Shown here piece by piece: positions 1 through 64,000 of a DNA stretch of 64,000 nt; position 1 is the first letter of the stretch, and each line of letters begins with the position of its first letter. The notes under the pieces were generated by a model. It saw nothing but the letters and a program-made list of their open reading frames with translations, was not told the DNA's origin and searched no databases. This DNA is from Salipiger mucosus DSM 16094 (GTDB lineage Bacteria; Pseudomonadota; Alphaproteobacteria; Rhodobacterales; Rhodobacteraceae). Location of the stretch: the NCBI RefSeq assembly GCF_000442255.1, contig NZ_KE557282.1:61822-125821 (forward strand). Direction: 5' to 3'. The position numbers were made by a program, and so were the translations under genes.

Positions 1-330
1 GACAGCGAGCCGGATATCGCGCCCCACGGCGCTGCTCTCCGCCTCTGGCGCAGGAGACCCCGCGTCACACACCACGAGAGGCGCGAACACCGCCTCATCT
101 CCGGCGCCCTCATCGGCCGGCAGGACAAGCTTGCCGTCCTTCGCCATGCGCCGCCACGCCGACAGCTGGTTCGGCTGGATACCGAACCGCGTTGCAACAT
201 CGTTCACCGTCATTCCCGGCTGGAGCGTCTCGGCGACTGCCTGCGCCTTCGCCTCATCCGGCCAGCGCCGGTGTCCGGACGCGTAGATCTCCACACCGAG
301 CGATCTGAGAAACGCATTTGTAGCGCACAT
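1..330 (-). CDS. tnpA: IS66-family transposase accessory protein TnpA/OrfA (partial)
   Basis: This is the N-terminal 110 codons of a small HTH protein whose C-terminus runs off the window. Residues about 20-60 hold the typical OrfA helix-turn-helix core: RRWPDEAKAQAVAETLQPG, then GMTVNDVATRFGIQPNQLSAWRR. In the family this protein is needed for transposition together with TnpB and the DDE transposase TnpC. The ATG at 328-330 was chosen because a purine-rich AGGGAG lies just upstream and an in-frame stop lies five codons further up. It begins 85 bases inside the terminal repeat, as expected for IS66. Confidence 0.75.
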   Translation of the reverse strand, partial: MCATNAFLRSLGVEIYASGHRRWPDEAKAQAVAETLQPGMTVNDVATRFGIQPNQLSAWRRMAKDGKLVLPADEGAGDEAVFAPLVVCDAGSPAPEAESSAVGRDIRLAV

Positions 331-415
331 TGCGAACCGCACTCCCTAACTCACGATAAGGATGCTCTCGCATTCGCCGAAACATCGCGGAAGGTGACCG
401 CGGGACAGCGCTTAC
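1..415 (-). mobile_element. Left end of an IS66-family insertion sequence (truncated by window edge)
   Basis: The outer end is marked by a terminal inverted repeat at 401-415, which reads GTAAGCGCTGTCCCG on the minus strand, the usual start of IS66-family ends. An OrfA/TnpA-type reading frame follows directly inside. The rest of the element (TnpB, TnpC and the other terminal repeat) lies outside the window, so the 8-bp target duplication cannot be tested. The family call rests on the repeat plus the protein. Confidence 0.75.
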
Positions 416-770
416 ACCGAGTCGGAATTTCTCCTGTTTTCAAAGGGGTTTGCCACCTGGGGGCGAACCGCCGAGACTCCGCGGCGCGGCGATTTCCGTC
501 TCTGAATGGCCTCTCGTCTCTGGTCGGGCGAACCGCGCCGATTTCGGTTCGGTCGAAAATTCTCTCGCTTTTACAATGGCATGAATCGCAGCACCGCCAA
601 AACTGCGCGCCCTATATCCATCGCTATCGAGCGCAACAGAGACCGAACATGCAGGAGGCGTAGCCGATGGGTGCGCTGGCAGAACGGCGCATAGCGGTGG
701 CGGATCAATCGGCATCGAGTTTGGCGAAGCCATTGATGACAAACGCACATCGCGCCTCTAGCCTGGCGGC
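416..770. other. Intergenic stretch beside the IS66 end, no gene recognised
   Basis: These 355 bases lie between the IS end and the DUF3883 gene. Open frames exist on both strands, but their translations are Arg/Ser/Pro-rich and show no domain. No hairpin terminator or clear promoter stood out. It may be sequence disrupted by the IS insertion. Confidence 0.4.
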
Positions 771-1607
771 ATGGCGAGTGGCCTCTGGACCGATGAAGAA
801 AACGACCTGATCGTCGCGGACTATTTCGCGATGCTGGCCGACGACATCGCCGGGCGCCGCTACAGCAAGGCTGAGCATCGCCGGGCCCTACTGCCGCTGC
901 TGAATGATCGGTCGGAGGGATCGGTCGAGTTCAAGCACCAGAACATCAGCGCGGTGCTGAAGGGGCTCGGCGAGGACTGGATCCCCGGCTACAAGCCCGC
1001 CTTCAATTTCCAGGTAACGTTGGTCGACGCGGTGGCGCGGTGGCTGGATATGTATCCGGATTGGCTGGGCCGTTTGCCCGGAACGCGCCCTGCGACCGAC
1101 ATGCGCGCGCCTGCGCAGATCTGGATCGGTCCTCCGCCCACGCTCTCCAACCAGCCTCCACCGCAGGAGCTGGACCAGATGCTGCACATCGCCCGCAAGT
1201 TCGACGTGGCGGGCCGGGACGAGCGCAATCGCGCCCTCGGCCGCGCGGGCGAGGAGCGCGTCCTGGCGCACGAGCATGCTACTCTGAAGGACGCGGGGCG
1301 CGATGATCTCGCGCGAAAGGTCCGCTGGGTCTCCGAAGAAGACGGCGATGGTGCGGGCTATGACATCGCCAGCTATGCGCCGGACGGCCGCCCACGGCTG
1401 ATCGAGGTGAAGACCACGAACGGCTGGGAACGCACGCCTTTCCACATAACGCGCAACGAGCTGGCCGTTGCCGACGAACGGCGCGCGGAGTGGTGCCTGT
1501 TCCGGATGTGGAATTTCTCGCGCGAGCCGCGGGCGTTCGAGCTGTACCCGCCGCTCGATGCGCATGTCTCGCTGACGCCGACGTCGTTTCAGGCCAGCTT
1601 TCACTGA
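771..1607 (+). CDS. DUF3883 domain protein, putative PD-(D/E)xK nuclease-like
   Basis: The protein has 278 residues and two parts. The N-terminal part (about 1-100) starts MASGLWTDEENDLIVADYF and contains EFKHQNISAVLKGLG, a module often found in front of DUF3883. The C-terminal part (about 155-265) matches DUF3883: LGRAGEERV, then GYDIASY, then RLIEVKTTNGW. The Asp of GYDI and the Glu-x-Lys of EVK fit the restriction-like nuclease core. DUF3883 proteins occur in restriction and defence loci, but no methylase, helicase or other partner is visible here. The neighbour is an IS66 end, which suggests an island boundary. Biochemical function is unknown and nuclease activity is inferred only from the motif. 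Confidence 0.75.
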   Translation: MASGLWTDEENDLIVADYFAMLADDIAGRRYSKAEHRRALLPLLNDRSEGSVEFKHQNISAVLKGLGEDWIPGYKPAFNFQVTLVDAVARWLDMYPDWLGRLPGTRPATDMRAPAQIWIGPPPTLSNQPPPQELDQMLHIARKFDVAGRDERNRALGRAGEERVLAHEHATLKDAGRDDLARKVRWVSEEDGDGAGYDIASYAPDGRPRLIEVKTTNGWERTPFHITRNELAVADERRAEWCLFRMWNFSREPRAFELYPPLDAHVSLTPTSFQASFH

Positions 1608-1999
1608 GATCCGGCGGACCCGGCGTGCCAAGATTGCACGATTCACTTACGTCCGAAGTACTCGTCTTCGGAAAGCCCAATTATTTGATTCTGTCGCGAC
1701 AGCGCCTCGCGCCAACCAAAGCGAAGTTTCTCGATCAGCGCGGAAAGCCTGCCCACCGGTGCGGATCGGCGGCGCGACATTTCCGGCCCATGGCCCTCGT
1801 CAGCCGGCACCGTGGCTGCCGGGCGCCTTGAAGTCCCCCTTGTCGGGACGCGCCGGACGGCGATCACGGCTTGCGATCCCGACAAGATAGTTCGCAGAAA
1901 ACTTGACCGGAATGTGAAACCGCCAAATACTGACCCCATTGAAGACAGTCATCACATCTCAAGCCGCTTTCACGCTTGTCTTTCGGGGGAAACAATTTC
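1608..1999. other. Intergenic region upstream of the giant RTX gene
   Basis: These 392 bases separate the DUF3883 gene from the ELWxxDGT/RTX gene. They hold one reasonable sigma-70-like promoter (1903-1931) and the ribosome site GGGGGA near 1985-1990. A 45-codon minus-strand frame ending at 1643 is the only other open frame and was not accepted as a gene. Confidence 0.4.
1903..1931 (+). promoter_or_regulatory. Candidate sigma-70-like promoter for the giant RTX gene
   Basis: TTGACC at 1903-1908 and AATACT at 1926-1931 are separated by 17 bases. The likely start of transcription is about 60 bases before the ATG at 2000. The match to consensus is partial (5/6 and 4/6), so this is a prediction only. 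Confidence 0.35.
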
Positions 2000-4900
2000 A
2001 TGACCGTGCAGATTTTTACCGCTACCAGTGAAGCCAACGGGACCGAGGTCTGGGTGACCAACGGGACGCCCGGCGACACGTTCCTTCTCAGCGACATCGT
2101 GTCCGGCGCGGGCGGATCGAATCCCGACGACCTGACCCTCGTCAACGGTGTGGTCTTCTTCTCCGTCTACAATTCGGACGCGGGCGAGTACCAGTTCTGG
2201 ACCACCGACGGCACGACCGACGGCACGCAGCTTCTTGCCAGCTCCGGGGCGGCAATCTACCAAGAGCCCTTCGTGGTGGGCTCCCAGCTCTTCTTCCGCA
2301 CCTACGACGCGCTCTACGGCTATCAGCTCGTGGTCACCGACGGCACCCCGGCGGGCACGTCGCTGCTGGGCAACACAGGCAACTTCCTTAATCCGGTCGA
2401 ATTCGACGGGCGGGTCTTCTTCGAGGGCTACAACTCGGCCAACGGCACGGAACTCTGGGCCAGCGACGGCACCGTCGCGGGCACCGGACTTGTCGCCGAC
2501 GTGCGGCCGGGCGGCACCAGCAGCTCGATCGACGACTTCTTCGTCTCGGGCAGCAACCTGTTCTTCACCGCCAATGACGGAACAAACGGTGAAGAACTCT
2601 GGGTGAGCGACGGCACCACCGCCGGCACGCAGATGCTGGCGAACATCAACAGCACCGGCAGCTCGACGCCGCGGGACTTCACGGCGCTCAACGGCGGGCT
2701 TCTGTTCACGGCCTACGACCCGACCAACGGGCGCGAGCTGTGGTTCAGCGACGGCACGCCCGCGGGCACCCTGCTGCTGGATGACATCCGTCCGGGCTCG
2801 AGCAGCGGCTTGGTCGACGACATCACCGTGATCGGCTCGGAGGCCTTCTTCACCGCCTACAACGGCAGCAACTACGTGCTCTTCTCGACCGACGGCACCG
2901 CCAGCGGGACCGGCGAGGTCATCCCGGCATCCACGGCCTACAACCCGCGGGACCTCTTCAACCTCGACGGGACGCTGATCTTCGAGGCCTACGATCCGGT
3001 CAGCGGCTACCGGCTCTGGAAGACGGACGGCTCCGCCGCGGGAACGAGCGCCTTCGCGGACGTCACCGTGTATACGACGGGCTCCCAGTACCAGCTTGGC
3101 TCCTCGATGATCTTCCAGGGCAACAGCAGTGCCAATGGGGTGGGGCTCTATATCACCGATGGCACCACCGCCGGGACGAGTTTCCTCGCCCCCGTCTCGA
3201 ATTTCCAGACCGCCAACGCCGTTGTCTCGGGCGACTATCTCTTCTTCGAGGCCTACGACAGCACGAACGGCTACGAGCTCTGGGCCTCGGACGGCACCGC
3301 GGCGGGCACCCAGCTGCTGGGTGATCTCTCGCCTGGCACCGACTCCTCGAACCCGAACACCCTGATCCCCTACGCGGGTGGCGTGCTCTTCCGGGCGACG
3401 GACCCTGTCACCGGCGAAGAGCTGTATTTCTCGGACGGCACGCCCGGCGGGACGATCCTCGTCGACGACATCAACGAAGGCGTCAACACCAACACCAGCG
3501 GCAATCCGCGGGACATGATGGAGGCGGCCGGCACGACCTTCTTCACGCTGGACACCCCCCAGACCGGGCGCGAGCTCTGGGTCTCGGACGGCACCGTCGC
3601 CGGCACGATGGAGCTCAAGGACATCAACCCCGGCTCGGCAAACGGCTTCATAAACGACATGATCGCGGCAGGGAGCAACCTGTTCTTCACCGCCTATGAC
3701 GGCTCGGGGTACTCGCTCTTCACCTCGGACGGGACCTCGTCCGGCACGGTGCAGCTGACCACCACCCTGAACGTGAACTACTTCAACTATTTCACCAGCT
3801 ACATGGGGCAGCTCTACTTCGAGGCCTACGACAGCACCAACGGCTACCAGATCTGGACCTCGGACGGCACCGCGGCGGGCACCGAGATCGCCGTGGACAT
3901 GAACGTGAACAACCAGATCGGCGTGATCGGCGGCATGATGGTGTTCACCGGCAGCAACGGGACGGCCGGGTTCTACGCCTCCGACGGCACGAACGCGGGC
4001 ACCAGCCAGATCGGCAGCGCCACCAACATGAGCGGCGACTTCGTCGAATCCGGCGGCATGCTCTTCTTCTCGGGGTACAACTCGACCTCGGGCTACGAGC
4101 TCTGGGCGACCGACGGCACCGCCGCGGGCACCGGGCTCGTCAGCGACGTCTACTTCGGCTCGAACAGCTCCAGTCCGACGGACATCACGCCCTTCGCGGG
4201 CGGGGTCCTCTTCTCGGCCTACGACCCGGTCAACGGGCGCGAGGTCTGGTTCTCGGACGGCACCGGCGCCGGCACCGTGCTGCTCGGCGACAACAACCCG
4301 GGCACGGCCAACGGGACCATGAATGTCGAGGGCACCACGGCGACCGCCGGCTTCTTCAGCTTCTACAACAACACCACGACGCAGTACGAGATCTACGGCA
4401 CCGATGGCACCGCCGCCGGCACCGAGGACATCACCGGCACCGCCGACCAGTACTTCAGCGCCTTCGGCGGCACGTCCGGCGGGATGGCCTTCTACTCGGT
4501 CTACGACACGAGCATTTCCCGCTACCGTATCCTGGCCTCGGACGGCACGTCCGCCGGCACCATCGACCTCACCATCGGGACGGACAGCAGGTTCGACGAC
4601 TTCATCGGGGCGGTCAACGGGGTCTTCGTCTACACGGTGTACGACTACACGACCAACCAGTACCGGGCCTACGCCTCGGACGGCACCGTGGCCGGTACCG
4701 TCCAGATCGGCAACTACTCGAGCGTGTCGAACCCGGTGCTCTACGACGGCGAGCTTTACGCCCGCGTCTACGACTACGGCACCAGCAGCTACGCGATCAT
4801 CAAGACGGACGGCACCGTGGCCGGCACCTCGGTGGTCGATGCGGGCACGAGCATCTTCCGCTATACGGGGGTCTCGGACGGGCTTCTGTTCTTCGAGGGC

Positions 4901-5016
4901 AACGAGAGTGGCAGCGGCTACGAGCTTTGGGTGAACAACGGGACCGGCGCCAGCACCCAGGTTACCGAGACCTTCACGGCCCAGGGCAGCAATATCGGCG
5001 ATATGGTCGCGCTGCC
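2000..5016 (+). repeat. 22 tandem ELWxxDGT coding repeats
   Basis: The core (S/T)DGTxxGT recurs 22 times in frame, usually followed by a hydrophobic strand and LFF(T/S)AYD. Successive copies at the DNA level are diverged, so this is an old protein repeat and not a recent tandem duplication. Confidence 0.85.
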
Positions 5017-7978
5017 CAATGTCCCGCCCGAGATCGACGGCGCGGGCAGTTCCGACTCGATCACCGACAAGCAGACGACACAGCCCTTCGCGGCGACCAC
5101 GATCACCGACATCGACCGGCCCGACCAGACTCTGGCCGTCACGGTGACGCTGGACGATTCCGCCAAGGGTGTCTTCACCGCCGCTTCTCTCGCGGCCACA
5201 GGCTTCACCTACTCCGGCGCGGGGGTCTACAGCTTCGCCGGCACCGCGGCCGCCGCCACGGCGGCGCTGCAGGGGCTGGTGTTCGATCCGACCGAGAACG
5301 CGGTCGTTCCGGGCGACACGCAGACCACGACCTTCACCCTCGCGGTCGATGACGGGGCCGGCGGAACCGACAGCGATGCCACGACCACCGTCACCGCGAC
5401 CTCGGTCAACGATGCGCCGACCGACATCGCGATCAGCGGCGGCGGCAGCCTCGGCCTGCCCGAGAACAGCGCCAACGGCACGGTGGTGGGCACGATGCTC
5501 GCCACCGATCCCGACGTCGGCCAGTCGCTGACCTTCTCGCTGACCGACGATGCGGGCGGGCGCTTCGCGATCGACGGCGTCACCGGCGAGATCACCGTCG
5601 CGGACAGCCTCGGGCTCGACTACGAGCAGGCCACCAGTCATGTCATCACGGTCCAGGTCAGCGACGGCAGCCTGACCCGGAGCGAGAACTTCACCATCGA
5701 CATCGGCAACGTGAACCCCGAAACGGTCACCGGCGACACCAGGGGCAACGTCATTCTCTCCGATGGCGGAGACGACCTGCTGAACGGGGCCAGCGGCGCC
5801 GACCTGCTCGAGGCCGACGGCGGCGAGGATACGCTCATCGGCGGAACCGGGAACGACACCCTGCGCGGGCAGGGCGGGCACGACACGCTTGTTGGCGGCA
5901 CGGGAGCGGACGTGCTCGACGGCGGCATCGGCTTCGACACGGCCGACTTCTCGGGTGCGGCGGGTCCGGTGACGGTGGACCTCGTGGCGGGCACGGCCAC
6001 GGGCGAGGGCAGCGACACGCTGATCGACATCGAGGATGTCGTCGGCTCGGACTTCGGCGACACGATCTCGGGCGACGACCTGACCGGCGGGAACCTGCTG
6101 TCGGGCGGCGGCGGCGACGACCTGCTGTCGGGCCTCGGCGACAGCGACACGCTCCTCGGCGGCTCCGGCAGCGACACGCTGCTCGGGGGCGCGGGCATGG
6201 ACGCGCTCGACGGCGGCTCGGGGCGGGACACGCTCTCGGGCGGCGCGGGCGACGACACCATCGACGGCGGGTCGAACTACGACACGGTGGACTACTCCGC
6301 CGCTGCGGGCCCGGTCGGGGTGGACCTCGAGGGCGGCACGGCCACGGGCGAGGGCAGCGACACGCTGCTCAACCTCGAGCACGCGATCGGCTCGTCGGGC
6401 GACGACACGCTGATCGGGACCATGGTGCACGGCAACCTGCTGCAGGGCGGCGCGGGCAACGACCGGCTCTTCGGTCTGGCGGGCGACGACACGCTCGACG
6501 GCGGGGCGGGCAGCATCGACACCGCGCGCTTCACCATGGCCACGGCCGGGGTGACGGTGGATCTCGGGGCGGGCACCGCCACGGGCGAGGGCAACGACAC
6601 GCTGATCGACATCGAGGGCGTTGTGGGCAGCGCCTTCGGCGACGTGCTGACCGGGGCCGGCGGGGCCGACGACCTGCTCGTGGGCGAGGACGGCGACGAC
6701 ACGCTGGCGGGCCGTGGCGGCGACGACACGCTCTCGGGCGGGGCCGGCGACGACCTGCTGCGCGGCGACTCGGGCGACGACCTGATGGCGGGCGGGGCGG
6801 ACACCGACACGGCGTCCTTCATCTACGCGCCCTCGAACATGTACGTGAACCTCGAGAACGGCTCGGCCTCGAGCGCGCTGACCGGGTCGGACACGCTGTC
6901 CTCGATCGAGAACGCCGAGACCGGCAGCGGCGCGGACACGATCTACGGCAGCCACGCGGCGGGCAACCTGCTGGAGGGCGGCGGCGGCGGCGACGCGCTC
7001 TACGGGCTCGACGGCGACGACACGCTGCTGGGCGGGACCGGGGCCGACGCGCTCTACGGCGGCGGCGACGCGGACGTGCTGCGCGGCGGCACCGGGTCCG
7101 ACACGCTCCGCGGCAACGCCGGCAGCGACACGCTGAACGGCGAGGACGGCGCCGACAGCCTCTACGGCGGCGAGGGCATCGACACGCTGCTGGGCGGCGC
7201 GGGCTCCGACCGGCTCGAGGGCGGCGACGGCGACGACCTGCTGCTGGGCGGCTCCAACAGCGACACGCTCAAGGGCGACGCGGGCGATGACACGCTGAAC
7301 GGGGAGGGCGGCTACGACACGGTGCTCTACGCCGGGATCTACGCGCCGGTCTACGTCAACCTCGAGTCCGGCACCGCCACGGGCGGGGCGGGCACCGACG
7401 TGCTGCTGAACATCGAGCACGTCTTCGGCGGCGCCTCGAACGACGTCATCTACGGCACCAACGCCCACGGCAACCGGCTGGAGGGCTCGAACGGCAACGA
7501 CACGATCTACGGCCTCGACGGGCGCGACACGATCCTGGGCGGCAACAGCGACGACCGGCTCTACGGCGGCGACGACGTGGACCGTCTCTACGGCGGGGCG
7601 CAGGACGACTTCCTCGACGGCGGCGGCGCGACCGACTTCCTCGAGGGGGGCGCGGGGGCGGACACCTTCGTGCTGCGCTCGATCGACGACACCGGGGTGG
7701 GCCGCTACAACCGCGACGAGATCCGCGACTTCGACGCCGCCGAGGGCGACGAGATCAACGTCTACCTGGTGGATGCGGATGCGACGACGGCGGGCAACCA
7801 GGCCTTCACCTACGCCGGCACCTCGTTCACCGGCACGGCGGGCGAGCTGATCCTCAACGACTACGTGCTCTCGGGGGTCGATGTGACCATCGCCTCGATG
7901 GACGTGGACGGCGACGCGGTGATCGACGGCCAGCTCTACATCGTCGGCGGCGCGGTGATCGGCGACTTCGTGCTCTGA
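2000..7978 (+). CDS. Giant ELWxxDGT-repeat / cadherin-like / RTX protein, probable type I secretion substrate
   Basis: The protein has 1992 residues in four zones. Residues 1 to about 1005 carry 22 repeats of the ELWxxDGT type (TIGR04534), for example ELWASDGTVAGT, at roughly 45-residue spacing. Residues about 1007-1238 are Ig/cadherin-like with NDAP linkers. Residues about 1240-1885 hold many calcium-binding RTX nonapeptides (GGxGxDxLxGG) interleaved with modules reading VxVDLxxGTATGEG. Residues about 1887-1992 resemble the C-terminal RTX/type I secretion signal region (ADTFVLRS). There is no N-terminal signal peptide, as expected for type I secretion, but no ABC/HlyD/TolC exporter set lies beside it. 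ATG 2000 was chosen because GGGGGAAA precedes it at a good distance; an in-frame TTG at 1976 lacks a ribosome site. Likely role: surface or extracellular adhesion/matrix protein (inference). Confidence 0.9.
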   Translation: MTVQIFTATSEANGTEVWVTNGTPGDTFLLSDIVSGAGGSNPDDLTLVNGVVFFSVYNSDAGEYQFWTTDGTTDGTQLLASSGAAIYQEPFVVGSQLFFRTYDALYGYQLVVTDGTPAGTSLLGNTGNFLNPVEFDGRVFFEGYNSANGTELWASDGTVAGTGLVADVRPGGTSSSIDDFFVSGSNLFFTANDGTNGEELWVSDGTTAGTQMLANINSTGSSTPRDFTALNGGLLFTAYDPTNGRELWFSDGTPAGTLLLDDIRPGSSSGLVDDITVIGSEAFFTAYNGSNYVLFSTDGTASGTGEVIPASTAYNPRDLFNLDGTLIFEAYDPVSGYRLWKTDGSAAGTSAFADVTVYTTGSQYQLGSSMIFQGNSSANGVGLYITDGTTAGTSFLAPVSNFQTANAVVSGDYLFFEAYDSTNGYELWASDGTAAGTQLLGDLSPGTDSSNPNTLIPYAGGVLFRATDPVTGEELYFSDGTPGGTILVDDINEGVNTNTSGNPRDMMEAAGTTFFTLDTPQTGRELWVSDGTVAGTMELKDINPGSANGFINDMIAAGSNLFFTAYDGSGYSLFTSDGTSSGTVQLTTTLNVNYFNYFTSYMGQLYFEAYDSTNGYQIWTSDGTAAGTEIAVDMNVNNQIGVIGGMMVFTGSNGTAGFYASDGTNAGTSQIGSATNMSGDFVESGGMLFFSGYNSTSGYELWATDGTAAGTGLVSDVYFGSNSSSPTDITPFAGGVLFSAYDPVNGREVWFSDGTGAGTVLLGDNNPGTANGTMNVEGTTATAGFFSFYNNTTTQYEIYGTDGTAAGTEDITGTADQYFSAFGGTSGGMAFYSVYDTSISRYRILASDGTSAGTIDLTIGTDSRFDDFIGAVNGVFVYTVYDYTTNQYRAYASDGTVAGTVQIGNYSSVSNPVLYDGELYARVYDYGTSSYAIIKTDGTVAGTSVVDAGTSIFRYTGVSDGLLFFEGNESGSGYELWVNNGTGASTQVTETFTAQGSNIGDMVALPNVPPEIDGAGSSDSITDKQTTQPFAATTITDIDRPDQTLAVTVTLDDSAKGVFTAASLAATGFTYSGAGVYSFAGTAAAATAALQGLVFDPTENAVVPGDTQTTTFTLAVDDGAGGTDSDATTTVTATSVNDAPTDIAISGGGSLGLPENSANGTVVGTMLATDPDVGQSLTFSLTDDAGGRFAIDGVTGEITVADSLGLDYEQATSHVITVQVSDGSLTRSENFTIDIGNVNPETVTGDTRGNVILSDGGDDLLNGASGADLLEADGGEDTLIGGTGNDTLRGQGGHDTLVGGTGADVLDGGIGFDTADFSGAAGPVTVDLVAGTATGEGSDTLIDIEDVVGSDFGDTISGDDLTGGNLLSGGGGDDLLSGLGDSDTLLGGSGSDTLLGGAGMDALDGGSGRDTLSGGAGDDTIDGGSNYDTVDYSAAAGPVGVDLEGGTATGEGSDTLLNLEHAIGSSGDDTLIGTMVHGNLLQGGAGNDRLFGLAGDDTLDGGAGSIDTARFTMATAGVTVDLGAGTATGEGNDTLIDIEGVVGSAFGDVLTGAGGADDLLVGEDGDDTLAGRGGDDTLSGGAGDDLLRGDSGDDLMAGGADTDTASFIYAPSNMYVNLENGSASSALTGSDTLSSIENAETGSGADTIYGSHAAGNLLEGGGGGDALYGLDGDDTLLGGTGADALYGGGDADVLRGGTGSDTLRGNAGSDTLNGEDGADSLYGGEGIDTLLGGAGSDRLEGGDGDDLLLGGSNSDTLKGDAGDDTLNGEGGYDTVLYAGIYAPVYVNLESGTATGGAGTDVLLNIEHVFGGASNDVIYGTNAHGNRLEGSNGNDTIYGLDGRDTILGGNSDDRLYGGDDVDRLYGGAQDDFLDGGGATDFLEGGAGADTFVLRSIDDTGVGRYNRDEIRDFDAAEGDEINVYLVDADATTAGNQAFTYAGTSFTGTAGELILNDYVLSGVDVTIASMDVDGDAVIDGQLYIVGGAVIGDFVL
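5720..7660 (+). repeat. RTX calcium-binding repeat blocks alternating with VDLxxGTATGEG modules
   Basis: Runs of GGxGxDxLxGG nonapeptides are interrupted at least five times by a longer module that begins with FDTADFSGAAGPV-like sequence, continues with a VDLxxGTATG strand and ends with GxxxGNxLxGG. The modules at about 5935, 6275, 6515, 6805 and 7315 are the clearest. The DNA is strongly enriched in GGCGGCGACGAC-like runs. Confidence 0.8.
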
Positions 7979-8005
7979 CGCCGGGACCACTTGGCAGGAC
8001 AGCAG

Positions 8006-8036
8006 AACCGGCCCCCCCGAGGGGCCGGTTTCTTCA
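8006..8036 (+). terminator. Rho-independent terminator after the giant RTX gene
   Basis: A perfect 10-bp stem (AACCGGCCCC 8006-8015 with GGGGCCGGTT 8021-8030), a 5-base loop and a short T-rich tail TTTCTTC follow. The hairpin lies between two convergent genes and could serve both strands. Confidence 0.75.
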
Positions 8037-8059
8037 TGCGGGTGCCGGTGGAGGGCCCT

Positions 8060-9110
8060 TCAGCCGGTCTCCACGGGCTGTCCCGCGGAGGAGGCCGGGA
8101 GCGCCGCGGGGCGGTCGATCACCTCGTCCACGACGAAGACCGGCCGGGCCTTCACCTCGTGTGTCATGCGGCCGAGGTACTCGCCGATCATCCCCAGCGC
8201 GATCAGGTTGGAGGCCCCGAGCACGAGGACGATCACCATCAGCGAGGCATAGCCCGGAACGTCGACGCCGTAGATCGTCGTGCGGACCAGGATGAAGACC
8301 GCGTATGCCAGCGCCAGCACGGCGATGGCACTCCCGAGGTATGTCCAGATCCGCAGCGGCAGCGTGGTCGATCCGGTCAGCCCGTCGAGCGCGAAGTTCC
8401 AGAGCGTCCAGTAGTCCCATTTCGTCTGCCCGGCAGAGCGATGCGGGCGGTCGTATTCCACGGTCTCCGCCTCGAAGCCGATCCAGGCGAAGAGTCCCTT
8501 CATGAAGCGCACCCGCTCGGGCAAGGCGTTGATGACATCCACGGCCTGCCGGTCGAGCAGGCGGAAGTCGCCCACGTCGGGCTCGATACGGTGGTCGGAG
8601 AGCCGGTTGAACAGCCTGTAGAACCAGCTGCTGGTCGCGCGCTTGAGCCAGTTGTCGCTCTCGCGGCTGCGCCGGCGCGCGTTGACGACCTTGGCCCCGC
8701 GCAGCCAGGCCTCGACCATCGGAACGAAGAGCTCCGGCGGGTCCTGCAGGTCCACGTCCAGCGGGATCAGCGCGTCGCCGGTGGCATGGGCGAAGCCCGC
8801 CGCAAGGGCGTTGTCCTTGCGGAAGTTGCGCGACAGTTTGACGAGTTTCAGCTCGAAGGCCTCGGGCGCCATCGCCAGCACGGTCTCGACGCTGCGGTCG
8901 TGGCTGCCGTCATCGACCATGACCAGTTCGACGGTACTGCCCTCGCCGAGCAGCGCCAGCCACGGGCCCGAGCTGGGGCTTGATCGCCTCGAAGAAGTGC
9001 GGCAGCGCCTCCTGTTCGTTGAAGAAGGGCACGACCAGCGACAGGCGCGCGCCCGTCCGGTCTCGGTTGCGGCCGCCGCGCGGCTCCGGTGCGGTGCAAT
9101 CAGTAGACAT
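8060..9110 (-). pseudogene. GtrB/DPM1-like family 2 glycosyltransferase, single frameshift
   Basis: This is a polyprenyl-phosphate sugar transferase of the GtrB/ArnC/DPM1 type, which loads a sugar onto a lipid carrier at the inner membrane. The start (ATG 9110) reads LSLVVPFFNEQEALPHFFEA. The second half, in another frame, reads VMVDDGSHDRS, DVDLQDPPE, then two C-terminal membrane segments near residues 235-255 and 270-290. Both halves are needed for one family-length protein of about 350 residues. The frames join at GGGCCC (8964-8969); removing one base restores a continuous product. The gene overlaps the end of the GtrA-like gene, suggesting translational coupling. Either a real frameshift or a sequence error. 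Confidence 0.8.
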
Positions 9111-9477
9111 AGGCCCTGTTCAAGACGTAGCTGAGGACGGGGACGCTCATCGCAGCCAGCAGCAGCGCCGCGGCTTCGGCAAGGCCCGCGGCGACCGCCG
9201 CCCAGACGATCCCGACGCTCGCGAGGAACACCGCGAGCGAGACGACCATGAACTTGCGCAGTGCGACGGCATAGGCGCGGCGGCTCCGGAAGGTGACGTG
9301 GTAGTGCCCGAAGAACGACACCAGGAAAGCGCCCGCGTAGCCGCCCGCGTGGACCAGGGCGGGCGCCAGCGCGGTCCAGCCGGCGAGGAGCGCGACGATC
9401 GCGAGGTGCGTGGCCGTCGCCACGCCCCCCACCGCGCCGAAGCGCAGGATCTGCCCGGTCTCCCGTGCCCGCGTCAC
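9100..9477 (-). CDS. GtrA-family membrane protein (flippase-like)
   Basis: The protein has 125 residues and four hydrophobic segments (about 12-32, 37-57, 75-95 and 99-120), with the GtrA hallmarks RFGAVGG near the start and SYVLNRAYVY at the very end. GtrA proteins are thought to move polyprenyl-phosphate sugars made by GtrB-type transferases across the membrane. The GTG start at 9477 overlaps the methyltransferase stop (GTGA). The stop overlaps the start of the GtrB-like gene, so three genes form one tightly packed operon. Confidence 0.85.
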   Translation of the reverse strand: MTRARETGQILRFGAVGGVATATHLAIVALLAGWTALAPALVHAGGYAGAFLVSFFGHYHVTFRSRRAYAVALRKFMVVSLAVFLASVGIVWAAVAAGLAEAAALLLAAMSVPVLSYVLNRAYVY

Positions 9478-10187
9478 GCCGGCTTCCTCAGCACCGCGAC
9501 CACCGAAAGGCCGCCGAGCCGGTTGAGCTTCATCACGGCGGTCTCGGCCCCGCAGATGCCCTTCAGCAGGCCGTTCGCCACCGGGCCGGCGGGCCGCATG
9601 TCGGAGGTCTCGGAGGTCCGGCCCCGTTTCAGCAGGCGCACGGCCGCTGCGAGCGGGAAGATCGCGCCGAAGTAGTAGTGCAGCCGCTCCGGCGTCGCGC
9701 CGGCCGCGCGGATCGTGCGCTCCAGCGAGCGCACGGTGTAGCGGCGGCGATGCTCGAGGTAGTCGTCGTGCGCGCTCCACAGGAACTCGAAGGCCGGCAC
9801 GGTAATGATGAAGGTGGCGCCCGGCGGCGCGAGGTCCCAGTAGGTCGAGAGCAGCGCGACATCGTCGTCCACGTGCTCGAGCACGTCCATCAGCAGCACG
9901 AGGTCGGCGTCGCTCTCGCCCGTTTCGCGCACGTAGCGAACGGTCCGGCCGTTCGGCAGCTTCTCTTCGCTTTCCGTCTCGTAACCGGGGTCCACGCAGG
10001 TCGCGCCGTCGCCCCGGTCGTTCTCCAGCAGCCAGCGGCTGAACCAGCCCAGCCCCGCGCCGACGTCGAGGATCGAGGAGGGGCGCTGGTGGAAGTGATG
10101 CGTGATCATCCGGGCTTTCGACTGGTAATACCAGTGATCGTCCGCCCCCTCGCCGAGCATGTGCCTTTCCTTGAGATCCAACGCCAA
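9474..10187 (-). CDS. Class I SAM-dependent methyltransferase
   Basis: The protein has 237 residues. SAM-binding motif I is clear: SILDVGAGLGWFSRWLL near residues 40-56. An acidic residue follows strand 2 (VDPGYE), and a post-I motif LVLLMDVLEHVDDD lies near 92-105. That is the Methyltransf_11/23 layout. The C-terminal part has aromatic-rich PERLHYYFGAIFPLA and may sit near the membrane. It is first in the minus-strand operon with GtrA- and GtrB-like genes, so the acceptor is probably a lipid-linked sugar or surface polysaccharide precursor, but the substrate is not shown by the sequence. Confidence 0.85.
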   Translation of the reverse strand: MALDLKERHMLGEGADDHWYYQSKARMITHHFHQRPSSILDVGAGLGWFSRWLLENDRGDGATCVDPGYETESEEKLPNGRTVRYVRETGESDADLVLLMDVLEHVDDDVALLSTYWDLAPPGATFIITVPAFEFLWSAHDDYLEHRRRYTVRSLERTIRAAGATPERLHYYFGAIFPLAAAVRLLKRGRTSETSDMRPAGPVANGLLKGICGAETAVMKLNRLGGLSVVAVLRKPA

Positions 10188-10321
10188 GCTCCACTTGTGA
10201 GGCGAACCGCGTGTCGCCTATACCCCGACCCGGTATGGGGATAGCGGTTCTCACCACGGCGATCCAGTGTAATGGAGCCGGGGCCCGCCGCTTCCGCGCG
10301 GCTGTATTGGGAGCGTCACGC

Positions 10322-11860
10322 ATGCGGGTTTTTTACTGGTGCAATCTCTTGTTGCTGCTCACCGCGCTGGTCTGCGCCGCCGCCGCCTTCACCGGGCTCG
10401 CGGCCAACGGCTTCTGGACCGACGAACTCTTCACCGCCTACTTCGCCGACCCGGACATGAGCTCCGCCGGAGAGGTTGTCACCCGCGGGGCGGAGGATGT
10501 GCACCCGCCGGGTTACTACCTGCTGGTCTGGCTGGCCGCGCGTGTCACGGAGGCGGACTTCGACCTCGTGGCGCGCGGGGTCTCGGCCGCGCTGGGCGTG
10601 CTGGCGCTCGTGGTGATCTACGTCGCGCCGGGCCGTGGCGTCGGGGTCACGGCGCGGCTTGTCGCGGTCGCCTTCGTCGCGACCTCGGCGATCTGGGCCG
10701 GCTACACGCACGAGGCGCGCTCCTACACGCTCGTGTTCGTGCTGGTCGGCGTCCTTGCGGGGCTGGCGCTGCGCGCGGACGAACGGTTGCGCGCCGGCGG
10801 GACGGCGACGGGCGCGCTGGTCGCCGTGGCGGCGGTCGCGATGCTTGCTGGTCTCGTGCACTACTACACGGTGCTCGTCTCGGGCGGCGTCTTCGCCATG
10901 CTCCTGCTCTCGGCGCGCAGCTGGCCGGCTCGCGCGCGCGTCGTCGTCGCAGGGCTCTCGGTGCTTGCCGTCGTCTGTGCCTTTCTCGCCTGGCACCTGC
11001 CGCGGATCGTTGCGGACGTCGATGACACGTGGTTCTCGGCGACCGCCGGTTTCATCCTGCAGATGACGCGTGCCGGGGTGGGCGAGCTGGTCGGAGACCG
11101 CCTCGACCGCGTGGCGCTGGGGGTCGTGCTGATCCTGATGCTCGTCGCGCGGATGGTCGCGCAGACGCGCTGGCCGGTGGACCGCGAGGCCGCGCTGCTG
11201 ATCGGCGCGGGCGTGCTCGCGCCCGCCTTCGGGGTCGCGGTGACGGTTCTGGCGGTGCCCATGTACTCGAGCCGCATGTTCGCCGTGCTCGCGCCGCTGC
11301 TTTGGGTCGCGCTCGCCCATATCGTCCAGGGGATCTTCGCGCGTCTCGACCGGTCCGGCGCCGACGCCCGGCTTCGGGCGGGCGCGCCGCTGGCGATGAC
11401 CGCGGCGCTCATGCTGTCGGCGAGCAGCGTCCTGGACCGCGGCCAGAACTCCAAGGAGCCATACCGCGAGTCCGCCCGGGCCGTGGCGTCGCGGGACGGC
11501 TGCCTCTCGGCGACGATTCCGGTCATCTGGTGGGAACAGCCCTACTTTTCCGAGGACGATCCGGAGCGCTTCCACGGGTTCTACCTTCCCGAACCCAACG
11601 AGACCGCTTGGTTGCCGCTTCCGCGCGACGCGCTGCAACAGGGGCTGGAAAGCGCGCCGATGCGGCGGCTCGTCCGCGACACCGAGAGCGGCGCGCGCGA
11701 TTGCCCGGTGCTGCTTTGGGAGATCCACGCCTCGGGCGGTCTTGGCCCCCGGCAGAAGGTCGAGTTGCTCGAGCGGCACCTGCAGGACCCCGACCGCTCG
11801 GTCTCGATCAGCGAGGTCGCCTCCTCGCAGCATGCCGCGAGGCTCTATCTTCTCGAATGA
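10322..11860 (+). CDS. GT39-like membrane glycosyltransferase (PMT/ArnT type)
   Basis: The protein has 512 residues and about 11 hydrophobic segments. The first large periplasmic loop carries the family signature: NGFWTDELFTAYFADPD (catalytic Asp-Glu near residue 33) and DVHPPGYYLLVW, as in ArnT/PMT enzymes that use polyprenyl-phosphate sugars as donors. A soluble C-terminal part of about 130 residues follows. The gene is divergent from the methyltransferase/GtrA/GtrB operon, which would make exactly such a lipid-linked donor, so the four genes probably form one glycosylation pathway. ATG 10322 was chosen because it leads straight into the first membrane segment; an in-frame ATG at 10211 would add an unrelated 37-residue leader. 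Confidence 0.8.
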   Translation: MRVFYWCNLLLLLTALVCAAAAFTGLAANGFWTDELFTAYFADPDMSSAGEVVTRGAEDVHPPGYYLLVWLAARVTEADFDLVARGVSAALGVLALVVIYVAPGRGVGVTARLVAVAFVATSAIWAGYTHEARSYTLVFVLVGVLAGLALRADERLRAGGTATGALVAVAAVAMLAGLVHYYTVLVSGGVFAMLLLSARSWPARARVVVAGLSVLAVVCAFLAWHLPRIVADVDDTWFSATAGFILQMTRAGVGELVGDRLDRVALGVVLILMLVARMVAQTRWPVDREAALLIGAGVLAPAFGVAVTVLAVPMYSSRMFAVLAPLLWVALAHIVQGIFARLDRSGADARLRAGAPLAMTAALMLSASSVLDRGQNSKEPYRESARAVASRDGCLSATIPVIWWEQPYFSEDDPERFHGFYLPEPNETAWLPLPRDALQQGLESAPMRRLVRDTESGARDCPVLLWEIHASGGLGPRQKVELLERHLQDPDRSVSISEVASSQHAARLYLLE

Positions 11861-12149
11861 CGCGGTGGCCGAGCGTCACGCCGCTTGTTTGCGGAAAGCA
11901 TGAAAATGCATATTTTTGCCCTTCGCGCGGGCTGGGGCAGCGGCAATACTCGGGCATGAGTTCGGTAAGCGTAAAGTGTCCCTGCCTCTTTCCCGGCCCG
12001 ACGTGCGGATGCGCTCACCTGCCGCCGTCGGGGTCACGTCATCGAAAGGCTGCGGTACGGCGATCTCTGCGCCGTCCTGCACCGCCGGGATCGGGAACGG
12101 GCAGCGCGTGAATTCGGAAATCCAGGATCCATAGGGGGAGAGTGAAACC

Positions 12150-12500
12150 ATGATCCAGCTGACAAGAGCCTTCGCCGGCTTCGCCGCGCTCGCGGCGCTG
12201 ACGGCCTGCGTCGAGATGGAAGGCGGTGGCGGCACCACCACCGTCATGCCGCCCATGGCCGGCGGCCCGCCCTTCATCGAAGGCAGCTTCTCGGCCAGCG
12301 AGGCCGCCGTTAACGCCTGCCGCGATCTGCTCGCCTCCCGGACCTCCGGCGGCGTGACCGTGGTGGGCTCGGAATTCTCGCAGGCCAACAGCGCGGTCTA
12401 CATGCGCGTCGGTGCCAACGGCGCGCCATGGCGCTGCATCGTCTCCGACGACGGAAGCAACCCGTCGATCATGTTCATGGGCGACGAAGGCGCGATGTGA
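12150..12500 (+). CDS. Small predicted lipoprotein of unknown function
   Basis: The protein has 116 residues. It begins with a lipoprotein signal whose lipobox LTAC puts the acylated cysteine at residue 20. A Gly/Thr/Pro-rich linker follows, then a compact region with two cysteines (NACRDLLA and WRCIVSDDG) that could pair in the periplasm. AGGGGGAGAG lies 10 bases before the ATG. Similar short cell-envelope proteins are common in Rhodobacteraceae. No function can be given. Confidence 0.7.
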   Translation: MIQLTRAFAGFAALAALTACVEMEGGGGTTTVMPPMAGGPPFIEGSFSASEAAVNACRDLLASRTSGGVTVVGSEFSQANSAVYMRVGANGAPWRCIVSDDGSNPSIMFMGDEGAM

Positions 12501-12533
12501 TCGCCGCGGCGCCGCGCGCGCCCGGGTGTCCGC

Positions 12534-13412
12534 TCAGCGGGCCTGTTCCAGCTCGCTGAGCGTGTCGCGCAGGGTCTCCACCTCGTTGAGGTGGTGCAGC
12601 GCGGCGTCGCCGAGCGCCTCCGCCGTGTCCGAGGCCAGCAGCCGCAGCACGGTCATCACGCCGACGTAGCTGTCGAGCGGCAGGTCGGTCTCGACCGCGC
12701 AGGTCAGCGTCCATGTGGCATAGGCCGGCGCCTCGCGCAGGCCCTTGTCCGCCACCAGCAGCAGCTTCGCGCCGCGCTCCGCCAGCAGGCGGACCAGCTG
12801 GCCGAAGCGGGCAGGGCGCCGCCGCAGCCCGATCAGCACCACCACGTCGCCTTGGCCGATCCCTGCGATGCCCTCGGCCAGAGTCTGCCCCTCCAGCGCC
12901 AGCGGCGCCACGTCGGCGCGCAGCTGCGCCAGCTGCGCCGTCAGGTAGTCGGCCAGGAACCGGCTGTTGCGAAAGCCCAGCAGGCGGACCTGCCGCGCCT
13001 CTGCCAGCGCGCGGGCAGCCTGCTGCATCACCTCCGCGTCGAGCTGCGCCAGCGTCGCCTCGATGATGCCCGCCTCGGCGCGCAGCACCTCGCCGTGCGA
13101 GGCCGCCATCGGCGCGCTGCCCTTCATGAAGAGCGGCGAGCCCGTCTCGCGCAGGCGCCGCGCGTCCTGCCGCGCGTCCTCGAAGCTGCGATAGCCCAGC
13201 CGCTGCACCAGCCGGCTCACGGTGGCGTTCGACGTGCCCGCCAGCCCCGCCAGTTCCGAGGCGCTCCAGACCGCCATCTCGGCCGGCGCGTTGAGGATCG
13301 TGTCCGCCACCAACCGCTCGCGGCCGGGCAGGATGGCATAGGCCTCGTGCAGGCGGCGCAGCAGCGAGACGGGGGCGTCGGTCCGGGGATCGGGGGGCAT
13401 CGGCGATGTCAT
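12534..13412 (-). CDS. MurR/RpiR family transcriptional regulator
   Basis: The protein has 292 residues. An N-terminal HTH_6 domain (about 15-95) contains ASELAGLAGTSNATVSRLVQRLGY. A C-terminal SIS domain (about 130-270) contains ALAEARQVRLLGFRNS and DVVVLIGLRRRP. RpiR regulators normally sense phosphosugars or related small molecules through the SIS domain. The gene is divergent from the polyamine-type ABC/diaminopropionate operon, which is its likely target. TTTCA/TGAAA half-sites fill the 337-base gap between them. The effector is unknown; in Rhodobacteraceae this family also controls amino-acid and ureide catabolism, so a sugar ligand should not be assumed. Confidence 0.85.
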   Translation of the reverse strand: MTSPMPPDPRTDAPVSLLRRLHEAYAILPGRERLVADTILNAPAEMAVWSASELAGLAGTSNATVSRLVQRLGYRSFEDARQDARRLRETGSPLFMKGSAPMAASHGEVLRAEAGIIEATLAQLDAEVMQQAARALAEARQVRLLGFRNSRFLADYLTAQLAQLRADVAPLALEGQTLAEGIAGIGQGDVVVLIGLRRRPARFGQLVRLLAERGAKLLLVADKGLREAPAYATWTLTCAVETDLPLDSYVGVMTVLRLLASDTAEALGDAALHHLNEVETLRDTLSELEQAR

Positions 13413-13749
13413 GGCGTCAGGATTTCCACATTTTCACCCCCGTGCAAAGCCGCTTTCACCGAGGCGCGGGTCCGGGCCGCCCCGGGCGCGATTCGCGGCC
13501 GGGAAGGGCGGTCAGCGATGGTTTTGCCAGCGCGGAGGCCATGAATCTGCCGCTTTCATGAGCAGGTCCTGCTTGCAATGCAATTTTCACCTGTTAACGC
13601 TTTATGAAAATCATTTTTCGCTCCACCTTGGCGGCATGGACCCAACGGCGCGCCGGACGGCGGGCCGGGCTCACCAGGAACGACCCCGCCGGCCGACACC
13701 ACGCAGCGCCGGACAAGAACACGACAAGGACACAACAGAGAGAAACGCC
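13413..13749. promoter_or_regulatory. Divergent promoter region of the RpiR gene and the ABC/ureide operon
   Basis: The gap is locally AT-rich at 13575-13620. It holds TTTTCA at 13431 and 13584, TTTCA at 13454 and 13554, and TGAAAA at 13605-13610. TTTTCA (13584-13589) and TGAAAA form a dyad with a 15-base spacer. A second dyad AGCAGG-T-CCTGCT lies at 13561-13573. These are candidate RpiR sites and none is proven. Confidence 0.35.
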
Positions 13750-14817
13750 ATGAACCGCCGAATGCTTCTGCAGTCCGCCCTCGCGGGCACCGCGCTGGGG
13801 GCGCTGGCCCCCGCCACCCGCGCCCTTGCCGCCACCGACATCCTCTGGATGACCTGGGAGAACCTGGCCAAGGACGACTATCTCGCGCCCTTCCTCGACG
13901 CGCACGACGTCTCGCTCACCAAGACCTTCATCGGCACCGACGACGAGCAGTTCGCCAAGCTGCGCGCCGGGGGCGCCTCCTCGGTCGACCTGATCACGCC
14001 CGGCCTCGACAAGGTGGAATTCTACACCGCCTCGGACCTGCTGCAGCCGATCGACTTCGACAAGGTGCCCAACGCCAGCCTGCTCTACGACACCTTCAAG
14101 CAGACCCCGCTGGGCAAGGTCGACGGCGAGACCTACGGCATCCCCTTCTACTGGGGCATCAACCCCATCGTCTACCGCGCCGACCTCATGGACGAGGAAC
14201 CCGACTGGTCGGTCTTCTTCGAGGGCGACAAGTACAACGGCAAGCTCGCCATGCGCGACTACGCGCTCGAGGGCATCATGATCGCCGCCATGTATCTCGG
14301 CATCCCCGAGTCCGAGATGTTCGACATGGACGACAAGCAGCTCGCCGAGGTCAAGCGCGTGCTGATGATCCAGAAGTCCAAGCTGCGCACCTACTGGAAC
14401 TCGATCAGCGACCTGACCAACCTCTTCGCCACCGGCGAGGTGGTCTGCGCCTTCTCCTGGGTGCCGCCCTACTACGACCTGCGTGACAAGGGCATCGACA
14501 TGGGCATGGCCAAGCCCGAGGCCGGCGTCATCGGCTGGTGCGACACCGTCGCCGTGCCCAAGGGCCTCGAGGGCGACCGGCTGGACGCCACGCTGGAGCT
14601 GGTCAACTACCTGCTCGGACCGGAATACGGCAAGATGCTCGCGGTGGGCGGCCCCTACGCGCAATCGACCTCGGCCGCGCGCGACATGCTCTCGCCCGAG
14701 GAGCAGTCGAAGATCTTCGTCGACGACCTCTCGGTCATGGACAGCTTCGTCTGGAAGAAGAACCCGCCGCGCTACAACGAGTGGGTCGCCCTCTGGAACG
14801 AGGTCAAGGCCAGCTGA
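13750..14817 (+). CDS. Polyamine/opine-type ABC transporter solute-binding protein (PotD-like)
   Basis: The protein has 355 residues. It starts with a Tat-like signal (MNRRMLLQSALAGTALGAL, cleavage near ALA-AT). The mature part has the family 1 binding-protein layout of PotD/PotF: ILWMTWENLAKDDYLAPF, a hinge near GIPFYWGINPIVYR and a C-terminal lobe ending WVALWNEVKAS. It delivers a periplasmic ligand to the permeases encoded downstream. The stop overlaps the ATPase start by one base (TGATG). The downstream enzymes act on diaminopropionate and N-carbamoyl amino acids, so the ligand is more likely such a compound than spermidine (inference). Confidence 0.85.
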   Translation: MNRRMLLQSALAGTALGALAPATRALAATDILWMTWENLAKDDYLAPFLDAHDVSLTKTFIGTDDEQFAKLRAGGASSVDLITPGLDKVEFYTASDLLQPIDFDKVPNASLLYDTFKQTPLGKVDGETYGIPFYWGINPIVYRADLMDEEPDWSVFFEGDKYNGKLAMRDYALEGIMIAAMYLGIPESEMFDMDDKQLAEVKRVLMIQKSKLRTYWNSISDLTNLFATGEVVCAFSWVPPYYDLRDKGIDMGMAKPEAGVIGWCDTVAVPKGLEGDRLDATLELVNYLLGPEYGKMLAVGGPYAQSTSAARDMLSPEEQSKIFVDDLSVMDSFVWKKNPPRYNEWVALWNEVKAS

Positions 14818-15858
14818 TGTTGCCTCTTCTCGAAGCTTCGGGACTGTCCAAGATCTACGACCGTGTCGAGGCCGTGGCCGGGGTGGATTTCACCCTGGCC
14901 GAAAACAGCTACGTCACGCTTCTCGGACCCTCGGGCTGCGGCAAGACCTCGATCCTGCGGATGATCGGCGGGTTCGAGGCCGTGACCTCGGGCGCGCTGC
15001 GGCTCGACGGCGACCGGCTCGACCCGGTGCCCGCCGCGCGCCGTCCGATCAACACCGTGTTCCAGAGCTACGCGCTCTTTCCCCACCTCACGGTGCTGGA
15101 AAACGTCTGCTTCGGCCTCGCCTACGGCGACACGCCCCGCGCCAAGGTCACGACCCGCGCCCACGACGTGCTGAAGACCGTGCAGATGCAGGACTTCGCC
15201 AACCGCCGCCCCGCTCAGCTCTCGGGCGGGCAGCAGCAGCGCGTCGCGCTGGCCCGCGCCATCGTCAACGAACCGCGCCTGCTGCTGCTGGACGAGCCGC
15301 TCTCGGCGCTCGACCGGCGGATGCGCAAGGACATGCAGATCGAGCTCAAGGACCTGCAACGCCGCCTCGGCATGGCCTTCCTGCACGTGACCCACGACCA
15401 GGAAGAGGCCTTTGCCCTCTCGGACCGCATCATCGTGATGCGCGACGGCCGGATCGAGCAGCAGGGCCGCCCCGAGGACATCTACGCCCATCCCCGCACC
15501 GCCTGGGTCGCCGACTTCATCGGCGGCGCCACCTGCGTGCCGGGCAAGATCCGCGGGCAGGAAAGGGACCGCGCGACGATCGGGACCGCCATCGGCGCAT
15601 TCACCTGCCCCGCCGCGCCCGGCGCGCAGGGCGAGGCGGTGCTCTGCCTGCGCCCCGAGCAGGTGCACCTCGCCCCCGACGGGCATCCCCGCCACGGTCA
15701 CGCACTGCGTCTTTCGCGGCTCGGACTGGCTGGTGGAATGTCGCGCCGGGGACCTGATCCTGCAGGCCACCCATGGCGGCGCGGGCGATCCGCCCCCGCC
15801 CGCGGGCGAGACCGTCGCGCTGCATTTCGACTCCGACCGCGCGTGGATCGCCGCATGA
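14817..15858 (+). pseudogene. PotA-like ABC transporter ATPase with one frameshift in the TOBE region
   Basis: The nucleotide-binding domain is intact: Walker A GPSGCGKTS (about 37-45), signature LSGGQQQRVALARA, Walker B LLLLDEPLSALD and switch HVTHDQEEA. The C-terminal TOBE domain changes frame after LRPEQVHLAPDG. The correct continuation, ATVTHCVFRGSDWLVEC and so on to RAWIAA and the stop at 15858, is one frame over. Removing one G of GGG at 15681-15683 restores a normal protein of about 346 residues. Unrepaired, the original frame runs without a stop into the permease and would give an ATPase-permease fusion of about 630 residues. ATG 14817 follows the binding-protein stop directly. Either a real mutation or an error. 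Confidence 0.8.
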
Positions 15859-16706
15859 GACGCATCGGAACCCTGCTCGCAAGCCCGGTCGTGGCGGCGC
15901 TGCTGGCGCTCTGCATCGCGCCGCTGGCGATCCTCTTCGTCTACAGTTTCTTCCAGGTCGATTTCGTTGCCATCTCGCGCGATCCGACGCTGGCCAACTA
16001 CGTCAAGATCGCCGGGTCCGAGACCTACCGCGGTCTCATCGCCCGCGCCTTCGGTTCGGCGCTGCTGGTGGTGGCGATCACCGCGGTCATCGCCTACCCG
16101 GTGGCCTGGTTCCTCGCCAAGCGCGTGGGGCCGGCGAAATCCACCCTGCTGACGCTGCTGCTGGTGCCGCTCTACTCGGGCGACCTCGTGCGCATCTTCG
16201 CATGGCGCGTGCTGCTGGGGGCCGAGGGGGTCATCAACAGCACGCTCATGTGGCTGAACGTCATCGACGCGCCGCTGCAGGGGCTGCTCTTCAGCCCGCT
16301 CGCGACCCATATCGCGCTGACCTACAACTACCTGCCCTTCATGGTGATCGGCCTCTGGCTCGCCTTCGAGGCGCTGGACGACGCCTGGCTCGAGGCTGCC
16401 GCCGACCTCGGCGCCCCCGGCTGGGAGCGCTTCCGCCGCGTGACGCTGCCGCTGACCTCGCCGGGGCTCATCGCGGGCGGGCTGATGGTCTTCCTCATGG
16501 TCGCGGGCGACTACCTGACGCCGCAGCTTCTGGGCGGCGCCTCGGGCATCACCATCATATCGGCGATCAACGACCTCTTCGGCACCGCCTTCGACTGGCC
16601 GCTCGGCTCGGCCATCGCCTGGACCATGCTGGCGATCCTCATGCTGGCCTTCGCCGCCGGCGCGCTGGCGATCCGCCGCTCCAGTCTCGTGGAGGGCCGG
16701 GCATGA
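15855..16706 (+). CDS. ABC transporter permease, PotB-like
   Basis: The protein has 283 residues and six predicted membrane segments. The cytoplasmic coupling loop with the EAA motif is LEAAADLGAPGWERFRRVTLPL near residues 178-199. The first periplasmic loop is long, as in PotB. It forms half of the membrane pore with the next gene. The ATG overlaps the ATPase stop and the stop overlaps the next ATG (ATGA), so the proteins are made in a coupled way. Confidence 0.85.
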   Translation: MRRIGTLLASPVVAALLALCIAPLAILFVYSFFQVDFVAISRDPTLANYVKIAGSETYRGLIARAFGSALLVVAITAVIAYPVAWFLAKRVGPAKSTLLTLLLVPLYSGDLVRIFAWRVLLGAEGVINSTLMWLNVIDAPLQGLLFSPLATHIALTYNYLPFMVIGLWLAFEALDDAWLEAAADLGAPGWERFRRVTLPLTSPGLIAGGLMVFLMVAGDYLTPQLLGGASGITIISAINDLFGTAFDWPLGSAIAWTMLAILMLAFAAGALAIRRSSLVEGRA

Positions 16707-17476
16707 GTGCTGTCGCCAAAAGCTGGGTCTGGCTGGTCTTCGGCTTCATGTACCTGCCGATCGCGATCATCCTGCTGTTCTCGCTCAACGCCTCCGACGT
16801 CATGGCCTTCCCGCTGCAGGGCTTCACGCTGGACTGGTATGCCGAGATCCTGCGCGACGGCCGCCTCGGCGGCGGCTTCCTGACCACGCTCAAGACCGCC
16901 TTTCCGGTCGCCATCCTCGCGACGCTCTTCGGCGCGCTGGCGGCGCTCTCGCTCACGGTCTACCCGATGCGCTTTCGCGGGGGCATGGTCGTGATCCTGC
17001 TGCTGCCCTTCCTCGTGCCCAAGCTGATCCTCGCGGTCAGCCAGCTCATCCTGCTCAAGGAGCTGGGGCTGGGGCGCGGCCTCTGGACCGTGATCCTCGC
17101 GCAGGCGGTGATCGTGCTGCCCTTTTGCACCATCATCATCGCATCGGTGCTGATCCGCATCGACCTGCGGCTCATCGAGGCCGCCGAGGATCTCGGCGCC
17201 TCGAGGTGGGAGTGCTTCCGCCGCGTGACCCTGCCGCTGATGCGCAACGGGCTCATGGCCTCCTGGGTGATCGCCTTCGTGCTCTCCTCGGCCGAATACG
17301 TCCTGACGGCCTTTCTCAGCGGGCGCGCGCAGCCGCTCTCGGTGCTCGTGGCCTCCGACTTCCGTTTCAACCTGTCTCCCGGCCTCAACGCGCTCGCCGT
17401 GCTGATCGTGCTGGGCAACATCGCGCTCGTGGTGCTGGCCGAGACCATCCGCCGCCGCTCCGGGCGCCCAAGATGA
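16703..17476 (+). CDS. ABC transporter permease, PotC-like
   Basis: The protein has 257 residues and six membrane segments. The EAA loop is IEAAEDLGASRWECFRRVTLPL near 156-177. It pairs with the PotB-like protein. It overlaps the ammonia-lyase gene by four bases (ATGA), which links transport directly to catabolism in one operon. Confidence 0.85.
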   Translation: MSAVAKSWVWLVFGFMYLPIAIILLFSLNASDVMAFPLQGFTLDWYAEILRDGRLGGGFLTTLKTAFPVAILATLFGALAALSLTVYPMRFRGGMVVILLLPFLVPKLILAVSQLILLKELGLGRGLWTVILAQAVIVLPFCTIIIASVLIRIDLRLIEAAEDLGASRWECFRRVTLPLMRNGLMASWVIAFVLSSAEYVLTAFLSGRAQPLSVLVASDFRFNLSPGLNALAVLIVLGNIALVVLAETIRRRSGRPR

Positions 17477-18711
17477 GGACCCTCATGCAATTCGACAGCC
17501 CGCTCGGCACAAGCGCCGAGCTGATCTCCAACCCCCACTTCGACCCCGCCGCGCCCTATGGCGAGGCGCAGCAGGCGGTGCTGAACGACGCGGCCTTCGA
17601 CACGGCGAAGGCGACCATCTCGGCATGGCCGGGCTATGCGCCGACCCCGCTGCGCAGCCTGCCGGGACTGGCGGCAGAGGCCGGCGTCGCCGCGCTGCAC
17701 TACAAGGACGAGGGCTCGCGCTTCGGCCTCGGCAGCTTCAAGGCGCTGGGCGGCGCCTATGCCGTGCTGCGCCTGCTGGTGCGCACCATCGAGGCGAAGA
17801 AGGGCGTCGCCGCCACCGTGGCCCAGATCCTCGCCGGGGATCACGACGACGTGGTGCGCGGCATCACCGTCTGCTGCGCGACCGACGGAAACCACGGGCG
17901 CTCGGTCGCATGGGGGGCGCGCACCTTCGGCTGCAACTGCGTGATCTTCATCCACGCCACCGTCTCCGAGAGCCGGAAAGAGGCCATCGAGGCCTACGGC
18001 GCCGAGGTCCGCCGCTGCGACGGCAACTACGACGACAGCGTGCGCGAGGCCGACCGCACCGCGCAGGCCGAGGGCTGGACCGTGGTCTCCGACACCTCCT
18101 ATCCGGGCTACACCGAGATCCCCAAGGACGTGATGCAGGGCTACGAGCTCATGGCCGCCGAGGCCGCCGATGCCCTGCCGGAGCCGCCCACCCACGTCTT
18201 CGTGCAGACCGGCGTCGGCGGCATGGCGGCGGCGATCGCGGCCCAGATGCGCCGCCGCTACGGCGCCCGCGCACCCCGCGTGATCCTTGCCGACCCCGAC
18301 CGCTCGGCCTGCTGGCTCGAGAGTTTCCGCAGCGGCGCGCCGACCCCGGTGCACGGCGATCTCGACACGCTCATGGCCGGGCTTGCCTGCGGCGAGGTCT
18401 CGCTGCTCGCCTGGGAGGTGCTCAAGCCGCTCGCCTGCGCCACCGTCTCGGTCCGCGACGACGAGGCCGTCGCGATGATGCGCCGGCTGGCCGATCCGCT
18501 GCCGGGCGATCCGGTGATCGTGGCGGGCGAAAGCGCCGTCGCGGGGCTCGCCGCGCTCCTTTCGGTCGCAGGCCACGCCCCCGCGCGCGAGGCGCTGGGG
18601 CTGGACGCGGATTCGCGGGTGCTGGTCTTCGGCTCCGAGGCCGACACCGACCCCGGCCTCTACGCCGAACTGGTCGGCCGCAGCGCGGACGAGGTGAGGG
18701 CAGGGGCATGA
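17473..18711 (+). CDS. dpaL: 2,3-diaminopropionate ammonia-lyase (PLP-dependent, YgeX/DpaL-like)
   Basis: The protein has 412 residues (the family has about 400). It is a fold-type II PLP enzyme that converts 2,3-diaminopropionate to pyruvate and two ammonia. The PLP lysine is K90 in FGLGSFKALGG. The substrate loop CCATDGNHGRSVAWGA and the PLP-phosphate loop QTGVGGMAAAIA are in place. DTSYPGYTEIPKDVMQGY is typical of the diaminopropionate branch rather than threonine dehydratase. In E. coli, ygeX sits beside the M20 gene ygeY; here an M20 carbamoylase follows with an ATGA overlap. ATG 17473 overlaps the permease stop; an ATG four codons later is also possible. Confidence 0.9.
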   Translation: MRTLMQFDSPLGTSAELISNPHFDPAAPYGEAQQAVLNDAAFDTAKATISAWPGYAPTPLRSLPGLAAEAGVAALHYKDEGSRFGLGSFKALGGAYAVLRLLVRTIEAKKGVAATVAQILAGDHDDVVRGITVCCATDGNHGRSVAWGARTFGCNCVIFIHATVSESRKEAIEAYGAEVRRCDGNYDDSVREADRTAQAEGWTVVSDTSYPGYTEIPKDVMQGYELMAAEAADALPEPPTHVFVQTGVGGMAAAIAAQMRRRYGARAPRVILADPDRSACWLESFRSGAPTPVHGDLDTLMAGLACGEVSLLAWEVLKPLACATVSVRDDEAVAMMRRLADPLPGDPVIVAGESAVAGLAALLSVAGHAPAREALGLDADSRVLVFGSEADTDPGLYAELVGRSADEVRAGA

Positions 18712-19945
18712 TCGACGCCGATCGCCTCTCGTCCCGCATCGCCGAGCTTGGCCGCATCGGCGCGCTCCCGGGCGGCGGCTGCAAGCGCCTCGCCCTCACG
18801 CCCGAGGACGCCGAGGGCCGCGCGCTCGTCACCGGCTGGTTCCGCGAGCTGGGCCTCGAGATCGCCACCGACGTCATCGGCAACACCTGGGCCATCCGCC
18901 CCGGCAAGCGCGACCTGCCGCCCGTCGTCATGGGCTCGCACATCGACACCGTCGCGACCGGCGGCCTCTACGACGGCACGCTCGGCGTGCTGGCGGGCCT
19001 CGAGGTGATCGAAAGCGCGCTGGAGGCCGGGATCGAGACCGACCACCCCCTCTGCGTCGTCTTCTTCACCAACGAGGAGGGCGCGCGCTTCGCCCCCGAC
19101 ATGATGGGCTCGGGCGTCGCGCAGGGCGCGCTGGACCTCGAACAGATGCTCGCAAGCCCCGGCATCGACGGCACCACCGTGGGCGAGGCGCTGGACGGCA
19201 TCGGCGCGCGCGGCCCGGCGCCTGCCGGCGCGCTGAAACCCGCCGCCTACCTCGAGCTGCACATCGAACAGGGCCCCGTGCTCGAGACCGAGGCGCTGCA
19301 GATCGGCGTGGTCACCGGCGTGCAGGGCATTTCCTGGACCGAGTTCACCGTCTCCGGCCGCTCGGCCCACGCGGGCACCACGCCCATGCCCCTGCGCCAC
19401 GACGCCGGCCACGTCGCCGCCGGCATCGCGATGGAGGCCCGCGCCATCGCCCGCGATTTCGGCCCGCCGCAGGTCGCCACCGTGGGCCGGCTCTCCCTGT
19501 CCCCGGACCTCGTCAACGTGGTGCCCGAAAGCGCGACCTTCACCGTCGACCTGCGCCACTCCGACGAGGACCGCCTGCAACAGGCCGAGGCCCGCCTCTT
19601 CGCCTTCGCCGAGGAGGCCGCAAGGGCCGAGGGCTGCACCGTCACCCGCCGCAGCCTCGCCCGGTTCGAGCCGGTGGTCTTCGACGCGGGCCGTCGTGGC
19701 GCAGGTCGCGCAGGCCGCTGACCGGCTGGGCGTACAGCCACCGGCACATGCCGTCGGGCGCCGGGCACGACGCGCAGATGTTCGCGCCGCGCTGCCCCTC
19801 CGCCATGATCTTCGTGCCGTCGAAGGACGGCATCAGCCACAACATCCAGGAATACACCGCGCCCGAGGACCTCGTCCGGGGCGCGCGCCTGCTGGCCGAG
19901 GTCGCCCTCGACCGCGCGGGCGTCTCGAAAGGACCCAAGTCATGA
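18708..19945 (+). pseudogene. M20-family N-carbamoyl-L-amino-acid hydrolase / allantoate amidohydrolase-like, two frameshifts
   Basis: This is a zinc or manganese amidohydrolase that removes a carbamoyl or ureido group. Metal ligands are visible in GSHIDTVATGGLYDGTLG, the Glu-Glu pair in FFTNEEGARF, the family motif YLELHIEQGP and the dimerisation lid SGRSAHAGTTPMP. The C-terminal motif MPSGAGHDAQMF, with the last metal His, is in a different frame and ends at 19945. Two single-base insertions, at GGG 19688-19690 and GGG 19728-19730, explain it: removing one base at each gives a continuous protein of about 411 residues. Without repair the product stops at 19721 and lacks the last metal ligand. 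It lies between the ammonia-lyase and D-carbamoylase genes. Confidence 0.8.
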
Positions 19946-20919
19946 GTCGCAGCATCGTCGTCGCAACCGCACAGCTTGGCCCCATCGCGCGGGATGAACC
20001 GCGCGCCTCCGCCGTCGCGCGCATGATCGCGCTCATGGAGACCGCCCATTCGCGCGGCGCGCGCCTGGTGGTCTTTCCCGAGCTGGCGCTGACCACCTTC
20101 TTCCCGCGCTGGCTGCTCGAAGGCGACGAGCTCGACGCCTTCTACGAGACCGAAATGCCCGGCCCCGACACCGCGCCCCTCTTCGAGGCGGCGAAACGGC
20201 TGGGCGTCGGCTTCTACCTCGGCTACGCGGAACTCCTGCACGAGGGCGGCACCACGCGGCGCTTCAACACCTCGATCTTCGTCACCCCCGAGGGCGAGAT
20301 CGCGGGCAGGTATCGCAAGGTCCACCTGCCGGGGCACTACAACCACGAGGACTGGCGCCGCTTCCAGCACCTCGAGAAGCGCTATTTCGAGCATGGCGAC
20401 CTCGGCTTCCCGGTCTTCGAGGCCATGGGCGGCACGCTGGGCATGTGCCTGTGCAACGACCGCCGCTGGCCGGAAACCTTCCGCGTGCTCGGACTGCGCG
20501 GCGCCGAGCTCATCATGCTCGGCTACAACACGCCGCAGCACTACCCGCAGGCGCCCGAGCACGATCACCTGCAGGACTTCCACAACCACCTCTCGATGCA
20601 GCACGGCGCCTATGCCAACGGTGCCTGGGTCATCGGCACAGCCAAGGCCGGCCGCGAGGAGGGCTGCGACCTGATCGCCGGCTCCTGCATCATCGCCCCC
20701 ACGGGCGAGATCATCGCCCGCACGCAGGGCGTGGGCGACGAGGTGGCCGTGGCCGAGATCGACCTCGACCGCTGCCGCGAGCTGCGCGAGAACGTCTTCA
20801 ACTTCGCGCTCCACCGCGAGCCGGGCGACTACGGCCCGATCTGCGAAGGCGCCGAGGCCCGCGCCGAGGAGCGCGCCGAGATCACCCGCAACAGCCGCTT
20901 CACCGCCAGCGCCGACTGA
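19942..20919 (+). CDS. N-carbamoyl-D-amino-acid hydrolase (nitrilase superfamily)
   Basis: The protein has 325 residues. It hydrolyses the carbamoyl group of N-carbamoyl-D-amino acids to the free amino acid, CO2 and NH3. The catalytic triad sits as in the Agrobacterium D-carbamoylase: E47 (FPELALTTFFPRW), K126 (YRKVHLPGH) and C171 (MCLCNDRRWPE). The long match through FYETEMPGPD, FQHLEKRYFE, GYNTP and the end LDLDRCRELRENVFNFALHR makes this subfamily call strong. It overlaps the M20 gene by four bases. Together with that L-specific carbamoylase, it would let the cell use both enantiomers of a carbamoyl amino acid. Confidence 0.9.
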   Translation: MSRSIVVATAQLGPIARDEPRASAVARMIALMETAHSRGARLVVFPELALTTFFPRWLLEGDELDAFYETEMPGPDTAPLFEAAKRLGVGFYLGYAELLHEGGTTRRFNTSIFVTPEGEIAGRYRKVHLPGHYNHEDWRRFQHLEKRYFEHGDLGFPVFEAMGGTLGMCLCNDRRWPETFRVLGLRGAELIMLGYNTPQHYPQAPEHDHLQDFHNHLSMQHGAYANGAWVIGTAKAGREEGCDLIAGSCIIAPTGEIIARTQGVGDEVAVAEIDLDRCRELRENVFNFALHREPGDYGPICEGAEARAEERAEITRNSRFTASAD

Positions 20920-20973
20920 GGGCCGCGCGCCCCTGCCGGGCCGGGCGCGCTCCCGCAGCGCCCGGCGCGGCCC
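20920..20973 (+). terminator. Long GC hairpin closing the ABC/carbamoylase operon
   Basis: An outer stem GGGCCGCGC (20920-20928) pairs with GCGCGGCCC (20965-20973), and an inner stem CCGGGCGC (20941-20948) pairs with GCGCCCGG (20958-20965). There is no T tract, so it may act with Rho or protect the mRNA end. Confidence 0.5.
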
Positions 20974-21045
20974 TTCGACGGAAGGATCAGTCGTCTTGCG
21001 CGCCCTGTCGTGCTATCGTCGCCGCGCAAGCTGGGGGAGGATGGT

Positions 21046-22803
<1,758 letters not shown>

Positions 22804-22841
22804 GCGCAACAGCCCCCGTTGCGCGGTGTTGCGCGCGCAAC
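22804..22841 (+). promoter_or_regulatory. Paired GCGCAAC palindromes, candidate operator of the AcoR-like regulator
   Basis: Four copies of one 7-base half-site lie in 38 bases: GCGCAAC 22804-22810, GTTGCGC 22818-22824, GTTGCGC 22828-22834 and GCGCAAC 22835-22841. The first pair is a dyad with a 7-base spacer; the second is a perfect 14-base palindrome. They begin at the base after the regulator stop and precede the monooxygenase gene. Confidence 0.55.
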
Positions 22842-22957
22842 GGCCCGGCCCGCGCAGGGCGGATTTTCCGGGTCCGGACGGCCGCGGCCGTGGCGCCGCC
22901 GCCCGCCCGCGTGTGACGATTTCCAAGGGAGAGAGACAGACCAAAAGGGAGGACGAC

Positions 22958-24757
22958 ATGCTCGATTCAACGGTTCTCGACCGCACCCAGGCGTTCCTGG
23001 ACGACTTCGGAGGGGCGCTCGAACGCGGCGACATCGCCGCCGCGCGCGACATGTTCCTCGAGGACTGCTACTGGCGCGACCTCGTGGCATTCACCTGGAA
23101 CCTCAAGACCGTGGAGGGCCGCGACCAGGTCGAGGACATGCTGAACCACCAGCTCGCCACGACCCGGCCCCGCAACTGGCAGGTCGCCGAGGGCGAGATG
23201 CCCGAGGAGGCCGACGGCGTCACCACCGCCTGGATCCAGTTCGAGACCGACGTCGCGCGCGGCTACGGGCTCCTGCGGCTGAAGGACGGCAGGATCTGGA
23301 CCCTGCTCACCGCGATGGTCGAGCTCAAGGGCCACGAGGAGCCGCGCGGCTTCGACCGTCCGCTCGGCGCCCGCCACGGCGCGGACAAGAACCGCGCCAC
23401 CTGGAAGGAGGCGCGCGAGCACGAGCTTGCGACGCTGGGCTACGAGGAACAGCCCTACACCGTCATCGTCGGCGGCGGGCAGGGCGGCATCGCGCTGGGC
23501 GCGCGGCTGCGGCAGCTCGGCGTGCCGACCATCATCCTCGAAAGCAACGATCGGCCCGGCGACAGCTGGCGCAAGCGCTACAAGTCGCTCTGCCTGCATG
23601 ACCCGGTCTGGTACGACCACCTTCCCTACATCAAGTTCCCCGACAACTGGCCCGTCTTCGCGCCCAAGGACAAGATCGGCGACTGGCTCGAGATGTATAC
23701 CAAGGTCATGGAGCTGAACTACTGGACGCGCAGCACGGCGAAATCCGCCAGCTACGACGCGGCCAAGGGCGAATGGACCGTGGTGGTCGACCGCGACGGA
23801 GAAGAGGTCGTGCTGAAGCCCAAGCAGCTGGTCATGGCGACCGGCATGTCCGGCAAGCCGCGCATGCCCGACTTCCCCGGCATGGACACCTTCAAGGGCG
23901 ACCAGCACCATTCCAGCCAGCACCCGGGCCCCGATGCCTATGCCGGCAAGAAATGCGTGGTGATCGGCTCCAACAACTCGGCGCATGACATCTGCGCCGC
24001 GCTCTGGGAGCACGATGCCGACGTGACCATGGTGCAGCGCTCCTCGACCCATATCGTGCGCTCGGACACGCTCATGGATATCGGGCTCGGTGCGCTCTAC
24101 TCGGAAGAGGCCGTGCAGAAGGGCATGACAACGGAAAAGGCCGACCTGATCTTCGCCTCGCTGCCCTACCGGATCATGCACGAGTTCCAGATCCCGCTCT
24201 ACGAGCAGATGAAGGAGCGCGACAAGGACTTCTACGAGGGGCTCGAGAAGGCCGGGTTCAAGCTCGACTGGGGCGACGACGGTTCGGGCCTCTTCATGAA
24301 GTACCTGCGCCGCGGCTCGGGCTACTACATCGACGTGGGCGCCAGCCAGCTCATCATCGACGGCGAGGTCAAGCTGGCCGCCGGCCAGGTGGTCGAGGTG
24401 GTCGAGGACGGCGTCATGCTCGACACCGGCGAAAAGCTCGAGGCCGATCTCATCGTCTATGCCACCGGCTACAACTCGATGAACGGCTGGGTCGCCGACC
24501 TCATGGGGCAGGAGATGGCCGACAAGGTGGGCAAGGTCTGGGGCCTCGGCTCGGACACCACCAAGGACCCCGGCCCCTGGGAGGGTGAACAGCGCAACAT
24601 GTGGAAGCCCACCCAGCAGGAGGCGCTGTGGTTCCACGGCGGCAACCTGCACCAGTCACGGCACTACTCGCAGTATCTGGCGTTGCAGCTCAAGGCGCGG
24701 ATGGAGGGCATCGACACCCCCGTCTACGGCCTGCAGGAGGTGCACCACCTCTCGTGA
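22958..24757 (+). CDS. NAD(P)/FAD-dependent flavin monooxygenase with N-terminal NTF2-like domain
   Basis: The protein has 599 residues. Residues 1 to about 130 form an NTF2/SnoaL-like domain. The FAD Rossmann motif is VIVGGGQGGIALGARLRQLG (GGGQGG at 172-177), followed by ESNDRPGDSWRKRY. An FMO/BVMO-like fingerprint FKGDQHHSSQHPGP lies near residue 310, and a second nucleotide site VVIGSNNSAHDI near 330 has the GxGxxA pattern altered to GSNNSA. The ATGYN motif near 508 is the usual FMO C-terminal landmark. It resembles CzcO/YUCCA-type class B monooxygenases that oxygenate N, S or C atoms. GGGAGG lies 8 bases before the ATG. Substrate unknown. Confidence 0.85.
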   Translation: MLDSTVLDRTQAFLDDFGGALERGDIAAARDMFLEDCYWRDLVAFTWNLKTVEGRDQVEDMLNHQLATTRPRNWQVAEGEMPEEADGVTTAWIQFETDVARGYGLLRLKDGRIWTLLTAMVELKGHEEPRGFDRPLGARHGADKNRATWKEAREHELATLGYEEQPYTVIVGGGQGGIALGARLRQLGVPTIILESNDRPGDSWRKRYKSLCLHDPVWYDHLPYIKFPDNWPVFAPKDKIGDWLEMYTKVMELNYWTRSTAKSASYDAAKGEWTVVVDRDGEEVVLKPKQLVMATGMSGKPRMPDFPGMDTFKGDQHHSSQHPGPDAYAGKKCVVIGSNNSAHDICAALWEHDADVTMVQRSSTHIVRSDTLMDIGLGALYSEEAVQKGMTTEKADLIFASLPYRIMHEFQIPLYEQMKERDKDFYEGLEKAGFKLDWGDDGSGLFMKYLRRGSGYYIDVGASQLIIDGEVKLAAGQVVEVVEDGVMLDTGEKLEADLIVYATGYNSMNGWVADLMGQEMADKVGKVWGLGSDTTKDPGPWEGEQRNMWKPTQQEALWFHGGNLHQSRHYSQYLALQLKARMEGIDTPVYGLQEVHHLS

Positions 24758-24778
24758 TCGCGTCCGCCCGCGGGCGCG

Positions 24779-24809
24779 GGCCGGGGCCTCCCTTGCGGCA
24801 GCCCCGGCC
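24779..24809 (+). terminator. Hairpin after the flavin monooxygenase gene
   Basis: GGCCGGGGC (24779-24787) pairs perfectly with GCCCCGGCC (24801-24809) across a 13-base loop, 22 bases after the stop. No T tract follows. Confidence 0.5.
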
Positions 24810-24929
24810 GATATCCGGAAATGCACAAAAAGATGCCTCATAGCGGCCGCATTCCACTGGTCTTCAGAACCCTGCGTTAACCTTAACGCACCGACGTTGA
24901 AGAGGTTTTCAGGGTAGGGGATCGGCAGA

Positions 24930-26150
24930 ATGCGTCTTACGGATCATGGTCTCATGCCGCGTGCCTTCACGAGGGCCGCGATCACCGTGCTTGTCGCGGT
25001 CATCATCGCCGCGGTCTTCGTGGCGGTCACCGTGACACGGCATGCGAACGAGGCGCAGTCGCGCCTGCAGCAGGACGTGGTCATGCGCGGGGCGGACGCG
25101 ATCTCGCTGGGCTTCAACACGGCGCTCAAGCGGGAATGGGACAGCCTTCACGCTGTCGCCCGGGCCATCGACGGCGCGACGCCGGCCGACATCAACGACT
25201 TCATGGACGCGGTGGTCGCGGCCGGCGGCCGGGTCGCCTGGGCCGGGGTCGCCGACCTGAACGGAACCATCATCTCGGGCTCGCACCGCCTGCGCGAAGG
25301 CCAGGACGTCAGCGAACGGCGCTGGTACCGCGAGGGGCTCCGCAGGCCCGCGGTGGGCAACGCCTTCGACAGCCGCTCGCTGGCGCGGGACGAGAACGAC
25401 AAGCCCCAGTCCCTCCTGAACCTTTCCACGCCCATCCGCGATGCCAAGGGCGAGACGATCGGCGTGGCCGTCTACAGCCTGCGCATGGCCTGGGTCGCCT
25501 CCTACCTCGCGACCGCCAAGGAAGAACTGCGGATCGACGTGGTCGTGCAGGACCGCAGGGGCCGGACCCTTGTCGACACCCGCCCCGAGCCGGCCCCGCT
25601 GCCCGAGAATGCCGCCGCGGCCGCCAGTTTCGGAGCCGACGCCGCGGGCGCCTTCCGCCTGCTGCGCGACACCGAGGGGCTCTACGCCTTCACCCCCAGC
25701 TTCGTGGGCGAGTCGCTGCCCGACTTCGGCTGGCGCGTCTTCGCGGTGCTCGACCAGAGCAGCCACCTCGACCTGCTGCCCTCGCTGCTGCGCGACATCA
25801 TCTTGGCGGTCGCCATCGCGGCCACCTTCGTGCTGGGCGCCACCATGATGGTCCTGCGCCTGCTGCTCCGCCCGCTCGAATGCCTGACGGACACCGCTGC
25901 CGACGTCGCCGCCGGAAGCCTCGTCTACCCGGTCGAAAGCCGCAGCTCGCGCGAGGCCTCGGACCTGTCGCGCGCACTGGCGCGGATCCAGGCGGAACTG
26001 GCCACGCTCAGGGCGCGGGAGTCGGCCCGAGACACCCGCTACCTCGGCGTCGCGGCGGGGCGACCGGACCCGGAAGGCACCGGCCGGGTCTACCGCGAGC
26101 GCCCCGAGGCGCCGGCGGCGGACTGGATGCCGCGCAAGCGGGCCTCCTGA
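24930..26150 (+). CDS. Cache/HAMP membrane sensor without an output domain
   Basis: The protein has 406 residues. A membrane segment at about 14-36 is followed by a periplasmic Cache-type domain of about 250 residues (ISGSHRLREGQDVSERRWYREGL, then STPIRDAKGETIGVAVYSL). A second membrane segment lies at about 290-312 and a HAMP linker at about 312-365 (LLRPLECLTDTAADVAAG). The chain then ends in a short Arg/Pro-rich tail. Normally a GGDEF, EAL, kinase or MCP domain follows HAMP; none is present, and the reading frame is clean to the stop. It may work with a separate partner or be a truncated diguanylate cyclase. Its place upstream of a beta-glucan locus makes a c-di-GMP link tempting but unproven. 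Confidence 0.75.
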   Translation: MRLTDHGLMPRAFTRAAITVLVAVIIAAVFVAVTVTRHANEAQSRLQQDVVMRGADAISLGFNTALKREWDSLHAVARAIDGATPADINDFMDAVVAAGGRVAWAGVADLNGTIISGSHRLREGQDVSERRWYREGLRRPAVGNAFDSRSLARDENDKPQSLLNLSTPIRDAKGETIGVAVYSLRMAWVASYLATAKEELRIDVVVQDRRGRTLVDTRPEPAPLPENAAAAASFGADAAGAFRLLRDTEGLYAFTPSFVGESLPDFGWRVFAVLDQSSHLDLLPSLLRDIILAVAIAATFVLGATMMVLRLLLRPLECLTDTAADVAAGSLVYPVESRSSREASDLSRALARIQAELATLRARESARDTRYLGVAAGRPDPEGTGRVYRERPEAPAADWMPRKRAS

Positions 26151-26239
26151 GCCCGGACACAACGCCCGCCCCGGCCCGCCCCCGTGGCGGGCAACCGGCC
26201 ACCAACACGCTAGATGCGCCAGGGACACGACCAGACACC

Positions 26240-26803
26240 ATGATCAAGGCAAGGCTTTTCGCGATCCTCGGGCTCGCGCTCGGCGGGGCCACCACGGCGC
26301 AGGCCGACGGCACCTTCCTCCAGTTCGACCTCGCACCCGAGACGCAGGACGCGGTCTTCGCCGGCACGCGCGGCAAGGTCAGCTTCGGCGCCAACTACTC
26401 CGGCTACGATGGCGGATGGAGCAGCGGCGCCTTCGTCGCCCGCGACGTCGCCTTCGAGGGGATCGGCACGCTCAAGCTGGGCCCCAGCCTCGGCACCACC
26501 GACGAGGCCGACGACTGGTCCCTCGGCGCCAAGGTCGTGGCCGAGCGCTACCAGCCGACCTCCTTCGGCTTCATGTTCCTCGCGGCGCAGTTCAACACCA
26601 TCGACAACGACTGGTTCGCGCTCGTGCAGGTCGGCGACGGCAAGGGGCTCTCGGTCGATTTCTCCGCCGGCGGAAGCGACACCTACGACGAGCGCACCAT
26701 CGCGGTGAACAGCCGCATCGGCGACGGGCCGGTCAGCCTGCGCGCCGGCTACCGCTTTCTCGCCGAGACGGGCTTCATCGGGGTCTCGGTCAACACCTAC
26801 TGA
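26240..26803 (+). CDS. Small secreted outer-membrane-like protein of unknown function
   Basis: The protein has 187 residues and a clear signal peptide (MIKARLFAILGLALGGATTAQA, cleavage after residue 22). The mature part alternates polar and hydrophobic residues, is rich in Gly, Tyr and Phe, and ends GFIGVSVNTY, with an aromatic last residue as in beta-barrel outer-membrane proteins. It lies convergent to the glucan synthase gene with only 20 bases between. It could be an outer-membrane part of the polysaccharide export path (inference). No family was recognised. Confidence 0.65.
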   Translation: MIKARLFAILGLALGGATTAQADGTFLQFDLAPETQDAVFAGTRGKVSFGANYSGYDGGWSSGAFVARDVAFEGIGTLKLGPSLGTTDEADDWSLGAKVVAERYQPTSFGFMFLAAQFNTIDNDWFALVQVGDGKGLSVDFSAGGSDTYDERTIAVNSRIGDGPVSLRAGYRFLAETGFIGVSVNTY

Positions 26804-26808
26804 CCCCG

Positions 26809-26840
26809 CGCCCCGCCGCGCGCTCAGTCCCGGCGGGGCG
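26809..26840. terminator. Possible bidirectional terminator between the barrel-like gene and the glucan synthase gene
   Basis: CGCCCCGCCG (26809-26818) pairs with CGGCGGGGCG (26831-26840). The right arm lies inside the last codons of the minus-strand synthase gene. No T tract is present, so it is only a candidate. Confidence 0.35.
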
Positions 26841-28803
26841 TGAATCGCTCGAAGAAGTCGCGGATCAGCGTGCCCGCCCGGACCCGGCTGACGCCCGGCT
26901 CGCCCCCCTCGGCGTAGAACTTCACGAAGAAGGCCTCGCGCTGGGCGTCGTCGGGCAGCAGCTGCAGGCGCGTCCCGTCCCGCAGCCGCGAGATCGCGTA
27001 GGCCTCGATCGGGCCGGGGATGCCCTCGATGCTCAGGGTGCCGCGCGTCTCCTCTTCCAGCGACAGCCCCCGGATGCGCACCGTGTCCATCGTCAGCGAG
27101 GTGATCCAAAGCCGGTGCTCGCGCCCTTCCATGCTGAAGGTCACGTGCTCGGGCCGGTCCGCGACATGCACCTCGCGGCGCGGCAGCTCGATGCAGGCGA
27201 GGCACGCGACCCCCAGCACCACGAGGTTGTAGAGCGTCCAGAACAGGATCACCCACTTGCCGTCGCCCGCGTCGTAATGCGCGAAGCCGTCGTGCAGGAT
27301 GGCCAGCAACAGCCCCACCAGCGTCAGCACGAAGCCCGCGAGGAAGGGCATCATCATCCGCCACTGCACCACCACCTTCGACCGGTCGCCGCCCTTGGCC
27401 GTCACCGAGAAGGGGTGCCCGTGCGGCCGGAACAGCCCCGTGAAGGCCGCGCGGCTGATCGGAATGGCCCCGATCAGCTGGCTCACGTCGTTCAGGATCG
27501 GCACCACCATGCCCCGGCTCAGCAGGTTCAGCGTCATCAGGATCCAGATGTAGTAGGCCCCGAAGTAGCTGATCACGTCGGGCAGCGAGGCGTTCACCAC
27601 CGTGATGTTGAAGAACCAGTAGAGCAGGGGAAAGACGATGGCCGCGATGCGGAAGGGAAAGGTTGTCGTCCAGTAGAGGATCGAATCCACCACGCTCCAC
27701 CGGTCGCGCAGGCGCAGGTTGCTGCGCGCCAGCGGCCCCAGCGAGGACCGCGCGATCTGCATCAGCCCCAGGCACCAGCGCGCGCGCTGCGTGACGTATT
27801 CCTTCAGCCCCTCGGGCGCGAGCCCCTCGGTCAGCGGCTCGGCCAGGTAGACCGTGCGCCAGCCGCCGTCCTGCAGTGCCAGCGTCAGCATGAAGTCCTC
27901 GGTCACCGACTCGGTGTTGAACCCGCCGATGGCGCGCAGCGCCTCCCAGCGGCAGACCGACGAGGTGCCGCAGCAGAAGGCGATGCCCCAGCCGTCCCGC
28001 GAGGGCTGCATGTGGTCGAAGAAGAAGCGCTGCTCGTCGGGGTAGGAGGCGCCGAGGTTGAAGTTGTGCTGGATCGGGTCGGGGTTGAAGAAATGCTGCG
28101 GCGTCTGCACCAGCCCCACGTCCGGCGCGTGGAACAGCGCCAGCGTCCGCGACAGGAACCCCCGGTGCGGCACGAAATCGGCGTCCAGCACGGCGACGTA
28201 GTCCGGCACCACCGCGTCCTCGGCCAGCCGGTCCAGCGCGTGGTTGATGTTGCCCGCCTTCTGCCCCTCGTTCGTGGGCCGCCGCATGTAGCGCACGCCC
28301 GCCTCGGCGCAGTAGCCGCGCAGCCAGTCGCGCCGGTTGTCGTCGCAGACGATCACCTCCTTGTTCTCGTGGCGCAGGAACCTGGCGCCCACGATGGTCC
28401 GCTCCAGGACGTCCCTGTCCTCGTTGTAGGTGGCGATCAGGATGGCCACGCGCGGCTCGCGCGCGCCCCACCAGTCGCGGTTGGCGTCGGCCTCCTCGCT
28501 GCGCAGCCGCACCCGCGACATGATCAGGAAGGCGCTCAGGGAGCCCACCAGCGACAGCCCCTCCAGCGAGAAGAGCGCCCAGCTCGCCAGCGCGTCGAAG
28601 CTCGGACCGAACGGGGCGAGCGTCTCGGTCCCCCGCCACCAGGCGTAGCGCAGCGCCAGCACCGCGGCGATACCCAGCAGGACCGCGCGGTGGAGCGATC
28701 GCCGCGGGTCGATCACGCCCGGAAGCAGTCCCGCGATGCCGATCACCAGCAGCACGTGCACCGCCGAGGCGCCAAGCTCTGCAAGGTGAGGGAAGGGCAG
28801 CAT
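26824..28803 (-). CDS. Family 2 processive beta-glucan synthase (BgsA/CrdS/BcsA-like)
   Basis: The protein has 659 residues. Two to three membrane segments precede the GT2 domain and about four follow it. The processive-synthase motifs are complete: VCDDNRRD (D154/D155), VLDADF (DAD 207-209), TEDF (D303) and QRARW (339-343). The C-terminal cytoplasmic part (about 550-659) replaces a canonical PilZ domain: no full RxxxR plus DxSxxG pair is seen, only RREVHVADR and LTMDTVRIRG. This fits BgsA, the mixed-linkage beta-glucan synthase of Sinorhizobium, or curdlan synthase, better than BcsA. The start overlaps the stop of the BgsB-like gene (TGATG), the same pairing as bgsBA. Product: an exported beta-glucan; the linkage is not determined. 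Confidence 0.8.
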   Translation of the reverse strand: MLPFPHLAELGASAVHVLLVIGIAGLLPGVIDPRRSLHRAVLLGIAAVLALRYAWWRGTETLAPFGPSFDALASWALFSLEGLSLVGSLSAFLIMSRVRLRSEEADANRDWWGAREPRVAILIATYNEDRDVLERTIVGARFLRHENKEVIVCDDNRRDWLRGYCAEAGVRYMRRPTNEGQKAGNINHALDRLAEDAVVPDYVAVLDADFVPHRGFLSRTLALFHAPDVGLVQTPQHFFNPDPIQHNFNLGASYPDEQRFFFDHMQPSRDGWGIAFCCGTSSVCRWEALRAIGGFNTESVTEDFMLTLALQDGGWRTVYLAEPLTEGLAPEGLKEYVTQRARWCLGLMQIARSSLGPLARSNLRLRDRWSVVDSILYWTTTFPFRIAAIVFPLLYWFFNITVVNASLPDVISYFGAYYIWILMTLNLLSRGMVVPILNDVSQLIGAIPISRAAFTGLFRPHGHPFSVTAKGGDRSKVVVQWRMMMPFLAGFVLTLVGLLLAILHDGFAHYDAGDGKWVILFWTLYNLVVLGVACLACIELPRREVHVADRPEHVTFSMEGREHRLWITSLTMDTVRIRGLSLEEETRGTLSIEGIPGPIEAYAISRLRDGTRLQLLPDDAQREAFFVKFYAEGGEPGVSRVRAGTLIRDFFERFTPRRD

Positions 28804-29975
28804 CAGGGCAGCAGCCCCCGCAGCCAGTCGAGCGGGCGGGTGTCGAAGAAGGCGCGCCCGGTCTGGCCCACCGCGCAGCCGCGCGCGGGGTCCGAGGCAA
28901 GCCCGGGCACCTGCAGCGTCACGTCGTAGCGCTCCAGGTGCTTCTGTGTCGGCGCGACGGCGAGGTTGCGATAGATCCGCTCCGCCCCGGTCCCGGCCAG
29001 CCGCCCGACCCGCGCCTCATGCACGGTATCGCCGCCCGACAGGCGGAAGGTGGCGGCCTGTCCGATCCGCAGGTCGTTGTAGACCATTTCCGTGACCGAC
29101 AGCGTCACGACGATCCCCTCGCAATCCAGCAGACGCAGGATCGGATCGCCGCGCTGCACGGCCACGCCGTCGGACTGCAGCGTCTCCCAGTAGCGCCCGT
29201 TCACCGGCGCGACGATGTCGCCGCCGGCCAGGCCGTTGACCCGCAGCCGCTCGCGGCTGGTGCGCTGGTCCAGCGATGCATGCCGTGCCCGCGCCTCGGC
29301 CAGCCGCGATTCCAGACCCGAGATCACGCTCTCCAGCTCGGTCGCGCGCTGCTCGGCGTTGGGCGAGTCGTTGTAGCCGTCGCCGAGGAACACGCCCGCC
29401 TCGGCCGCGCGCAGGGCAATCTCCAGCACCGCGACCCGCTCGCGCGCGTGGTCCAGCACCAGCGGCGCGACGTAGGGCTCCTGCGGCAGGCGGGCCTGCA
29501 TGTCGTCCACGAGGTCGATCAGCCGCTGATCCGTGTCCGCGGGCATCTCGCCGCCCTCGAGGATCGCGAGGCGCCGTCGCGCGTGCGAAAGCCGCGTGCG
29601 CAGCTCCGACAGGCGGTTCTCGCGAAAGGTGTTCGCGCGCTGCATCAGGCTGTCGCGCATGGCGCGCGTGCTCTCCAGGTCCGCCTCGATCCGCGTCACC
29701 TCGGCCAAGGCGAACTCGCGTTCCATGCGCAGATCGTTCAGCCGGATCGTGTCGACGAGCGTGTCGTCGATCGAGGCGATGACCTCGCCCTCCTGGATGC
29801 GCGCGCCGAAGGGCCGCTCGGACAGCGACAGGTTGCCCGCCGTGGGCGCCCGCACCGTCACGACGGGGGCATTGACCACCGCGTTCGCGCTGGCGCCGGT
29901 CATCTGCTCTCCGACGATCACCCACAGCGCGAACAGGATCAGGGCCACGCTCAGGACCACGCGAAGCGTCTTCAT
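28803..29975 (-). CDS. HlyD-family membrane fusion protein, BgsB-like
   Basis: The protein has 390 residues. One membrane segment (about 5-22) anchors a periplasmic body. The first lipoyl half is VRAPTAGNLSLSERPFGARIQEGEVIASID near 44-73. A long coiled-coil hairpin (about 85-245) follows, then the second lipoyl half GGDIVAPVNGRYW and a beta-barrel domain with LRIGQAATFRLSGGD. It has the layout of membrane fusion proteins that bring a product through the periplasm. It is coupled by overlap to the glucan synthase downstream, as BgsB is to BgsA. It should help export the glucan and may tune synthase activity. Confidence 0.8.
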   Translation of the reverse strand: MKTLRVVLSVALILFALWVIVGEQMTGASANAVVNAPVVTVRAPTAGNLSLSERPFGARIQEGEVIASIDDTLVDTIRLNDLRMEREFALAEVTRIEADLESTRAMRDSLMQRANTFRENRLSELRTRLSHARRRLAILEGGEMPADTDQRLIDLVDDMQARLPQEPYVAPLVLDHARERVAVLEIALRAAEAGVFLGDGYNDSPNAEQRATELESVISGLESRLAEARARHASLDQRTSRERLRVNGLAGGDIVAPVNGRYWETLQSDGVAVQRGDPILRLLDCEGIVVTLSVTEMVYNDLRIGQAATFRLSGGDTVHEARVGRLAGTGAERIYRNLAVAPTQKHLERYDVTLQVPGLASDPARGCAVGQTGRAFFDTRPLDWLRGLLP

Positions 29976-30080
29976 GTCAGGGTCTCCGGGTTTGTCACCG
30001 ACCCGGCGACGGGTTTTTACCGCGAAATGGTCTCGCAGATGACGCCTGCGTGGAACAGGCCCCCGCGCAAGTCCCGGAAA

Positions 30081-31115
30081 TCAGTGAGGCCCTTCCGCAT
30101 CACCACCTTCGGCCCGGGCGACCTGCGCCAGCAGCGCAAGCGTCGCCGGATAGTATCCCTGCGCCGTGCCGCCCGCCGACGCCGGGGGCGCGCGGCGGGC
30201 GGCCAGCGCGGCCACGGCGAGAAAGCCCGGCGCGTTGCTCTGAACCAACGGGTGCGCGTCCGGCCCGGTCACCGTGGCGACATGGCCGGGGGCCGGGGCC
30301 GCGGAAAAGCGCCGCGCGGCGACATTCATCGCCGGATGCCGCCAGCGCCCGGACCATGCGAGGTAGAGCGGGATGCGCAGCGCGTCCCAGCCAAAGCGAT
30401 CCGCCAGCCCCTCGGGCGGGCGCGGGCCCTCGCGGGTCACGCTCACCCAGTCGCGCAGGGCGCGCGGGTCCCTCAGCAGCGTCTCGCCATGCGCGGCGGC
30501 CCGGACAAGCGCCGTCACGCCCGTCGCCTCGCCCAACTCGATCATCGCGCGGGGCACATAATACGAGGGATTGACCAGCACGGTCTCTGCCGTCGCGAGC
30601 GACTGGTCCGAGGGCTTCAGCAGCGGCTCCTTCGGCGCGCGCGGGTCCGGGGCAAGGCAGATCTCCGCGATCGCCCGCGCGATGGGCCCCACCTTGTCCG
30701 CGTGCCCGGTCCAGCCGGAATCCCGGCCCGCCCGCAGCAGGGCCCAGCCGCGCAGCAGGTCGCCGTCCGTCGCGTTGCGCCAGTCCCCGACCGCGCCTGC
30801 CTGCCACTTCCAGGCCATCAGCGCGTCCTGCCGCGTCGCAAGCCGGCGCTGCGTCCAGCCCTCGATCCGCTCGAAGGCCTCGCGGTCGCCGAAGGCCTGC
30901 GCCAGCAGCAGCCCGTAGGCCTGTCCCTCGGAATGGCTGATCGCCTCCTGCCCGTCGTCGATCACCCGCCCTTCGGGCGCGAGGAAGGCGGCTTTCCACG
31001 TCTCCCAGTCGCCCCGCTGCGGCGCCGGCCGGGCGCCCTGCGCGGCGGCGCTCCCGGCGATGAGGCCGGTCAGGGCGAACAGTACGGAACGCCTGTACGG
31101 GTCGTACGGATGCAT
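30081..31115 (-). CDS. Glycoside hydrolase family 8 (BcsZ-like endoglucanase)
   Basis: The protein has 344 residues with an N-terminal signal (RRSVLFALTGLIAGSAAAQG). GH8 landmarks are present: catalytic acid E63 in HSEGQAYGLLLAQ and catalytic base region NATDGDLLRGWALL (D117). FGWDALRIPLYLAW lies in the C-terminal half. GH8 enzymes cut beta-1,4 or mixed beta-1,3-1,4 glucans by inversion. In cellulose operons BcsZ trims the nascent chain in the periplasm. Here it precedes the BgsB/BgsA-like pair in the same direction, so it probably edits that glucan. Confidence 0.85.
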   Translation of the reverse strand: MHPYDPYRRSVLFALTGLIAGSAAAQGARPAPQRGDWETWKAAFLAPEGRVIDDGQEAISHSEGQAYGLLLAQAFGDREAFERIEGWTQRRLATRQDALMAWKWQAGAVGDWRNATDGDLLRGWALLRAGRDSGWTGHADKVGPIARAIAEICLAPDPRAPKEPLLKPSDQSLATAETVLVNPSYYVPRAMIELGEATGVTALVRAAAHGETLLRDPRALRDWVSVTREGPRPPEGLADRFGWDALRIPLYLAWSGRWRHPAMNVAARRFSAAPAPGHVATVTGPDAHPLVQSNAPGFLAVAALAARRAPPASAGGTAQGYYPATLALLAQVARAEGGDAEGPH

Positions 31116-31212
31116 CGGTCGGGCGGGCCTCTCGCGGTCATCGGTCTGCCTGCGCCTAGCACGACCCGGGACCCCGCGTGTCCGGAAAACCGCCTCTCTG
31201 GCGCAGCCGTGA

Positions 31213-32109
31213 TCAATGCCCCAGCAGGCGCGCCAGTGCCAGCGCGAGCGGCCAGCGGTTCATCGCGTAGACATGCAGCGCCGGCGCGCCGTAGCCCACG
31301 AGCCGCCGCGCCTGCTCGACGGTCGCCACGGCCGAGAGGTAGGGCATCGTCTCGGGCGCCTGTTCCGCCTGTGAAAACAGGTGGTTGAGCCAGTCCGGAA
31401 CGTGCGCCCCGTTCTCCCGGGCAAAGCCGCGCAGGCGGCTCCAGCCCTCGAGCGGCATCAGTCCCGGCACGATGGGCGCGTCGATCCCGTGCCGCGCGCA
31501 GGTCTCCAGGAACCGCCCGTAGGCCTCCGGGTCGAGCACGAACTGGCAGACCGCGCTCGTCGCCCCGGCGTCCAGCTTGGCCTTGAGATGATCGATATCC
31601 GCCTCCAGCGTGTCCGCCTCGGGATGCTTCTCGGGATAGGCGGCCACGGAAATTTCAAAGGGATGACAATCCCTTAGTGCCGCAACGAGGTCGGCGGCAT
31701 GCGCGAAGCCCGGGGGCAGGGGCCCCTGCACCGCACGCGGCCGGTCGCCCCGCAGCGCGAGGATCCGCGTGATCCCGGCTTCCCAGAACCCCTCGGCCGC
31801 CGCCAGCGCATCCTCGCGCGAGAGCCCCAGCGCCGTGAGATGCGCCGTCACCGGCCGCCCCGCGATCCGCGCGACCTCGACCGCCGTGTCATGCGTGCCC
31901 GTCCGCGTGGTCCCGCCCGCGCCCATCGTCACCGAAAAGCCCTTGCCCGCCACGGGGGCAAGGCGCTCCACCGTCTCGCGCAGCGCCTCCCGCCGCTCGG
32001 CGCTGCGCGGCGGAAACAGCTCGAAGCCCAGCGGCACCGCGCCGCGCGACTCCACGAGCCGCCGCAGCAGGGCGTCGGTCGGCTCCGGTATCAGCGGCGC
32101 GCCACGCAT
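31213..32109 (-). CDS. metF: Methylenetetrahydrofolate reductase (MetF-like)
   Basis: The protein has 298 residues, the normal size of the bacterial FAD-containing TIM barrel. Motifs: GFELFPPRS with the catalytic Glu near residue 30, FSVTMGAGG, ITRILALRGDRP, ISVAAYPEKHPEA, and the FAD/folate motif VCQFVLDPEAY followed by VPGLMPLEGW. It interconverts 5,10-methylene-THF and 5-methyl-THF. It lies 9 bases downstream of a GcvT/DmdA-type demethylase gene on the same strand. This is the arrangement seen when MetF is used backwards to recycle 5-methyl-THF produced by demethylation, as with ligM-metF. It need not be the housekeeping methionine enzyme. Confidence 0.9.
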   Translation of the reverse strand: MRGAPLIPEPTDALLRRLVESRGAVPLGFELFPPRSAERREALRETVERLAPVAGKGFSVTMGAGGTTRTGTHDTAVEVARIAGRPVTAHLTALGLSREDALAAAEGFWEAGITRILALRGDRPRAVQGPLPPGFAHAADLVAALRDCHPFEISVAAYPEKHPEADTLEADIDHLKAKLDAGATSAVCQFVLDPEAYGRFLETCARHGIDAPIVPGLMPLEGWSRLRGFARENGAHVPDWLNHLFSQAEQAPETMPYLSAVATVEQARRLVGYGAPALHVYAMNRWPLALALARLLGH

Positions 32110-32118
32110 CGGCCCGCC

Positions 32119-33438
32119 TCAGACGACGTAGTCCCGCCCGGCCGCCCGCGCCCGTTCGCGGGCGCTGGGATGGGCCGAAGGGCGAAAGGGCACCTGCACC
32201 ACCTCGGCCGCGACCGGCTGGCCCGATTGATCGCAATAGGCCTCGGGCAGCTCGACCGTCAGCCGCGTGCCAAGCTCGGACAGCTCGTGCGGAACGAACC
32301 CCAGCGCGATGTTGTGGCACAGCTCGGGCGACCACCAGGGCGAGGTGACATATCCCACCCGCCCACGATCTGGCGCGGAAACCAGCCAGAAATCAGGGGC
32401 ATAATCGGTGATCGGCCGTCCCCCGATGGCGAGGCCGACCATCTTCAGCCGGAACGGATAGCGCCCGGCGTCGATCTCGGCCCGCTGCGCCTCGAGCGCG
32501 GCGCGGCCGATGTAGTCGGCCTCCTTCCTGCGCGGCACCTGGTAGGCGAGGTTGACCTGGAAGGGCGATGTCTCGGTGTCCATGTCCTGCCCCCAGGACA
32601 GGATGCCGGCAGCGATGCGCCGGTGATGCGCGGGCGCGACCACCCGCAGACCGTAGCGCGCGCCGTGCCCGCGCAGGGCATACCAGACCGCCTCGGCGTT
32701 GAGCGTGGCGTCGCGCAGGTAGACCTCGAAGCCGGCCTCCCCGGAAAAGCCGGTCTGGCTGACCAGCACCGGACAGCCCGCCAGTTCCGCCTCCATCAGG
32801 CCGTAGTAGGGCATCTCGCGGATCGCCTTGCCGAAGAGGTCGGCCATGAAGTCCTCGGAGAGCGGCCCCTGGATCTGCAGCGGCGAGACGTCGAGCTCGG
32901 CGATGTCAACGTCGTAGCCCAGGCCCGTGTTGACGCCCTGCAGCCAGAGCAGCAGGTCGCTGTCCGAGGTCGAGAACCAGAACTCTTCGCGGTCGAGCCG
33001 CAGCAGCACGGGATCGTTCAGGATACCGCCCTTGTCGTTGCAGACGATCACGTACTTTCCGCGCATCGGCTCGATCTTCGTGGCATCCCGCGTCACGATC
33101 CGGTTCACGAAGGCCTCGGCCCCGGGGCCGCGCACGCGGATCTGGCGTTCGACCGCGACGTTCCAGAGCGTCACGCGGTTCACCAGCGCGTCGTATTCGG
33201 CCATCGCGCCGCCGTCCTCGGGGCGGATATAGCCGCGCGGGTGATACATGCGGTTGTAGACCGTGGCCCGCCAGCAGCCGGCCTCGATGGACAGGTGCCA
33301 GAACGGTGATTTCCGCACCCGCGTCGAGATCAGCATCTGCACCGGCGTCGGCCCCGACTGCCGGAGGTTGATCGGCACCAGGCGGTCGGACTGATCGACG
33401 CCGGGCACGTTCGGATGCACCCTTTCCTGCGGTTTCAT
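32119..33438 (-). CDS. THF-dependent demethylase of the GcvT/DmdA family
   Basis: The protein has 439 residues, longer than DMSP demethylase DmdA (about 365). The N-terminal GcvT fold is clear: LWNVAVERQIRVRGPGAEAF, GGILNDPVLLRL, SDSDLLLWLQGVNTGLG, VSPLQIQGP. SQTGFSGEAGFEVYL and a GCV_T C-terminal barrel follow. The pattern is nearest to DmdA-like proteins. The extra N-terminal part of about 60 residues (MKPQERVHPNVPGVDQSDRL) and divergent loops leave the methylated substrate open: DMSP, another S- or N-methyl compound, or an aromatic methyl ether are all possible. ATG 33438 has GGGGGG in front. Coupled to metF. Confidence 0.75.
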   Translation of the reverse strand: MKPQERVHPNVPGVDQSDRLVPINLRQSGPTPVQMLISTRVRKSPFWHLSIEAGCWRATVYNRMYHPRGYIRPEDGGAMAEYDALVNRVTLWNVAVERQIRVRGPGAEAFVNRIVTRDATKIEPMRGKYVIVCNDKGGILNDPVLLRLDREEFWFSTSDSDLLLWLQGVNTGLGYDVDIAELDVSPLQIQGPLSEDFMADLFGKAIREMPYYGLMEAELAGCPVLVSQTGFSGEAGFEVYLRDATLNAEAVWYALRGHGARYGLRVVAPAHHRRIAAGILSWGQDMDTETSPFQVNLAYQVPRRKEADYIGRAALEAQRAEIDAGRYPFRLKMVGLAIGGRPITDYAPDFWLVSAPDRGRVGYVTSPWWSPELCHNIALGFVPHELSELGTRLTVELPEAYCDQSGQPVAAEVVQVPFRPSAHPSARERARAAGRDYVV

Positions 33439-33659
33439 GCTGTTTCCCCCCTTGTGCTCCTCTCCCCCTGCAGGGTGCGCCCAAAACCCTGATCGCGCAA
33501 CGGCGCCGCCGTGGGAGCAGGGCAAGGCGCCGGACGAAAGGGGTATTCCGGGTCCGGCTTCCCGGCGTTTCGCGGGTCGAGGGGGCCTTCACGAAGCGCC
33601 ACAAAGTGTGTATCAACAATCTGGATTTGTATTCGGCGGGATGAAACGAAGGGGGTCGC
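33439..33659. promoter_or_regulatory. Divergent promoter between the demethylase and the ArsR-type regulator, with shared motif copy 1
   Basis: The minus strand at 33611-33632 reads ATACAAATC, 8 bases, TGATA. The same bipartite motif with the same spacing recurs in front of the GH51 gene at 34655-34677. It is a candidate binding site of the regulator that starts at 33660. Confidence 0.45.
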
Positions 33660-34589
33660 ATGCAGGGACGGTTCATGGTCGTGGACCCGGAAAAGGACTT
33701 CGCGGTGCTCAAGGGCCTGTCCTCGCCGACCCGGATACGCATCCTGAAGCTGCTGCACGAGAACGGCCCGACCAACGTCAACGTCATCGCCGAACAGCTC
33801 GAGCTACCGCAGTCATCGGTCTCGACCAACGTCCGCGCGCTCGAGGCTGCCGGGCTGATCGAGACCGAGCTGCGCAACGCCCGGAAGGGCACGCAGAAGA
33901 TCTGCCGCACGCGCTACGACGAGCTGATCGTCGCCTTCCAGCGCAGCTTCGACTCGCCGCGCGACGACACGCTCGAGGTGGCCATGCCGCTGGGGCTCTA
34001 TTCCAACTGCGAGGTCACCGCGCCCTGTGGCATCTGCTCGCCCGAGGGGATCATCGGGCTGCTGGATGTGCCGGCCACCTTCCTCGAACCCGACCGGATG
34101 AAGACCGCGCTCCTGTGGTTCACCAGCGGCTACGTGGAGTACCAGTTTCCAAGCAACTCCAGTGTCTTGGGTGCCGGCCTCGCGGGGGTGGAACTGTCGA
34201 TGGAATGCTCCTCGGAGGTCCCGGGGACCGACCCGGACTGGCCCTCGGACATCACCGTCTCGATCAACGGCGTGCCGCTCGGTGACTGGACCTCGCCCGG
34301 GGATTTCGGCGACAAGCGCGGGCGTTACACGCCGCAGTGGTGGAAGCTCAAGGGCTCGCAATACGGCATGCTCAAGACCTGGTCGGTGACGCCACAGGGC
34401 AGCTTCGTCGACGGGGTCCGGATCTCGGACGTGACGCTGGACGACCTCGACCTCTCAGCGCACCGCTCGATTCGCGTCCGCATCGAGGTGCGCGCCGATG
34501 CGCAGCATCCCGGCGGGCTCAACATCTTCGGCCGGGGCTTCGGCAACTACGACCAGGACATCGTCCTGCGGATGAGAATGCAGCCCTGA
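33660..34589 (+). CDS. ArsR-type HTH regulator with a large C-terminal effector domain
   Basis: The protein has 309 residues. Residues about 10-90 are an ArsR/SmtB-type winged helix: LKGLSSPTRIRILKLLHENG, NVIAEQLELPQSSVSTNVRALEAAGLI. No metal-binding CxC signature is in the recognition helix. The C-terminal 210 residues are unusual for ArsR: they include CEVTAPCGICSPEG and a beta-rich part with SINGVPLGDW and WKLKGSQYGMLKTW, which recalls regulators next to sugar-hydrolase genes. It sits just upstream of the arabinofuranosidase and CUT1 operon in the same direction and probably senses an arabinoside. AAGGGGG precedes ATG 33660; a second ATG five codons later is possible. Confidence 0.8.
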   Translation: MQGRFMVVDPEKDFAVLKGLSSPTRIRILKLLHENGPTNVNVIAEQLELPQSSVSTNVRALEAAGLIETELRNARKGTQKICRTRYDELIVAFQRSFDSPRDDTLEVAMPLGLYSNCEVTAPCGICSPEGIIGLLDVPATFLEPDRMKTALLWFTSGYVEYQFPSNSSVLGAGLAGVELSMECSSEVPGTDPDWPSDITVSINGVPLGDWTSPGDFGDKRGRYTPQWWKLKGSQYGMLKTWSVTPQGSFVDGVRISDVTLDDLDLSAHRSIRVRIEVRADAQHPGGLNIFGRGFGNYDQDIVLRMRMQP

Positions 34590-34654
34590 CCGGGGCTTGG
34601 CCGCGCCCCCGGCCGCCCCGCCATCTCGGGGCTTGACGCAGTTCCCTCCGCTGC

Positions 34655-34677
34655 ATACAAATCAAAAAAGATGATAT
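34655..34677 (+). promoter_or_regulatory. Shared motif copy 2 upstream of the GH51 gene
   Basis: ATACAAATC (34655-34663), 8 bases, TGATAT (34672-34677). It also sits inside a wider dyad TGCATA...TATGCA (34653-34680). This is the only AT-rich block in the 122-base gap. Confidence 0.45.
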
Positions 34678-34711
34678 GCACCCATAAATCGGGCGCATAA
34701 GGGGGGAGAGC

Positions 34712-36223
34712 ATGAAGACACGCGTGACCATCCACCGGGATTTCGCGATCTCGCGGATCGACGACCGGCTGTACTCGGCCTTCATCGAGCACATGGGCCG
34801 GGCGATCTACTCGGGGATCTACGAGCCCGGCCATCCGCAGGCGGACGCCAACGGCTTCCGCCGCGACGTGATGGAGATGGTGCGCGATCTCAACGTGCCC
34901 GCGATCCGCTACCCGGGCGGCAACTTCGTCTCGGCCTACGACTGGAAGGACGGCGTCGGCCCGCGCGACGAACGGCCGGTGCGGCTCGACCTCGCGTGGC
35001 GGTCCAAGGAGACCAACCAGGTCGGCACCAACGAGTTCGCGGTCTGGGCCAAGGATGCGGGCATCGAGATGATGCTGGCGGTGAACCTCGGCACCGGCGG
35101 GTTGCAGGACGCCCGCGAGTACATGGAATACGTCAACCATTCCGGCGGCACCCACTGGTCGGATCTGCGCCGCGCGCACGGGGTCGAACAGCCCTACGGC
35201 GTCAAGATGTGGTGCCTCGGCAACGAGATGGATGGCCCCTGGCAGATCGGCCACCGCGAGGCCAAGGACTATGGCCGCATCGCGGACGAGACCTCGAAGG
35301 CGCTCAAGGCCTTCGATCCCTCGATCGAGACCATTGTCTGCGGCTCCTCCAACGACGAGATGCCGACCTATCCCGAATGGGAGCGCGAGGTGCTCGAGGA
35401 ATGCTACGAGAGCGTCGACTACATCTCGCTGCACAAGTACTTCGGCAACCGCAGCCGCGACACGCTCAACTACTTCGGCAAGATCGAGCAGACCGGGCGC
35501 TACATCCAGACCGTCGGCGGCGTGATCGACTACGTGAAGGCCAAGAAGCGGGCGAAGAACGACATCTACATCTGCTTCGACGAGTGGAACGTCTGGTATC
35601 ACCAGCGCGCCGAGGACAAGCAGCGGGTCAAGGAGTGGGACTGGCCCGAGGCACCGCCGCTGCTGGAAGAGACCTACAACTTCGAGGATGCTCTTTTCAT
35701 CGGCGGTTTGCTCAACGAGTTCATCCGCCAGTCCGACCGGGTGAAGATCGCCTGCATCGCGCAGCTCGTGAACGTGATCGCGCCGATCCGGGCCGAGCGC
35801 GGCGGGCCGGCCTGGCGGCAGACGATCTACTGGCCCTACCAGATGGCGAGCCTCTACGGCCGGGGCAGGGCGCTGCGCGCCGAGGTCGAGGCGCCGACCT
35901 ATGATTGCCGGGTGGGCGACGACATTTCCTACCTCGACGTGGCCGTGACCCACGACGATGCGGCGGGAATGCTGACCGTCTTCGTGCTGAACCGCCACCT
36001 GACCGAAACCGCCGAGCTGAGCATGGACATGGCGGGCTTCGCGCCGGACGGCATCGAGATGCACAAGGTGATGCAGGGCCACGATCTGATGGCGACGAAC
36101 GGGCCCGAGACGCCCGACAAGGTCGCCCTGGACGACTGCCGCGACGCGGCGGTCGAGGACGGGCAGCTGCGCGGGCGCCTCGCGCCGCTGTCCTACCACG
36201 TGATCCGCATGCGGGTGACCTGA
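34712..36223 (+). CDS. abfA: Alpha-L-arabinofuranosidase, GH51
   Basis: The protein has 503 residues, the usual size of bacterial GH51 intracellular enzymes. It releases terminal alpha-L-arabinofuranosyl residues with retention. The acid/base is E172 in KMWCLGNEMDGPWQ and the nucleophile is E291 in ICFDEWNVWY. IRYPGGNFVSAYDWKDGVGP is the typical barrel strand. The end SYHVIRMRV is the C-terminal beta-sandwich. There is no signal peptide, so it acts in the cytoplasm on imported arabino-oligosaccharides. It sits between the ArsR-type regulator and the CUT1 importer and is likely co-transcribed with the latter. Confidence 0.93.
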   Translation: MKTRVTIHRDFAISRIDDRLYSAFIEHMGRAIYSGIYEPGHPQADANGFRRDVMEMVRDLNVPAIRYPGGNFVSAYDWKDGVGPRDERPVRLDLAWRSKETNQVGTNEFAVWAKDAGIEMMLAVNLGTGGLQDAREYMEYVNHSGGTHWSDLRRAHGVEQPYGVKMWCLGNEMDGPWQIGHREAKDYGRIADETSKALKAFDPSIETIVCGSSNDEMPTYPEWEREVLEECYESVDYISLHKYFGNRSRDTLNYFGKIEQTGRYIQTVGGVIDYVKAKKRAKNDIYICFDEWNVWYHQRAEDKQRVKEWDWPEAPPLLEETYNFEDALFIGGLLNEFIRQSDRVKIACIAQLVNVIAPIRAERGGPAWRQTIYWPYQMASLYGRGRALRAEVEAPTYDCRVGDDISYLDVAVTHDDAAGMLTVFVLNRHLTETAELSMDMAGFAPDGIEMHKVMQGHDLMATNGPETPDKVALDDCRDAAVEDGQLRGRLAPLSYHVIRMRVT

Positions 36224-36291
36224 CGAGCAGTGCACAGGGCCGCCGGGTCGAGGAGGACCGGGCGGATCAATCCAAGGGAGGAGACGATACA

Positions 36292-37536
36292 ATGACCATT
36301 CGACCGAATGTTCCGATGATGAAGGGCGCGACCGCCGCGCTGCTTCTGTCCTCGGTCGCCAGCGGCGCGCTGGCGCAGGACGCCATCCGCGTCATCAGCC
36401 ACCGCCAGCCCGCGCTGGAATACTACACCCAGCAGATGGTCGAGGCGCTGCCCGAGGGCCGCGTGAACGTCGAGCTGATGCCCATCGACAAGGAGCTCGA
36501 GCTGGCCTCGATCACCATGTCCTCGGAATCCGACGCCATTGACGTGCTCTACCTCACGGACTCGTCCTTCAAGCGCTTCGCCGCGAACGGCTGGCTCGAG
36601 CCCATCGACGACCTCTGGGAGAAATACAGCGACGAGTACGACCTCGACGACTTCCCGCAGTCGGTGATCGATGCGGTCAGCTACGATGGCAGCATCTACG
36701 CCATGCCGATCCTGACCAACACCGAGCTGTTCTTCTACCGCAAGGACCTGCTGGACGAGGCCGGGATCGAGCCGCCCGAGACCATGGATGACTACATGGC
36801 CGCGGCCTCCGAGATGGACTCGGCCCGCCGCGCCGGCACGATCATGTCGCTGAAGCCGGTGGATGCCGCGCTGAACGAGGCGCACTGGTACATGAACGCC
36901 ATCGGCGACGGCTGGTTCGACGAGGACTGGAAGCCGATCTTCAACAACGAGGCGGGCGTTGCGGCGATCACCCGGCTCAAGGAAATGTCGGAATACGCGC
37001 CGCGCGGCTTCACCGCGCATGCCAACGACGAATCCACCATCAACCTGCAGCAGGGCCTCGCGACCATGGGCCTGCAGTGGTTCACCCGCGCCGCCGCCAT
37101 GGACAATCCCGAGCAGTCGCGCGTCGTGGACCAGATCGACTGGGTGGCGCCCCCGGGCGGCGGTGCGCGCGTGGCCAACGACGGCTTCGCGATCTCGGCC
37201 TTCTCGTCGGGCGACCGCGAGGAGATGTTCAAGATGATGGCCGAGGCCGCCAGCAAGGAAAGCATGCAGGAAGGCGCGAAATACGCCATGCCGCCGCGGC
37301 TGTCGGTGCTGGAGAACGCCGAGCTGGCCGAGCAGTTCCGCTGGTATCCGGCCGCCCGCGCCGCGCTGGAAAGCGGCAAGGCCTTCCCGGCGATGCCCGA
37401 CTTCAACGACGTCGGCGAGATCGTCACGCGCCACATCCTGCGCGCCGTGACGGGCGAGGCCGAGGTCAAGGAGGCGCTGGACCAGGCCGCCGCCGAGACC
37501 GAGGAACTGCTCGCCGGCCGCGGCTACTACGACTGA
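36292..37536 (+). CDS. CUT1-family sugar ABC transporter substrate-binding protein
   Basis: The protein has 414 residues with a Sec signal (cleavage after GALA, near residue 28). It has the extracellular binding-protein family 1 layout (MalE/UgpB-like): AIDVLYLTDSSFKRFAANGWLEP, GSIYAMPILTNTELFFYRKDLL, and a C-terminal lobe ending VTGEAEVKEALDQAAAETEELL. The ligand is probably an arabinose-containing oligosaccharide because the GH51 gene precedes it. AGGGAGGAG lies 10 bases upstream of the ATG. A strong hairpin follows the stop. Confidence 0.88.
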   Translation: MTIRPNVPMMKGATAALLLSSVASGALAQDAIRVISHRQPALEYYTQQMVEALPEGRVNVELMPIDKELELASITMSSESDAIDVLYLTDSSFKRFAANGWLEPIDDLWEKYSDEYDLDDFPQSVIDAVSYDGSIYAMPILTNTELFFYRKDLLDEAGIEPPETMDDYMAAASEMDSARRAGTIMSLKPVDAALNEAHWYMNAIGDGWFDEDWKPIFNNEAGVAAITRLKEMSEYAPRGFTAHANDESTINLQQGLATMGLQWFTRAAAMDNPEQSRVVDQIDWVAPPGGGARVANDGFAISAFSSGDREEMFKMMAEAASKESMQEGAKYAMPPRLSVLENAELAEQFRWYPAARAALESGKAFPAMPDFNDVGEIVTRHILRAVTGEAEVKEALDQAAAETEELLAGRGYYD

Positions 37537-37555
37537 CCCTCACCTCCCGCGACAA

Positions 37556-37583
37556 GGCCCGCGGCGCCCCGGCGCCGCGGGCC
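37556..37583 (+). terminator. Intercistronic hairpin between binding-protein and permease genes
   Basis: Perfect inverted repeat GGCCCGCGGCGCC (37556-37568) / GGCGCCGCGGGCC (37571-37583), 20 bases after the stop and 33 before the permease ATG, without a T tract. Such hairpins commonly stabilise the upstream mRNA and lower permease expression. Confidence 0.55.
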
Positions 37584-37615
37584 GACCTTGAGGCTCTGAC
37601 ACGGGACTTTCCGAC

Positions 37616-38491
37616 ATGGTGCGCTGGCAACGTGGTTTGTGGCTCTTCTTCCTGCCAAGCTTCGGGCTTCTCGCGCTCGTGCTGCTCTGGCCGCTGGGCT
37701 ATGCCATCTACCTCAGCTTCTTCGACTACTACCTCGGCTCGGGCGAGCGGACCTTCGTGGGCCTCGCCAACTACGCCGACCTGCTGACCGAGGCGCGGCT
37801 CTGGAACTCGATGTGGACGACGATCCTCATCGCCTTCGGCTCGGTCGGGGTGGAGTTCGTGGTGGGCTTCGCGCTCGCCCTCGCGCTCTACCGCCTGAAC
37901 CGCAGCGCCAAGGTCTTTTCCGTGCTGCTCTTCCTGCCGCACATCGTGACGCCGGTGGTGGCGGCGCTGTTCCTCAAGTGGATGCTGGCCTCGAACTGGG
38001 GCTTCGTCGACGCGACGCTGCTGACCTTCAACATCGAGCCGCCGGACTGGCTGGGCAGCCCGGTCTGGGCCAAGGTCAGCGTCATTCTCGCCGACGCCTG
38101 GGTCTTCACGCCGCTGATCATGATGGTGCTCTACGCGGCGCTGCAGGGGCTCGACACCTCGCTGATCGAGGCCGCGCAGATCGACGGCGCCGGCAGCTGG
38201 AGCACGCTGCGCCACGTCATCGTGCCGGCGCTGATCCCGGCGATCATCTTCGTCATCTCGATCCGGCTGATGGACGTCTTCCGCTTCTTCGACCTGATCT
38301 ACGTGCTGACCGGCGGCGGGCCGGGCACCGCGACAGAGACCATCACGATCTACACCTACCAGCTCGGCTTCCGCATGCTCGAGGTCGGCAAGGCCTCGGC
38401 CCTCGGGGTCATCACGCTGATCGTCGTCGCGGCGCTGCTGCTGACCATCAACCGCGGTCTCAACAAGGCCTACAGGGGAGGTGACCAATGA
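37616..38491 (+). CDS. CUT1 sugar ABC transporter permease, MalF-like
   Basis: The protein has 291 residues and six membrane segments, starting MVRWQRGLWLFFLPSFGLLAL. The EAA loop IEAAQIDGAGSWSTLRHVIVPAL lies near residues 183-205. VLTGGGPGTATETITIYTYQLGF is a typical CUT1 permease motif. The stop overlaps the next permease start by four bases (ATGA). Confidence 0.9.
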   Translation: MVRWQRGLWLFFLPSFGLLALVLLWPLGYAIYLSFFDYYLGSGERTFVGLANYADLLTEARLWNSMWTTILIAFGSVGVEFVVGFALALALYRLNRSAKVFSVLLFLPHIVTPVVAALFLKWMLASNWGFVDATLLTFNIEPPDWLGSPVWAKVSVILADAWVFTPLIMMVLYAALQGLDTSLIEAAQIDGAGSWSTLRHVIVPALIPAIIFVISIRLMDVFRFFDLIYVLTGGGPGTATETITIYTYQLGFRMLEVGKASALGVITLIVVAALLLTINRGLNKAYRGGDQ

Positions 38492-39327
38492 GCGCCCAGT
38501 CCCATCCCGGACGGCAGAGGACCACCTGGCTGATCTTCATTGGCCTGTGCCTCTTCACCTTCGTCAACCTGATGCCGCTGCTCTGGGCGGTGCTGACCTC
38601 GCTCAAGGACCCGCGCGACGCCTTCACGATCCCGCCGACGCTGATCTTCGAGCCGACGCTGAAGTATCACATTGAGGTCTGGACCGAGAACGACTTCGTC
38701 TTCTACCTGATGAACAGCCTGATCGTCTCGGCCGGCACGGTCTTCATCTCGGTGCCGGCGGGCAGCCTCGCGGCCTATGCGATCTCGCGCATCCCGCGGC
38801 GCAGCGCCGGGCCGATCCTGAGCGCGCTCTTCACGATCCGGATGTTCCCGCACATGCTGCTGGCGATCCCCTTCTTCGTGATGGGCACCTTTCTCGACAT
38901 GATCGACACCTACCCGCTGCTGATCCTGGCGCTGGTGGCGATCAACCAGCCCTTCACGATCTGGCTGATGCACGGCTTCTTCCTCGAGATCCCGCGCGAT
39001 CTCGACGAGGCGGCGGCGATCGACGGCTGTTCCAACTGGCAGGCCTTCCGCATCGTGATCCTGCCGCTGGCCAAGCCCGGCATGACGGTAGCGGCGCTCT
39101 TCAGCCTGCTGCTGTCCTACAACGAGTTCCTCTTCGCGCTGGTGCTGACCGGCACCGACACCAAGACCCTGCCCGTGGCCATCGCCGCCTTCGGGGGCGA
39201 GGACATCTCGTCCTGGTCGCTCTCGGCGGCCGGCGCCATCGGGATCATGCTGCCCATCGTGGTGGTCATGCTCCTGCTGCAGCGCCACCTCGTGCGCGGC
39301 CTGACCGCCGGGGCGGTGAAGGGATGA
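38488..39327 (+). CDS. CUT1 sugar ABC transporter permease, MalG-like
   Basis: The protein has 279 residues and six membrane segments. The EAA loop is [23 protein letters not shown] near 173-195, preceded by [17 protein letters not shown], which is typical of MalG-type proteins. It pairs with the MalF-like protein. Confidence 0.9.
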
Positions 39328-39379
39328 GGCGCGAGACGCACGACACGCGGCCCGAAGGCCCCGACACGGAGACGACGAC

Positions 39380-40447
<1,068 letters not shown>

Positions 40448-40464
40448 CCCCGCGGCGGCACCTG

Positions 40465-41352
40465 TCAGACGATCGCGTCGCGCAGGGCGCCGTGGCAGAG
40501 CGCGCTGATATCACCGGCGCGCGTCAGCCAGATGTCGTCGCGGGCCGCGGTGATGCGCTCGATGGCGCGTCGCAGGCGGCGGAGGCGGTAGGGCTGGCCC
40601 ACGATGTAGGGATGCAGGGCGATCCCCATGACGATCGGCTGGTGCTCGGACTGCGCCAGCCGCTCCTCGAAGTCGTCGACGATCATGTCGGCAAAGACTT
40701 CCGCCGAGTCCTGCCGCGCGACCACCGAGGGGATGTCGTTCACCTCCTGAGGGTAGGGGATCGACAGCAGGCGGCCCGCGCGGGTGCGCATCCAGACCGG
40801 CTGGTCGTCCATGCACCAGTTCAGGGTATACCTGTAGCCGGCCTCGGCCAGCAGGTCGGGCGTCTCGCGGGATTCCGCGATCCAGGGGCTCAGCCACCCG
40901 GCGGGCGGGGTGCCCTCGGCCTCGGAGAGCACACGCGTGCACTCGGCGATCATGCCGCGCTCTTCCGAGGTCTCCATGTCGGACTGGCGTTCGCTGTTCG
41001 TGCGCCCGTGCGCCGCGATCTCGTCGCCCCGGGCGCGGTGGGCCGCCATGAGCTCGGGCGCGTGATCGTACATCGTGCTGTTGGCCAGCACCGTCGCGGG
41101 CAGCTCGAGGCTGTCGAAGAGCTCGATCAGCCGCCAGGCCCCCACGCGGTTGCCGTAGTCCCGCCAGGCGAAGTTGAGCACGTCAGGCTCTGGTCCGCCC
41201 GGCGCCAGCTTGGCCCCCAGCCCCTCGCCGAAAGCGAAATGCTCGAGGTTGATGCCGAAGTAGACCGCCAGCCGCTTGCCCCCGGGCCAGGTGAAATCGG
41301 GCCGGCGCGTGATCGGCACGTAGTCGAAGCGGTCGTGTCCGGGCAGGCTCAC
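40465..41352 (-). CDS. Polysaccharide deacetylase family protein, PuuE/allantoinase-like branch
   Basis: The protein has 295 residues. NodB-fold landmarks: WPGGKRLAVYFGINLEHF, RDYGNRVGAWRLIELFDSL, GDEIAAHGRTNSERQSDM with a candidate His, and PPAGWLSPWIAESRETPDLLAEAGYRY. The family's metal Asp-Asp motif is not obvious; PuuE-type metal-independent allantoinases also lack it. The GTG start overlaps the stop of the NTF2-like gene (GTGA). The neighbours include a hydantoin/allantoin racemase-like protein, so hydrolysis of a cyclic ureide ring is a better guess than sugar deacetylation (inference). Confidence 0.75.
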   Translation of the reverse strand: MSLPGHDRFDYVPITRRPDFTWPGGKRLAVYFGINLEHFAFGEGLGAKLAPGGPEPDVLNFAWRDYGNRVGAWRLIELFDSLELPATVLANSTMYDHAPELMAAHRARGDEIAAHGRTNSERQSDMETSEERGMIAECTRVLSEAEGTPPAGWLSPWIAESRETPDLLAEAGYRYTLNWCMDDQPVWMRTRAGRLLSIPYPQEVNDIPSVVARQDSAEVFADMIVDDFEERLAQSEHQPIVMGIALHPYIVGQPYRLRRLRRAIERITAARDDIWLTRAGDISALCHGALRDAIV

Positions 41353-41768
41353 AGCGGCGCCTCGGCCAGCCCGGCGCGGGCCAGCAGGATCTCGGCGCTG
41401 TCGTTCCAGACCTCGGTGCGCCGGATCAGCCCGTCCTTCACGGCGAAGAAATCGACGTAGCGGTTGCCGTCGAAGGGCGTGCCGTCCGGCCATTCGCCGT
41501 AGAGATGGCCGGTGTTCCAGACGTGGACGGCGCCGGTCTCGGGGTCCTGCACCGCGTCGGTGCGCAGGAAGCGTTTCTGCACCCAGGCATAGCGCTTGGC
41601 GTTGAAGGCGGGCGGGTCCTCGGGGCCGGTCATGGCGCGGCCGCCGGTGAAGATGATCTCGCAATCGGGGGCGAGATACTGCCGCGCCCCCTCGGCATCG
41701 CGGGCCATGGAGCGTTCGAGGTAGGCCTCCACGATGCGTTTGGCCTCGGTGACGGGGTCGTCGGTCAT
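41349..41768 (-). CDS. NTF2/SnoaL-like small protein
   Basis: The protein has 139 residues with the cone-shaped NTF2-like pattern: helices AKRIVEAYLERSMARDAEGARQYLAPDCEI, then the antiparallel sheet with HVWNTGHLYGEW, RYVDFFAVKDGLIRRTEVWNDSAEILL. Proteins of this fold bind or turn over small molecules as isomerases, hydrolases or dehydratases. In an operon with a racemase and a PuuE-like protein it could handle an intermediate. ATG 41768 was chosen because MTDDPVTEAKRIV starts the first helix. Confidence 0.75.
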   Translation of the reverse strand: MTDDPVTEAKRIVEAYLERSMARDAEGARQYLAPDCEIIFTGGRAMTGPEDPPAFNAKRYAWVQKRFLRTDAVQDPETGAVHVWNTGHLYGEWPDGTPFDGNRYVDFFAVKDGLIRRTEVWNDSAEILLARAGLAEAPL

Positions 41769-41791
41769 GCTGCGGTCTCCGGTCGGAAGGG

Positions 41792-42631
41792 TCAGCCCAG
41801 TTCGAATGTGGTGACACCGAAGGTGCTGTCGAGGTCCTGCACGGGGGCAGGGCCGCGCCACATGCGGGCCGTCTCGAAATCGGTTGTCAGGCCGCGCGCC
41901 TCGGCAAGCGCCATGGCGGCGGTGTTCGGAGCCGGCACGTCGAGGCTGACCGGCGCGCCGCCCGCCTGCGCGGCGAGGGCGTCGAGCATCGCCTCGGCGG
42001 CGGCGCGGTCCTCGGCAAAAAGCGGGCCGATCTTGAAGCCCGAAACGCAGCGGCGCAGAACGCCGAGCGCCGCAAGGCTGCCGTCACGGATCAGCACGCG
42101 GGCGGTCCGGGTCGCGTCGCCGGTCAGCCAGTTGCGCATGAAACGTGTACGGTCGAAGCCCGTGACTGTACGGTCGAGCGCCAGCGCGGCCTCCATGTAC
42201 TCGGGCCCGAGCGGTTCGGTGCGGTCGGTGCCCTCGGGTGCCAGCGGGCCCGAGAAGCGGAGGCTCCGGTGGGACAGGGTGAAGCCCGACCGGGCGTAGT
42301 TCGCCTGCTGGTCCGGCACGCCGTCGAGCCCGGTCGTGCGCGGCGCGAGCCGCTCCATCCCGGCCTGCCACAGCGCGTAGCCGATGCCTTGGCCGCGGAA
42401 TTCCGGGCCGCAGATGTACAGGCCCAGGAAGGCCGTCTCGTCGCCGAAACGCACGATGGAGAGGCTCGCCGCGGGCGTGCCCTCGACCTCGGCCAGCAGG
42501 AAACCGTTCGGATCGGCCGCGTGGAAAGCTCCGGCATCGCCAAGGCCGGGGTTCCAGCCCTCGGCCCCGGCCCAGGACAGCACGGTGTCGAGCTCGGCGC
42601 GGCTCATGGTGCGGATCACCGGGTCGGTCAT
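41792..42631 (-). CDS. GNAT-family N-acetyltransferase (double GNAT)
   Basis: The protein has 279 residues. The first GNAT domain has the acetyl-CoA motif LYICGPEFRGQGIGYALWQAG (R/QxxGxG/A) near residues 70-90. The second half (about 140-275) resembles the Acetyltransf_18 domain with RCVSGFKIGPLFAEDRAAAEAML. It lies between the racemase gene (4-base overlap) and the NTF2-like gene. The acceptor, perhaps an amine released by the pathway, is unknown. Confidence 0.8.
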   Translation of the reverse strand: MTDPVIRTMSRAELDTVLSWAGAEGWNPGLGDAGAFHAADPNGFLLAEVEGTPAASLSIVRFGDETAFLGLYICGPEFRGQGIGYALWQAGMERLAPRTTGLDGVPDQQANYARSGFTLSHRSLRFSGPLAPEGTDRTEPLGPEYMEAALALDRTVTGFDRTRFMRNWLTGDATRTARVLIRDGSLAALGVLRRCVSGFKIGPLFAEDRAAAEAMLDALAAQAGGAPVSLDVPAPNTAAMALAEARGLTTDFETARMWRGPAPVQDLDSTFGVTTFELG

Positions 42632-43335
42632 TCCGCCGTCTTCTTGCGCGGCGTGGCGTAGCCGCCGCGCTTGGAGGTGCGCAGCCCCGAGGTGGCCAGC
42701 GCGTGGACCAGCGACAGTCCGGCTGTGATCCCCTCGACCACCGGGCAGCCGAACTCCTCGGAGAGGTCGGCGGCCAGCGCGGCCATGCCCGCGCAGCCCA
42801 GCACGATGGCGTCGGCGCCGTCCTCGTCCAGCGCGGCGCGCGTCTCGCGCCGGATCGCGGCAAGCGCCTCGGGCGTGCCCGCGTCGATGTCGAGCACCGG
42901 CACCCCCGCCGCGCGCAGCCCGGCGCAGCGCGACGCGAGGCCGTAGCGCGCGAGGTTGCCGCGCAGGACCGGCAGCGCCTCGGGCACCGAGGTGACGACG
43001 GCGAACCGGTCGGCCACCAGCGTCGCGCAATGCGCCGCCGCCTCGCCGATGCCGACCACCGGCCCCCGTGCAAGACAGCGCGCCGCGTCGAGCCCGGTGT
43101 CGTCGAAGCAGGCGATGACGTGGCCGTCGACGCCCGCGGCCTCGGCTTCCTCGATCCGCTTCAGCATCCAGGGCACGGCCATGGCCCCGTCGACAGGCCC
43201 CTCGATCGAGGGCGGGCCGCCCGCCGCGCCGGTGACCATCAGCTCGACGCCCGCGGGCGCGGCCTTGGCGGCCGCCGCGCGGATGCCTTCGGTCATCCCC
43301 GCGCTGGCGTTGGGATTGACGACGTGCAGGCGCAT
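42628..43335 (-). CDS. Hydantoin/allantoin racemase-like protein (Asp/Glu racemase superfamily)
   Basis: The protein has 235 residues. The two catalytic cysteines are C76 in IACFDDTGLDAARC and C181 in IVLGCAGMAALA, the same positions as in characterised hydantoin racemases. VNPNASAGMTEGI near the start is also typical of HyuE and of the allantoin racemase HpxA, which share this family. It interconverts D- and L-5-monosubstituted hydantoins or allantoin enantiomers. It follows directly on the permease gene (TGATG). Confidence 0.85.
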   Translation of the reverse strand: MRLHVVNPNASAGMTEGIRAAAAKAAPAGVELMVTGAAGGPPSIEGPVDGAMAVPWMLKRIEEAEAAGVDGHVIACFDDTGLDAARCLARGPVVGIGEAAAHCATLVADRFAVVTSVPEALPVLRGNLARYGLASRCAGLRAAGVPVLDIDAGTPEALAAIRRETRAALDEDGADAIVLGCAGMAALAADLSEEFGCPVVEGITAGLSLVHALATSGLRTSKRGGYATPRKKTAE

Positions 43336-44210
43336 CAGCCCTTGCGCCGCTGCCGCTGCATCAGGCTGACGAGGGTGAAGGTCACCAGCACCAGCAGCAC
43401 CGACCCGCCGGTTGTCGCGGTGCCGAGCGCATAGATCTCGGGGTCCGTGACGGTCGTCGTCTTGGCCGCGAGCTGCATCGGCAGCGTGTTGTCGGCGCCC
43501 ATGACCTGGCTCGAGCGCGCCAGCTCGTCCCAGCTCAGGGTGAAGCCGAAGACAGCGACGCCGATCAGGAATGGCGCGATCATCGGCAGCGTGACATGGC
43601 GGAAGGTCTGCCACGGCGTCGCGCCGAGATCACGGGCGGCTTCCTCGTAGGCGGGGTCGAAGCGGTTGAACACGGCGAACATGATAAGCAGGCCGAAGGG
43701 CAGCGTCCACGTCAGATGCGCGCCGAGGCCCGAGGTGAAGGGGCCGAGCGCCGAGACGAAGTCGTTGGTGATCCAGTCGATCCCGGCCGAGGCGCCGAAC
43801 GCCTTGATCGCGTCGTCGAGCAGGCGGAACTCCAGCGCGATGCCCAGCGAGACCACGATGGAGGGCACGATCAGGCTCGCGATCGCCACGTAGAGCAGCA
43901 GCGTCGCGCCCCGGAACTGCCGCCGGAAGGCCAGCCCCGCGAGGACCGAGAAGCTTACCGTCAGGACCATGACCACGAGCGCCAGCGCGAAGGACCGCCG
44001 CAGCGCCGAGCCGATCTCGACCTGTCCGCCGCCTTCCCAGAGCCGCTGGAACCAGTGCGTCGAGAAGCCGGTCATCGGGAAGACCAGGCCGCCCTCGGGC
44101 CCCTGGAACGACAGCACGAGGATCGAGATCATCGGCCCGTAGAGGAACAGCAGGAACAGCCCGAAGAAACAGGCGAGGACGTAGAAGGACCTGGGTCTGC
44201 GTTCGGTCAT
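43335..44210 (-). CDS. ABC transporter permease, PotC-like
   Basis: The protein has 291 residues and six membrane segments. The EAA loop is EEAARDLGATPWQTFRHVTLPM near 196-217, followed by FTLSWDELARSSQVMG, typical of PotC/PhnV-type permeases. It pairs with the gene at 44217, 6 bases away. Confidence 0.88.
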   Translation of the reverse strand: MTERRPRSFYVLACFFGLFLLFLYGPMISILVLSFQGPEGGLVFPMTGFSTHWFQRLWEGGGQVEIGSALRRSFALALVVMVLTVSFSVLAGLAFRRQFRGATLLLYVAIASLIVPSIVVSLGIALEFRLLDDAIKAFGASAGIDWITNDFVSALGPFTSGLGAHLTWTLPFGLLIMFAVFNRFDPAYEEAARDLGATPWQTFRHVTLPMIAPFLIGVAVFGFTLSWDELARSSQVMGADNTLPMQLAAKTTTVTDPEIYALGTATTGGSVLLVLVTFTLVSLMQRQRRKG

Positions 44211-44216
44211 GTCGCC

Positions 44217-45164
44217 TCAGAGCTCCTTCCGGATGTCGACGAGTTTCAGCAGGGCCCAGACCCCGGCCAGCACGGCGGCCAGCAGGATCACGGCGTTCGC
44301 CGCGGCGAGCGGGAACTGCAGGAACTGCATCTGCGTCTGGATGACCTTGCCCACCGAGGCGATCTGCTGGCCGCCCATGATGCCGATGGTCAGGAAGTCG
44401 CCCATGACGACGGTGACGACGAAGATCGAGCCGATCAGGATGCCCGGACGGGCCAGCGGCACGATCACGAAGCGCAGCGTCTGCGCGCCCGAGGCGCCGG
44501 CGTCACGGGCGGCCTCGATCAGCGCGGGATCGATCCGCATCAGCGAGTTGAAGATCGGCACCACCATGAACAATGCGTAGAGGTGGGTAAGCGCGAGGAT
44601 CACCGCGAAATCGGAATAGAGCAGTCCTTCGAGCGGGGCGTCGATCAGGCCCATCGACATCAGGGTCTGGTTGACCAGCCCGTTGCGGCCCAGCAGCGGA
44701 ATCCACGAGATCATGCGGATCACGATCGAGGTCCAGAAGGGGATGGTGCAGAGCAGGAAGCAGATCACCTGCACCTTCAGCGTCCGGACGTGGAAGGCGA
44801 GGAAGTAGGCGATGGTGAAGCCGATCACCAGCGTCGTGAACCAGACCGAAAGGCAGAATTTCAGCGTCGAGAGGTAGGTCAGGAAGGTCGTGCAGAGCTG
44901 GGGCAGGTTGGCCACGCAGCCGTAGAAGACGTCGCCGTAGTTCTGCGCCGTGAAAGCGGGCTCGATGGAGTACTGCGTGTACTGCCAGAAGCTGACGGCG
45001 ATGGTCGCCGCGAGCGGGACCACGAAGAAGATCAGGAAGACAAGCGCCATCGGCGCCGCCTGCAGGTAGGGCGCAAGAGCGGCGCCCGCGCGGCCGGTGC
45101 CGCGGCGGCGTGCGGAGGCCCGGCCGGGCCGGGCCTCCGATGCGGTATCCAGCGCGTCCGTCAC
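44217..45164 (-). CDS. ABC transporter permease, PotB-like
   Basis: The protein has 315 residues from the GTG at 45164, which overlaps the binding-protein stop (GTGA). An Ala/Arg-rich cytoplasmic N-terminus of about 35 residues precedes six membrane segments. The EAA loop IEAARDAGASGAQTLRFVIVPLA lies near 214-236. Confidence 0.88.
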   Translation of the reverse strand: MTDALDTASEARPGRASARRRGTGRAGAALAPYLQAAPMALVFLIFFVVPLAATIAVSFWQYTQYSIEPAFTAQNYGDVFYGCVANLPQLCTTFLTYLSTLKFCLSVWFTTLVIGFTIAYFLAFHVRTLKVQVICFLLCTIPFWTSIVIRMISWIPLLGRNGLVNQTLMSMGLIDAPLEGLLYSDFAVILALTHLYALFMVVPIFNSLMRIDPALIEAARDAGASGAQTLRFVIVPLARPGILIGSIFVVTVVMGDFLTIGIMGGQQIASVGKVIQTQMQFLQFPLAAANAVILLAAVLAGVWALLKLVDIRKEL

Positions 45165-46423
45165 GCCGCGATGAACTCGTTCCACTTGCGGACCATGTAC
45201 TGGTTCTCGTCCATGACCGCGTTCCAGCAGGCGACCGAGCCCATGCGCTCCCAGTAGGAGCCGCCGTCGCGCACGGCGCCGGCCTCTTCCAGCAGGCGGC
45301 CGTCAGGGGCGTGGATGTCCTGCGCGGCTTCCTTGCCCTCGTACCAGTAATCCCACTCGTAGGCTTCCATGTACTCCTTGGCGGTGTCGAGCACGGCGGG
45401 GTAGTAGCCCTGCTTGGACAGGTGCGCGCCGGCCCAGCCCGAGAGGAACCAGTTGATGAACTCGTAGGCCGCGTCTTCCTTGCGGCCCTCGATGGTGCGC
45501 GGCAGGCCGAAGCCCGAGGCCCATGCGCGGTAGCCTTCCTTGAGCGGCTGGTAGACGCAGGGGATGCCCTGCGTGCGCACGGCGGTCACGGCGGGCGACC
45601 ACATCGACTGGATGACGACCTCGCCCGAGGCCATCAGGTTCACCGACTCCTGGAAGTTCGACCAGAACGCGCGGAACTGACCGGCGCGCTTGGCCTCGAT
45701 CAGTGCCGCGATGGTGGCGTCGATCTCTTCGCGGGTCATGTTGCCCTTGTCGCCGTAGGTGATGTCGCCGCGCGCCTCGAGCGCCATCGCCGCGTCCATG
45801 ATGCCGATGGAGGGAATGTTGAGGATCGAGGCCTTGCCGGCGAAGTCCGGGTCCAGCAGCGAGGCCCAGGACGTGATCTCCTTGTCGATCAGGTCGGGGC
45901 GGATACCCAGCGTGTCGGCGTTGTAGGTCGTCGGGATCAGCGTGATCCAGTCGGTCGGCTCGGAGGCGAAGGAGGTCGAGTCCTGCCCCTCGAGATAGAG
46001 CACCTCGTGCGGTGCGGTGCCGTCCGATCCGACGGCCTCGCCGTTCACGGTGCCCTTGGAGATGACACTCGCCAGCTCGCCGATACGCTCGATCCGGCTC
46101 GCGTCCATGCCCTTCATGTTGCCCGAGGGCACGAGGTTCGGCAGCGAGAAATACTCCGAGTCCACGAGGTCGAAGGAGTTCGGCTGGGTGATGACCCGGC
46201 GCGGCACCTCGTCGGTGTTGACGGCGATGTACTCGATGTCGATGCCGAGATCTTCCGAGGCCTTCTCGGCGATCGCGGGCGACTGGTTCACCGCGGTCGA
46301 GAGGTAGCGCAGCGTGACGCGCTCCTGTGCGTGGACGAAGGGCGCGGGCAGGGCGGCCGAACCGGCCAGCGCCGCGGCGCCCTTCAGGACGGAACGTCGG
46401 GTCGTCTTGGGAAATCGGGTCAT
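45161..46423 (-). CDS. Polyamine-type ABC transporter solute-binding protein (PotD-like), Tat signal
   Basis: The protein has 420 residues. The Tat motif is TRRSVLKGAAALAG, cleavage near HAQ-ER. The mature chain has the PotD/PotF lobes (LVDSEYFSLPNLVPSGN, PTTYNADTLGIRPDL, SMWSPAVTAVRTQGIPCVYQPLKEGY). Residues that bind spermidine in PotD cannot be confirmed, so the ligand is open. The downstream racemase and PuuE-like genes suggest a hydantoin or ureide. Confidence 0.85.
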   Translation of the reverse strand: MTRFPKTTRRSVLKGAAALAGSAALPAPFVHAQERVTLRYLSTAVNQSPAIAEKASEDLGIDIEYIAVNTDEVPRRVITQPNSFDLVDSEYFSLPNLVPSGNMKGMDASRIERIGELASVISKGTVNGEAVGSDGTAPHEVLYLEGQDSTSFASEPTDWITLIPTTYNADTLGIRPDLIDKEITSWASLLDPDFAGKASILNIPSIGIMDAAMALEARGDITYGDKGNMTREEIDATIAALIEAKRAGQFRAFWSNFQESVNLMASGEVVIQSMWSPAVTAVRTQGIPCVYQPLKEGYRAWASGFGLPRTIEGRKEDAAYEFINWFLSGWAGAHLSKQGYYPAVLDTAKEYMEAYEWDYWYEGKEAAQDIHAPDGRLLEEAGAVRDGGSYWERMGSVACWNAVMDENQYMVRKWNEFIAA

Positions 46424-46477
46424 GATCTCTCTCCTGTTGGTCTTGTTTTAATTCGTTTATTCCCGCCGCGCGGAAAT

Positions 46478-47476
46478 TCAGGCGTCGCGCGACAGTTCGT
46501 GGGCGGCCTCGGGCCGCCAGCCGATGGCGACGCTGGCGCCGGGCGAGAGCGGGCTGTCGAAGAAGGCCCGCTCGCCCATGACCGCGGTCAGCGACTCGCC
46601 CGCCTCGGTCTCGAGCCCGACGCGCACGTCGGGGCCCCGGTATTCGATCTCGCTCACCTGCGCGCGGCGGCGCGCCCCGGTGGCATCCCCGGCGGGCAGG
46701 ACGTCAATATCGTCCGCGCGCAGGGTGATGGTCCGGCCGTTGTCCTCGATGATGTTGTGACCGCCGATGAAGCGGGCCACGAAAGGCGTGCGCGGCGCGT
46801 TGTAGATCTCGCGCGGGGGCGCGGCCTGCGCGATCCGGCCGTCGTTCATGACGACCACGAGATCGGCCAGCGCCATCGCCTCTTCCTGGCTGTGCGTGAC
46901 GTGGATGAAGGTGATGCCCAGCTCGGCCTGGATGCGCCGGAGCTCCGAGCGCATGCGCACCCGCAGGAACGGGTCGAGCGCCGAAAGCGGCTCGTCGAGC
47001 AGCAAAACCGAGGGTTCGGTCATCAACGCCCGCGCGAGTGCGACGCGCTGCTGCTGCCCGCCGGAAAGCTGGGTGGGCGTGCGGTCGGCGTACTCGGCCA
47101 TCGACACGAGGTCGAGCATCCGCGCCGCGCGTTCCAGCCGTTCCTTGCGACCGACGCCCTTCATGCGCAGCGAGAATGCGACGTTCTCGGCGACGCTCAG
47201 GTGCGGGAAGAGCGCGTAGCTCTGGAACATCATCGCGGTGCCGCGTTCGGCCGGCGGGTCGTCGTTCACCACGCGCGAGCCGATCATGATGTCGCCGTCG
47301 GTGACATCCTCGTGGCCCGCGATCATCCTGAGGGTCGAGGACTTGCCGCAGCCCGAGGGGCCGAGAAGGCAGCAATAGCTGCCCGCCTTGATCTTCAGGT
47401 TGATGGCATCGACCGCCAGCGCGCCGTCATAGCGTTTGGTGACGGAAGCCAGTTCCACCATCTGTGCGTCGGACAT
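46478..47476 (-). CDS. ABC transporter ATPase, PotA-like
   Basis: The protein has 332 residues. Walker A GPSGCGKSST, Q-loop MMFQSYALFPHLSVAENV, signature LSGGQQQRVALARA, Walker B VLLLDEPLSALDP and switch HVTHSQEEAM are all present, followed by an intact TOBE domain. It is first in the operon, before the binding-protein gene (54-base gap). Confidence 0.9.
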   Translation of the reverse strand: MSDAQMVELASVTKRYDGALAVDAINLKIKAGSYCCLLGPSGCGKSSTLRMIAGHEDVTDGDIMIGSRVVNDDPPAERGTAMMFQSYALFPHLSVAENVAFSLRMKGVGRKERLERAARMLDLVSMAEYADRTPTQLSGGQQQRVALARALMTEPSVLLLDEPLSALDPFLRVRMRSELRRIQAELGITFIHVTHSQEEAMALADLVVVMNDGRIAQAAPPREIYNAPRTPFVARFIGGHNIIEDNGRTITLRADDIDVLPAGDATGARRRAQVSEIEYRGPDVRVGLETEAGESLTAVMGERAFFDSPLSPGASVAIGWRPEAAHELSRDA

Positions 47477-47579
47477 CAGCGAGTCTCCCCCAGGATGCGG
47501 AGACGAAAAATGGATCGGCCCGAGCGCTCAACCTTGCCGTCCTGAAAGGCGGGGTGCCACGCCGCGAGCCCGAAAATTC

Positions 47580-47625
47580 GATCATGATTTGTGCGAAATC
47601 TGAGCTTTGGATCATAAAATGGGCA
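47580..47625 (-). promoter_or_regulatory. Direct repeat upstream of the second polyamine-type operon
   Basis: GATCAT begins at 47580 and again at 47610 with similar following bases (GATTTGTGCGAAA and AAAATGGGCAAAA), a 30-base period. The AT-rich block lies about 105-150 bases before the ATPase start at 47476 and may be its operator/promoter. Confidence 0.3.
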
Positions 47626-47658
47626 AAAATGAATCGCCTGCGGTCAGGGTCTCGCCTT

Positions 47659-47691
47659 GCGTCTGCCCCGCGCCAAGGCCGGGGCAGACGC
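47659..47691 (-). terminator. Strong hairpin after the flavin reductase gene
   Basis: GCGTCTGCCCCG (47659-47670) pairs perfectly with CGGGGCAGACGC (47680-47691), 9-base loop, 16 bases beyond the reductase stop. No T tract on either strand. Confidence 0.55.
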
Positions 47692-47706
47692 GATCCTGGG
47701 GAGGGA

Positions 47707-48201
47707 TCAGCCGGCCGCTGCCGTGAGGCGTTCGAACCGGCCGCCGCAGAACAGCAGCGGCGCGAGCGCCTCCTTGCAGTCGAAGTCGTGCACCCGTCCG
47801 ATGAAGAGGACATGGTCGCCGACCTCGATCTCGCGTTCGACCTGCGTGAGAAAGACCGCCTGCGCGTCGGGCAGGACGGGCAGCCCGTTGCGCGAGCCGC
47901 GCGCCGTGCGCAGCTTCGGGTCGGGCTTTCCGGCAAAGTGCATCGCCACGTCCTCCATGTGGTCGGACAGGACGTTCACGGCATAGCGGCCGGAGCGCCG
48001 GACGAGCCCCAGCATCCTGCATCCCTTGTCGAGCGAGATGGTCAGCAGCGGCGGGTCGAGCGAGACGGACATGAAGGCATTGGCCGTCATCCCGTGGTCG
48101 CCTTCCTCGGTCCGCGTCGTGATGACGGTGACGCCGGTGGCGAAGCTGCCGCAGGCGCGGCGCAGCTCGCGCGGGTCGATGGGGGTGTCAGTGTCGGACA
48201 T
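47707..48201 (-). CDS. Flavin reductase, HpaC-like component
   Basis: The protein has 164 residues of the flavin reductase-like split barrel. Motifs: GSFATGVTVITT, TANAFMSVSLDPPLLTISLDK with the flavin-binding Ser/Asn, RYAVNVLSD, and the last strand HVLFIGRVHDFD. Such proteins use NAD(P)H to reduce FAD or FMN that diffuses to a monooxygenase. It is third in the operon after the HpaB-type oxygenase and an FAD synthetase. GAGGAGG precedes ATG 48201, which lies inside the end of the FAD synthetase gene (14-base overlap). Confidence 0.88.
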   Translation of the reverse strand: MSDTDTPIDPRELRRACGSFATGVTVITTRTEEGDHGMTANAFMSVSLDPPLLTISLDKGCRMLGLVRRSGRYAVNVLSDHMEDVAMHFAGKPDPKLRTARGSRNGLPVLPDAQAVFLTQVEREIEVGDHVLFIGRVHDFDCKEALAPLLFCGGRFERLTAAAG

Positions 48202-48817
48202 GGGGGTCCTCCTCGTATCTCGTGTCATGCATCTGGAGCCGCCCGGCCAGCAGGGCGGCCGGCCCGGGGCAGGACTGCAGCACGGCCGCGCCCGCGATGT
48301 CCCCGGCGCGGCGCAGGGCGCGGATGCGGGTCGAGGACACGGGCTCGCCGCCCGCGCAGACCACGGGCCGTGCGAGGCGCGTCTCGAAGCGTGCCGCCAG
48401 CAGCTCGACGTCGCCCGTCTGTTTCGCGCCGAAGCGGAAGTCCGCGCCGACGTGAACCCTTCGCGGTCCGATCCGCGCGAGGTCGCCCAGAAAGGCCCCG
48501 GCCGAGCGCGCGCAGTAACTTGCGGTGAAGGAGGCCACGGCGATCAGGTCCGGCCCCAGCCGCGCGATCCGCGCCAGCTTGTCGTCCAGCGTCGAGAGCC
48601 GCGCGGCGCGGCCGAAGAAGACCTTGGGCGGCGGGTCGAAGGTCCAGACGATGGCCGGGACGCCTTCGGCCCGCGCATCGCGCACCGCCTCGGAAATGAG
48701 TTGCTGGTGGCCCTGGTGCACGCCGTCGAAGGCGCCGATGGCGACGACCGAGGCGGGCAGCGACAGGTCGCGGTCGCTGACGACAAGGGTCGGTCTGCCC
48801 GTGAACTGGAAGGACAT
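48188..48817 (-). CDS. FAD synthetase (RibF-type FMN adenylyltransferase) lacking the riboflavin kinase domain
   Basis: The protein has 209 residues. The nucleotidyltransferase signature IGAFDGVHQGHQ (HxGH at 34-37) starts the fold. FTASYCARSAGAFL, the GADFRFGAKQTGD loop and the VSSTRIRALRRAGDI motif follow, all typical of RibF module 1. Full RibF proteins have about 310 residues with a C-terminal riboflavin kinase; here the chain stops after the adenylyltransferase. It should make FAD from FMN and ATP, perhaps to feed the FADH2-using oxygenase encoded just upstream. GGAGG precedes ATG 48817. Confidence 0.82.
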   Translation of the reverse strand: MSFQFTGRPTLVVSDRDLSLPASVVAIGAFDGVHQGHQQLISEAVRDARAEGVPAIVWTFDPPPKVFFGRAARLSTLDDKLARIARLGPDLIAVASFTASYCARSAGAFLGDLARIGPRRVHVGADFRFGAKQTGDVELLAARFETRLARPVVCAGGEPVSSTRIRALRRAGDIAGAAVLQSCPGPAALLAGRLQMHDTRYEEDPHVRH

Positions 48818-48847
48818 GGAACGCCTCCGCATCTGGTGGAAGGTGGT

Positions 48848-48877
48848 CCGCCCGGGCAAGGCCTCTCGCCCGGGCGG
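48848..48877 (-). terminator. Intercistronic hairpin after the HpaB-type gene
   Basis: CCGCCCGGGC (48848-48857) pairs perfectly with GCCCGGGCGG (48868-48877), 10-base loop, placed 6 bases after the oxygenase stop and before the FAD synthetase start. It probably protects the oxygenase mRNA segment. Confidence 0.5.
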
Positions 48878-48883
48878 CGCGGA

Positions 48884-50440
48884 TCAACCCTGGAAGCCGC
48901 CGCTCAGGCGGTTGATGTCCCAGGGGTTCACCATGTCCGGCACGGTCCAGCCGCCGAGGTCGTATTCGGCCATGTAGTCCTCGACGAGCTGCTGCATCAT
49001 CTCGTACTCGCCGGTGGCCTGCGCCGTCAGCATGGTCTCGATGCGGATGTTCTCGTAGTTGCCGGCGTAGTTGCTCTCGTAGAGTTCGTGACGCCCGCCG
49101 AACTCCGAGCCCATGGCGTCCCAGAGCAGCTTGAGCAGCTTCACCCGGTCGACCGCCAGCATGCCGTTCGAGCCGCGCACGAAGCGGTCGAGGTAGGGCC
49201 GGATCTCGTCCGAGTTGAAGTCGAGCGCCGAGGACGGCAGGTAGATGAGCCCCGAGGCCACGTGCCGCTCGATCAGCTCCTTGATCCGGCTGTAGGCCAT
49301 GGGCGCGAAGACCCGGTAGGCGAGGCCGTAGTTGATGTTGGGCAGGTTGAAGCCGTCGGTGCCCTCCCACGGGACGGGCGATTTCACCATCGCGTCCGAG
49401 ATGCCCCAGAAGAGGTTGCGCCATGCGATGACCTCGCCCACCGCGGTCTGCGGGCCGCGGAAGCCGCCGGCGCCCGTCGCCTCGAGCGCCTTCGAGAAGA
49501 GCCCCGAGATGAAGTCGAGCTTCACCGCCAGCCGGGTGACGCCGTGCAGCGTGAAGCGCGGCACGAAGCCCGAGGCCGGGAAGAAGGCGTTGATCTTCTC
49601 GACGTCGCCGTAAACGAAGATGTTCTCCCAGGGCACCAGCACCTTGTCGAAGACGAGGATCGAGTCGTTTTCGTCCAGGCGCGAGGAGAGCGGGTAGTCG
49701 AAGGGCGTGCCCATGACCGTCGCGTTGAGCTCGTAGCTGGCGCGCGAGATCAGCTTGACGCCCTCGGCCCCCATCGGCGCGGTGAAGATCAGCGCGAACT
49801 TCTTCTCCTTGATGGGGATGCCGTAGTGGGCGATGAAGTTGTAGTGCGTGAGGGCCGAGCCCGTCGCGACCACCTTGGCGCCCGAGACGATCAGCCCCGC
49901 GTCGGTTTCTTTCTCCACCTGCATGAAGACGTCGCCCGTCTCCTCGATGGGCAGGTGCCGGTCGATCGGCGGGTTGACGATGGCGTGGTTCCAGTAGTCG
50001 AGCCGCTCCTGCGTGCGGGCATACCAGGCGCGGGCGTTGTCCGCGTATTCCCCGTAGAAGCCCGCGTTCGCGCCCAGCGTGCCCAGGAAGGCCGCCTTGT
50101 AGTCGGGCGCGCGGCCCATCCAGCCATTGGCGACGCGCTGCGTGTCGGCGATGGCGTCGCGGCCCGCGACAAGGTCCTCGGCGCTCTTCGATCCCTTGAA
50201 GAAGGGATGCGTCCACCCGCCCGAACCGGTGTCGGTGGTGCGGCCGATCTCGTCCTTCTTCGCGTGCAGCCGGTCGTACCAGCGCGCCACCATGCGCGAC
50301 GAGTTGCGGAACGCCGGATGCGTGGTCACGTCCTTGACGCGCTCGCCGTGGACATAGACGCAGCGGCCGTCCTGCAGGCTCTCGAGATATTCCGCGCCCG
50401 TGTAGGGGGCGGTGACATCGGTATCGATGCGGTCCTTCAT
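48884..50440 (-). CDS. FADH2-dependent aromatic monooxygenase, HpaB family (4-hydroxyphenylacetate 3-hydroxylase type)
   Basis: The protein has 518 residues, the normal length. Family motifs: [22 protein letters not shown] at the N-terminus, [59 protein letters not shown], and the C-terminal helical domain. HpaB-type oxygenases use free FADH2 from a separate reductase and put a hydroxyl ortho to an existing phenol OH; relatives act on 4-hydroxyphenylacetate, phenol, chlorophenols or resorcinol. The same operon encodes a reductase and FAD synthetase. The divergent IclR gene and the palindrome at 50504 suggest IclR control. The phenolic substrate is not fixed by sequence. Confidence 0.88.
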
Positions 50441-50503
50441 GGGGTCCTCCCGTTTTTCGGTCTCCTCGAGGCCAAGCTTGCGGCGCGATCCGAAATATCG
50501 AAA

Positions 50504-50519
50504 GGTATCGAATGATACT
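50504..50519. promoter_or_regulatory. IclR-type palindrome, copy 1 (imperfect)
   Basis: GGTATCG-AA-TGATACT, two mismatches from the perfect dyad seen at 53402 and 53436. It lies in the 121-base gap between the HpaB-type and IclR genes, in position to regulate both. Confidence 0.55.
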
Positions 50520-50561
50520 GAGAGTTTTTCCGGTTATTCCGAAAATGCGGAGTGGGGCGCG

Positions 50562-51293
50562 ATGAAAACCATCCGGAAGGTCGGCGATGTGCTGCGTCTG
50601 TTCACGGCCGAGACGCCCGAACACAGCCTGAGCGGGCTGGCGCGCGCGCTCGGGGCCTCGCCCAGCGGGACCTTCGACGTGGCGGACGGGCTGACGGAGA
50701 TCGGCCTGCTGGCGCGGGTGGGGCGCGGGCGCTACCGGTTGGGGCCGCTCGTGGCGACGCTGAACGCGGTGCTCGAGGACACCGCGCCGGTGGCCGAGGC
50801 CGCGCGCGAGGTCATGGACCGGCTCGCCGGCGAATACGGGGAGACGCTGCATCTGACCCAGCAGGACGACGGGCGTCTGCTGGTGCTGGCCACGCGGATC
50901 GGGCGGCGCACGCTGACGGTGACGCGGGACGCGCTGACGCCCGGTCTTGCGCTGCACGAAAGCGCGCCGGGCTGCCTGCACCTGGCCGAGATGGAGCCCG
51001 CGCAGCGCGAGGCCTACTGGCGCCGAGCGGACGCGGCGGCACGGCGTGTCCCCATGCCCTCGGACGAGGCCTTGGCGCAGATGCGGCGCGAGGGCTATGC
51101 CGCCGGGCCGCTGGCCCGCGACGACGACGTGGTCTTCACCGCGGGCGCGATCCGCAACCACGCGGGGCTTAGCGCCGGGGTCCTCTCCATCGCGGTCCCG
51201 GCCAGCCGCCACGCGCGCGAGCCGCGCGCGTTCCGGAGTGTGACGCTGCGCGCGGCGGGCGACGTGTCGCGGTCGCTGGGCTACACCGGCTGA
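50562..51293 (+). CDS. IclR-family transcriptional regulator
   Basis: The protein has 243 residues. The N-terminal winged helix is IRKVGDVLRLFTAETPEHSLSGLARALGASPSGTFDVADGLTEIGLL. The effector domain (about 80-240) contains GETLHLTQQDDGRLLVLATRIG and AGLSAGVLSIAVPAS. IclR proteins such as PcaU and PobR control aromatic catabolism. This one is divergent from the HpaB-type operon. A repeated palindrome near four promoters of the region is its likely site. ATG 50562 has GTGGGG nearby. The last 13 bases overlap the convergent BKACE gene. Confidence 0.88.
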   Translation: MKTIRKVGDVLRLFTAETPEHSLSGLARALGASPSGTFDVADGLTEIGLLARVGRGRYRLGPLVATLNAVLEDTAPVAEAAREVMDRLAGEYGETLHLTQQDDGRLLVLATRIGRRTLTVTRDALTPGLALHESAPGCLHLAEMEPAQREAYWRRADAAARRVPMPSDEALAQMRREGYAAGPLARDDDVVFTAGAIRNHAGLSAGVLSIAVPASRHAREPRAFRSVTLRAAGDVSRSLGYTG

Positions 51294-52120
51294 TTGCGCA
51301 GCCCCAGGATCGCGCGGGCTTCGGCGGGCGAGGCGATGCTGCGCCCGTGGCGCCGCGCGATTTCGGCGGCGCGGGCCACAAGCGCGGCATTCGACGGCGC
51401 GAGACTGTTGCGGTCGAGCCGGATGTTGTCCTCGAGCCCTGTGCGCAGGTGTCCGCCGGCCCCGGCGGCCCAGTCGTTCACCTCGGCCTGGTGCCGGCCG
51501 ATCCCGGCGGCGCACCACGGGGCCGCCTCTCCGAAAAGCGTGCGGACCGTCTCGACATAGACGTCGAAGACGCGCCGGTCGGCCGGCATCGCGTTCTTCA
51601 CGCCCATGACGACCTGCACGTAGGGCGTGCCCGCGATCTCTCCGCGATCCGCCATCAGCCGCGCCTGGTAGATGTGGCTGAGATCGAAGGCCTCGATCTC
51701 GGGCTTGACCCCGTGGGCCAGCATCTCGGCCGCGAGCCATTGCACGAGGTCCGGCGGGTTCTCGTAGACCCGCGTGGGGAAGTTGTTCGACCCGACCGAG
51801 AGCGAGGCCATGTCCGGGCCGAGCGGCAGCATCCCGCCGCGCGTCCTGCCCGCCCCCGAGCGCCCGCCGGTCGACAGCTGGACGATCATGCCGCGGCAGG
51901 CGGCCTCGATCCCGGCCTTGAGCTCGGCAAAGCGGCCGGGGTCGGAGGTCGGCCGGCCTTCGTCGTCGCGGACGTGGCAATGCGCGATGGTGGCCCCGGC
52001 CTCGAAGGCCTCGCGCGTGCTTTGGACCTGTTCCTCGACGGTGATCGGCACCGCCGGGTTGTCGGCCTTGGTCGGGACCGATCCGGTGATCGCGACGCAG
52101 ATGATGCAGGGCGTGCTCAT
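51281..52120 (-). CDS. BKACE-family beta-keto acid cleavage enzyme (DUF849)
   Basis: The protein has 279 residues. The TIM-barrel zinc enzyme signature is clear: H47 and H49 in TIAHCHVRDDEGRP, VQLSTGGRSG, SLSVGSNNFP, EAFDLSHIYQARLM, and the late motif HLRTGLEDNIRLDR with the third metal ligand region. BKACE enzymes react a beta-keto acid with acetyl-CoA to give acetoacetate and a shortened acyl-CoA; beta-ketoadipate is among known substrates of the family. Next to ortho-cleavage genes it could replace the CoA-transferase/thiolase steps of the beta-ketoadipate pathway (inference). Confidence 0.88.
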   Translation of the reverse strand: MSTPCIICVAITGSVPTKADNPAVPITVEEQVQSTREAFEAGATIAHCHVRDDEGRPTSDPGRFAELKAGIEAACRGMIVQLSTGGRSGAGRTRGGMLPLGPDMASLSVGSNNFPTRVYENPPDLVQWLAAEMLAHGVKPEIEAFDLSHIYQARLMADRGEIAGTPYVQVVMGVKNAMPADRRVFDVYVETVRTLFGEAAPWCAAGIGRHQAEVNDWAAGAGGHLRTGLEDNIRLDRNSLAPSNAALVARAAEIARRHGRSIASPAEARAILGLRNQPV

Positions 52121-52953
52121 CGCATCTTGTCCAGCGCCTCGAGGAAGAAGGGCCGGAAGCCCTCGGGGTGCTCGCTCATCGGGAAATGCCCGAGCTCGTC
52201 CATGACCGCCAGCGTCGCGCCCGGTATGGCCTCGGCCGTACGGCGGGCGTCCTCGGGCGTACAGGTCAGGTCGTAGGCGCCGACGATGATGTGCACCGGC
52301 GTTCGGGCGGTATCGATCTGCCCGAGCCGCCCGATCAGGCTGTCGTCCTGCGTGTAGAAGCTCAGGTCGCCGCGGAAGACGCCGGGCCCCGACTGCATGA
52401 ACATCCAGAGCGTGTTCCAGCGCTCGGCCGCCGGGGCGTGGGGCGAGATGTTGGCCGAGACGAGTGCCGCGCCCATCTCGCCGCCGTGGGCGTCGGGCCG
52501 GTGGAACCAGTCGATGTCGTACCAGGCCGGCTGGAAATCCGAGGCCTCGATGGCGATGAACCCGGCGAACCTCTCGGGGTGCAGCGCCGCGAGCTGGAGC
52601 GCGATGCGCCCGCCCATCGAGCAGCCGGCAAGCACCGGCGCCTCCAGCTCAAGCGCGTCGATGAGCGCGAGGACGGTCTCGATGTAGGCCTCGGTCGTGA
52701 GCAGGTATTCCTCGGTCTCCGATCCCTCGGGCGGCAGCGATTTGCCGTGCCAGGGCATGTCGAAGGCGATCAGGCGGTGCCCCCCGGTCACGTCGGCGTC
52801 GTTCATCAGGTGCCGCCACTGCGCGCTGTGGGCGCCGGCGGTGTGCAGGCAGAGGACCGGCCGGCCGCTGCCCGCTTCCTCGAAATAGATCCTGTGCGGG
52901 CGCCCCCCAAGCTGCAGGGTGACGTAGCGCCCGGTGATCGGCTCGATGCTCAT
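52117..52953 (-). CDS. Alpha/beta-fold hydrolase
   Basis: The protein has 278 residues. The nucleophile elbow is AGCSMGGRIALQLA (Ser near 117), the acid is probably in IIVGAYDLTCTPED and the base His in DELGHFPMSEHPEG. LCLHTAGAHSAQWRHLM supplies the oxyanion hole. FDMPWHGKSLPP is typical of the epoxide hydrolase/C-C hydrolase/enol-lactonase group. In this cluster an enol-lactonase (PcaD-like) or ester-cleaving role is plausible, but sequence alone does not decide. It overlaps both the SCP2-like and the BKACE genes by four bases. Confidence 0.83.
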   Translation of the reverse strand: MSIEPITGRYVTLQLGGRPHRIYFEEAGSGRPVLCLHTAGAHSAQWRHLMNDADVTGGHRLIAFDMPWHGKSLPPEGSETEEYLLTTEAYIETVLALIDALELEAPVLAGCSMGGRIALQLAALHPERFAGFIAIEASDFQPAWYDIDWFHRPDAHGGEMGAALVSANISPHAPAAERWNTLWMFMQSGPGVFRGDLSFYTQDDSLIGRLGQIDTARTPVHIIVGAYDLTCTPEDARRTAEAIPGATLAVMDELGHFPMSEHPEGFRPFFLEALDKMR

Positions 52954-53336
52954 GCGCTCTCTCCCGTGACGCGGGCGCCGCGCGGCAGCGCAAGCACCTC
53001 CTTGAAGAAGCGCAGGTTCTTCACCAGCGCGAGGATATCGCCGAGGATTTCCGCGCGGCCGGTCTTCACGAGGCCGAAGATGTCGTGGAATCCGGGTTCG
53101 GGCAGGAGCTCCCAGAACTTCGCGATGGCCTCGCCGTCGGTGGCGATGGCGAAGCGGTAGGGGATCTTCTTCGAGGGTCCGGGCAGCACCGCCTCGATCC
53201 GCCCGCGGTCGAACACGAGATAGTGTTCCACGTCGTCCACGCGGATCAGCACCGTTTCGGAAAAGAGCCGCCCCAGCCTCAACAGGTGCGGCCGCGCCGC
53301 GACCTGCGCGGGCAGGCGTTCGATCTCGCTCAGCAT
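52950..53336 (-). CDS. Small SCP2-like protein of unknown function
   Basis: The protein has 128 residues. The pattern HYLVFDRGRIEAVLPGP, then PYRFAIATDGEAIAKFWEL, then FHDIFGLVKTGRAEILGDILALVKNL looks like the SCP2/sterol-carrier fold, with a beta sheet followed by a helix that gates a hydrophobic tunnel. No catalytic residues are recognised. It is first in the operon SCP2-like, hydrolase, BKACE, directly after the double palindrome. It may bind a hydrophobic pathway compound. Confidence 0.6.
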   Translation of the reverse strand: MLSEIERLPAQVAARPHLLRLGRLFSETVLIRVDDVEHYLVFDRGRIEAVLPGPSKKIPYRFAIATDGEAIAKFWELLPEPGFHDIFGLVKTGRAEILGDILALVKNLRFFKEVLALPRGARVTGESA

Positions 53337-53401
53337 GGTCTCTTCCTCCGTCGTTCGCCGCGGAGGATGGGAAGCGGGCGCGCGGCGGACAATGCCGGGC
53401 A

Positions 53402-53419
53402 GGGTATCGGGCGATACCC
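53402..53419. promoter_or_regulatory. IclR-type palindrome, copy 2 (perfect)
   Basis: GGGTATCG-GG-CGATACCC, a perfect 8-base dyad between the SCP2-like and dioxygenase promoters. Its centre is 33 bases from copy 3, about three helical turns, so both face the same side of the DNA. Confidence 0.65.
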
Positions 53420-53435
53420 GCCGCTCCACGGGCCG

Positions 53436-53451
53436 GGTATCGAGCGATACC
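53436..53451. promoter_or_regulatory. IclR-type palindrome, copy 3 (perfect)
   Basis: GGTATCG-AG-CGATACC, a perfect 7-base dyad, nearer to the dioxygenase start at 53533. Confidence 0.65.
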
Positions 53452-53532
53452 TAATGCGACATTGGCGCGGCGCGGTTGTTGCGCAACGCTTGGACCCGAG
53501 GAGACATCAGCCGAAACGGGGAGGAGACCGAC

Positions 53533-54408
53533 ATGGCGAAGATCACGCTCGACAACATCACCGACGAGGTCGTGGCCGCGCTTGGCCAGAACGGAGAGAT
53601 CGACGCGCGTCAGCGCGAGATCATGACATCGCTGATCACGCACCTGCACGGCTTCTGCAAGGACGTGAAGCTGCAGCACCACGAGTTCATCGAGGCCTGC
53701 CAGTACCTCGCCCGCGCCGGGGCGGTCTGCGACGGCGGCCGGCAGGAATTCATCCTGCTGGGCGACATCCTGGGCGTCGAGGTGCTGGTCGACATGCTTT
53801 CGAACCCGGTCACCGGGACCGAGAGCGAGTCGACCGTGCTCGGCCCGTTCTACCGCGAGAACCCGCCGGTGCTGCCCAAGGGCGCCTCGACGGTCCTCAA
53901 GGAATACCCCGACCAGGAGACGGTCTACTTCGAGGGCCAGGTCCGCGACGCCGATGGCACGCCGCTGGCCGGGGTGACCATCGACGTCTGGGAAGACGCG
54001 CCGAACGGGCTCTACGAGAACCACGACCCCGACCAGCCCGAGTTCAACCTGCGCGGCCGCTTCGAGACCGACGAGAACGGGCACTACGCCTTCCGCGCCC
54101 TGCGCCCGGTCGACTACCCGATCCCCGACAACGAGACGGCGGGCGAGCTTCTGCGCTTCATGGGCCACCACCCGATGCGCCCCGGGCACATGCACTTCAT
54201 CCTGTCCAAGGAGGGCTTCCGTCCGCTCATCAGCCAGATCTACGACAGCCGGTCGGAGTATCTCGAGAACGACAGCGTGTTTGCGGTCAAGGACAGCCTC
54301 GTGGGCGAGTTCCGCAAGGCGGGCCCGGACCTCGACACCGACTTGCACGTGAGCTTCGACTTCGTGCTCAAGCGCGACGCCGCCAACGAGCGGATTGCCG
54401 CGGAATAA
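53533..54408 (+). CDS. Intradiol ring-cleavage dioxygenase (hydroxyquinol/catechol 1,2-dioxygenase type)
   Basis: The protein has 291 residues. An N-terminal helical linker domain (REIMTSLITHLHGF, RQEFILLGDILGVEVLVDML) as in catechol and hydroxyquinol 1,2-dioxygenases is followed by the iron-binding barrel. Fe(III) ligands: Tyr in LGPFYREN, Tyr in ALRPVDYPIPDN and the two His of RPGHMHFIL. It cleaves the ring between the two hydroxyls using O2. Length and linker motifs are closer to hydroxyquinol 1,2-dioxygenase, but the cycloisomerase nearby would fit a catechol-derived muconate, so both are possible. A good terminator follows. Confidence 0.88.
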   Translation: MAKITLDNITDEVVAALGQNGEIDARQREIMTSLITHLHGFCKDVKLQHHEFIEACQYLARAGAVCDGGRQEFILLGDILGVEVLVDMLSNPVTGTESESTVLGPFYRENPPVLPKGASTVLKEYPDQETVYFEGQVRDADGTPLAGVTIDVWEDAPNGLYENHDPDQPEFNLRGRFETDENGHYAFRALRPVDYPIPDNETAGELLRFMGHHPMRPGHMHFILSKEGFRPLISQIYDSRSEYLENDSVFAVKDSLVGEFRKAGPDLDTDLHVSFDFVLKRDAANERIAAE

Positions 54409-54435
54409 CCCCGCCCTCCCTGGCGAATCGACTGG

Positions 54436-54463
54436 AAGCCTCCCCCGGGGAGGCTTTCTTTTT
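54436..54463 (+). terminator. Rho-independent terminator after the dioxygenase gene
   Basis: AAGCCTCC (54436-54443) pairs with GGAGGCTT (54449-54456), 5-base CCCGG loop, followed by TCTTTTT. Confidence 0.8.
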
Positions 54464-54508
54464 GACGGCCCGCATGCGTCTACTGGCACCCGGAGGAGAC
54501 GGGGACGG

Positions 54509-55399
54509 ATGAACCTCAAGCAGTTGACCTATTTCATCGCCGTGGCCGAGGAACTGCATTTCGGCCGCGCAGCCGAGCGGCTGGGCATGGCGCAGCCGCC
54601 GCTCTCGCGCCAGATCAAGCAGATCGAGGACGACCTCGGCGCGGTGCTGTTCAACCGCGGGCGCCGCGCGGTCAGCCTGACCCAGGCGGGCGAGCGCCTG
54701 CTCGAGCGCGGCCGCACGCTGATGCGTGACATCGACGACATGAAGCTCGAGGTCCGCCGCCTTGGCGAGGGGGCCGAGGGACGGCTGCGGATCGGGTTCG
54801 TGGGCTCCTCGACCTTCGGCATCCTGCCGACCATCGTGAAGTCGTTCCGGGCGAACTTCCCGGACGTGATCCTGACGCTCTCGCCGATGAACAACGCGCA
54901 GCTCTACCGCCGGCTGGTCGGGCGCGAGATCGACGTGGCCTTCGCCCGCCCGGCGCTGACCGACGCCGAGTTCCGGACGGTGCAGCTGGGCGACGAGCCG
55001 TTGGTGGCCGCGACGCCCGACAGCGTCGCCACCGCGCGGCCCGGGCGCGTCACCCTCGACGAGTTGCGCGGCATGAACTTCATTCTCTACCCCGAGTATC
55101 CGCGCCCCTCCTACGCCGACCTCGTGCTCGACAGCTGCGCCGCGCACGGGCTCGACCCCGACCGCAAGCTCTTCACGATGGACCTGCAGACCGCGCTGCG
55201 CCTCGTCGCGATCGGCGAGGGCGTCTGCATCGTGCCGGCGTCGGTCGGCTCGGCGCAGCGCAACGGGATCCGCTTCAACGCGATCGAGCCCGAGATCGGG
55301 CAGACCTCGCTCGCGCTCAACTACCGGCTGGACGAGCAGGGCCCGCACGTCCGGGCCTTCGTGAAGATCGCGCAGGCCGTGGCGCGCCGGTCGTTCTGA
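54509..55399 (+). CDS. LysR-family transcriptional regulator (CatR/BenM-like)
   Basis: The protein has 296 residues. The HTH is MNLKQLTYFIAVAEELHFGRAAERLGMAQPPLSRQIKQIEDDLG, very close to the CatR/BenM/CbnR group, where QPPLSRQI is typical. The effector domain starts GRLRIGFVGSSTFGILP. LysR proteins of this group usually respond to cis,cis-muconate. It is convergent to the muconate cycloisomerase gene, 3 bases away, not divergent as in classical catR-catB. CGGAGGAGACGGGG precedes the ATG. Confidence 0.88.
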   Translation: MNLKQLTYFIAVAEELHFGRAAERLGMAQPPLSRQIKQIEDDLGAVLFNRGRRAVSLTQAGERLLERGRTLMRDIDDMKLEVRRLGEGAEGRLRIGFVGSSTFGILPTIVKSFRANFPDVILTLSPMNNAQLYRRLVGREIDVAFARPALTDAEFRTVQLGDEPLVAATPDSVATARPGRVTLDELRGMNFILYPEYPRPSYADLVLDSCAAHGLDPDRKLFTMDLQTALRLVAIGEGVCIVPASVGSAQRNGIRFNAIEPEIGQTSLALNYRLDEQGPHVRAFVKIAQAVARRSF

Positions 55400-55402
55400 G
55401 GC

Positions 55403-56554
55403 TCAGCCGGGTAGCGCGATGCCCGGCACACCCGGCTGGCGGTCGCGGCGATACTGGGCGACGACGTCCGGGTTCAGCGTGACGCCAAGGCCCGGGCCAT
55501 CGGGCAGGTGCACGGCGAAATCGGCGTAGCGGATGGGCCGCTCCAGCAGGTCGACCTTCATCAGCAGCGGGCCGAAAAGCTCGGTCCCCCAGGCGAGCGA
55601 CGGCAGCGTCGAGAAGAGTTGCAGCGCGGCGGCGGTGCCCACGCCGGCCTCGAGCATGGTGCCCGCGTAGAGGCCGATGCCCGCCGCGCGGGCGATGGCG
55701 GCGACCTCGGCGCCCTTCTTCAGGCCGCCCGACTGGGCGATCTTGACCGCAAACACATCGGCCGCGCGGTCGGTCGCGCAGGCCATCGCGTCCTCGGGGC
55801 CCTGCAGCGCCTCGTCGGCCATGACGGCGATCTCGTAGCCGTCGGTCAGGGACTTGAGCTGCCGCATGTGTCGCGCGCCGATGGGTTGCTCGACGAGGTC
55901 GACGCCGATCTCCTGCAGCCCGCGCAGCCCCCAGCGCGCCTCGTCGAGCGACCAGGCCTGGTTCACGTCGACCCGGATCGAGGCGCGATCGCCCACCGCG
56001 TCGCGGATCGCGGCGACATGGGCGATGTCCTCGCGCACGGGGCGCTTGCCGATCTTGAGCTTGAAGATGTCGTGGCGGCGCGTCTCGAGCATCTCCCGCG
56101 CCTCGAGGATGTCGGTCTCGGAATTGCCCGAGGCCAGCGTCCAGGCGACCGGCATCGCGGTGCGCACCGGTCCGCCGAAGAGATGCGCGACCGAAACGCC
56201 CAGCCGCCGCGCGAGCCCGTCCCAGAGCGCCGTCTCGACCGCGCAGCGCGCGATCGGGTTGCCCTTCACGGCGCGGCTCATGATGTCGGCGGCGGTGTTG
56301 ATCCGGTCGCCGTCCAGCCCGTCGAGCACCGGCGCGATGTAGGTGTCGATGGCGACCTTGATGCTCTCGGGGCTCTCGGCGCCGTAGCTCATCCCGCCGA
56401 TCGCGGTGCCCTCGCCAAGGCCGACGGAGCCGTCCGAGAACCGGATTTCGACGAGCACGATGGACTGGACCATCATCGTCGCCATCGACAGGACGTGTCC
56501 GCGAATGGTCGGCAGGTCCACGAGCGTGGTTTCGATGCGGTCGATCTTGGGCAA
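55403..56554 (-). CDS. catB: Muconate cycloisomerase (enolase superfamily)
   Basis: The protein has 383 residues. Catalytic and metal residues sit in order: KxK at K165/K167 in IFKLKIGK, metal ligands D195 (DVNQAW), E221 (VEQPI) and D246 (MADEAL), and K270 in VFAVKIAQSGG. GGMSYGAESPESI and WALWDGLAR-type sequence (ALWDGLARRLGV) are typical of the muconate/chloromuconate branch. It converts cis,cis-muconate to muconolactone. A one-mismatch IclR-type palindrome lies about 75 bases upstream of the start, linking it to the dioxygenase regulon. Confidence 0.88.
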   Translation of the reverse strand: MPKIDRIETTLVDLPTIRGHVLSMATMMVQSIVLVEIRFSDGSVGLGEGTAIGGMSYGAESPESIKVAIDTYIAPVLDGLDGDRINTAADIMSRAVKGNPIARCAVETALWDGLARRLGVSVAHLFGGPVRTAMPVAWTLASGNSETDILEAREMLETRRHDIFKLKIGKRPVREDIAHVAAIRDAVGDRASIRVDVNQAWSLDEARWGLRGLQEIGVDLVEQPIGARHMRQLKSLTDGYEIAVMADEALQGPEDAMACATDRAADVFAVKIAQSGGLKKGAEVAAIARAAGIGLYAGTMLEAGVGTAAALQLFSTLPSLAWGTELFGPLLMKVDLLERPIRYADFAVHLPDGPGLGVTLNPDVVAQYRRDRQPGVPGIALPG

Positions 56555-56626
56555 GGCGGTCTCCGGTGCACGAGGTCATCTCGTGCGATTTTCCGGCCTT
56601 GCGCTGCCCAAGTCCAATACTCGGAC

Positions 56627-56642
56627 GGTCTCGGACGATACC
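56627..56642. promoter_or_regulatory. IclR-type palindrome, copy 4 (one mismatch)
   Basis: GGTCTCG-GA-CGATACC lies 73 bases upstream of the cycloisomerase ATG (minus strand, 56554) and 17 bases from the end of the next gene's stop, in a gap of only 105 bases. Confidence 0.55.
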
Positions 56643-56659
56643 CGGCGCGCGGCGGCGCG

Positions 56660-57748
56660 TCAGACCTCGCGGGTCAGGAAACGCCCGCGCTCGCGGTCCC
56701 ATCCGATCCGGACCGCCGCGCCGACGGCAGGGATCGGGCCGCTCCTGACGCGCAGGATGACCTCCTTGCCGGAGGCGGTCGTCACCAGCAGCCGGGTCTC
56801 GGCCCCGGCGTAGATCGTGTCGGTGACAGTGCCCGAGATCGGACCGTCGGGATCGATGCGCATCATCTCGGGCCGCAGCACGAGCGAGCCGCGACCGGCG
56901 GCGTCGCGTCCCGGCGGAAGGGGCAGGCGGCCGTCCGGGGTGTCCAGTGCGCCGTCCGAGACCTGGCCCTCGAAGATATTGGAAATGCCGATGAAATCCG
57001 CCACGAAGACCGAGTTCGGCGTGTCGTACATCTCCGATGGCGTGCCGGCCTGCACGATGCGTCCGTCGCGCATCAGGCAGATGCGCTCGGAGAGGGCGAG
57101 CGCCTCTTCCTGGTCGTGGGTCACGAAGATGATGGTCGTGTCGGTCTCGCGGTGGATGCGCTTGATCTCCATCTGCATCTGTTCGCGCAGCTTGCGGTCG
57201 AGCGCCGAGAGCGGCTCGTCCATCAGGATGATCGAGGGATCGTAGACGAGGCAGCGTGCCAGGGCGACGCGCTGCTGCTGGCCGCCGGACAGCTCGTTCG
57301 GGAAGCGGTTGCCCGCGTGGCCGAGGCCCACCGTCTCGAGCGAGCGGCCGACGCGCTGTGCGATCTCCCTGGCGCCGATGCCGCGCACGTTGAGCGGATA
57401 GCCGATGTTCTCGGCCACGGTCAGGTGCGGAAAGAGCGCGTAGTTCTGGAAGACCACGCCGATGCCGCGCTTCTCGGGGCGGGTGTGCGTGTGATCCGTG
57501 CCGTCGATCATGAGCTGTCCGCGCGAGGGCAGATTCAGCCCGCAGATGGTCTGCAGCAGCGTCGTCTTGCCCGAACCCGAGGGGCCCAGCAGCGTGAGGA
57601 ACTCGCCCTCGTGCACGTCGAGGTCGACGCGGTCGAGCGCCACCGTCTCGCCGTAGTAGCGCGACAGGTCGCGCGCCGAGAGCTTGATCGTGCGCGCGCT
57701 TTGCGGGGCGACCACCGTCTCGGGCTGCAATTTGGTCTGCGGCTGCAT
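56660..57748 (-). CDS. ABC transporter ATPase, PotA-like
   Basis: The protein has 362 residues. Walker A GPSGSGKTT, Q-loop VVFQNYALFPHLTVAENI, signature LSGGQQQRVALARC, Walker B IILMDEPLSALD and switch FVTHDQEEAL are present; the TOBE domain is intact to the end. ATG 57748 was chosen because GGAGGTG lies 7 bases upstream; an in-frame ATG at 57838 would add an unrelated 30-residue leader. It is divergent from the binding protein and fused permease that it must serve. Confidence 0.9.
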   Translation of the reverse strand: MQPQTKLQPETVVAPQSARTIKLSARDLSRYYGETVALDRVDLDVHEGEFLTLLGPSGSGKTTLLQTICGLNLPSRGQLMIDGTDHTHTRPEKRGIGVVFQNYALFPHLTVAENIGYPLNVRGIGAREIAQRVGRSLETVGLGHAGNRFPNELSGGQQQRVALARCLVYDPSIILMDEPLSALDRKLREQMQMEIKRIHRETDTTIIFVTHDQEEALALSERICLMRDGRIVQAGTPSEMYDTPNSVFVADFIGISNIFEGQVSDGALDTPDGRLPLPPGRDAAGRGSLVLRPEMMRIDPDGPISGTVTDTIYAGAETRLLVTTASGKEVILRVRSGPIPAVGAAVRIGWDRERGRFLTREV

Positions 57749-58132
57749 GGCGCCACCTCCTGTCTGGTCGAGTCCCGGCCGCACGCCGGGACATCCGGCC
57801 GAAGCCGACGATCGTGGGTTTCCCGGGATTAAGCGCAAATCCGGGCTGCCCGTAAAATAGGGAAATGAGAGTTCCGGCTTAGCCGGAGCCTAATCCGATC
57901 ATCGCAGGTTAGGATCTGCCTAATCAGTGGTGCTGTTTTTGCTACTTTACGCTGCATCGCGGCAATGCTTGCTTTCGGCACAGGTCGTCGCCACGGCCGT
58001 TCACCGCCGCATCCGGTTCGCCCCTGCAGGCCTGCCCATCCCGGGCCTGCCCGGCTGCAGCGTCCAGAGAAGCCGGTCCAACCGGACGACATGATTTGAG
58101 CCCGGATCCCACCAACACGGAGTGACCCCACC
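57749..58132. promoter_or_regulatory. Divergent promoter region of the third polyamine-type system
   Basis: The 384-base gap has no gene. It holds two dyads with identical spacing 30 bases apart (TTAGC-N5-CCTAA at 57879 and TTAGG-N5-CCTAA at 57909) and an AT-rich stretch near 57925-57955 that could be a core promoter. Confidence 0.45.
57879..57923. promoter_or_regulatory. Tandem TTAGS-N5-CCTAA dyads, candidate operators
   Basis: TTAGC-CGGAG-CCTAA (57879-57893) and TTAGG-ATCTG-CCTAA (57909-57923). Centres are 30 bases apart, close to three helical turns. The cognate regulator is not obvious in the window. Confidence 0.5.
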
Positions 58133-59200
58133 ATGACATCCTTCAAGCCCACCCGCCGTGCCGTCCTGAAGGGCGGCCTGACCTCGGCCGCGGCGCTGGC
58201 CGCGCCCGCGCTGCTGTCTTCGGCCGCGCGCGCCGCCGCCGAGCAGATCACCGTTTCCGACGTGGGCGGCGCCATCGCCCCGGCGCTGCGCAAGGCCTTC
58301 TACGATCCCTTCGAGGCCGAGACCGGCATCAAGGTCGTCTCGGTCGCGCAGGAGCCGAACCCGGTCACGCAGATCAAGCTTCTGGTGGATACCGAGAGCT
58401 ACATCTGGGACGTCTCGATGACGACGCCGGACCACGTCAAGCAGCTGGAGGCCGGCCCCGACTACACCACGCCGCTCGAGCTGGACGTCGACGAAAGCGA
58501 GTACGTCGCGGGCACCATCAAGCCGAACTGGCTGGGCTTCTCGGTCTTCTCGGTGAACATGGCGCTCAACACAGCGCAGCTGCCCGGCGCCAAGCCGCAG
58601 AGCTGGGCCGACTACTGGGATGTCGAGAACTTCCCCGGCCGCCGTGGCCTCTACCGCTCGCCCTGGGGCACGCTCGAGATGGCGCTGCTGGCCGATGGCG
58701 TTGCGCCGGCGGACCTCTACCCGCTGGACGTCGACCGGGCCTTCGCCTCGCTCGACAAGATCCGCGAGCACGTCTCGGTCTGGTGGACCGCCGGCGCGCA
58801 GAACACCCAGATCCTGCAGTCCGGCGAGGTCGACATGACCGACACCTGGTCGGCCCGCGCCTATGCCGCCTACGAGGCCGGCGCGCCGGTCGAGATGGTC
58901 TGGGACGGCCTTTATTCCGTCGACGGCTGGTCCGTGCACAAGGGCACGCCGCGCATGGAAGCCGCGCAGGAATTCGTGCGCTTCTGCGCCCGTCCCGAGC
59001 AGCAGGCGATCTACTCGTCCAACGTGGCGAACGGCCCCTCGGCCATGAAGGCCTACGACTTCATCTCCGAGGAACGCGCCACGGTGCTGCCGACCGCGCC
59101 CGGCAACGTCGACGGTCTGCGCCTGATGGACAGCGACTACTGGGGCGCCAACTACGATGCGCTCGCCGAGCGCTTCAACGAATGGCTCCTGATGGGCTGA
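58133..59200 (+). CDS. Polyamine-type ABC transporter solute-binding protein (PotD-like), Tat signal
   Basis: The protein has 355 residues. The Tat motif is TRRAVLKGGLTSAAALAAP, cleavage near ARAAA. The mature chain has VSDVGGAIAPALRKAFYDPFEAETGIKV, a hinge region GFSVFSVNMALNT and an ending with WGANYDALAERFNEWLLMG, all typical of the PotD/PotF/opine group. It is followed by a perfect hairpin and then a monooxygenase gene, so it probably imports that enzyme's substrate. Confidence 0.87.
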   Translation: MTSFKPTRRAVLKGGLTSAAALAAPALLSSAARAAAEQITVSDVGGAIAPALRKAFYDPFEAETGIKVVSVAQEPNPVTQIKLLVDTESYIWDVSMTTPDHVKQLEAGPDYTTPLELDVDESEYVAGTIKPNWLGFSVFSVNMALNTAQLPGAKPQSWADYWDVENFPGRRGLYRSPWGTLEMALLADGVAPADLYPLDVDRAFASLDKIREHVSVWWTAGAQNTQILQSGEVDMTDTWSARAYAAYEAGAPVEMVWDGLYSVDGWSVHKGTPRMEAAQEFVRFCARPEQQAIYSSNVANGPSAMKAYDFISEERATVLPTAPGNVDGLRLMDSDYWGANYDALAERFNEWLLMG

Positions 59201-59210
59201 CCTGACCCGG

Positions 59211-59240
59211 CCCGGCGCGCCCCGAGACGGGCGCGCCGGG
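59211..59240 (+). terminator. Intercistronic hairpin between binding-protein and monooxygenase genes
   Basis: CCCGGCGCGCCC (59211-59222) pairs perfectly with GGGCGCGCCGGG (59229-59240), 6-base loop, 10 bases after the stop, no T tract. Confidence 0.55.
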
Positions 59241-59295
59241 TGACCGCGCCGGCCCGATCCCGACCGATTTGCCAAGACTCCCGAGGACCAGAACA

Positions 59296-60660
59296 ATGTC
59301 GCAGAAACAACTCGCCATCGGCACGCTCATCGAGGCCTACGGCCTGCATCCCGCCGCCTGGCTCGCGGAAGAGGCCGAGCCCGGTGCGCCGACCGAGATC
59401 GAGTATTTCAAGAACATCGCGCAGATCTGCGAGCGCGGGAAGTTCGACTTCTACTTCATCGCCGACACGCCCGCCGCGCGCACGCAGGACGTCGAGACCT
59501 GGGCGCGCTCGCCCATGTACATGAACCAGCTCGAGCCGATCACCCTGCTGACCGCGCTCGCTGGTGCCACCTCGAAAATCGGGCTGGCCGCGACCGCCTC
59601 GACCTCGTTCTACGAGCCCTACAACCTCGCCCGGCTCTATGCCTCGCTCGACCACATCTCGGGCGGCCGCGCGGGCTGGAACATCGTGACCTCGGCCAAC
59701 GATTACGCTGCGCGCAACTTCGGCGCGGACCGCCTGCCGCCGCATGCCAAGCGCTATGCCAAGGCCAAGGAATTCTACGACGTCGTCACCGCGCTCTGGG
59801 ACACCTGGGAGGACGACGCCTTCGTCTACGACAAGGAAGAAGGCTACAACTTCCTGCCCGAGAAGATGCACATGGTCGATCACGAGGGCGAGTTCTTCAA
59901 GGTGAACGGCGCGCTCAACATCGCGCGCTCGCCGCAGGGATACCCGGTCATCCTCGAGGCCGGCGCCTCGGAGACCGGCAAGGAGTTCGCGGCCCAGACC
60001 GCCGAGGCCGTCTTCGGCGTGGCGACGCGGATCGAGGACGCCATCGCCTTCTACAAGGATCTCAAGGGCCGCATGCCGGCCTACGGGCGCAACCCCGACC
60101 ACCTCAAGGTGCTGGCCGGCGCCACCATCGTCGTCGGCGACAGCGCCGAGGAGGCCAAGGCCCGCTTCGACCACTGGCAGTCGCTCATCCATCCCGACGT
60201 GGGCCTGCTGCGCATCAAGCAGGACATCGAGACCGACCTGTCGGACCTGCCGCTCGACGAGCCGGTGCCCGAGGACCGCATCCCGGCCGAAGCCAACCAT
60301 CACCGCGCCTACTTCGACGAGATCGCCGGCATGATCCGCCGCGGCCTGACGCTGCGCGAGATCTGCCAGCAATACACCCGCTCCAAGGTCACGATCTTCG
60401 GCTCGCCCGAGGAAATCGCCGACATGATGCAGGAATGGCTCGACCGCGAGGCCTGCGACGGCTTCATGATCACCTTCCCGGTGATCCCCTCGACGCTCGA
60501 GGACTTCGTCGAGAAGGTCGTGCCGATCCTCCAGGCACGCGGCATCTTCCGCGAGGACTACACCGGCTCGACCCTGCGCGAGCACCTCGGCCTGCCGCGC
60601 CCGGAAAACCGTCATGTCGTGGCCTCCGCCGACGGCGGCAAGGTGGTCGCGAATGGCTGA
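59296..60660 (+). CDS. NtaA/SnaA/DszA-family FMNH2-dependent monooxygenase (luciferase-like)
   Basis: The protein has 454 residues (the NtaA family has about 450). Motifs: FFYFIAD-type sequence FDFYFIADTPAARTQDVE, LEPITLLTALAGATSKIGLAATASTSFYEPYNLAR, GRAGWNIVTSANDYAARNFG, and QGYPVILEAGASETGKEFAAQTAEAVF, all hallmarks of the nitrilotriacetate/DBT-sulfone/pristinamycin group. These enzymes use FMNH2 from a separate reductase. The partner reductase is encoded at 63272. Substrate unknown. The gene overlaps the fused permease gene by 8 bases. Confidence 0.88.
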   Translation: MSQKQLAIGTLIEAYGLHPAAWLAEEAEPGAPTEIEYFKNIAQICERGKFDFYFIADTPAARTQDVETWARSPMYMNQLEPITLLTALAGATSKIGLAATASTSFYEPYNLARLYASLDHISGGRAGWNIVTSANDYAARNFGADRLPPHAKRYAKAKEFYDVVTALWDTWEDDAFVYDKEEGYNFLPEKMHMVDHEGEFFKVNGALNIARSPQGYPVILEAGASETGKEFAAQTAEAVFGVATRIEDAIAFYKDLKGRMPAYGRNPDHLKVLAGATIVVGDSAEEAKARFDHWQSLIHPDVGLLRIKQDIETDLSDLPLDEPVPEDRIPAEANHHRAYFDEIAGMIRRGLTLREICQQYTRSKVTIFGSPEEIADMMQEWLDREACDGFMITFPVIPSTLEDFVEKVVPILQARGIFREDYTGSTLREHLGLPRPENRHVVASADGGKVVANG

Positions 60661-62416
60661 ACTGAGCGCCACCGCGGTCCGCGAGGGCAAGGTGCGCGAG
60701 AAAAAGCGCTTCAACCCGGTGTGGCTCGCCGCGCCGGGGGTGGCCTTCCTGCTGTTCTTCATGGTCATGCCCATGGGGCAGATCTTCCACCTCTCCGTGC
60801 ACGAATCCTCCGGCGAATTCACCTGGCGCTTCATGGAAAAGGCCATGGCGCCCGGGCTCTACGCCCGTGTGCTGGGCATGACCTTCTCGGTCTCGCTGCA
60901 GGTGATGCTGTGGTGCGTGGTGCTGGGCTACCCGCTGGCGCTCTGGCTGGCGCGGATGGAGGGGCGGGCGCAGCATCTCGCCGCCTTCTGCATCCTGCTG
61001 CCCTTCTGGACCTCGCCGCTCATCAAGAACTTCTCGTGGATGGTGCTGCTGGGGCGCACCGGCTTCGTCGCGGGGCTGGCCGAGAGCATCGGCCTCTCGC
61101 CCGAGGCGCTGCTCTATTCCAACACCACCGTGATCTTCGCGATGACCCACACGCTGATGCCGCTGGCGATCATCACCATGCTGCCCGCGCTGCAGCAGGT
61201 CGACCGCCGGGTGCTGCAGGCCAGCGCCACGCTCGGCGCCACCGGCGGGCAGGGCTTCTGGACGGTCATGCTGCCGCTCTCGATGCGGGGCATCTCGGCC
61301 GCGGGGCTGCTGATCTTCGTCACCGCGCTGGGCTTCTTCATCACGCCCGCGCTGCTGGGCGGACCGCAGCAGACCATGATCGGTCAGCTCATCATCATGC
61401 AGATCAACCAGTTGCAGAACTGGCAGCAGGGCGCGGCGCTGGCCGTGGTGCTTCTGGTCACGGCGCTGGTGGCGGTCTTCGTCTTCGACCGGGTGTTCGG
61501 CATCTCGTCGGTCACCGGCGGCAGCGGCGCGCCCCGACGACACGATCACCCCGTGCGCCGGCTCGGCATCCGCATGAGCGAGGGCATGGGCAAGATCGCC
61601 CGGCGCCTGGGCGGCGGCATGTCCGAAAGCACGGCGCGGCGGGTGCACAACACCTTCGCGGGCGTCATGGTCTTCCTGCTGCTGGTGCCCGTGCTGGCCT
61701 TCGTGCCGATGGCCTTCGAGGACAGCGTGAACCTCTACTTCCCGCCCGAGACGCTCTCGACCCGCTGGTTCGCCGAGCTCTTCGAGGCGCCGGTCTGGCG
61801 CTCGGCCATCCTGCGCTCGCTTGGCGTGGGGCTGGCGACGGCGGCGCTGACGCTGGTCATCGGCGGGCTGGCGGCACTGGCCCTGGTGCAGGGGCGCGGC
61901 AAGGCGGCGACGCCGATCTTCCTGCTGTTCCTGACGCCGATGATCATTCCGCCGATCGCGCTGGCGGTCTCGATGTTCTACCTCTTCGCCCAGATCGGGC
62001 TGGTGGCCACGAACCTCGGGATCATCATCGGCCACTGTGTCATCGCCATGCCCATCGTCTTCGTGGTACTCTTGACCACCTTCAAGGGCTACGACTGGCG
62101 TCTCAACGACGTGAGCCTGACACTGGGCGCCTCACGCCTGCAGAGCTGGCGCCGCATCACCCTGCCGCTGATGAAGGGCGGGCTGATCGCGGGCTTCGTC
62201 ACCGGCTTCCTGCAGAGCTTCGACGAGCTGACCGTGGCGCTCTTCGTGGGCGGCGGACTGAAGACGACGCTCCCCCGGCAGATGTGGGACAGCATCAACC
62301 TGCAGGCCACCCCCATCATCGCGGCGGCATCCGTGCTCGTGCTGGTCATCGTGCTGCTGTTCTTCGGCGCGATGGAACTGGCGCAGATGCGCCGCAGGAC
62401 CGCAACGAAAGGCTGA
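60653..62416 (+). CDS. Fused PotB-PotC type ABC transporter permease
   Basis: The protein has 587 residues and about 12 membrane segments. The N-terminal half (1 to about 290) is PotB-like, with a degenerate EAA loop VLQASATLGATGGQGFWTVMLPL. An Arg-rich linker (about 295-330, MSEGMGKIARRLGGG) joins it to a PotC-like half with EAA-type sequence DVSLTLGASRLQSWRRITLPL. Normally these are two proteins; here one chain makes the whole pore. There is no frameshift signature at the joint, so this is a true fusion. Confidence 0.87.
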   Translation: MAELSATAVREGKVREKKRFNPVWLAAPGVAFLLFFMVMPMGQIFHLSVHESSGEFTWRFMEKAMAPGLYARVLGMTFSVSLQVMLWCVVLGYPLALWLARMEGRAQHLAAFCILLPFWTSPLIKNFSWMVLLGRTGFVAGLAESIGLSPEALLYSNTTVIFAMTHTLMPLAIITMLPALQQVDRRVLQASATLGATGGQGFWTVMLPLSMRGISAAGLLIFVTALGFFITPALLGGPQQTMIGQLIIMQINQLQNWQQGAALAVVLLVTALVAVFVFDRVFGISSVTGGSGAPRRHDHPVRRLGIRMSEGMGKIARRLGGGMSESTARRVHNTFAGVMVFLLLVPVLAFVPMAFEDSVNLYFPPETLSTRWFAELFEAPVWRSAILRSLGVGLATAALTLVIGGLAALALVQGRGKAATPIFLLFLTPMIIPPIALAVSMFYLFAQIGLVATNLGIIIGHCVIAMPIVFVVLLTTFKGYDWRLNDVSLTLGASRLQSWRRITLPLMKGGLIAGFVTGFLQSFDELTVALFVGGGLKTTLPRQMWDSINLQATPIIAAASVLVLVIVLLFFGAMELAQMRRRTATKG

Positions 62417-62420
62417 ATCA

Positions 62421-63155
62421 ATGGACATGAAGACCGACACCATCGACGAGACGCAGGCGCGCATCGACCTTGCCGCCGCGCTGCGGATGACGGCGCGCGC
62501 CAACATGCACGAGGCGGTCGCCAACCACTACTCCATCGCGCTCAGCGCCGACGGCTCGCGGTTCCTCATCAATCCCAAGTGGATGCACTGGGGGCGGGTC
62601 CGGGCCTCGGACCTCGTGCTGGTGGACACGAACGCGGGCGAACCCGAGAACGTCGACCGCACCGCCATGGCGATCCACGGCCAGGTGCACCGGCTCTGCC
62701 CCTCGGCGCGGGTCGTGATGCACCTGCACCCGATCTCGACCACGGCGCTGGCCTCGATCGACCCGCCGGGCATGCCGCCCATCGACCAGAACTCGGCGCG
62801 CTATTTCAACCGCGTGGCGGTGGACCTGCAGTTCGGCGGCATGGCCAACTCGGACGAGGAGGGCGCGCGCCTGGCCAAGCTGCTGGGCGACAAGTCGCGG
62901 CTGCTGATGGGCAACCACGGCGTGATGATCGCCGCCGAGACCATGGGCGAGGCCTGGGACGACATCTACACCTTCGACCGCGCCGCGCAGATCGTGGTGG
63001 CGGCGATGTCGACCGGGCGGCCGCTCAAGGTGCTCGACGACGAGACCGCCGAGCAGACGGCGCAGGACTGGCTGTCGATCCGCGACTTCTCGATCCGGCA
63101 CTTCGAGGAGATGAAATGCATCCTCGACGCCGAGTGCCCGGACTACCGCGACTGA
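62421..63155 (+). CDS. Class II aldolase/adducin-family protein
   Basis: The protein has 244 residues. Zinc ligands HLHP (near 94-97) and H in LLMGNHGVMIAA (near 160) match the fuculose-phosphate aldolase fold. AMAIHGQVHRLCPSARVVMHLHP is typical of the adducin-type branch, many of which are lyases, epimerases or decarboxylases rather than sugar aldolases. It starts 4 bases after the permease stop and lies before a flavin reductase gene, so it probably handles the product of the monooxygenase. Confidence 0.83.
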   Translation: MDMKTDTIDETQARIDLAAALRMTARANMHEAVANHYSIALSADGSRFLINPKWMHWGRVRASDLVLVDTNAGEPENVDRTAMAIHGQVHRLCPSARVVMHLHPISTTALASIDPPGMPPIDQNSARYFNRVAVDLQFGGMANSDEEGARLAKLLGDKSRLLMGNHGVMIAAETMGEAWDDIYTFDRAAQIVVAAMSTGRPLKVLDDETAEQTAQDWLSIRDFSIRHFEEMKCILDAECPDYRD

Positions 63156-63271
63156 ACCGACACGACACCCGCGGGGCGCGGCTTTCGCGCGCCGCGCACG
63201 GCACATGGAAGACTGTCCCCGCGGGGACGGCCGGGCCTCCGTGCGCCCCGGGGACAGGGAAAGGACGAGAG

Positions 63272-63796
63272 ATGACAGCAATTGCCGAGGCCCCTCAGGG
63301 CGCCGAAAGCGCGACCGAGATCACGCGGGAGGCCTTTCGCGACGGGATGGCCTGCCTTGCCGGGGCGGTGAACATCGTCACCACCGACGGGCCGGGCGGG
63401 CGCGCGGGGCTCACCGCCTCGGCGGTCTGCGCGGTCACCGACGAGCCGCCGACGCTGCTGGTCTGCGTGAACCGCGGGTCATCGGCTGGCCCTGCCTTCC
63501 TCGAGAACGAGGCCCTCTGCGTGAACACGGTGGGCCCGGATCATCGCGAGACGGCCATGCTCTTCGGCGGCAAGACCCCGATGGCCGAGCGCTTCTCCGG
63601 GGCCGACTGGGGCACCGGCCCCTCGGGCGCGCCGGTGCTGGCGGGGGCGGTCGTGTCCTTCGACTGCCGGGTGCGCGAGCGCAGCCCGCAAGGCACGCAC
63701 GAGGTGCTGTTCTGCGAGATCCTGCGCATCCAGAGCCGCCCCGGCGCGGCCGGGCTGGCCTACTTCGGCCGGACTTTCCATGACCTCGAAGGGTGA
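63272..63796 (+). CDS. Flavin reductase component of a two-component monooxygenase
   Basis: The protein has 174 residues. Split-barrel motifs: FRDGMACLAGAVNIVTTDGPGG, LTASAVCAVTDEPPTLLVCVNRGS, ALCVNTVGPDHRETA and EVLFCEILRIQ. It should supply FMNH2 to the NtaA-like monooxygenase of the same operon. A 7-bp hairpin (63176-63182 with 63191-63197) stands in the 116-base gap in front. A gene with RibB-like sequence begins 4 bases after its stop. Confidence 0.87.
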   Translation: MTAIAEAPQGAESATEITREAFRDGMACLAGAVNIVTTDGPGGRAGLTASAVCAVTDEPPTLLVCVNRGSSAGPAFLENEALCVNTVGPDHRETAMLFGGKTPMAERFSGADWGTGPSGAPVLAGAVVSFDCRVRERSPQGTHEVLFCEILRIQSRPGAAGLAYFGRTFHDLEG

Positions 63797-63800
63797 CGCC

Positions 63801-64000
63801 ATGCCGAACGATCTTTCCCCCGTATCGATGACCCCCGACGTCGCCCCCGAGATCACCGACCGCATCGCGGACGGCGAAGTCGTGGTCGTGACCGGCGTGT
63901 CCGGCGGCCCCTTCATGCTCGCGGCGGCCGAGACGGTCACCTCCGAGGTGGTGAACCTCATGGCGACCCATGCGCGCGGCCTCGTCGGCATCGCCCTGCG
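63801..64000 (+). CDS. RibB-like protein with a degenerate catalytic loop (partial, runs off window)
   Basis: The first 66 codons are visible. The start reads like 3,4-dihydroxy-2-butanone-4-phosphate synthase: EITDRIADGEVVVV, then AAAETVTSEVVNLMATHARGLVGIAL, matching the RibB strand, AET and RH(G)xG regions. The acidic active-site loop between them (DDEDRENEGD in true RibB) is replaced by TGVSGGPFML and is two residues shorter. All acidic metal and substrate residues of that loop are missing, so normal RibB activity is unlikely. It lies 4 bases after a flavin reductase gene and may bind a flavin precursor or do different chemistry. ATG 63801 is the only good start. Confidence 0.75.
   Translation, partial: MPNDLSPVSMTPDVAPEITDRIADGEVVVVTGVSGGPFMLAAAETVTSEVVNLMATHARGLVGIAL

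What the first reader, a model, noticed from the sequence alone, without database searches (positions are those of the whole stretch)
50504..56642. Four-copy palindrome GGTATCG-N2-CGATACC defines an aromatic-catabolism regulon
Seen: near-identical 16-18 base dyads at 50504-50519 (two mismatches), 53402-53419 (perfect), 53436-53451 (perfect) and 56627-56642 (one mismatch). All lie in short gaps in front of the HpaB/IclR pair, the SCP2-hydrolase-BKACE operon/dioxygenase pair, and the cycloisomerase gene. Known: IclR-family activators or repressors of aromatic pathways bind such palindromes. Inference: the IclR protein at 50562 controls all of them, so the genes from 47707 to 56554 form one pathway, although a LysR gene also sits there. 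The two perfect copies are 33 bases apart, about three turns.
Basis: partly seen in the sequence, partly recalled or inferred. Interest (0 to 1): 0.7.

Follow-up and report, generated by a model that had tools for sequence, protein, structure and literature searches.

The report
LysR operator regulon, not IclR

Summary
The four dyads exist as described. In the 5.69 Mb genome both exact copies and the only one-mismatch copy lie in this cluster; the fourth (50504) is one of 27 two-mismatch places and stands only by conservation. Footprinting shows the core is GGTAT-N6-ATACC (mostly AGACC at the cycloisomerase). At <=1 mismatch it lies upstream of 45 of 47 dioxygenase, 33 of 40 SCP2-like, 25 of 25 HpaB and 6 of 6 close cycloisomerase genes, against 0 of 25, 0 of 15 and 0 of 40 in three control gene classes. 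An IclR ortholog is in 3 of 33 dioxygenase-cluster genomes, a LysR ortholog in 33 of 33, and LysR matches in 18 of 18 IclR-bearing genomes. Half-sites match the published CatR/ClcR consensus AkACC-N5-GGTAT. The HpaB-IclR gap holds a second dyad, TTTCCGG-N5-CCGGAAA, exactly 23 bp away in 20 of 20 distinct gaps of the closer IclR type and in 0 of 5 of a remoter type: the likely IclR operator. One regulon: supported. IclR as binder of the dyad: not supported. All binding is inferred.

The parts
47707..48228 (-). flavin reductase of the two-component monooxygenase
   Evidence: PF01613 134 bits
48188..48859 (-). FAD synthetase (RibF-like)
   Evidence: PF06574 115 bits
48884..50440 (-). HpaB-type FADH2 monooxygenase, probably makes the catechol (substrate inferred)
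   Evidence: PF11794/PF03241; TIGR02310 694 bits, under its 885 cut-off
50504..50519 (.). dyad 1, GGTAT-N6-ATACT, in the HpaB-IclR gap (63 bp before HpaB, 42 bp before IclR)
   Evidence: dyad in 25 of 25 HpaB upstream regions of relatives
50527..50545 (.). second, different dyad TTTCCGG-N5-CCGAAAA: proposed IclR operator, start 23 bp after the start of dyad 1
   Evidence: 20 of 20 non-identical gaps with the closer IclR type (window included) keep it at exactly 23 bp; 0 of 5 with the remoter type
50562..51293 (+). IclR-family regulator
   Evidence: PF01614 42 bits, PF09339 26 bits
51281..52120 (-). BKACE, 3-oxoadipate:acetyl-CoA acetyltransferase
   Evidence: NF053568 466 bits over cut-off 350
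52117..52950 (-). alpha/beta hydrolase, enol-lactonase-like
   Evidence: PF00561; TIGR02427 76 bits, under cut-off
52950..53336 (-). small SCP2-fold protein
   Evidence: no Pfam hit; AlphaFold2 best model pLDDT 87, the other four 56-66; Foldseek best UbiJ-SCP2 6h6o E 5e-6, also SCP2 2cx7
53390..53418 (-). dyad 2 plus ABS-like element: GGTATCGCCCGATACC-CTGCCC-GGCATTG, SCP2 promoter
   Evidence: exact match to the composite pattern in own genome
53436..53464 (+). dyad 3 plus ABS-like element: GGTATCGAGCGATACC-TAATGC-GACATTG, dioxygenase promoter
   Evidence: exact match to the composite pattern in own genome
53533..54408 (+). intradiol (catechol 1,2-type) dioxygenase
   Evidence: PF00775/PF04444
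54509..55399 (+). LysR-family regulator, CatR/BenM-like: proposed binder of all four dyads
   Evidence: PF03466/PF00126 (longer ORF); matches BenM (residues 1-277) and CatM (1-250) structures; match in 33 of 33 and 18 of 18 genomes
55403..56554 (-). muconate cycloisomerase
   Evidence: TIGR02534 493 bits over cut-off 335
56614..56642 (-). dyad 4 plus ABS-like element: GGTATCGTCCGAGACC-GTCCGA-GTATTGG, cycloisomerase promoter (contains a G-N11-A, as in CatR sites)
   Evidence: one mismatch to the composite pattern; conserved in close orthologs

Best explanation
The dyads are operators of the LysR-type regulator at 54509-55399, a CatR/BenM-like protein. Proposed mechanism: a LysR tetramer sits on GGTAT-N6-AKACC (recognition/repression site) upstream of each promoter and, with a pathway intermediate such as cis,cis-muconate, also contacts the half-site just downstream (N6-GGCATTGG, activation site), turning on SCP2-hydrolase-BKACE, dioxygenase-lysR and the cycloisomerase. 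The HpaB-IclR gap has the same LysR dyad plus a separate IclR dyad at a rigid 23 bp, so the monooxygenase that feeds the pathway is probably under joint LysR and IclR control. Shown: sites, conservation, spacings, co-occurrence. Inferred: who binds, the inducer, activation or repression, the HpaB substrate.
For: (1) LysR ortholog in 33 of 33 dioxygenase-cluster genomes at E<=1e-70 and LysR match in 18 of 18 IclR-locus genomes at E<=1e-30, unlinked in some; IclR ortholog (E<=1e-30) in 3 of 33. (2) Dyad <=1 mismatch in 45/47 dioxygenase, 33/40 SCP2, 25/25 HpaB, 6/6 cycloisomerase (>=60% identity) upstream regions; controls 0/25 BKACE, 0/15 flavin reductase, 0/40 hydrolase. (3) Spacer 6 in 39 of 41 dioxygenase gaps (63 sites; shuffles mean 0.14, largest 2), every other spacer 0-15 in at most 2 of 41. 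(4) ATTG/ATGG exactly 9 bases after ATACC in 30 of 38 dioxygenase sites: an RBS+ABS layout like that reported for CatR (passages). (5) Half-sites ATACC/AGACC and GGTAT match the reported CatR/ClcR consensus AkACC-N5-GGTAT (PMC6449761, passages). The same paper predicts a COG3246 (BKACE-type) gene in a CatM/BenM regulon (passages). (6) QPPLSR in the recognition region is invariant in 49 distinct LysR orthologs of 43-69% identity and present in BenM, whose site is ATAC-N7-GTAT (PMC6628147, passages). (7) Dyad kept at HpaB without an adjacent IclR in L124 and L189, whose HpaB gaps lack the IclR dyad. (8) The IclR dyad is lost in the remoter IclR type while the LysR dyad stays.
Against: No binding data. 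The palindrome GGTAT-N6-ATACC does not fit the T-N11-A rule of LysR sites (outer T to A is N10); only the cycloisomerase site contains a G-N11-A. The best NCBIfam model for this LysR is AlsR (228 bits, cut-off 430), ahead of BenM (154) and CatM (128), all under cut-off; the best solved match is an unnamed LysR regulator, 7w06, ahead of BenM. The ATTG element is missing at HpaB in IclR clusters and at the dioxygenase promoters of L121, L122, L123, L136 and L140, with LysR of about 47% identity. Four IclR loci (L141, L150, L151, L152) show no close LysR beside them, so it would act in trans there. In G825 the LysR match is weak or in pieces. No IclR-bearing genome without LysR was found, so the reverse test could not be made. 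L126 (LysR 49%) has only a two-mismatch site. An unlinked third regulator is not excluded. The gap sequences come from related genomes and are not independent.
Confidence: 0.82

Rival explanations
1. IclR (50562) binds all four dyads and is the sole regulon master.
For: A dyad (<=1 mismatch) lies in the HpaB-IclR gap in 27 of 27 rows examined, 25 of them non-identical, window included.
Against: Dyads conserved in 29 of 30 dioxygenase-cluster genomes without an IclR ortholog; IclR has a different conserved dyad in its own gap; HpaB keeps the GGTAT dyad without an adjacent IclR in L124 and L189.
Confidence: 0.06
2. Divided labour: LysR binds dyads 2-4, while in the HpaB-IclR gap one IclR oligomer covers both the GGTAT dyad and TTTCCGG-N5-CCGGAAA, which explains the rigid 23-bp spacing.
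For: Spacing 23 bp in 20 of 20 distinct gaps while flank lengths vary; no ABS-like ATTG at HpaB in IclR clusters; some IclR loci have no close LysR beside them.
Against: The two dyads are unrelated in sequence; the GGTAT dyad persists at HpaB without an adjacent IclR (L124, L189) and with the remoter IclR type that lacks TTTCCGG; a LysR match is in 18 of 18 of these genomes.
Confidence: 0.12
3. A third, unlinked regulator common to these genomes binds the dyad.
For: The N6 spacing is unusual for LysR proteins; LysR is sometimes unlinked.
Against: The half-sites match the CatR/BenM vocabulary; a one-mismatch dyad lies before lysR itself in four Thioclava loci. Other regulators of these genomes were not surveyed.
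Confidence: 0.08

Closest known systems
CatR/ClcR operators (AkACC-N5-GGTAT RBS plus ABS)
   Same: half-sites ATACC/AGACC and GGTAT; G/T choice at the second base; recognition site followed by a downstream element; catechol ortho-cleavage genes (PMC6449761, PMC9705993 and PMC5002191, passages)
   Different: the strongest palindrome here is GGTAT-N6-ATACC, in the inverse order and with an even spacer; the downstream AkACC-to-GGCAT spacing is 6, not 5, except in the AGACC-N5-AGTAT register at the window's cycloisomerase
BenM/CatM of Acinetobacter baylyi (ATAC-N7-GTAT)
   Same: LysR regulator of ben/cat genes, sequence match, same AQPPLSRQI stretch as BenM; several sites per promoter (PMC6628147, passages); a BKACE-type gene predicted in a CatM/BenM regulon (PMC6449761, passages)
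   Different: dyad geometry; the lysR gene here follows the dioxygenase instead of being divergent; family models under cut-off
PcaR/PcaU/PobR and other IclR-family regulators
   Same: IclR fold next to an aromatic pathway; TIGR02431 32 bits, BhcR model 45 bits
   Different: far under those cut-offs (284.75 and 350); the proposed operator TTTCCGG-N5-CCGGAAA lies at the HpaB-IclR gap
Dual control of aph phenol genes by AphS/AphR with the LysR AphT (Comamonas)
   Same: upper-pathway hydroxylase and lower pathway under different but overlapping regulators (PMC6449761, passages)
   Different: partners are GntR and NtrC families there, IclR here; no fixed 23-bp phasing in the passages read

Membership tests
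CatR/BenM-type LysR regulon | LysR HTH and substrate-binding domains in the regulator | tested here: met
   PF00126 and PF03466
CatR/BenM-type LysR regulon | named family model (BenM, CatM) passed | tested here: not met
   BenM 154 bits (cut-off 600), CatM 128 (580); best is AlsR 228 (430)
CatR/BenM-type LysR regulon | recognition region like BenM | tested here: met
   AQPPLSRQI in the BenM alignment; QPPLSR invariant in 49 orthologs
CatR/BenM-type LysR regulon | T-N11-A dyad (AkACC-N5-GGTAT) | tested here: inconclusive
   main dyad GGTAT-N6-ATACC does not fit T-N11-A; the window's cycloisomerase site has G-N11-A; half-site letters agree
CatR/BenM-type LysR regulon | recognition site followed by an activation site | tested here: met
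   as sequence only: ATTG/ATGG at a fixed offset in 30 of 38 dioxygenase sites; not at HpaB in IclR clusters
CatR/BenM-type LysR regulon | regulator gene divergent from a target | tested here: not met
   lysR lies downstream of the dioxygenase on the same strand
CatR/BenM-type LysR regulon | muconate-dependent binding and activation | not testable with these tools
   needs protein
IclR regulon on the GGTAT dyad | dyad co-occurs with the IclR gene | tested here: not met
   IclR ortholog in 3 of 33 genomes, dyad <=1 mismatch in 32 of 33
IclR operator TTTCCGG-N5-CCGGAAA | conserved palindrome in the divergent gap of the iclR gene | tested here: met
   20 of 20 distinct closer-type gaps, <=3 mismatches; 0 of 5 remoter-type gaps
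IclR operator TTTCCGG-N5-CCGGAAA | bound by IclR | not testable with these tools
   needs protein

The most novel reading that the evidence does not exclude
The HpaB promoter is a composite operator on which a LysR and an IclR protein must dock side by side at an exact 23-bp register, making the oxygenase that feeds the pathway respond jointly to substrate (IclR) and a lower-pathway intermediate (LysR); and GGTAT-N6-ATACC is a LysR recognition geometry outside the T-N11-A rule, spread over Rhodobacterales and some Hyphomicrobiales and Sphingomonadales.
Probability: 0.45. Interest if true: 0.55.

Novelty: new variant of a known kind. Interest (0 to 1): 0.42.

Why it matters
It turns a four-copy motif into a testable two-regulator circuit, reassigns it from IclR to LysR, and gives a footprint that predicts catechol regulons in related genomes. 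The fixed 23-bp pairing of two unrelated dyads would let one ask how two regulators are phased on one promoter. For the pathway, it ties a BKACE of the 3-oxoadipate type and an SCP2-fold protein to a catechol cluster in a genome (97.5% complete) without a detectable CatC.

Tried and rejected
Tried and rejected. (a) IclR orthologs in 100 relatives: 0 of 100 at E<=1e-20, so footprinting was done through the dioxygenase. (b) The SCP2-like protein as a probe: 22 of 385 genomes, the window's own included; in the 20 neighbourhoods fetched there was no copy of the original dyad at 0-1 mismatch and no dioxygenase near the window's; no use for footprinting. (c) C9:215150, a close look-alike of the 50504 site, lies inside an ORF. 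(d) T-N11-A as explanation of the main dyad: does not fit. (e) The whole-genome composite scan is uninformative at 2-3 mismatches (295 forward matches in all, control 92); at 0-1 mismatch there are 6 places, 3 in the cluster; the other three were not opened. (f) My script query named RibF (48225-48860) was in the wrong frame; the FAD synthetase is 48188-48859. No conclusion rests on that query. (g) Literature: GGTAT-N6-ATACC, GTAT-N6-ATAC and TTTCCGG-N5-CCGGAAA in those spellings were not found (its one paper held another term). Listings (15 of 28 papers shown; 15 of 34; 15 of 216; 13 of 13; 4 of 4; 7 of 7; 10 of 26) showed no report of this regulon in titles and abstract starts. That is not proof of absence.

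Rows dropped before counts: identical upstream regions, regions under 150 bases, matches starting after query residue 16, and dioxygenase matches under 58% identity (L128-L131, which show no dyad). The window itself and L189 are not in those counts. The 35-60% cycloisomerase group (1 of 22) was counted apart and not de-duplicated; lysR gave 7 of 50. Near-identical relatives (for example L136/L154, L138/L148, L147/L153, L151/L152) were kept. Of the plasmid hits (92 records for IclR; 554 for the dioxygenase) I opened nine, and one more later.
Full report
Observation. In the whole genome (5,689,389 bases, 30 contigs) the two exact copies and the only one-mismatch copy lie in this cluster. At two mismatches there are 27 places, one being 50504; the reversed-pattern control gave 4 places at <=2 mismatches. 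Four of the other 26 two-mismatch places were opened and all four lie in ORFs. So three sites are specific by themselves and the fourth needs outside support.

Genes. Flavin reductase, FAD synthetase and HpaB-type monooxygenase (-), IclR (+), BKACE, alpha/beta hydrolase and SCP2-fold protein (-), intradiol dioxygenase and LysR (+), muconate cycloisomerase (-) (fold of the SCP2-like protein). BKACE passes the cut-off of the 3-oxoadipate:acetyl-CoA model and the cycloisomerase that of the muconate family. From established pathway knowledge this fits catechol to muconate to muconolactone to 3-oxoadipate to succinyl-CoA and acetoacetate; that HpaB makes the catechol is inference.

Footprinting. 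A search of 390 genomes of the order with the dioxygenase gave 34 genomes with 58-100% identity, the window's own among them, apart from the next hits at about 46% or less. I fetched the other 33 neighbourhoods plus 4 of the next group, nine plasmid regions, and later 18 named loci through an IclR alignment and one more plasmid. A dyad at <=1 mismatch is in 33 of 33 distinct divergent SCP2-dioxygenase gaps, window included, twice in 29. One copy lies 66-106 bases before the SCP2 start (66-81 in 29 of 33). The copy nearest the dioxygenase lies 93-120 bases before it in most gaps, 73-81 in four (the window 81) and 140 in L114. Their mutual distance varies from 33 to 91. Each copy therefore seems to serve its own promoter, and the three-turn spacing of the window is not a rule. 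The conserved core is GGTAT-N6-ATACC: spacer 6 in 39 of 41 dioxygenase gaps, no other spacer from 0 to 15 in more than 2. Counts upstream of each gene class, with controls, are: dioxygenase 45/47, SCP2 33/40, HpaB 25/25, cycloisomerase of at least 60% identity 6/6, against BKACE 0/25, flavin reductase 0/15, hydrolase 0/40, remoter cycloisomerases 1/22, lysR 7/50. The two dioxygenase misses are L124 and L126; the seven SCP2 misses are L112, L125-L127, L155, L156 and L158.

Which regulator. In the 33 cluster genomes an IclR ortholog at E<=1e-30 exists in 3 (G525, G773, G782; weaker IclR-family matches at E<=1e-5 in 17 more) and a LysR ortholog at E<=1e-70 in all 33, unlinked in G458. The dyad (<=1 mismatch) is present in 32 of 33, the exception G745 having a two-mismatch form. 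In 18 genomes with the IclR, all 18 have a LysR match at E<=1e-30, including those whose HpaB-IclR locus has no close LysR beside it. In G825 the match is weak or in pieces, and in G832 and G828 the best match is partial, at or near a contig end. Two HpaB genes without IclR beside them, L124 (whose genome G661 has no IclR match at E<=1e-5) and L189 (genome not searched), keep the GGTAT dyad and lack the second dyad in that gap. These data disfavour IclR as the binder and point to LysR.

Likeness to known sites. PMC6449761 (passages) gives the CatR/ClcR consensus as AkACC-N5-GGTAT plus an adjacent activation site; PMC9705993 (passages) reports a T/G-N11-A motif in CatR sites and an extended footprint with muconate; PMC5002191 (passages) gives the catBC site as tcAgA-n9-TATgG. 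Here the SCP2 and dioxygenase sites have ATACC and 5 of 6 close cycloisomerase sites, and the window's, have AGACC, the same T/G choice. After ATACC, ATTG or ATGG follows at exactly 9 bases in 30 of 38 dioxygenase sites. The LysR matches BenM and CatM over most of its length, though the best solved match is 7w06 and the best NCBIfam model is AlsR, all family models being under cut-off. It differs in having GGTAT-N6-ATACC as main palindrome, which is not T-N11-A. That paper also predicts a BKACE-type gene (COG3246) in a CatM/BenM regulon, so the link of BKACE to a catechol LysR is not new.

The IclR operator. In the HpaB-IclR gap a second dyad TTTCCGG-N5-CCGGAAA (window 50527-50545, one mismatch; up to three in L122) starts exactly 23 bases after the first in 20 of 20 distinct gaps: the window and 19 with IclR of 43-62% identity. 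The distance to HpaB varies from 63 to 106 and that to IclR from 16 to 35. In 5 distinct gaps with IclR of 31-36% identity it is missing at <=3 mismatches while the GGTAT dyad stays. In the own genome a pattern for this dyad matches this place and one other (C2:345489) exactly and a third with one mismatch; the reversed control gave 2. I read this as the IclR operator, locked beside the LysR site.

Verdict. One regulon: yes. IclR master: no, LysR is the better candidate. The promoter of hpaB is probably under joint control. The kind is known; the geometry and the fixed pairing are a new variant so far as the listings show.

Noticed in passing
window 52117-53336; loci L142, L144, L145, L149, L189: The own genome has no match to muconolactone isomerase CatC (PF02426). 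In the fetched stretches, 39 dioxygenase loci carry the SCP2-fold gene and 5 loci carry CatC, with no overlap seen (tblastn with one CatC query; L189 judged from its annotation). The SCP2-fold/hydrolase pair may replace CatC; untested.
   Followed up: partly
window 52117-53336; loci L022-L064: The SCP2-fold and hydrolase genes form a pair also outside such clusters: 22 of 385 genomes of the class (window's own included) have the SCP2-like protein, with the hydrolase next to it in 23 of 23 loci opened.
   Followed up: partly
window 47707-56554: The cluster looks mosaic: LysR and cycloisomerase resemble dioxygenase clusters without HpaB (63-69% and 62-72%; benzoate genes are annotated beside the four plasmid cases), HpaB resembles IclR-type clusters (up to 90%); the IclR is absent from 100 relatives.
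   Followed up: partly
L134 (Phaeobacter inhibens pP88_c) 2831-9861: Two successive copies of the SCP2/hydrolase/dioxygenase module, each with its own pair of dyads.
   Followed up: no
L143, L146, L147, L153 (Thioclava), about 63 bases before lysR; L144, L145 about 102 bases before lysR: A dyad (one mismatch; none in L145) lies before a lysR gene that does not follow the dioxygenase directly, suggesting autoregulation.
   Followed up: no
window 43335-47476 and 56660-57838: ABC transporter genes flank the cluster; no dyad within two mismatches lies in front of them.
   Followed up: no
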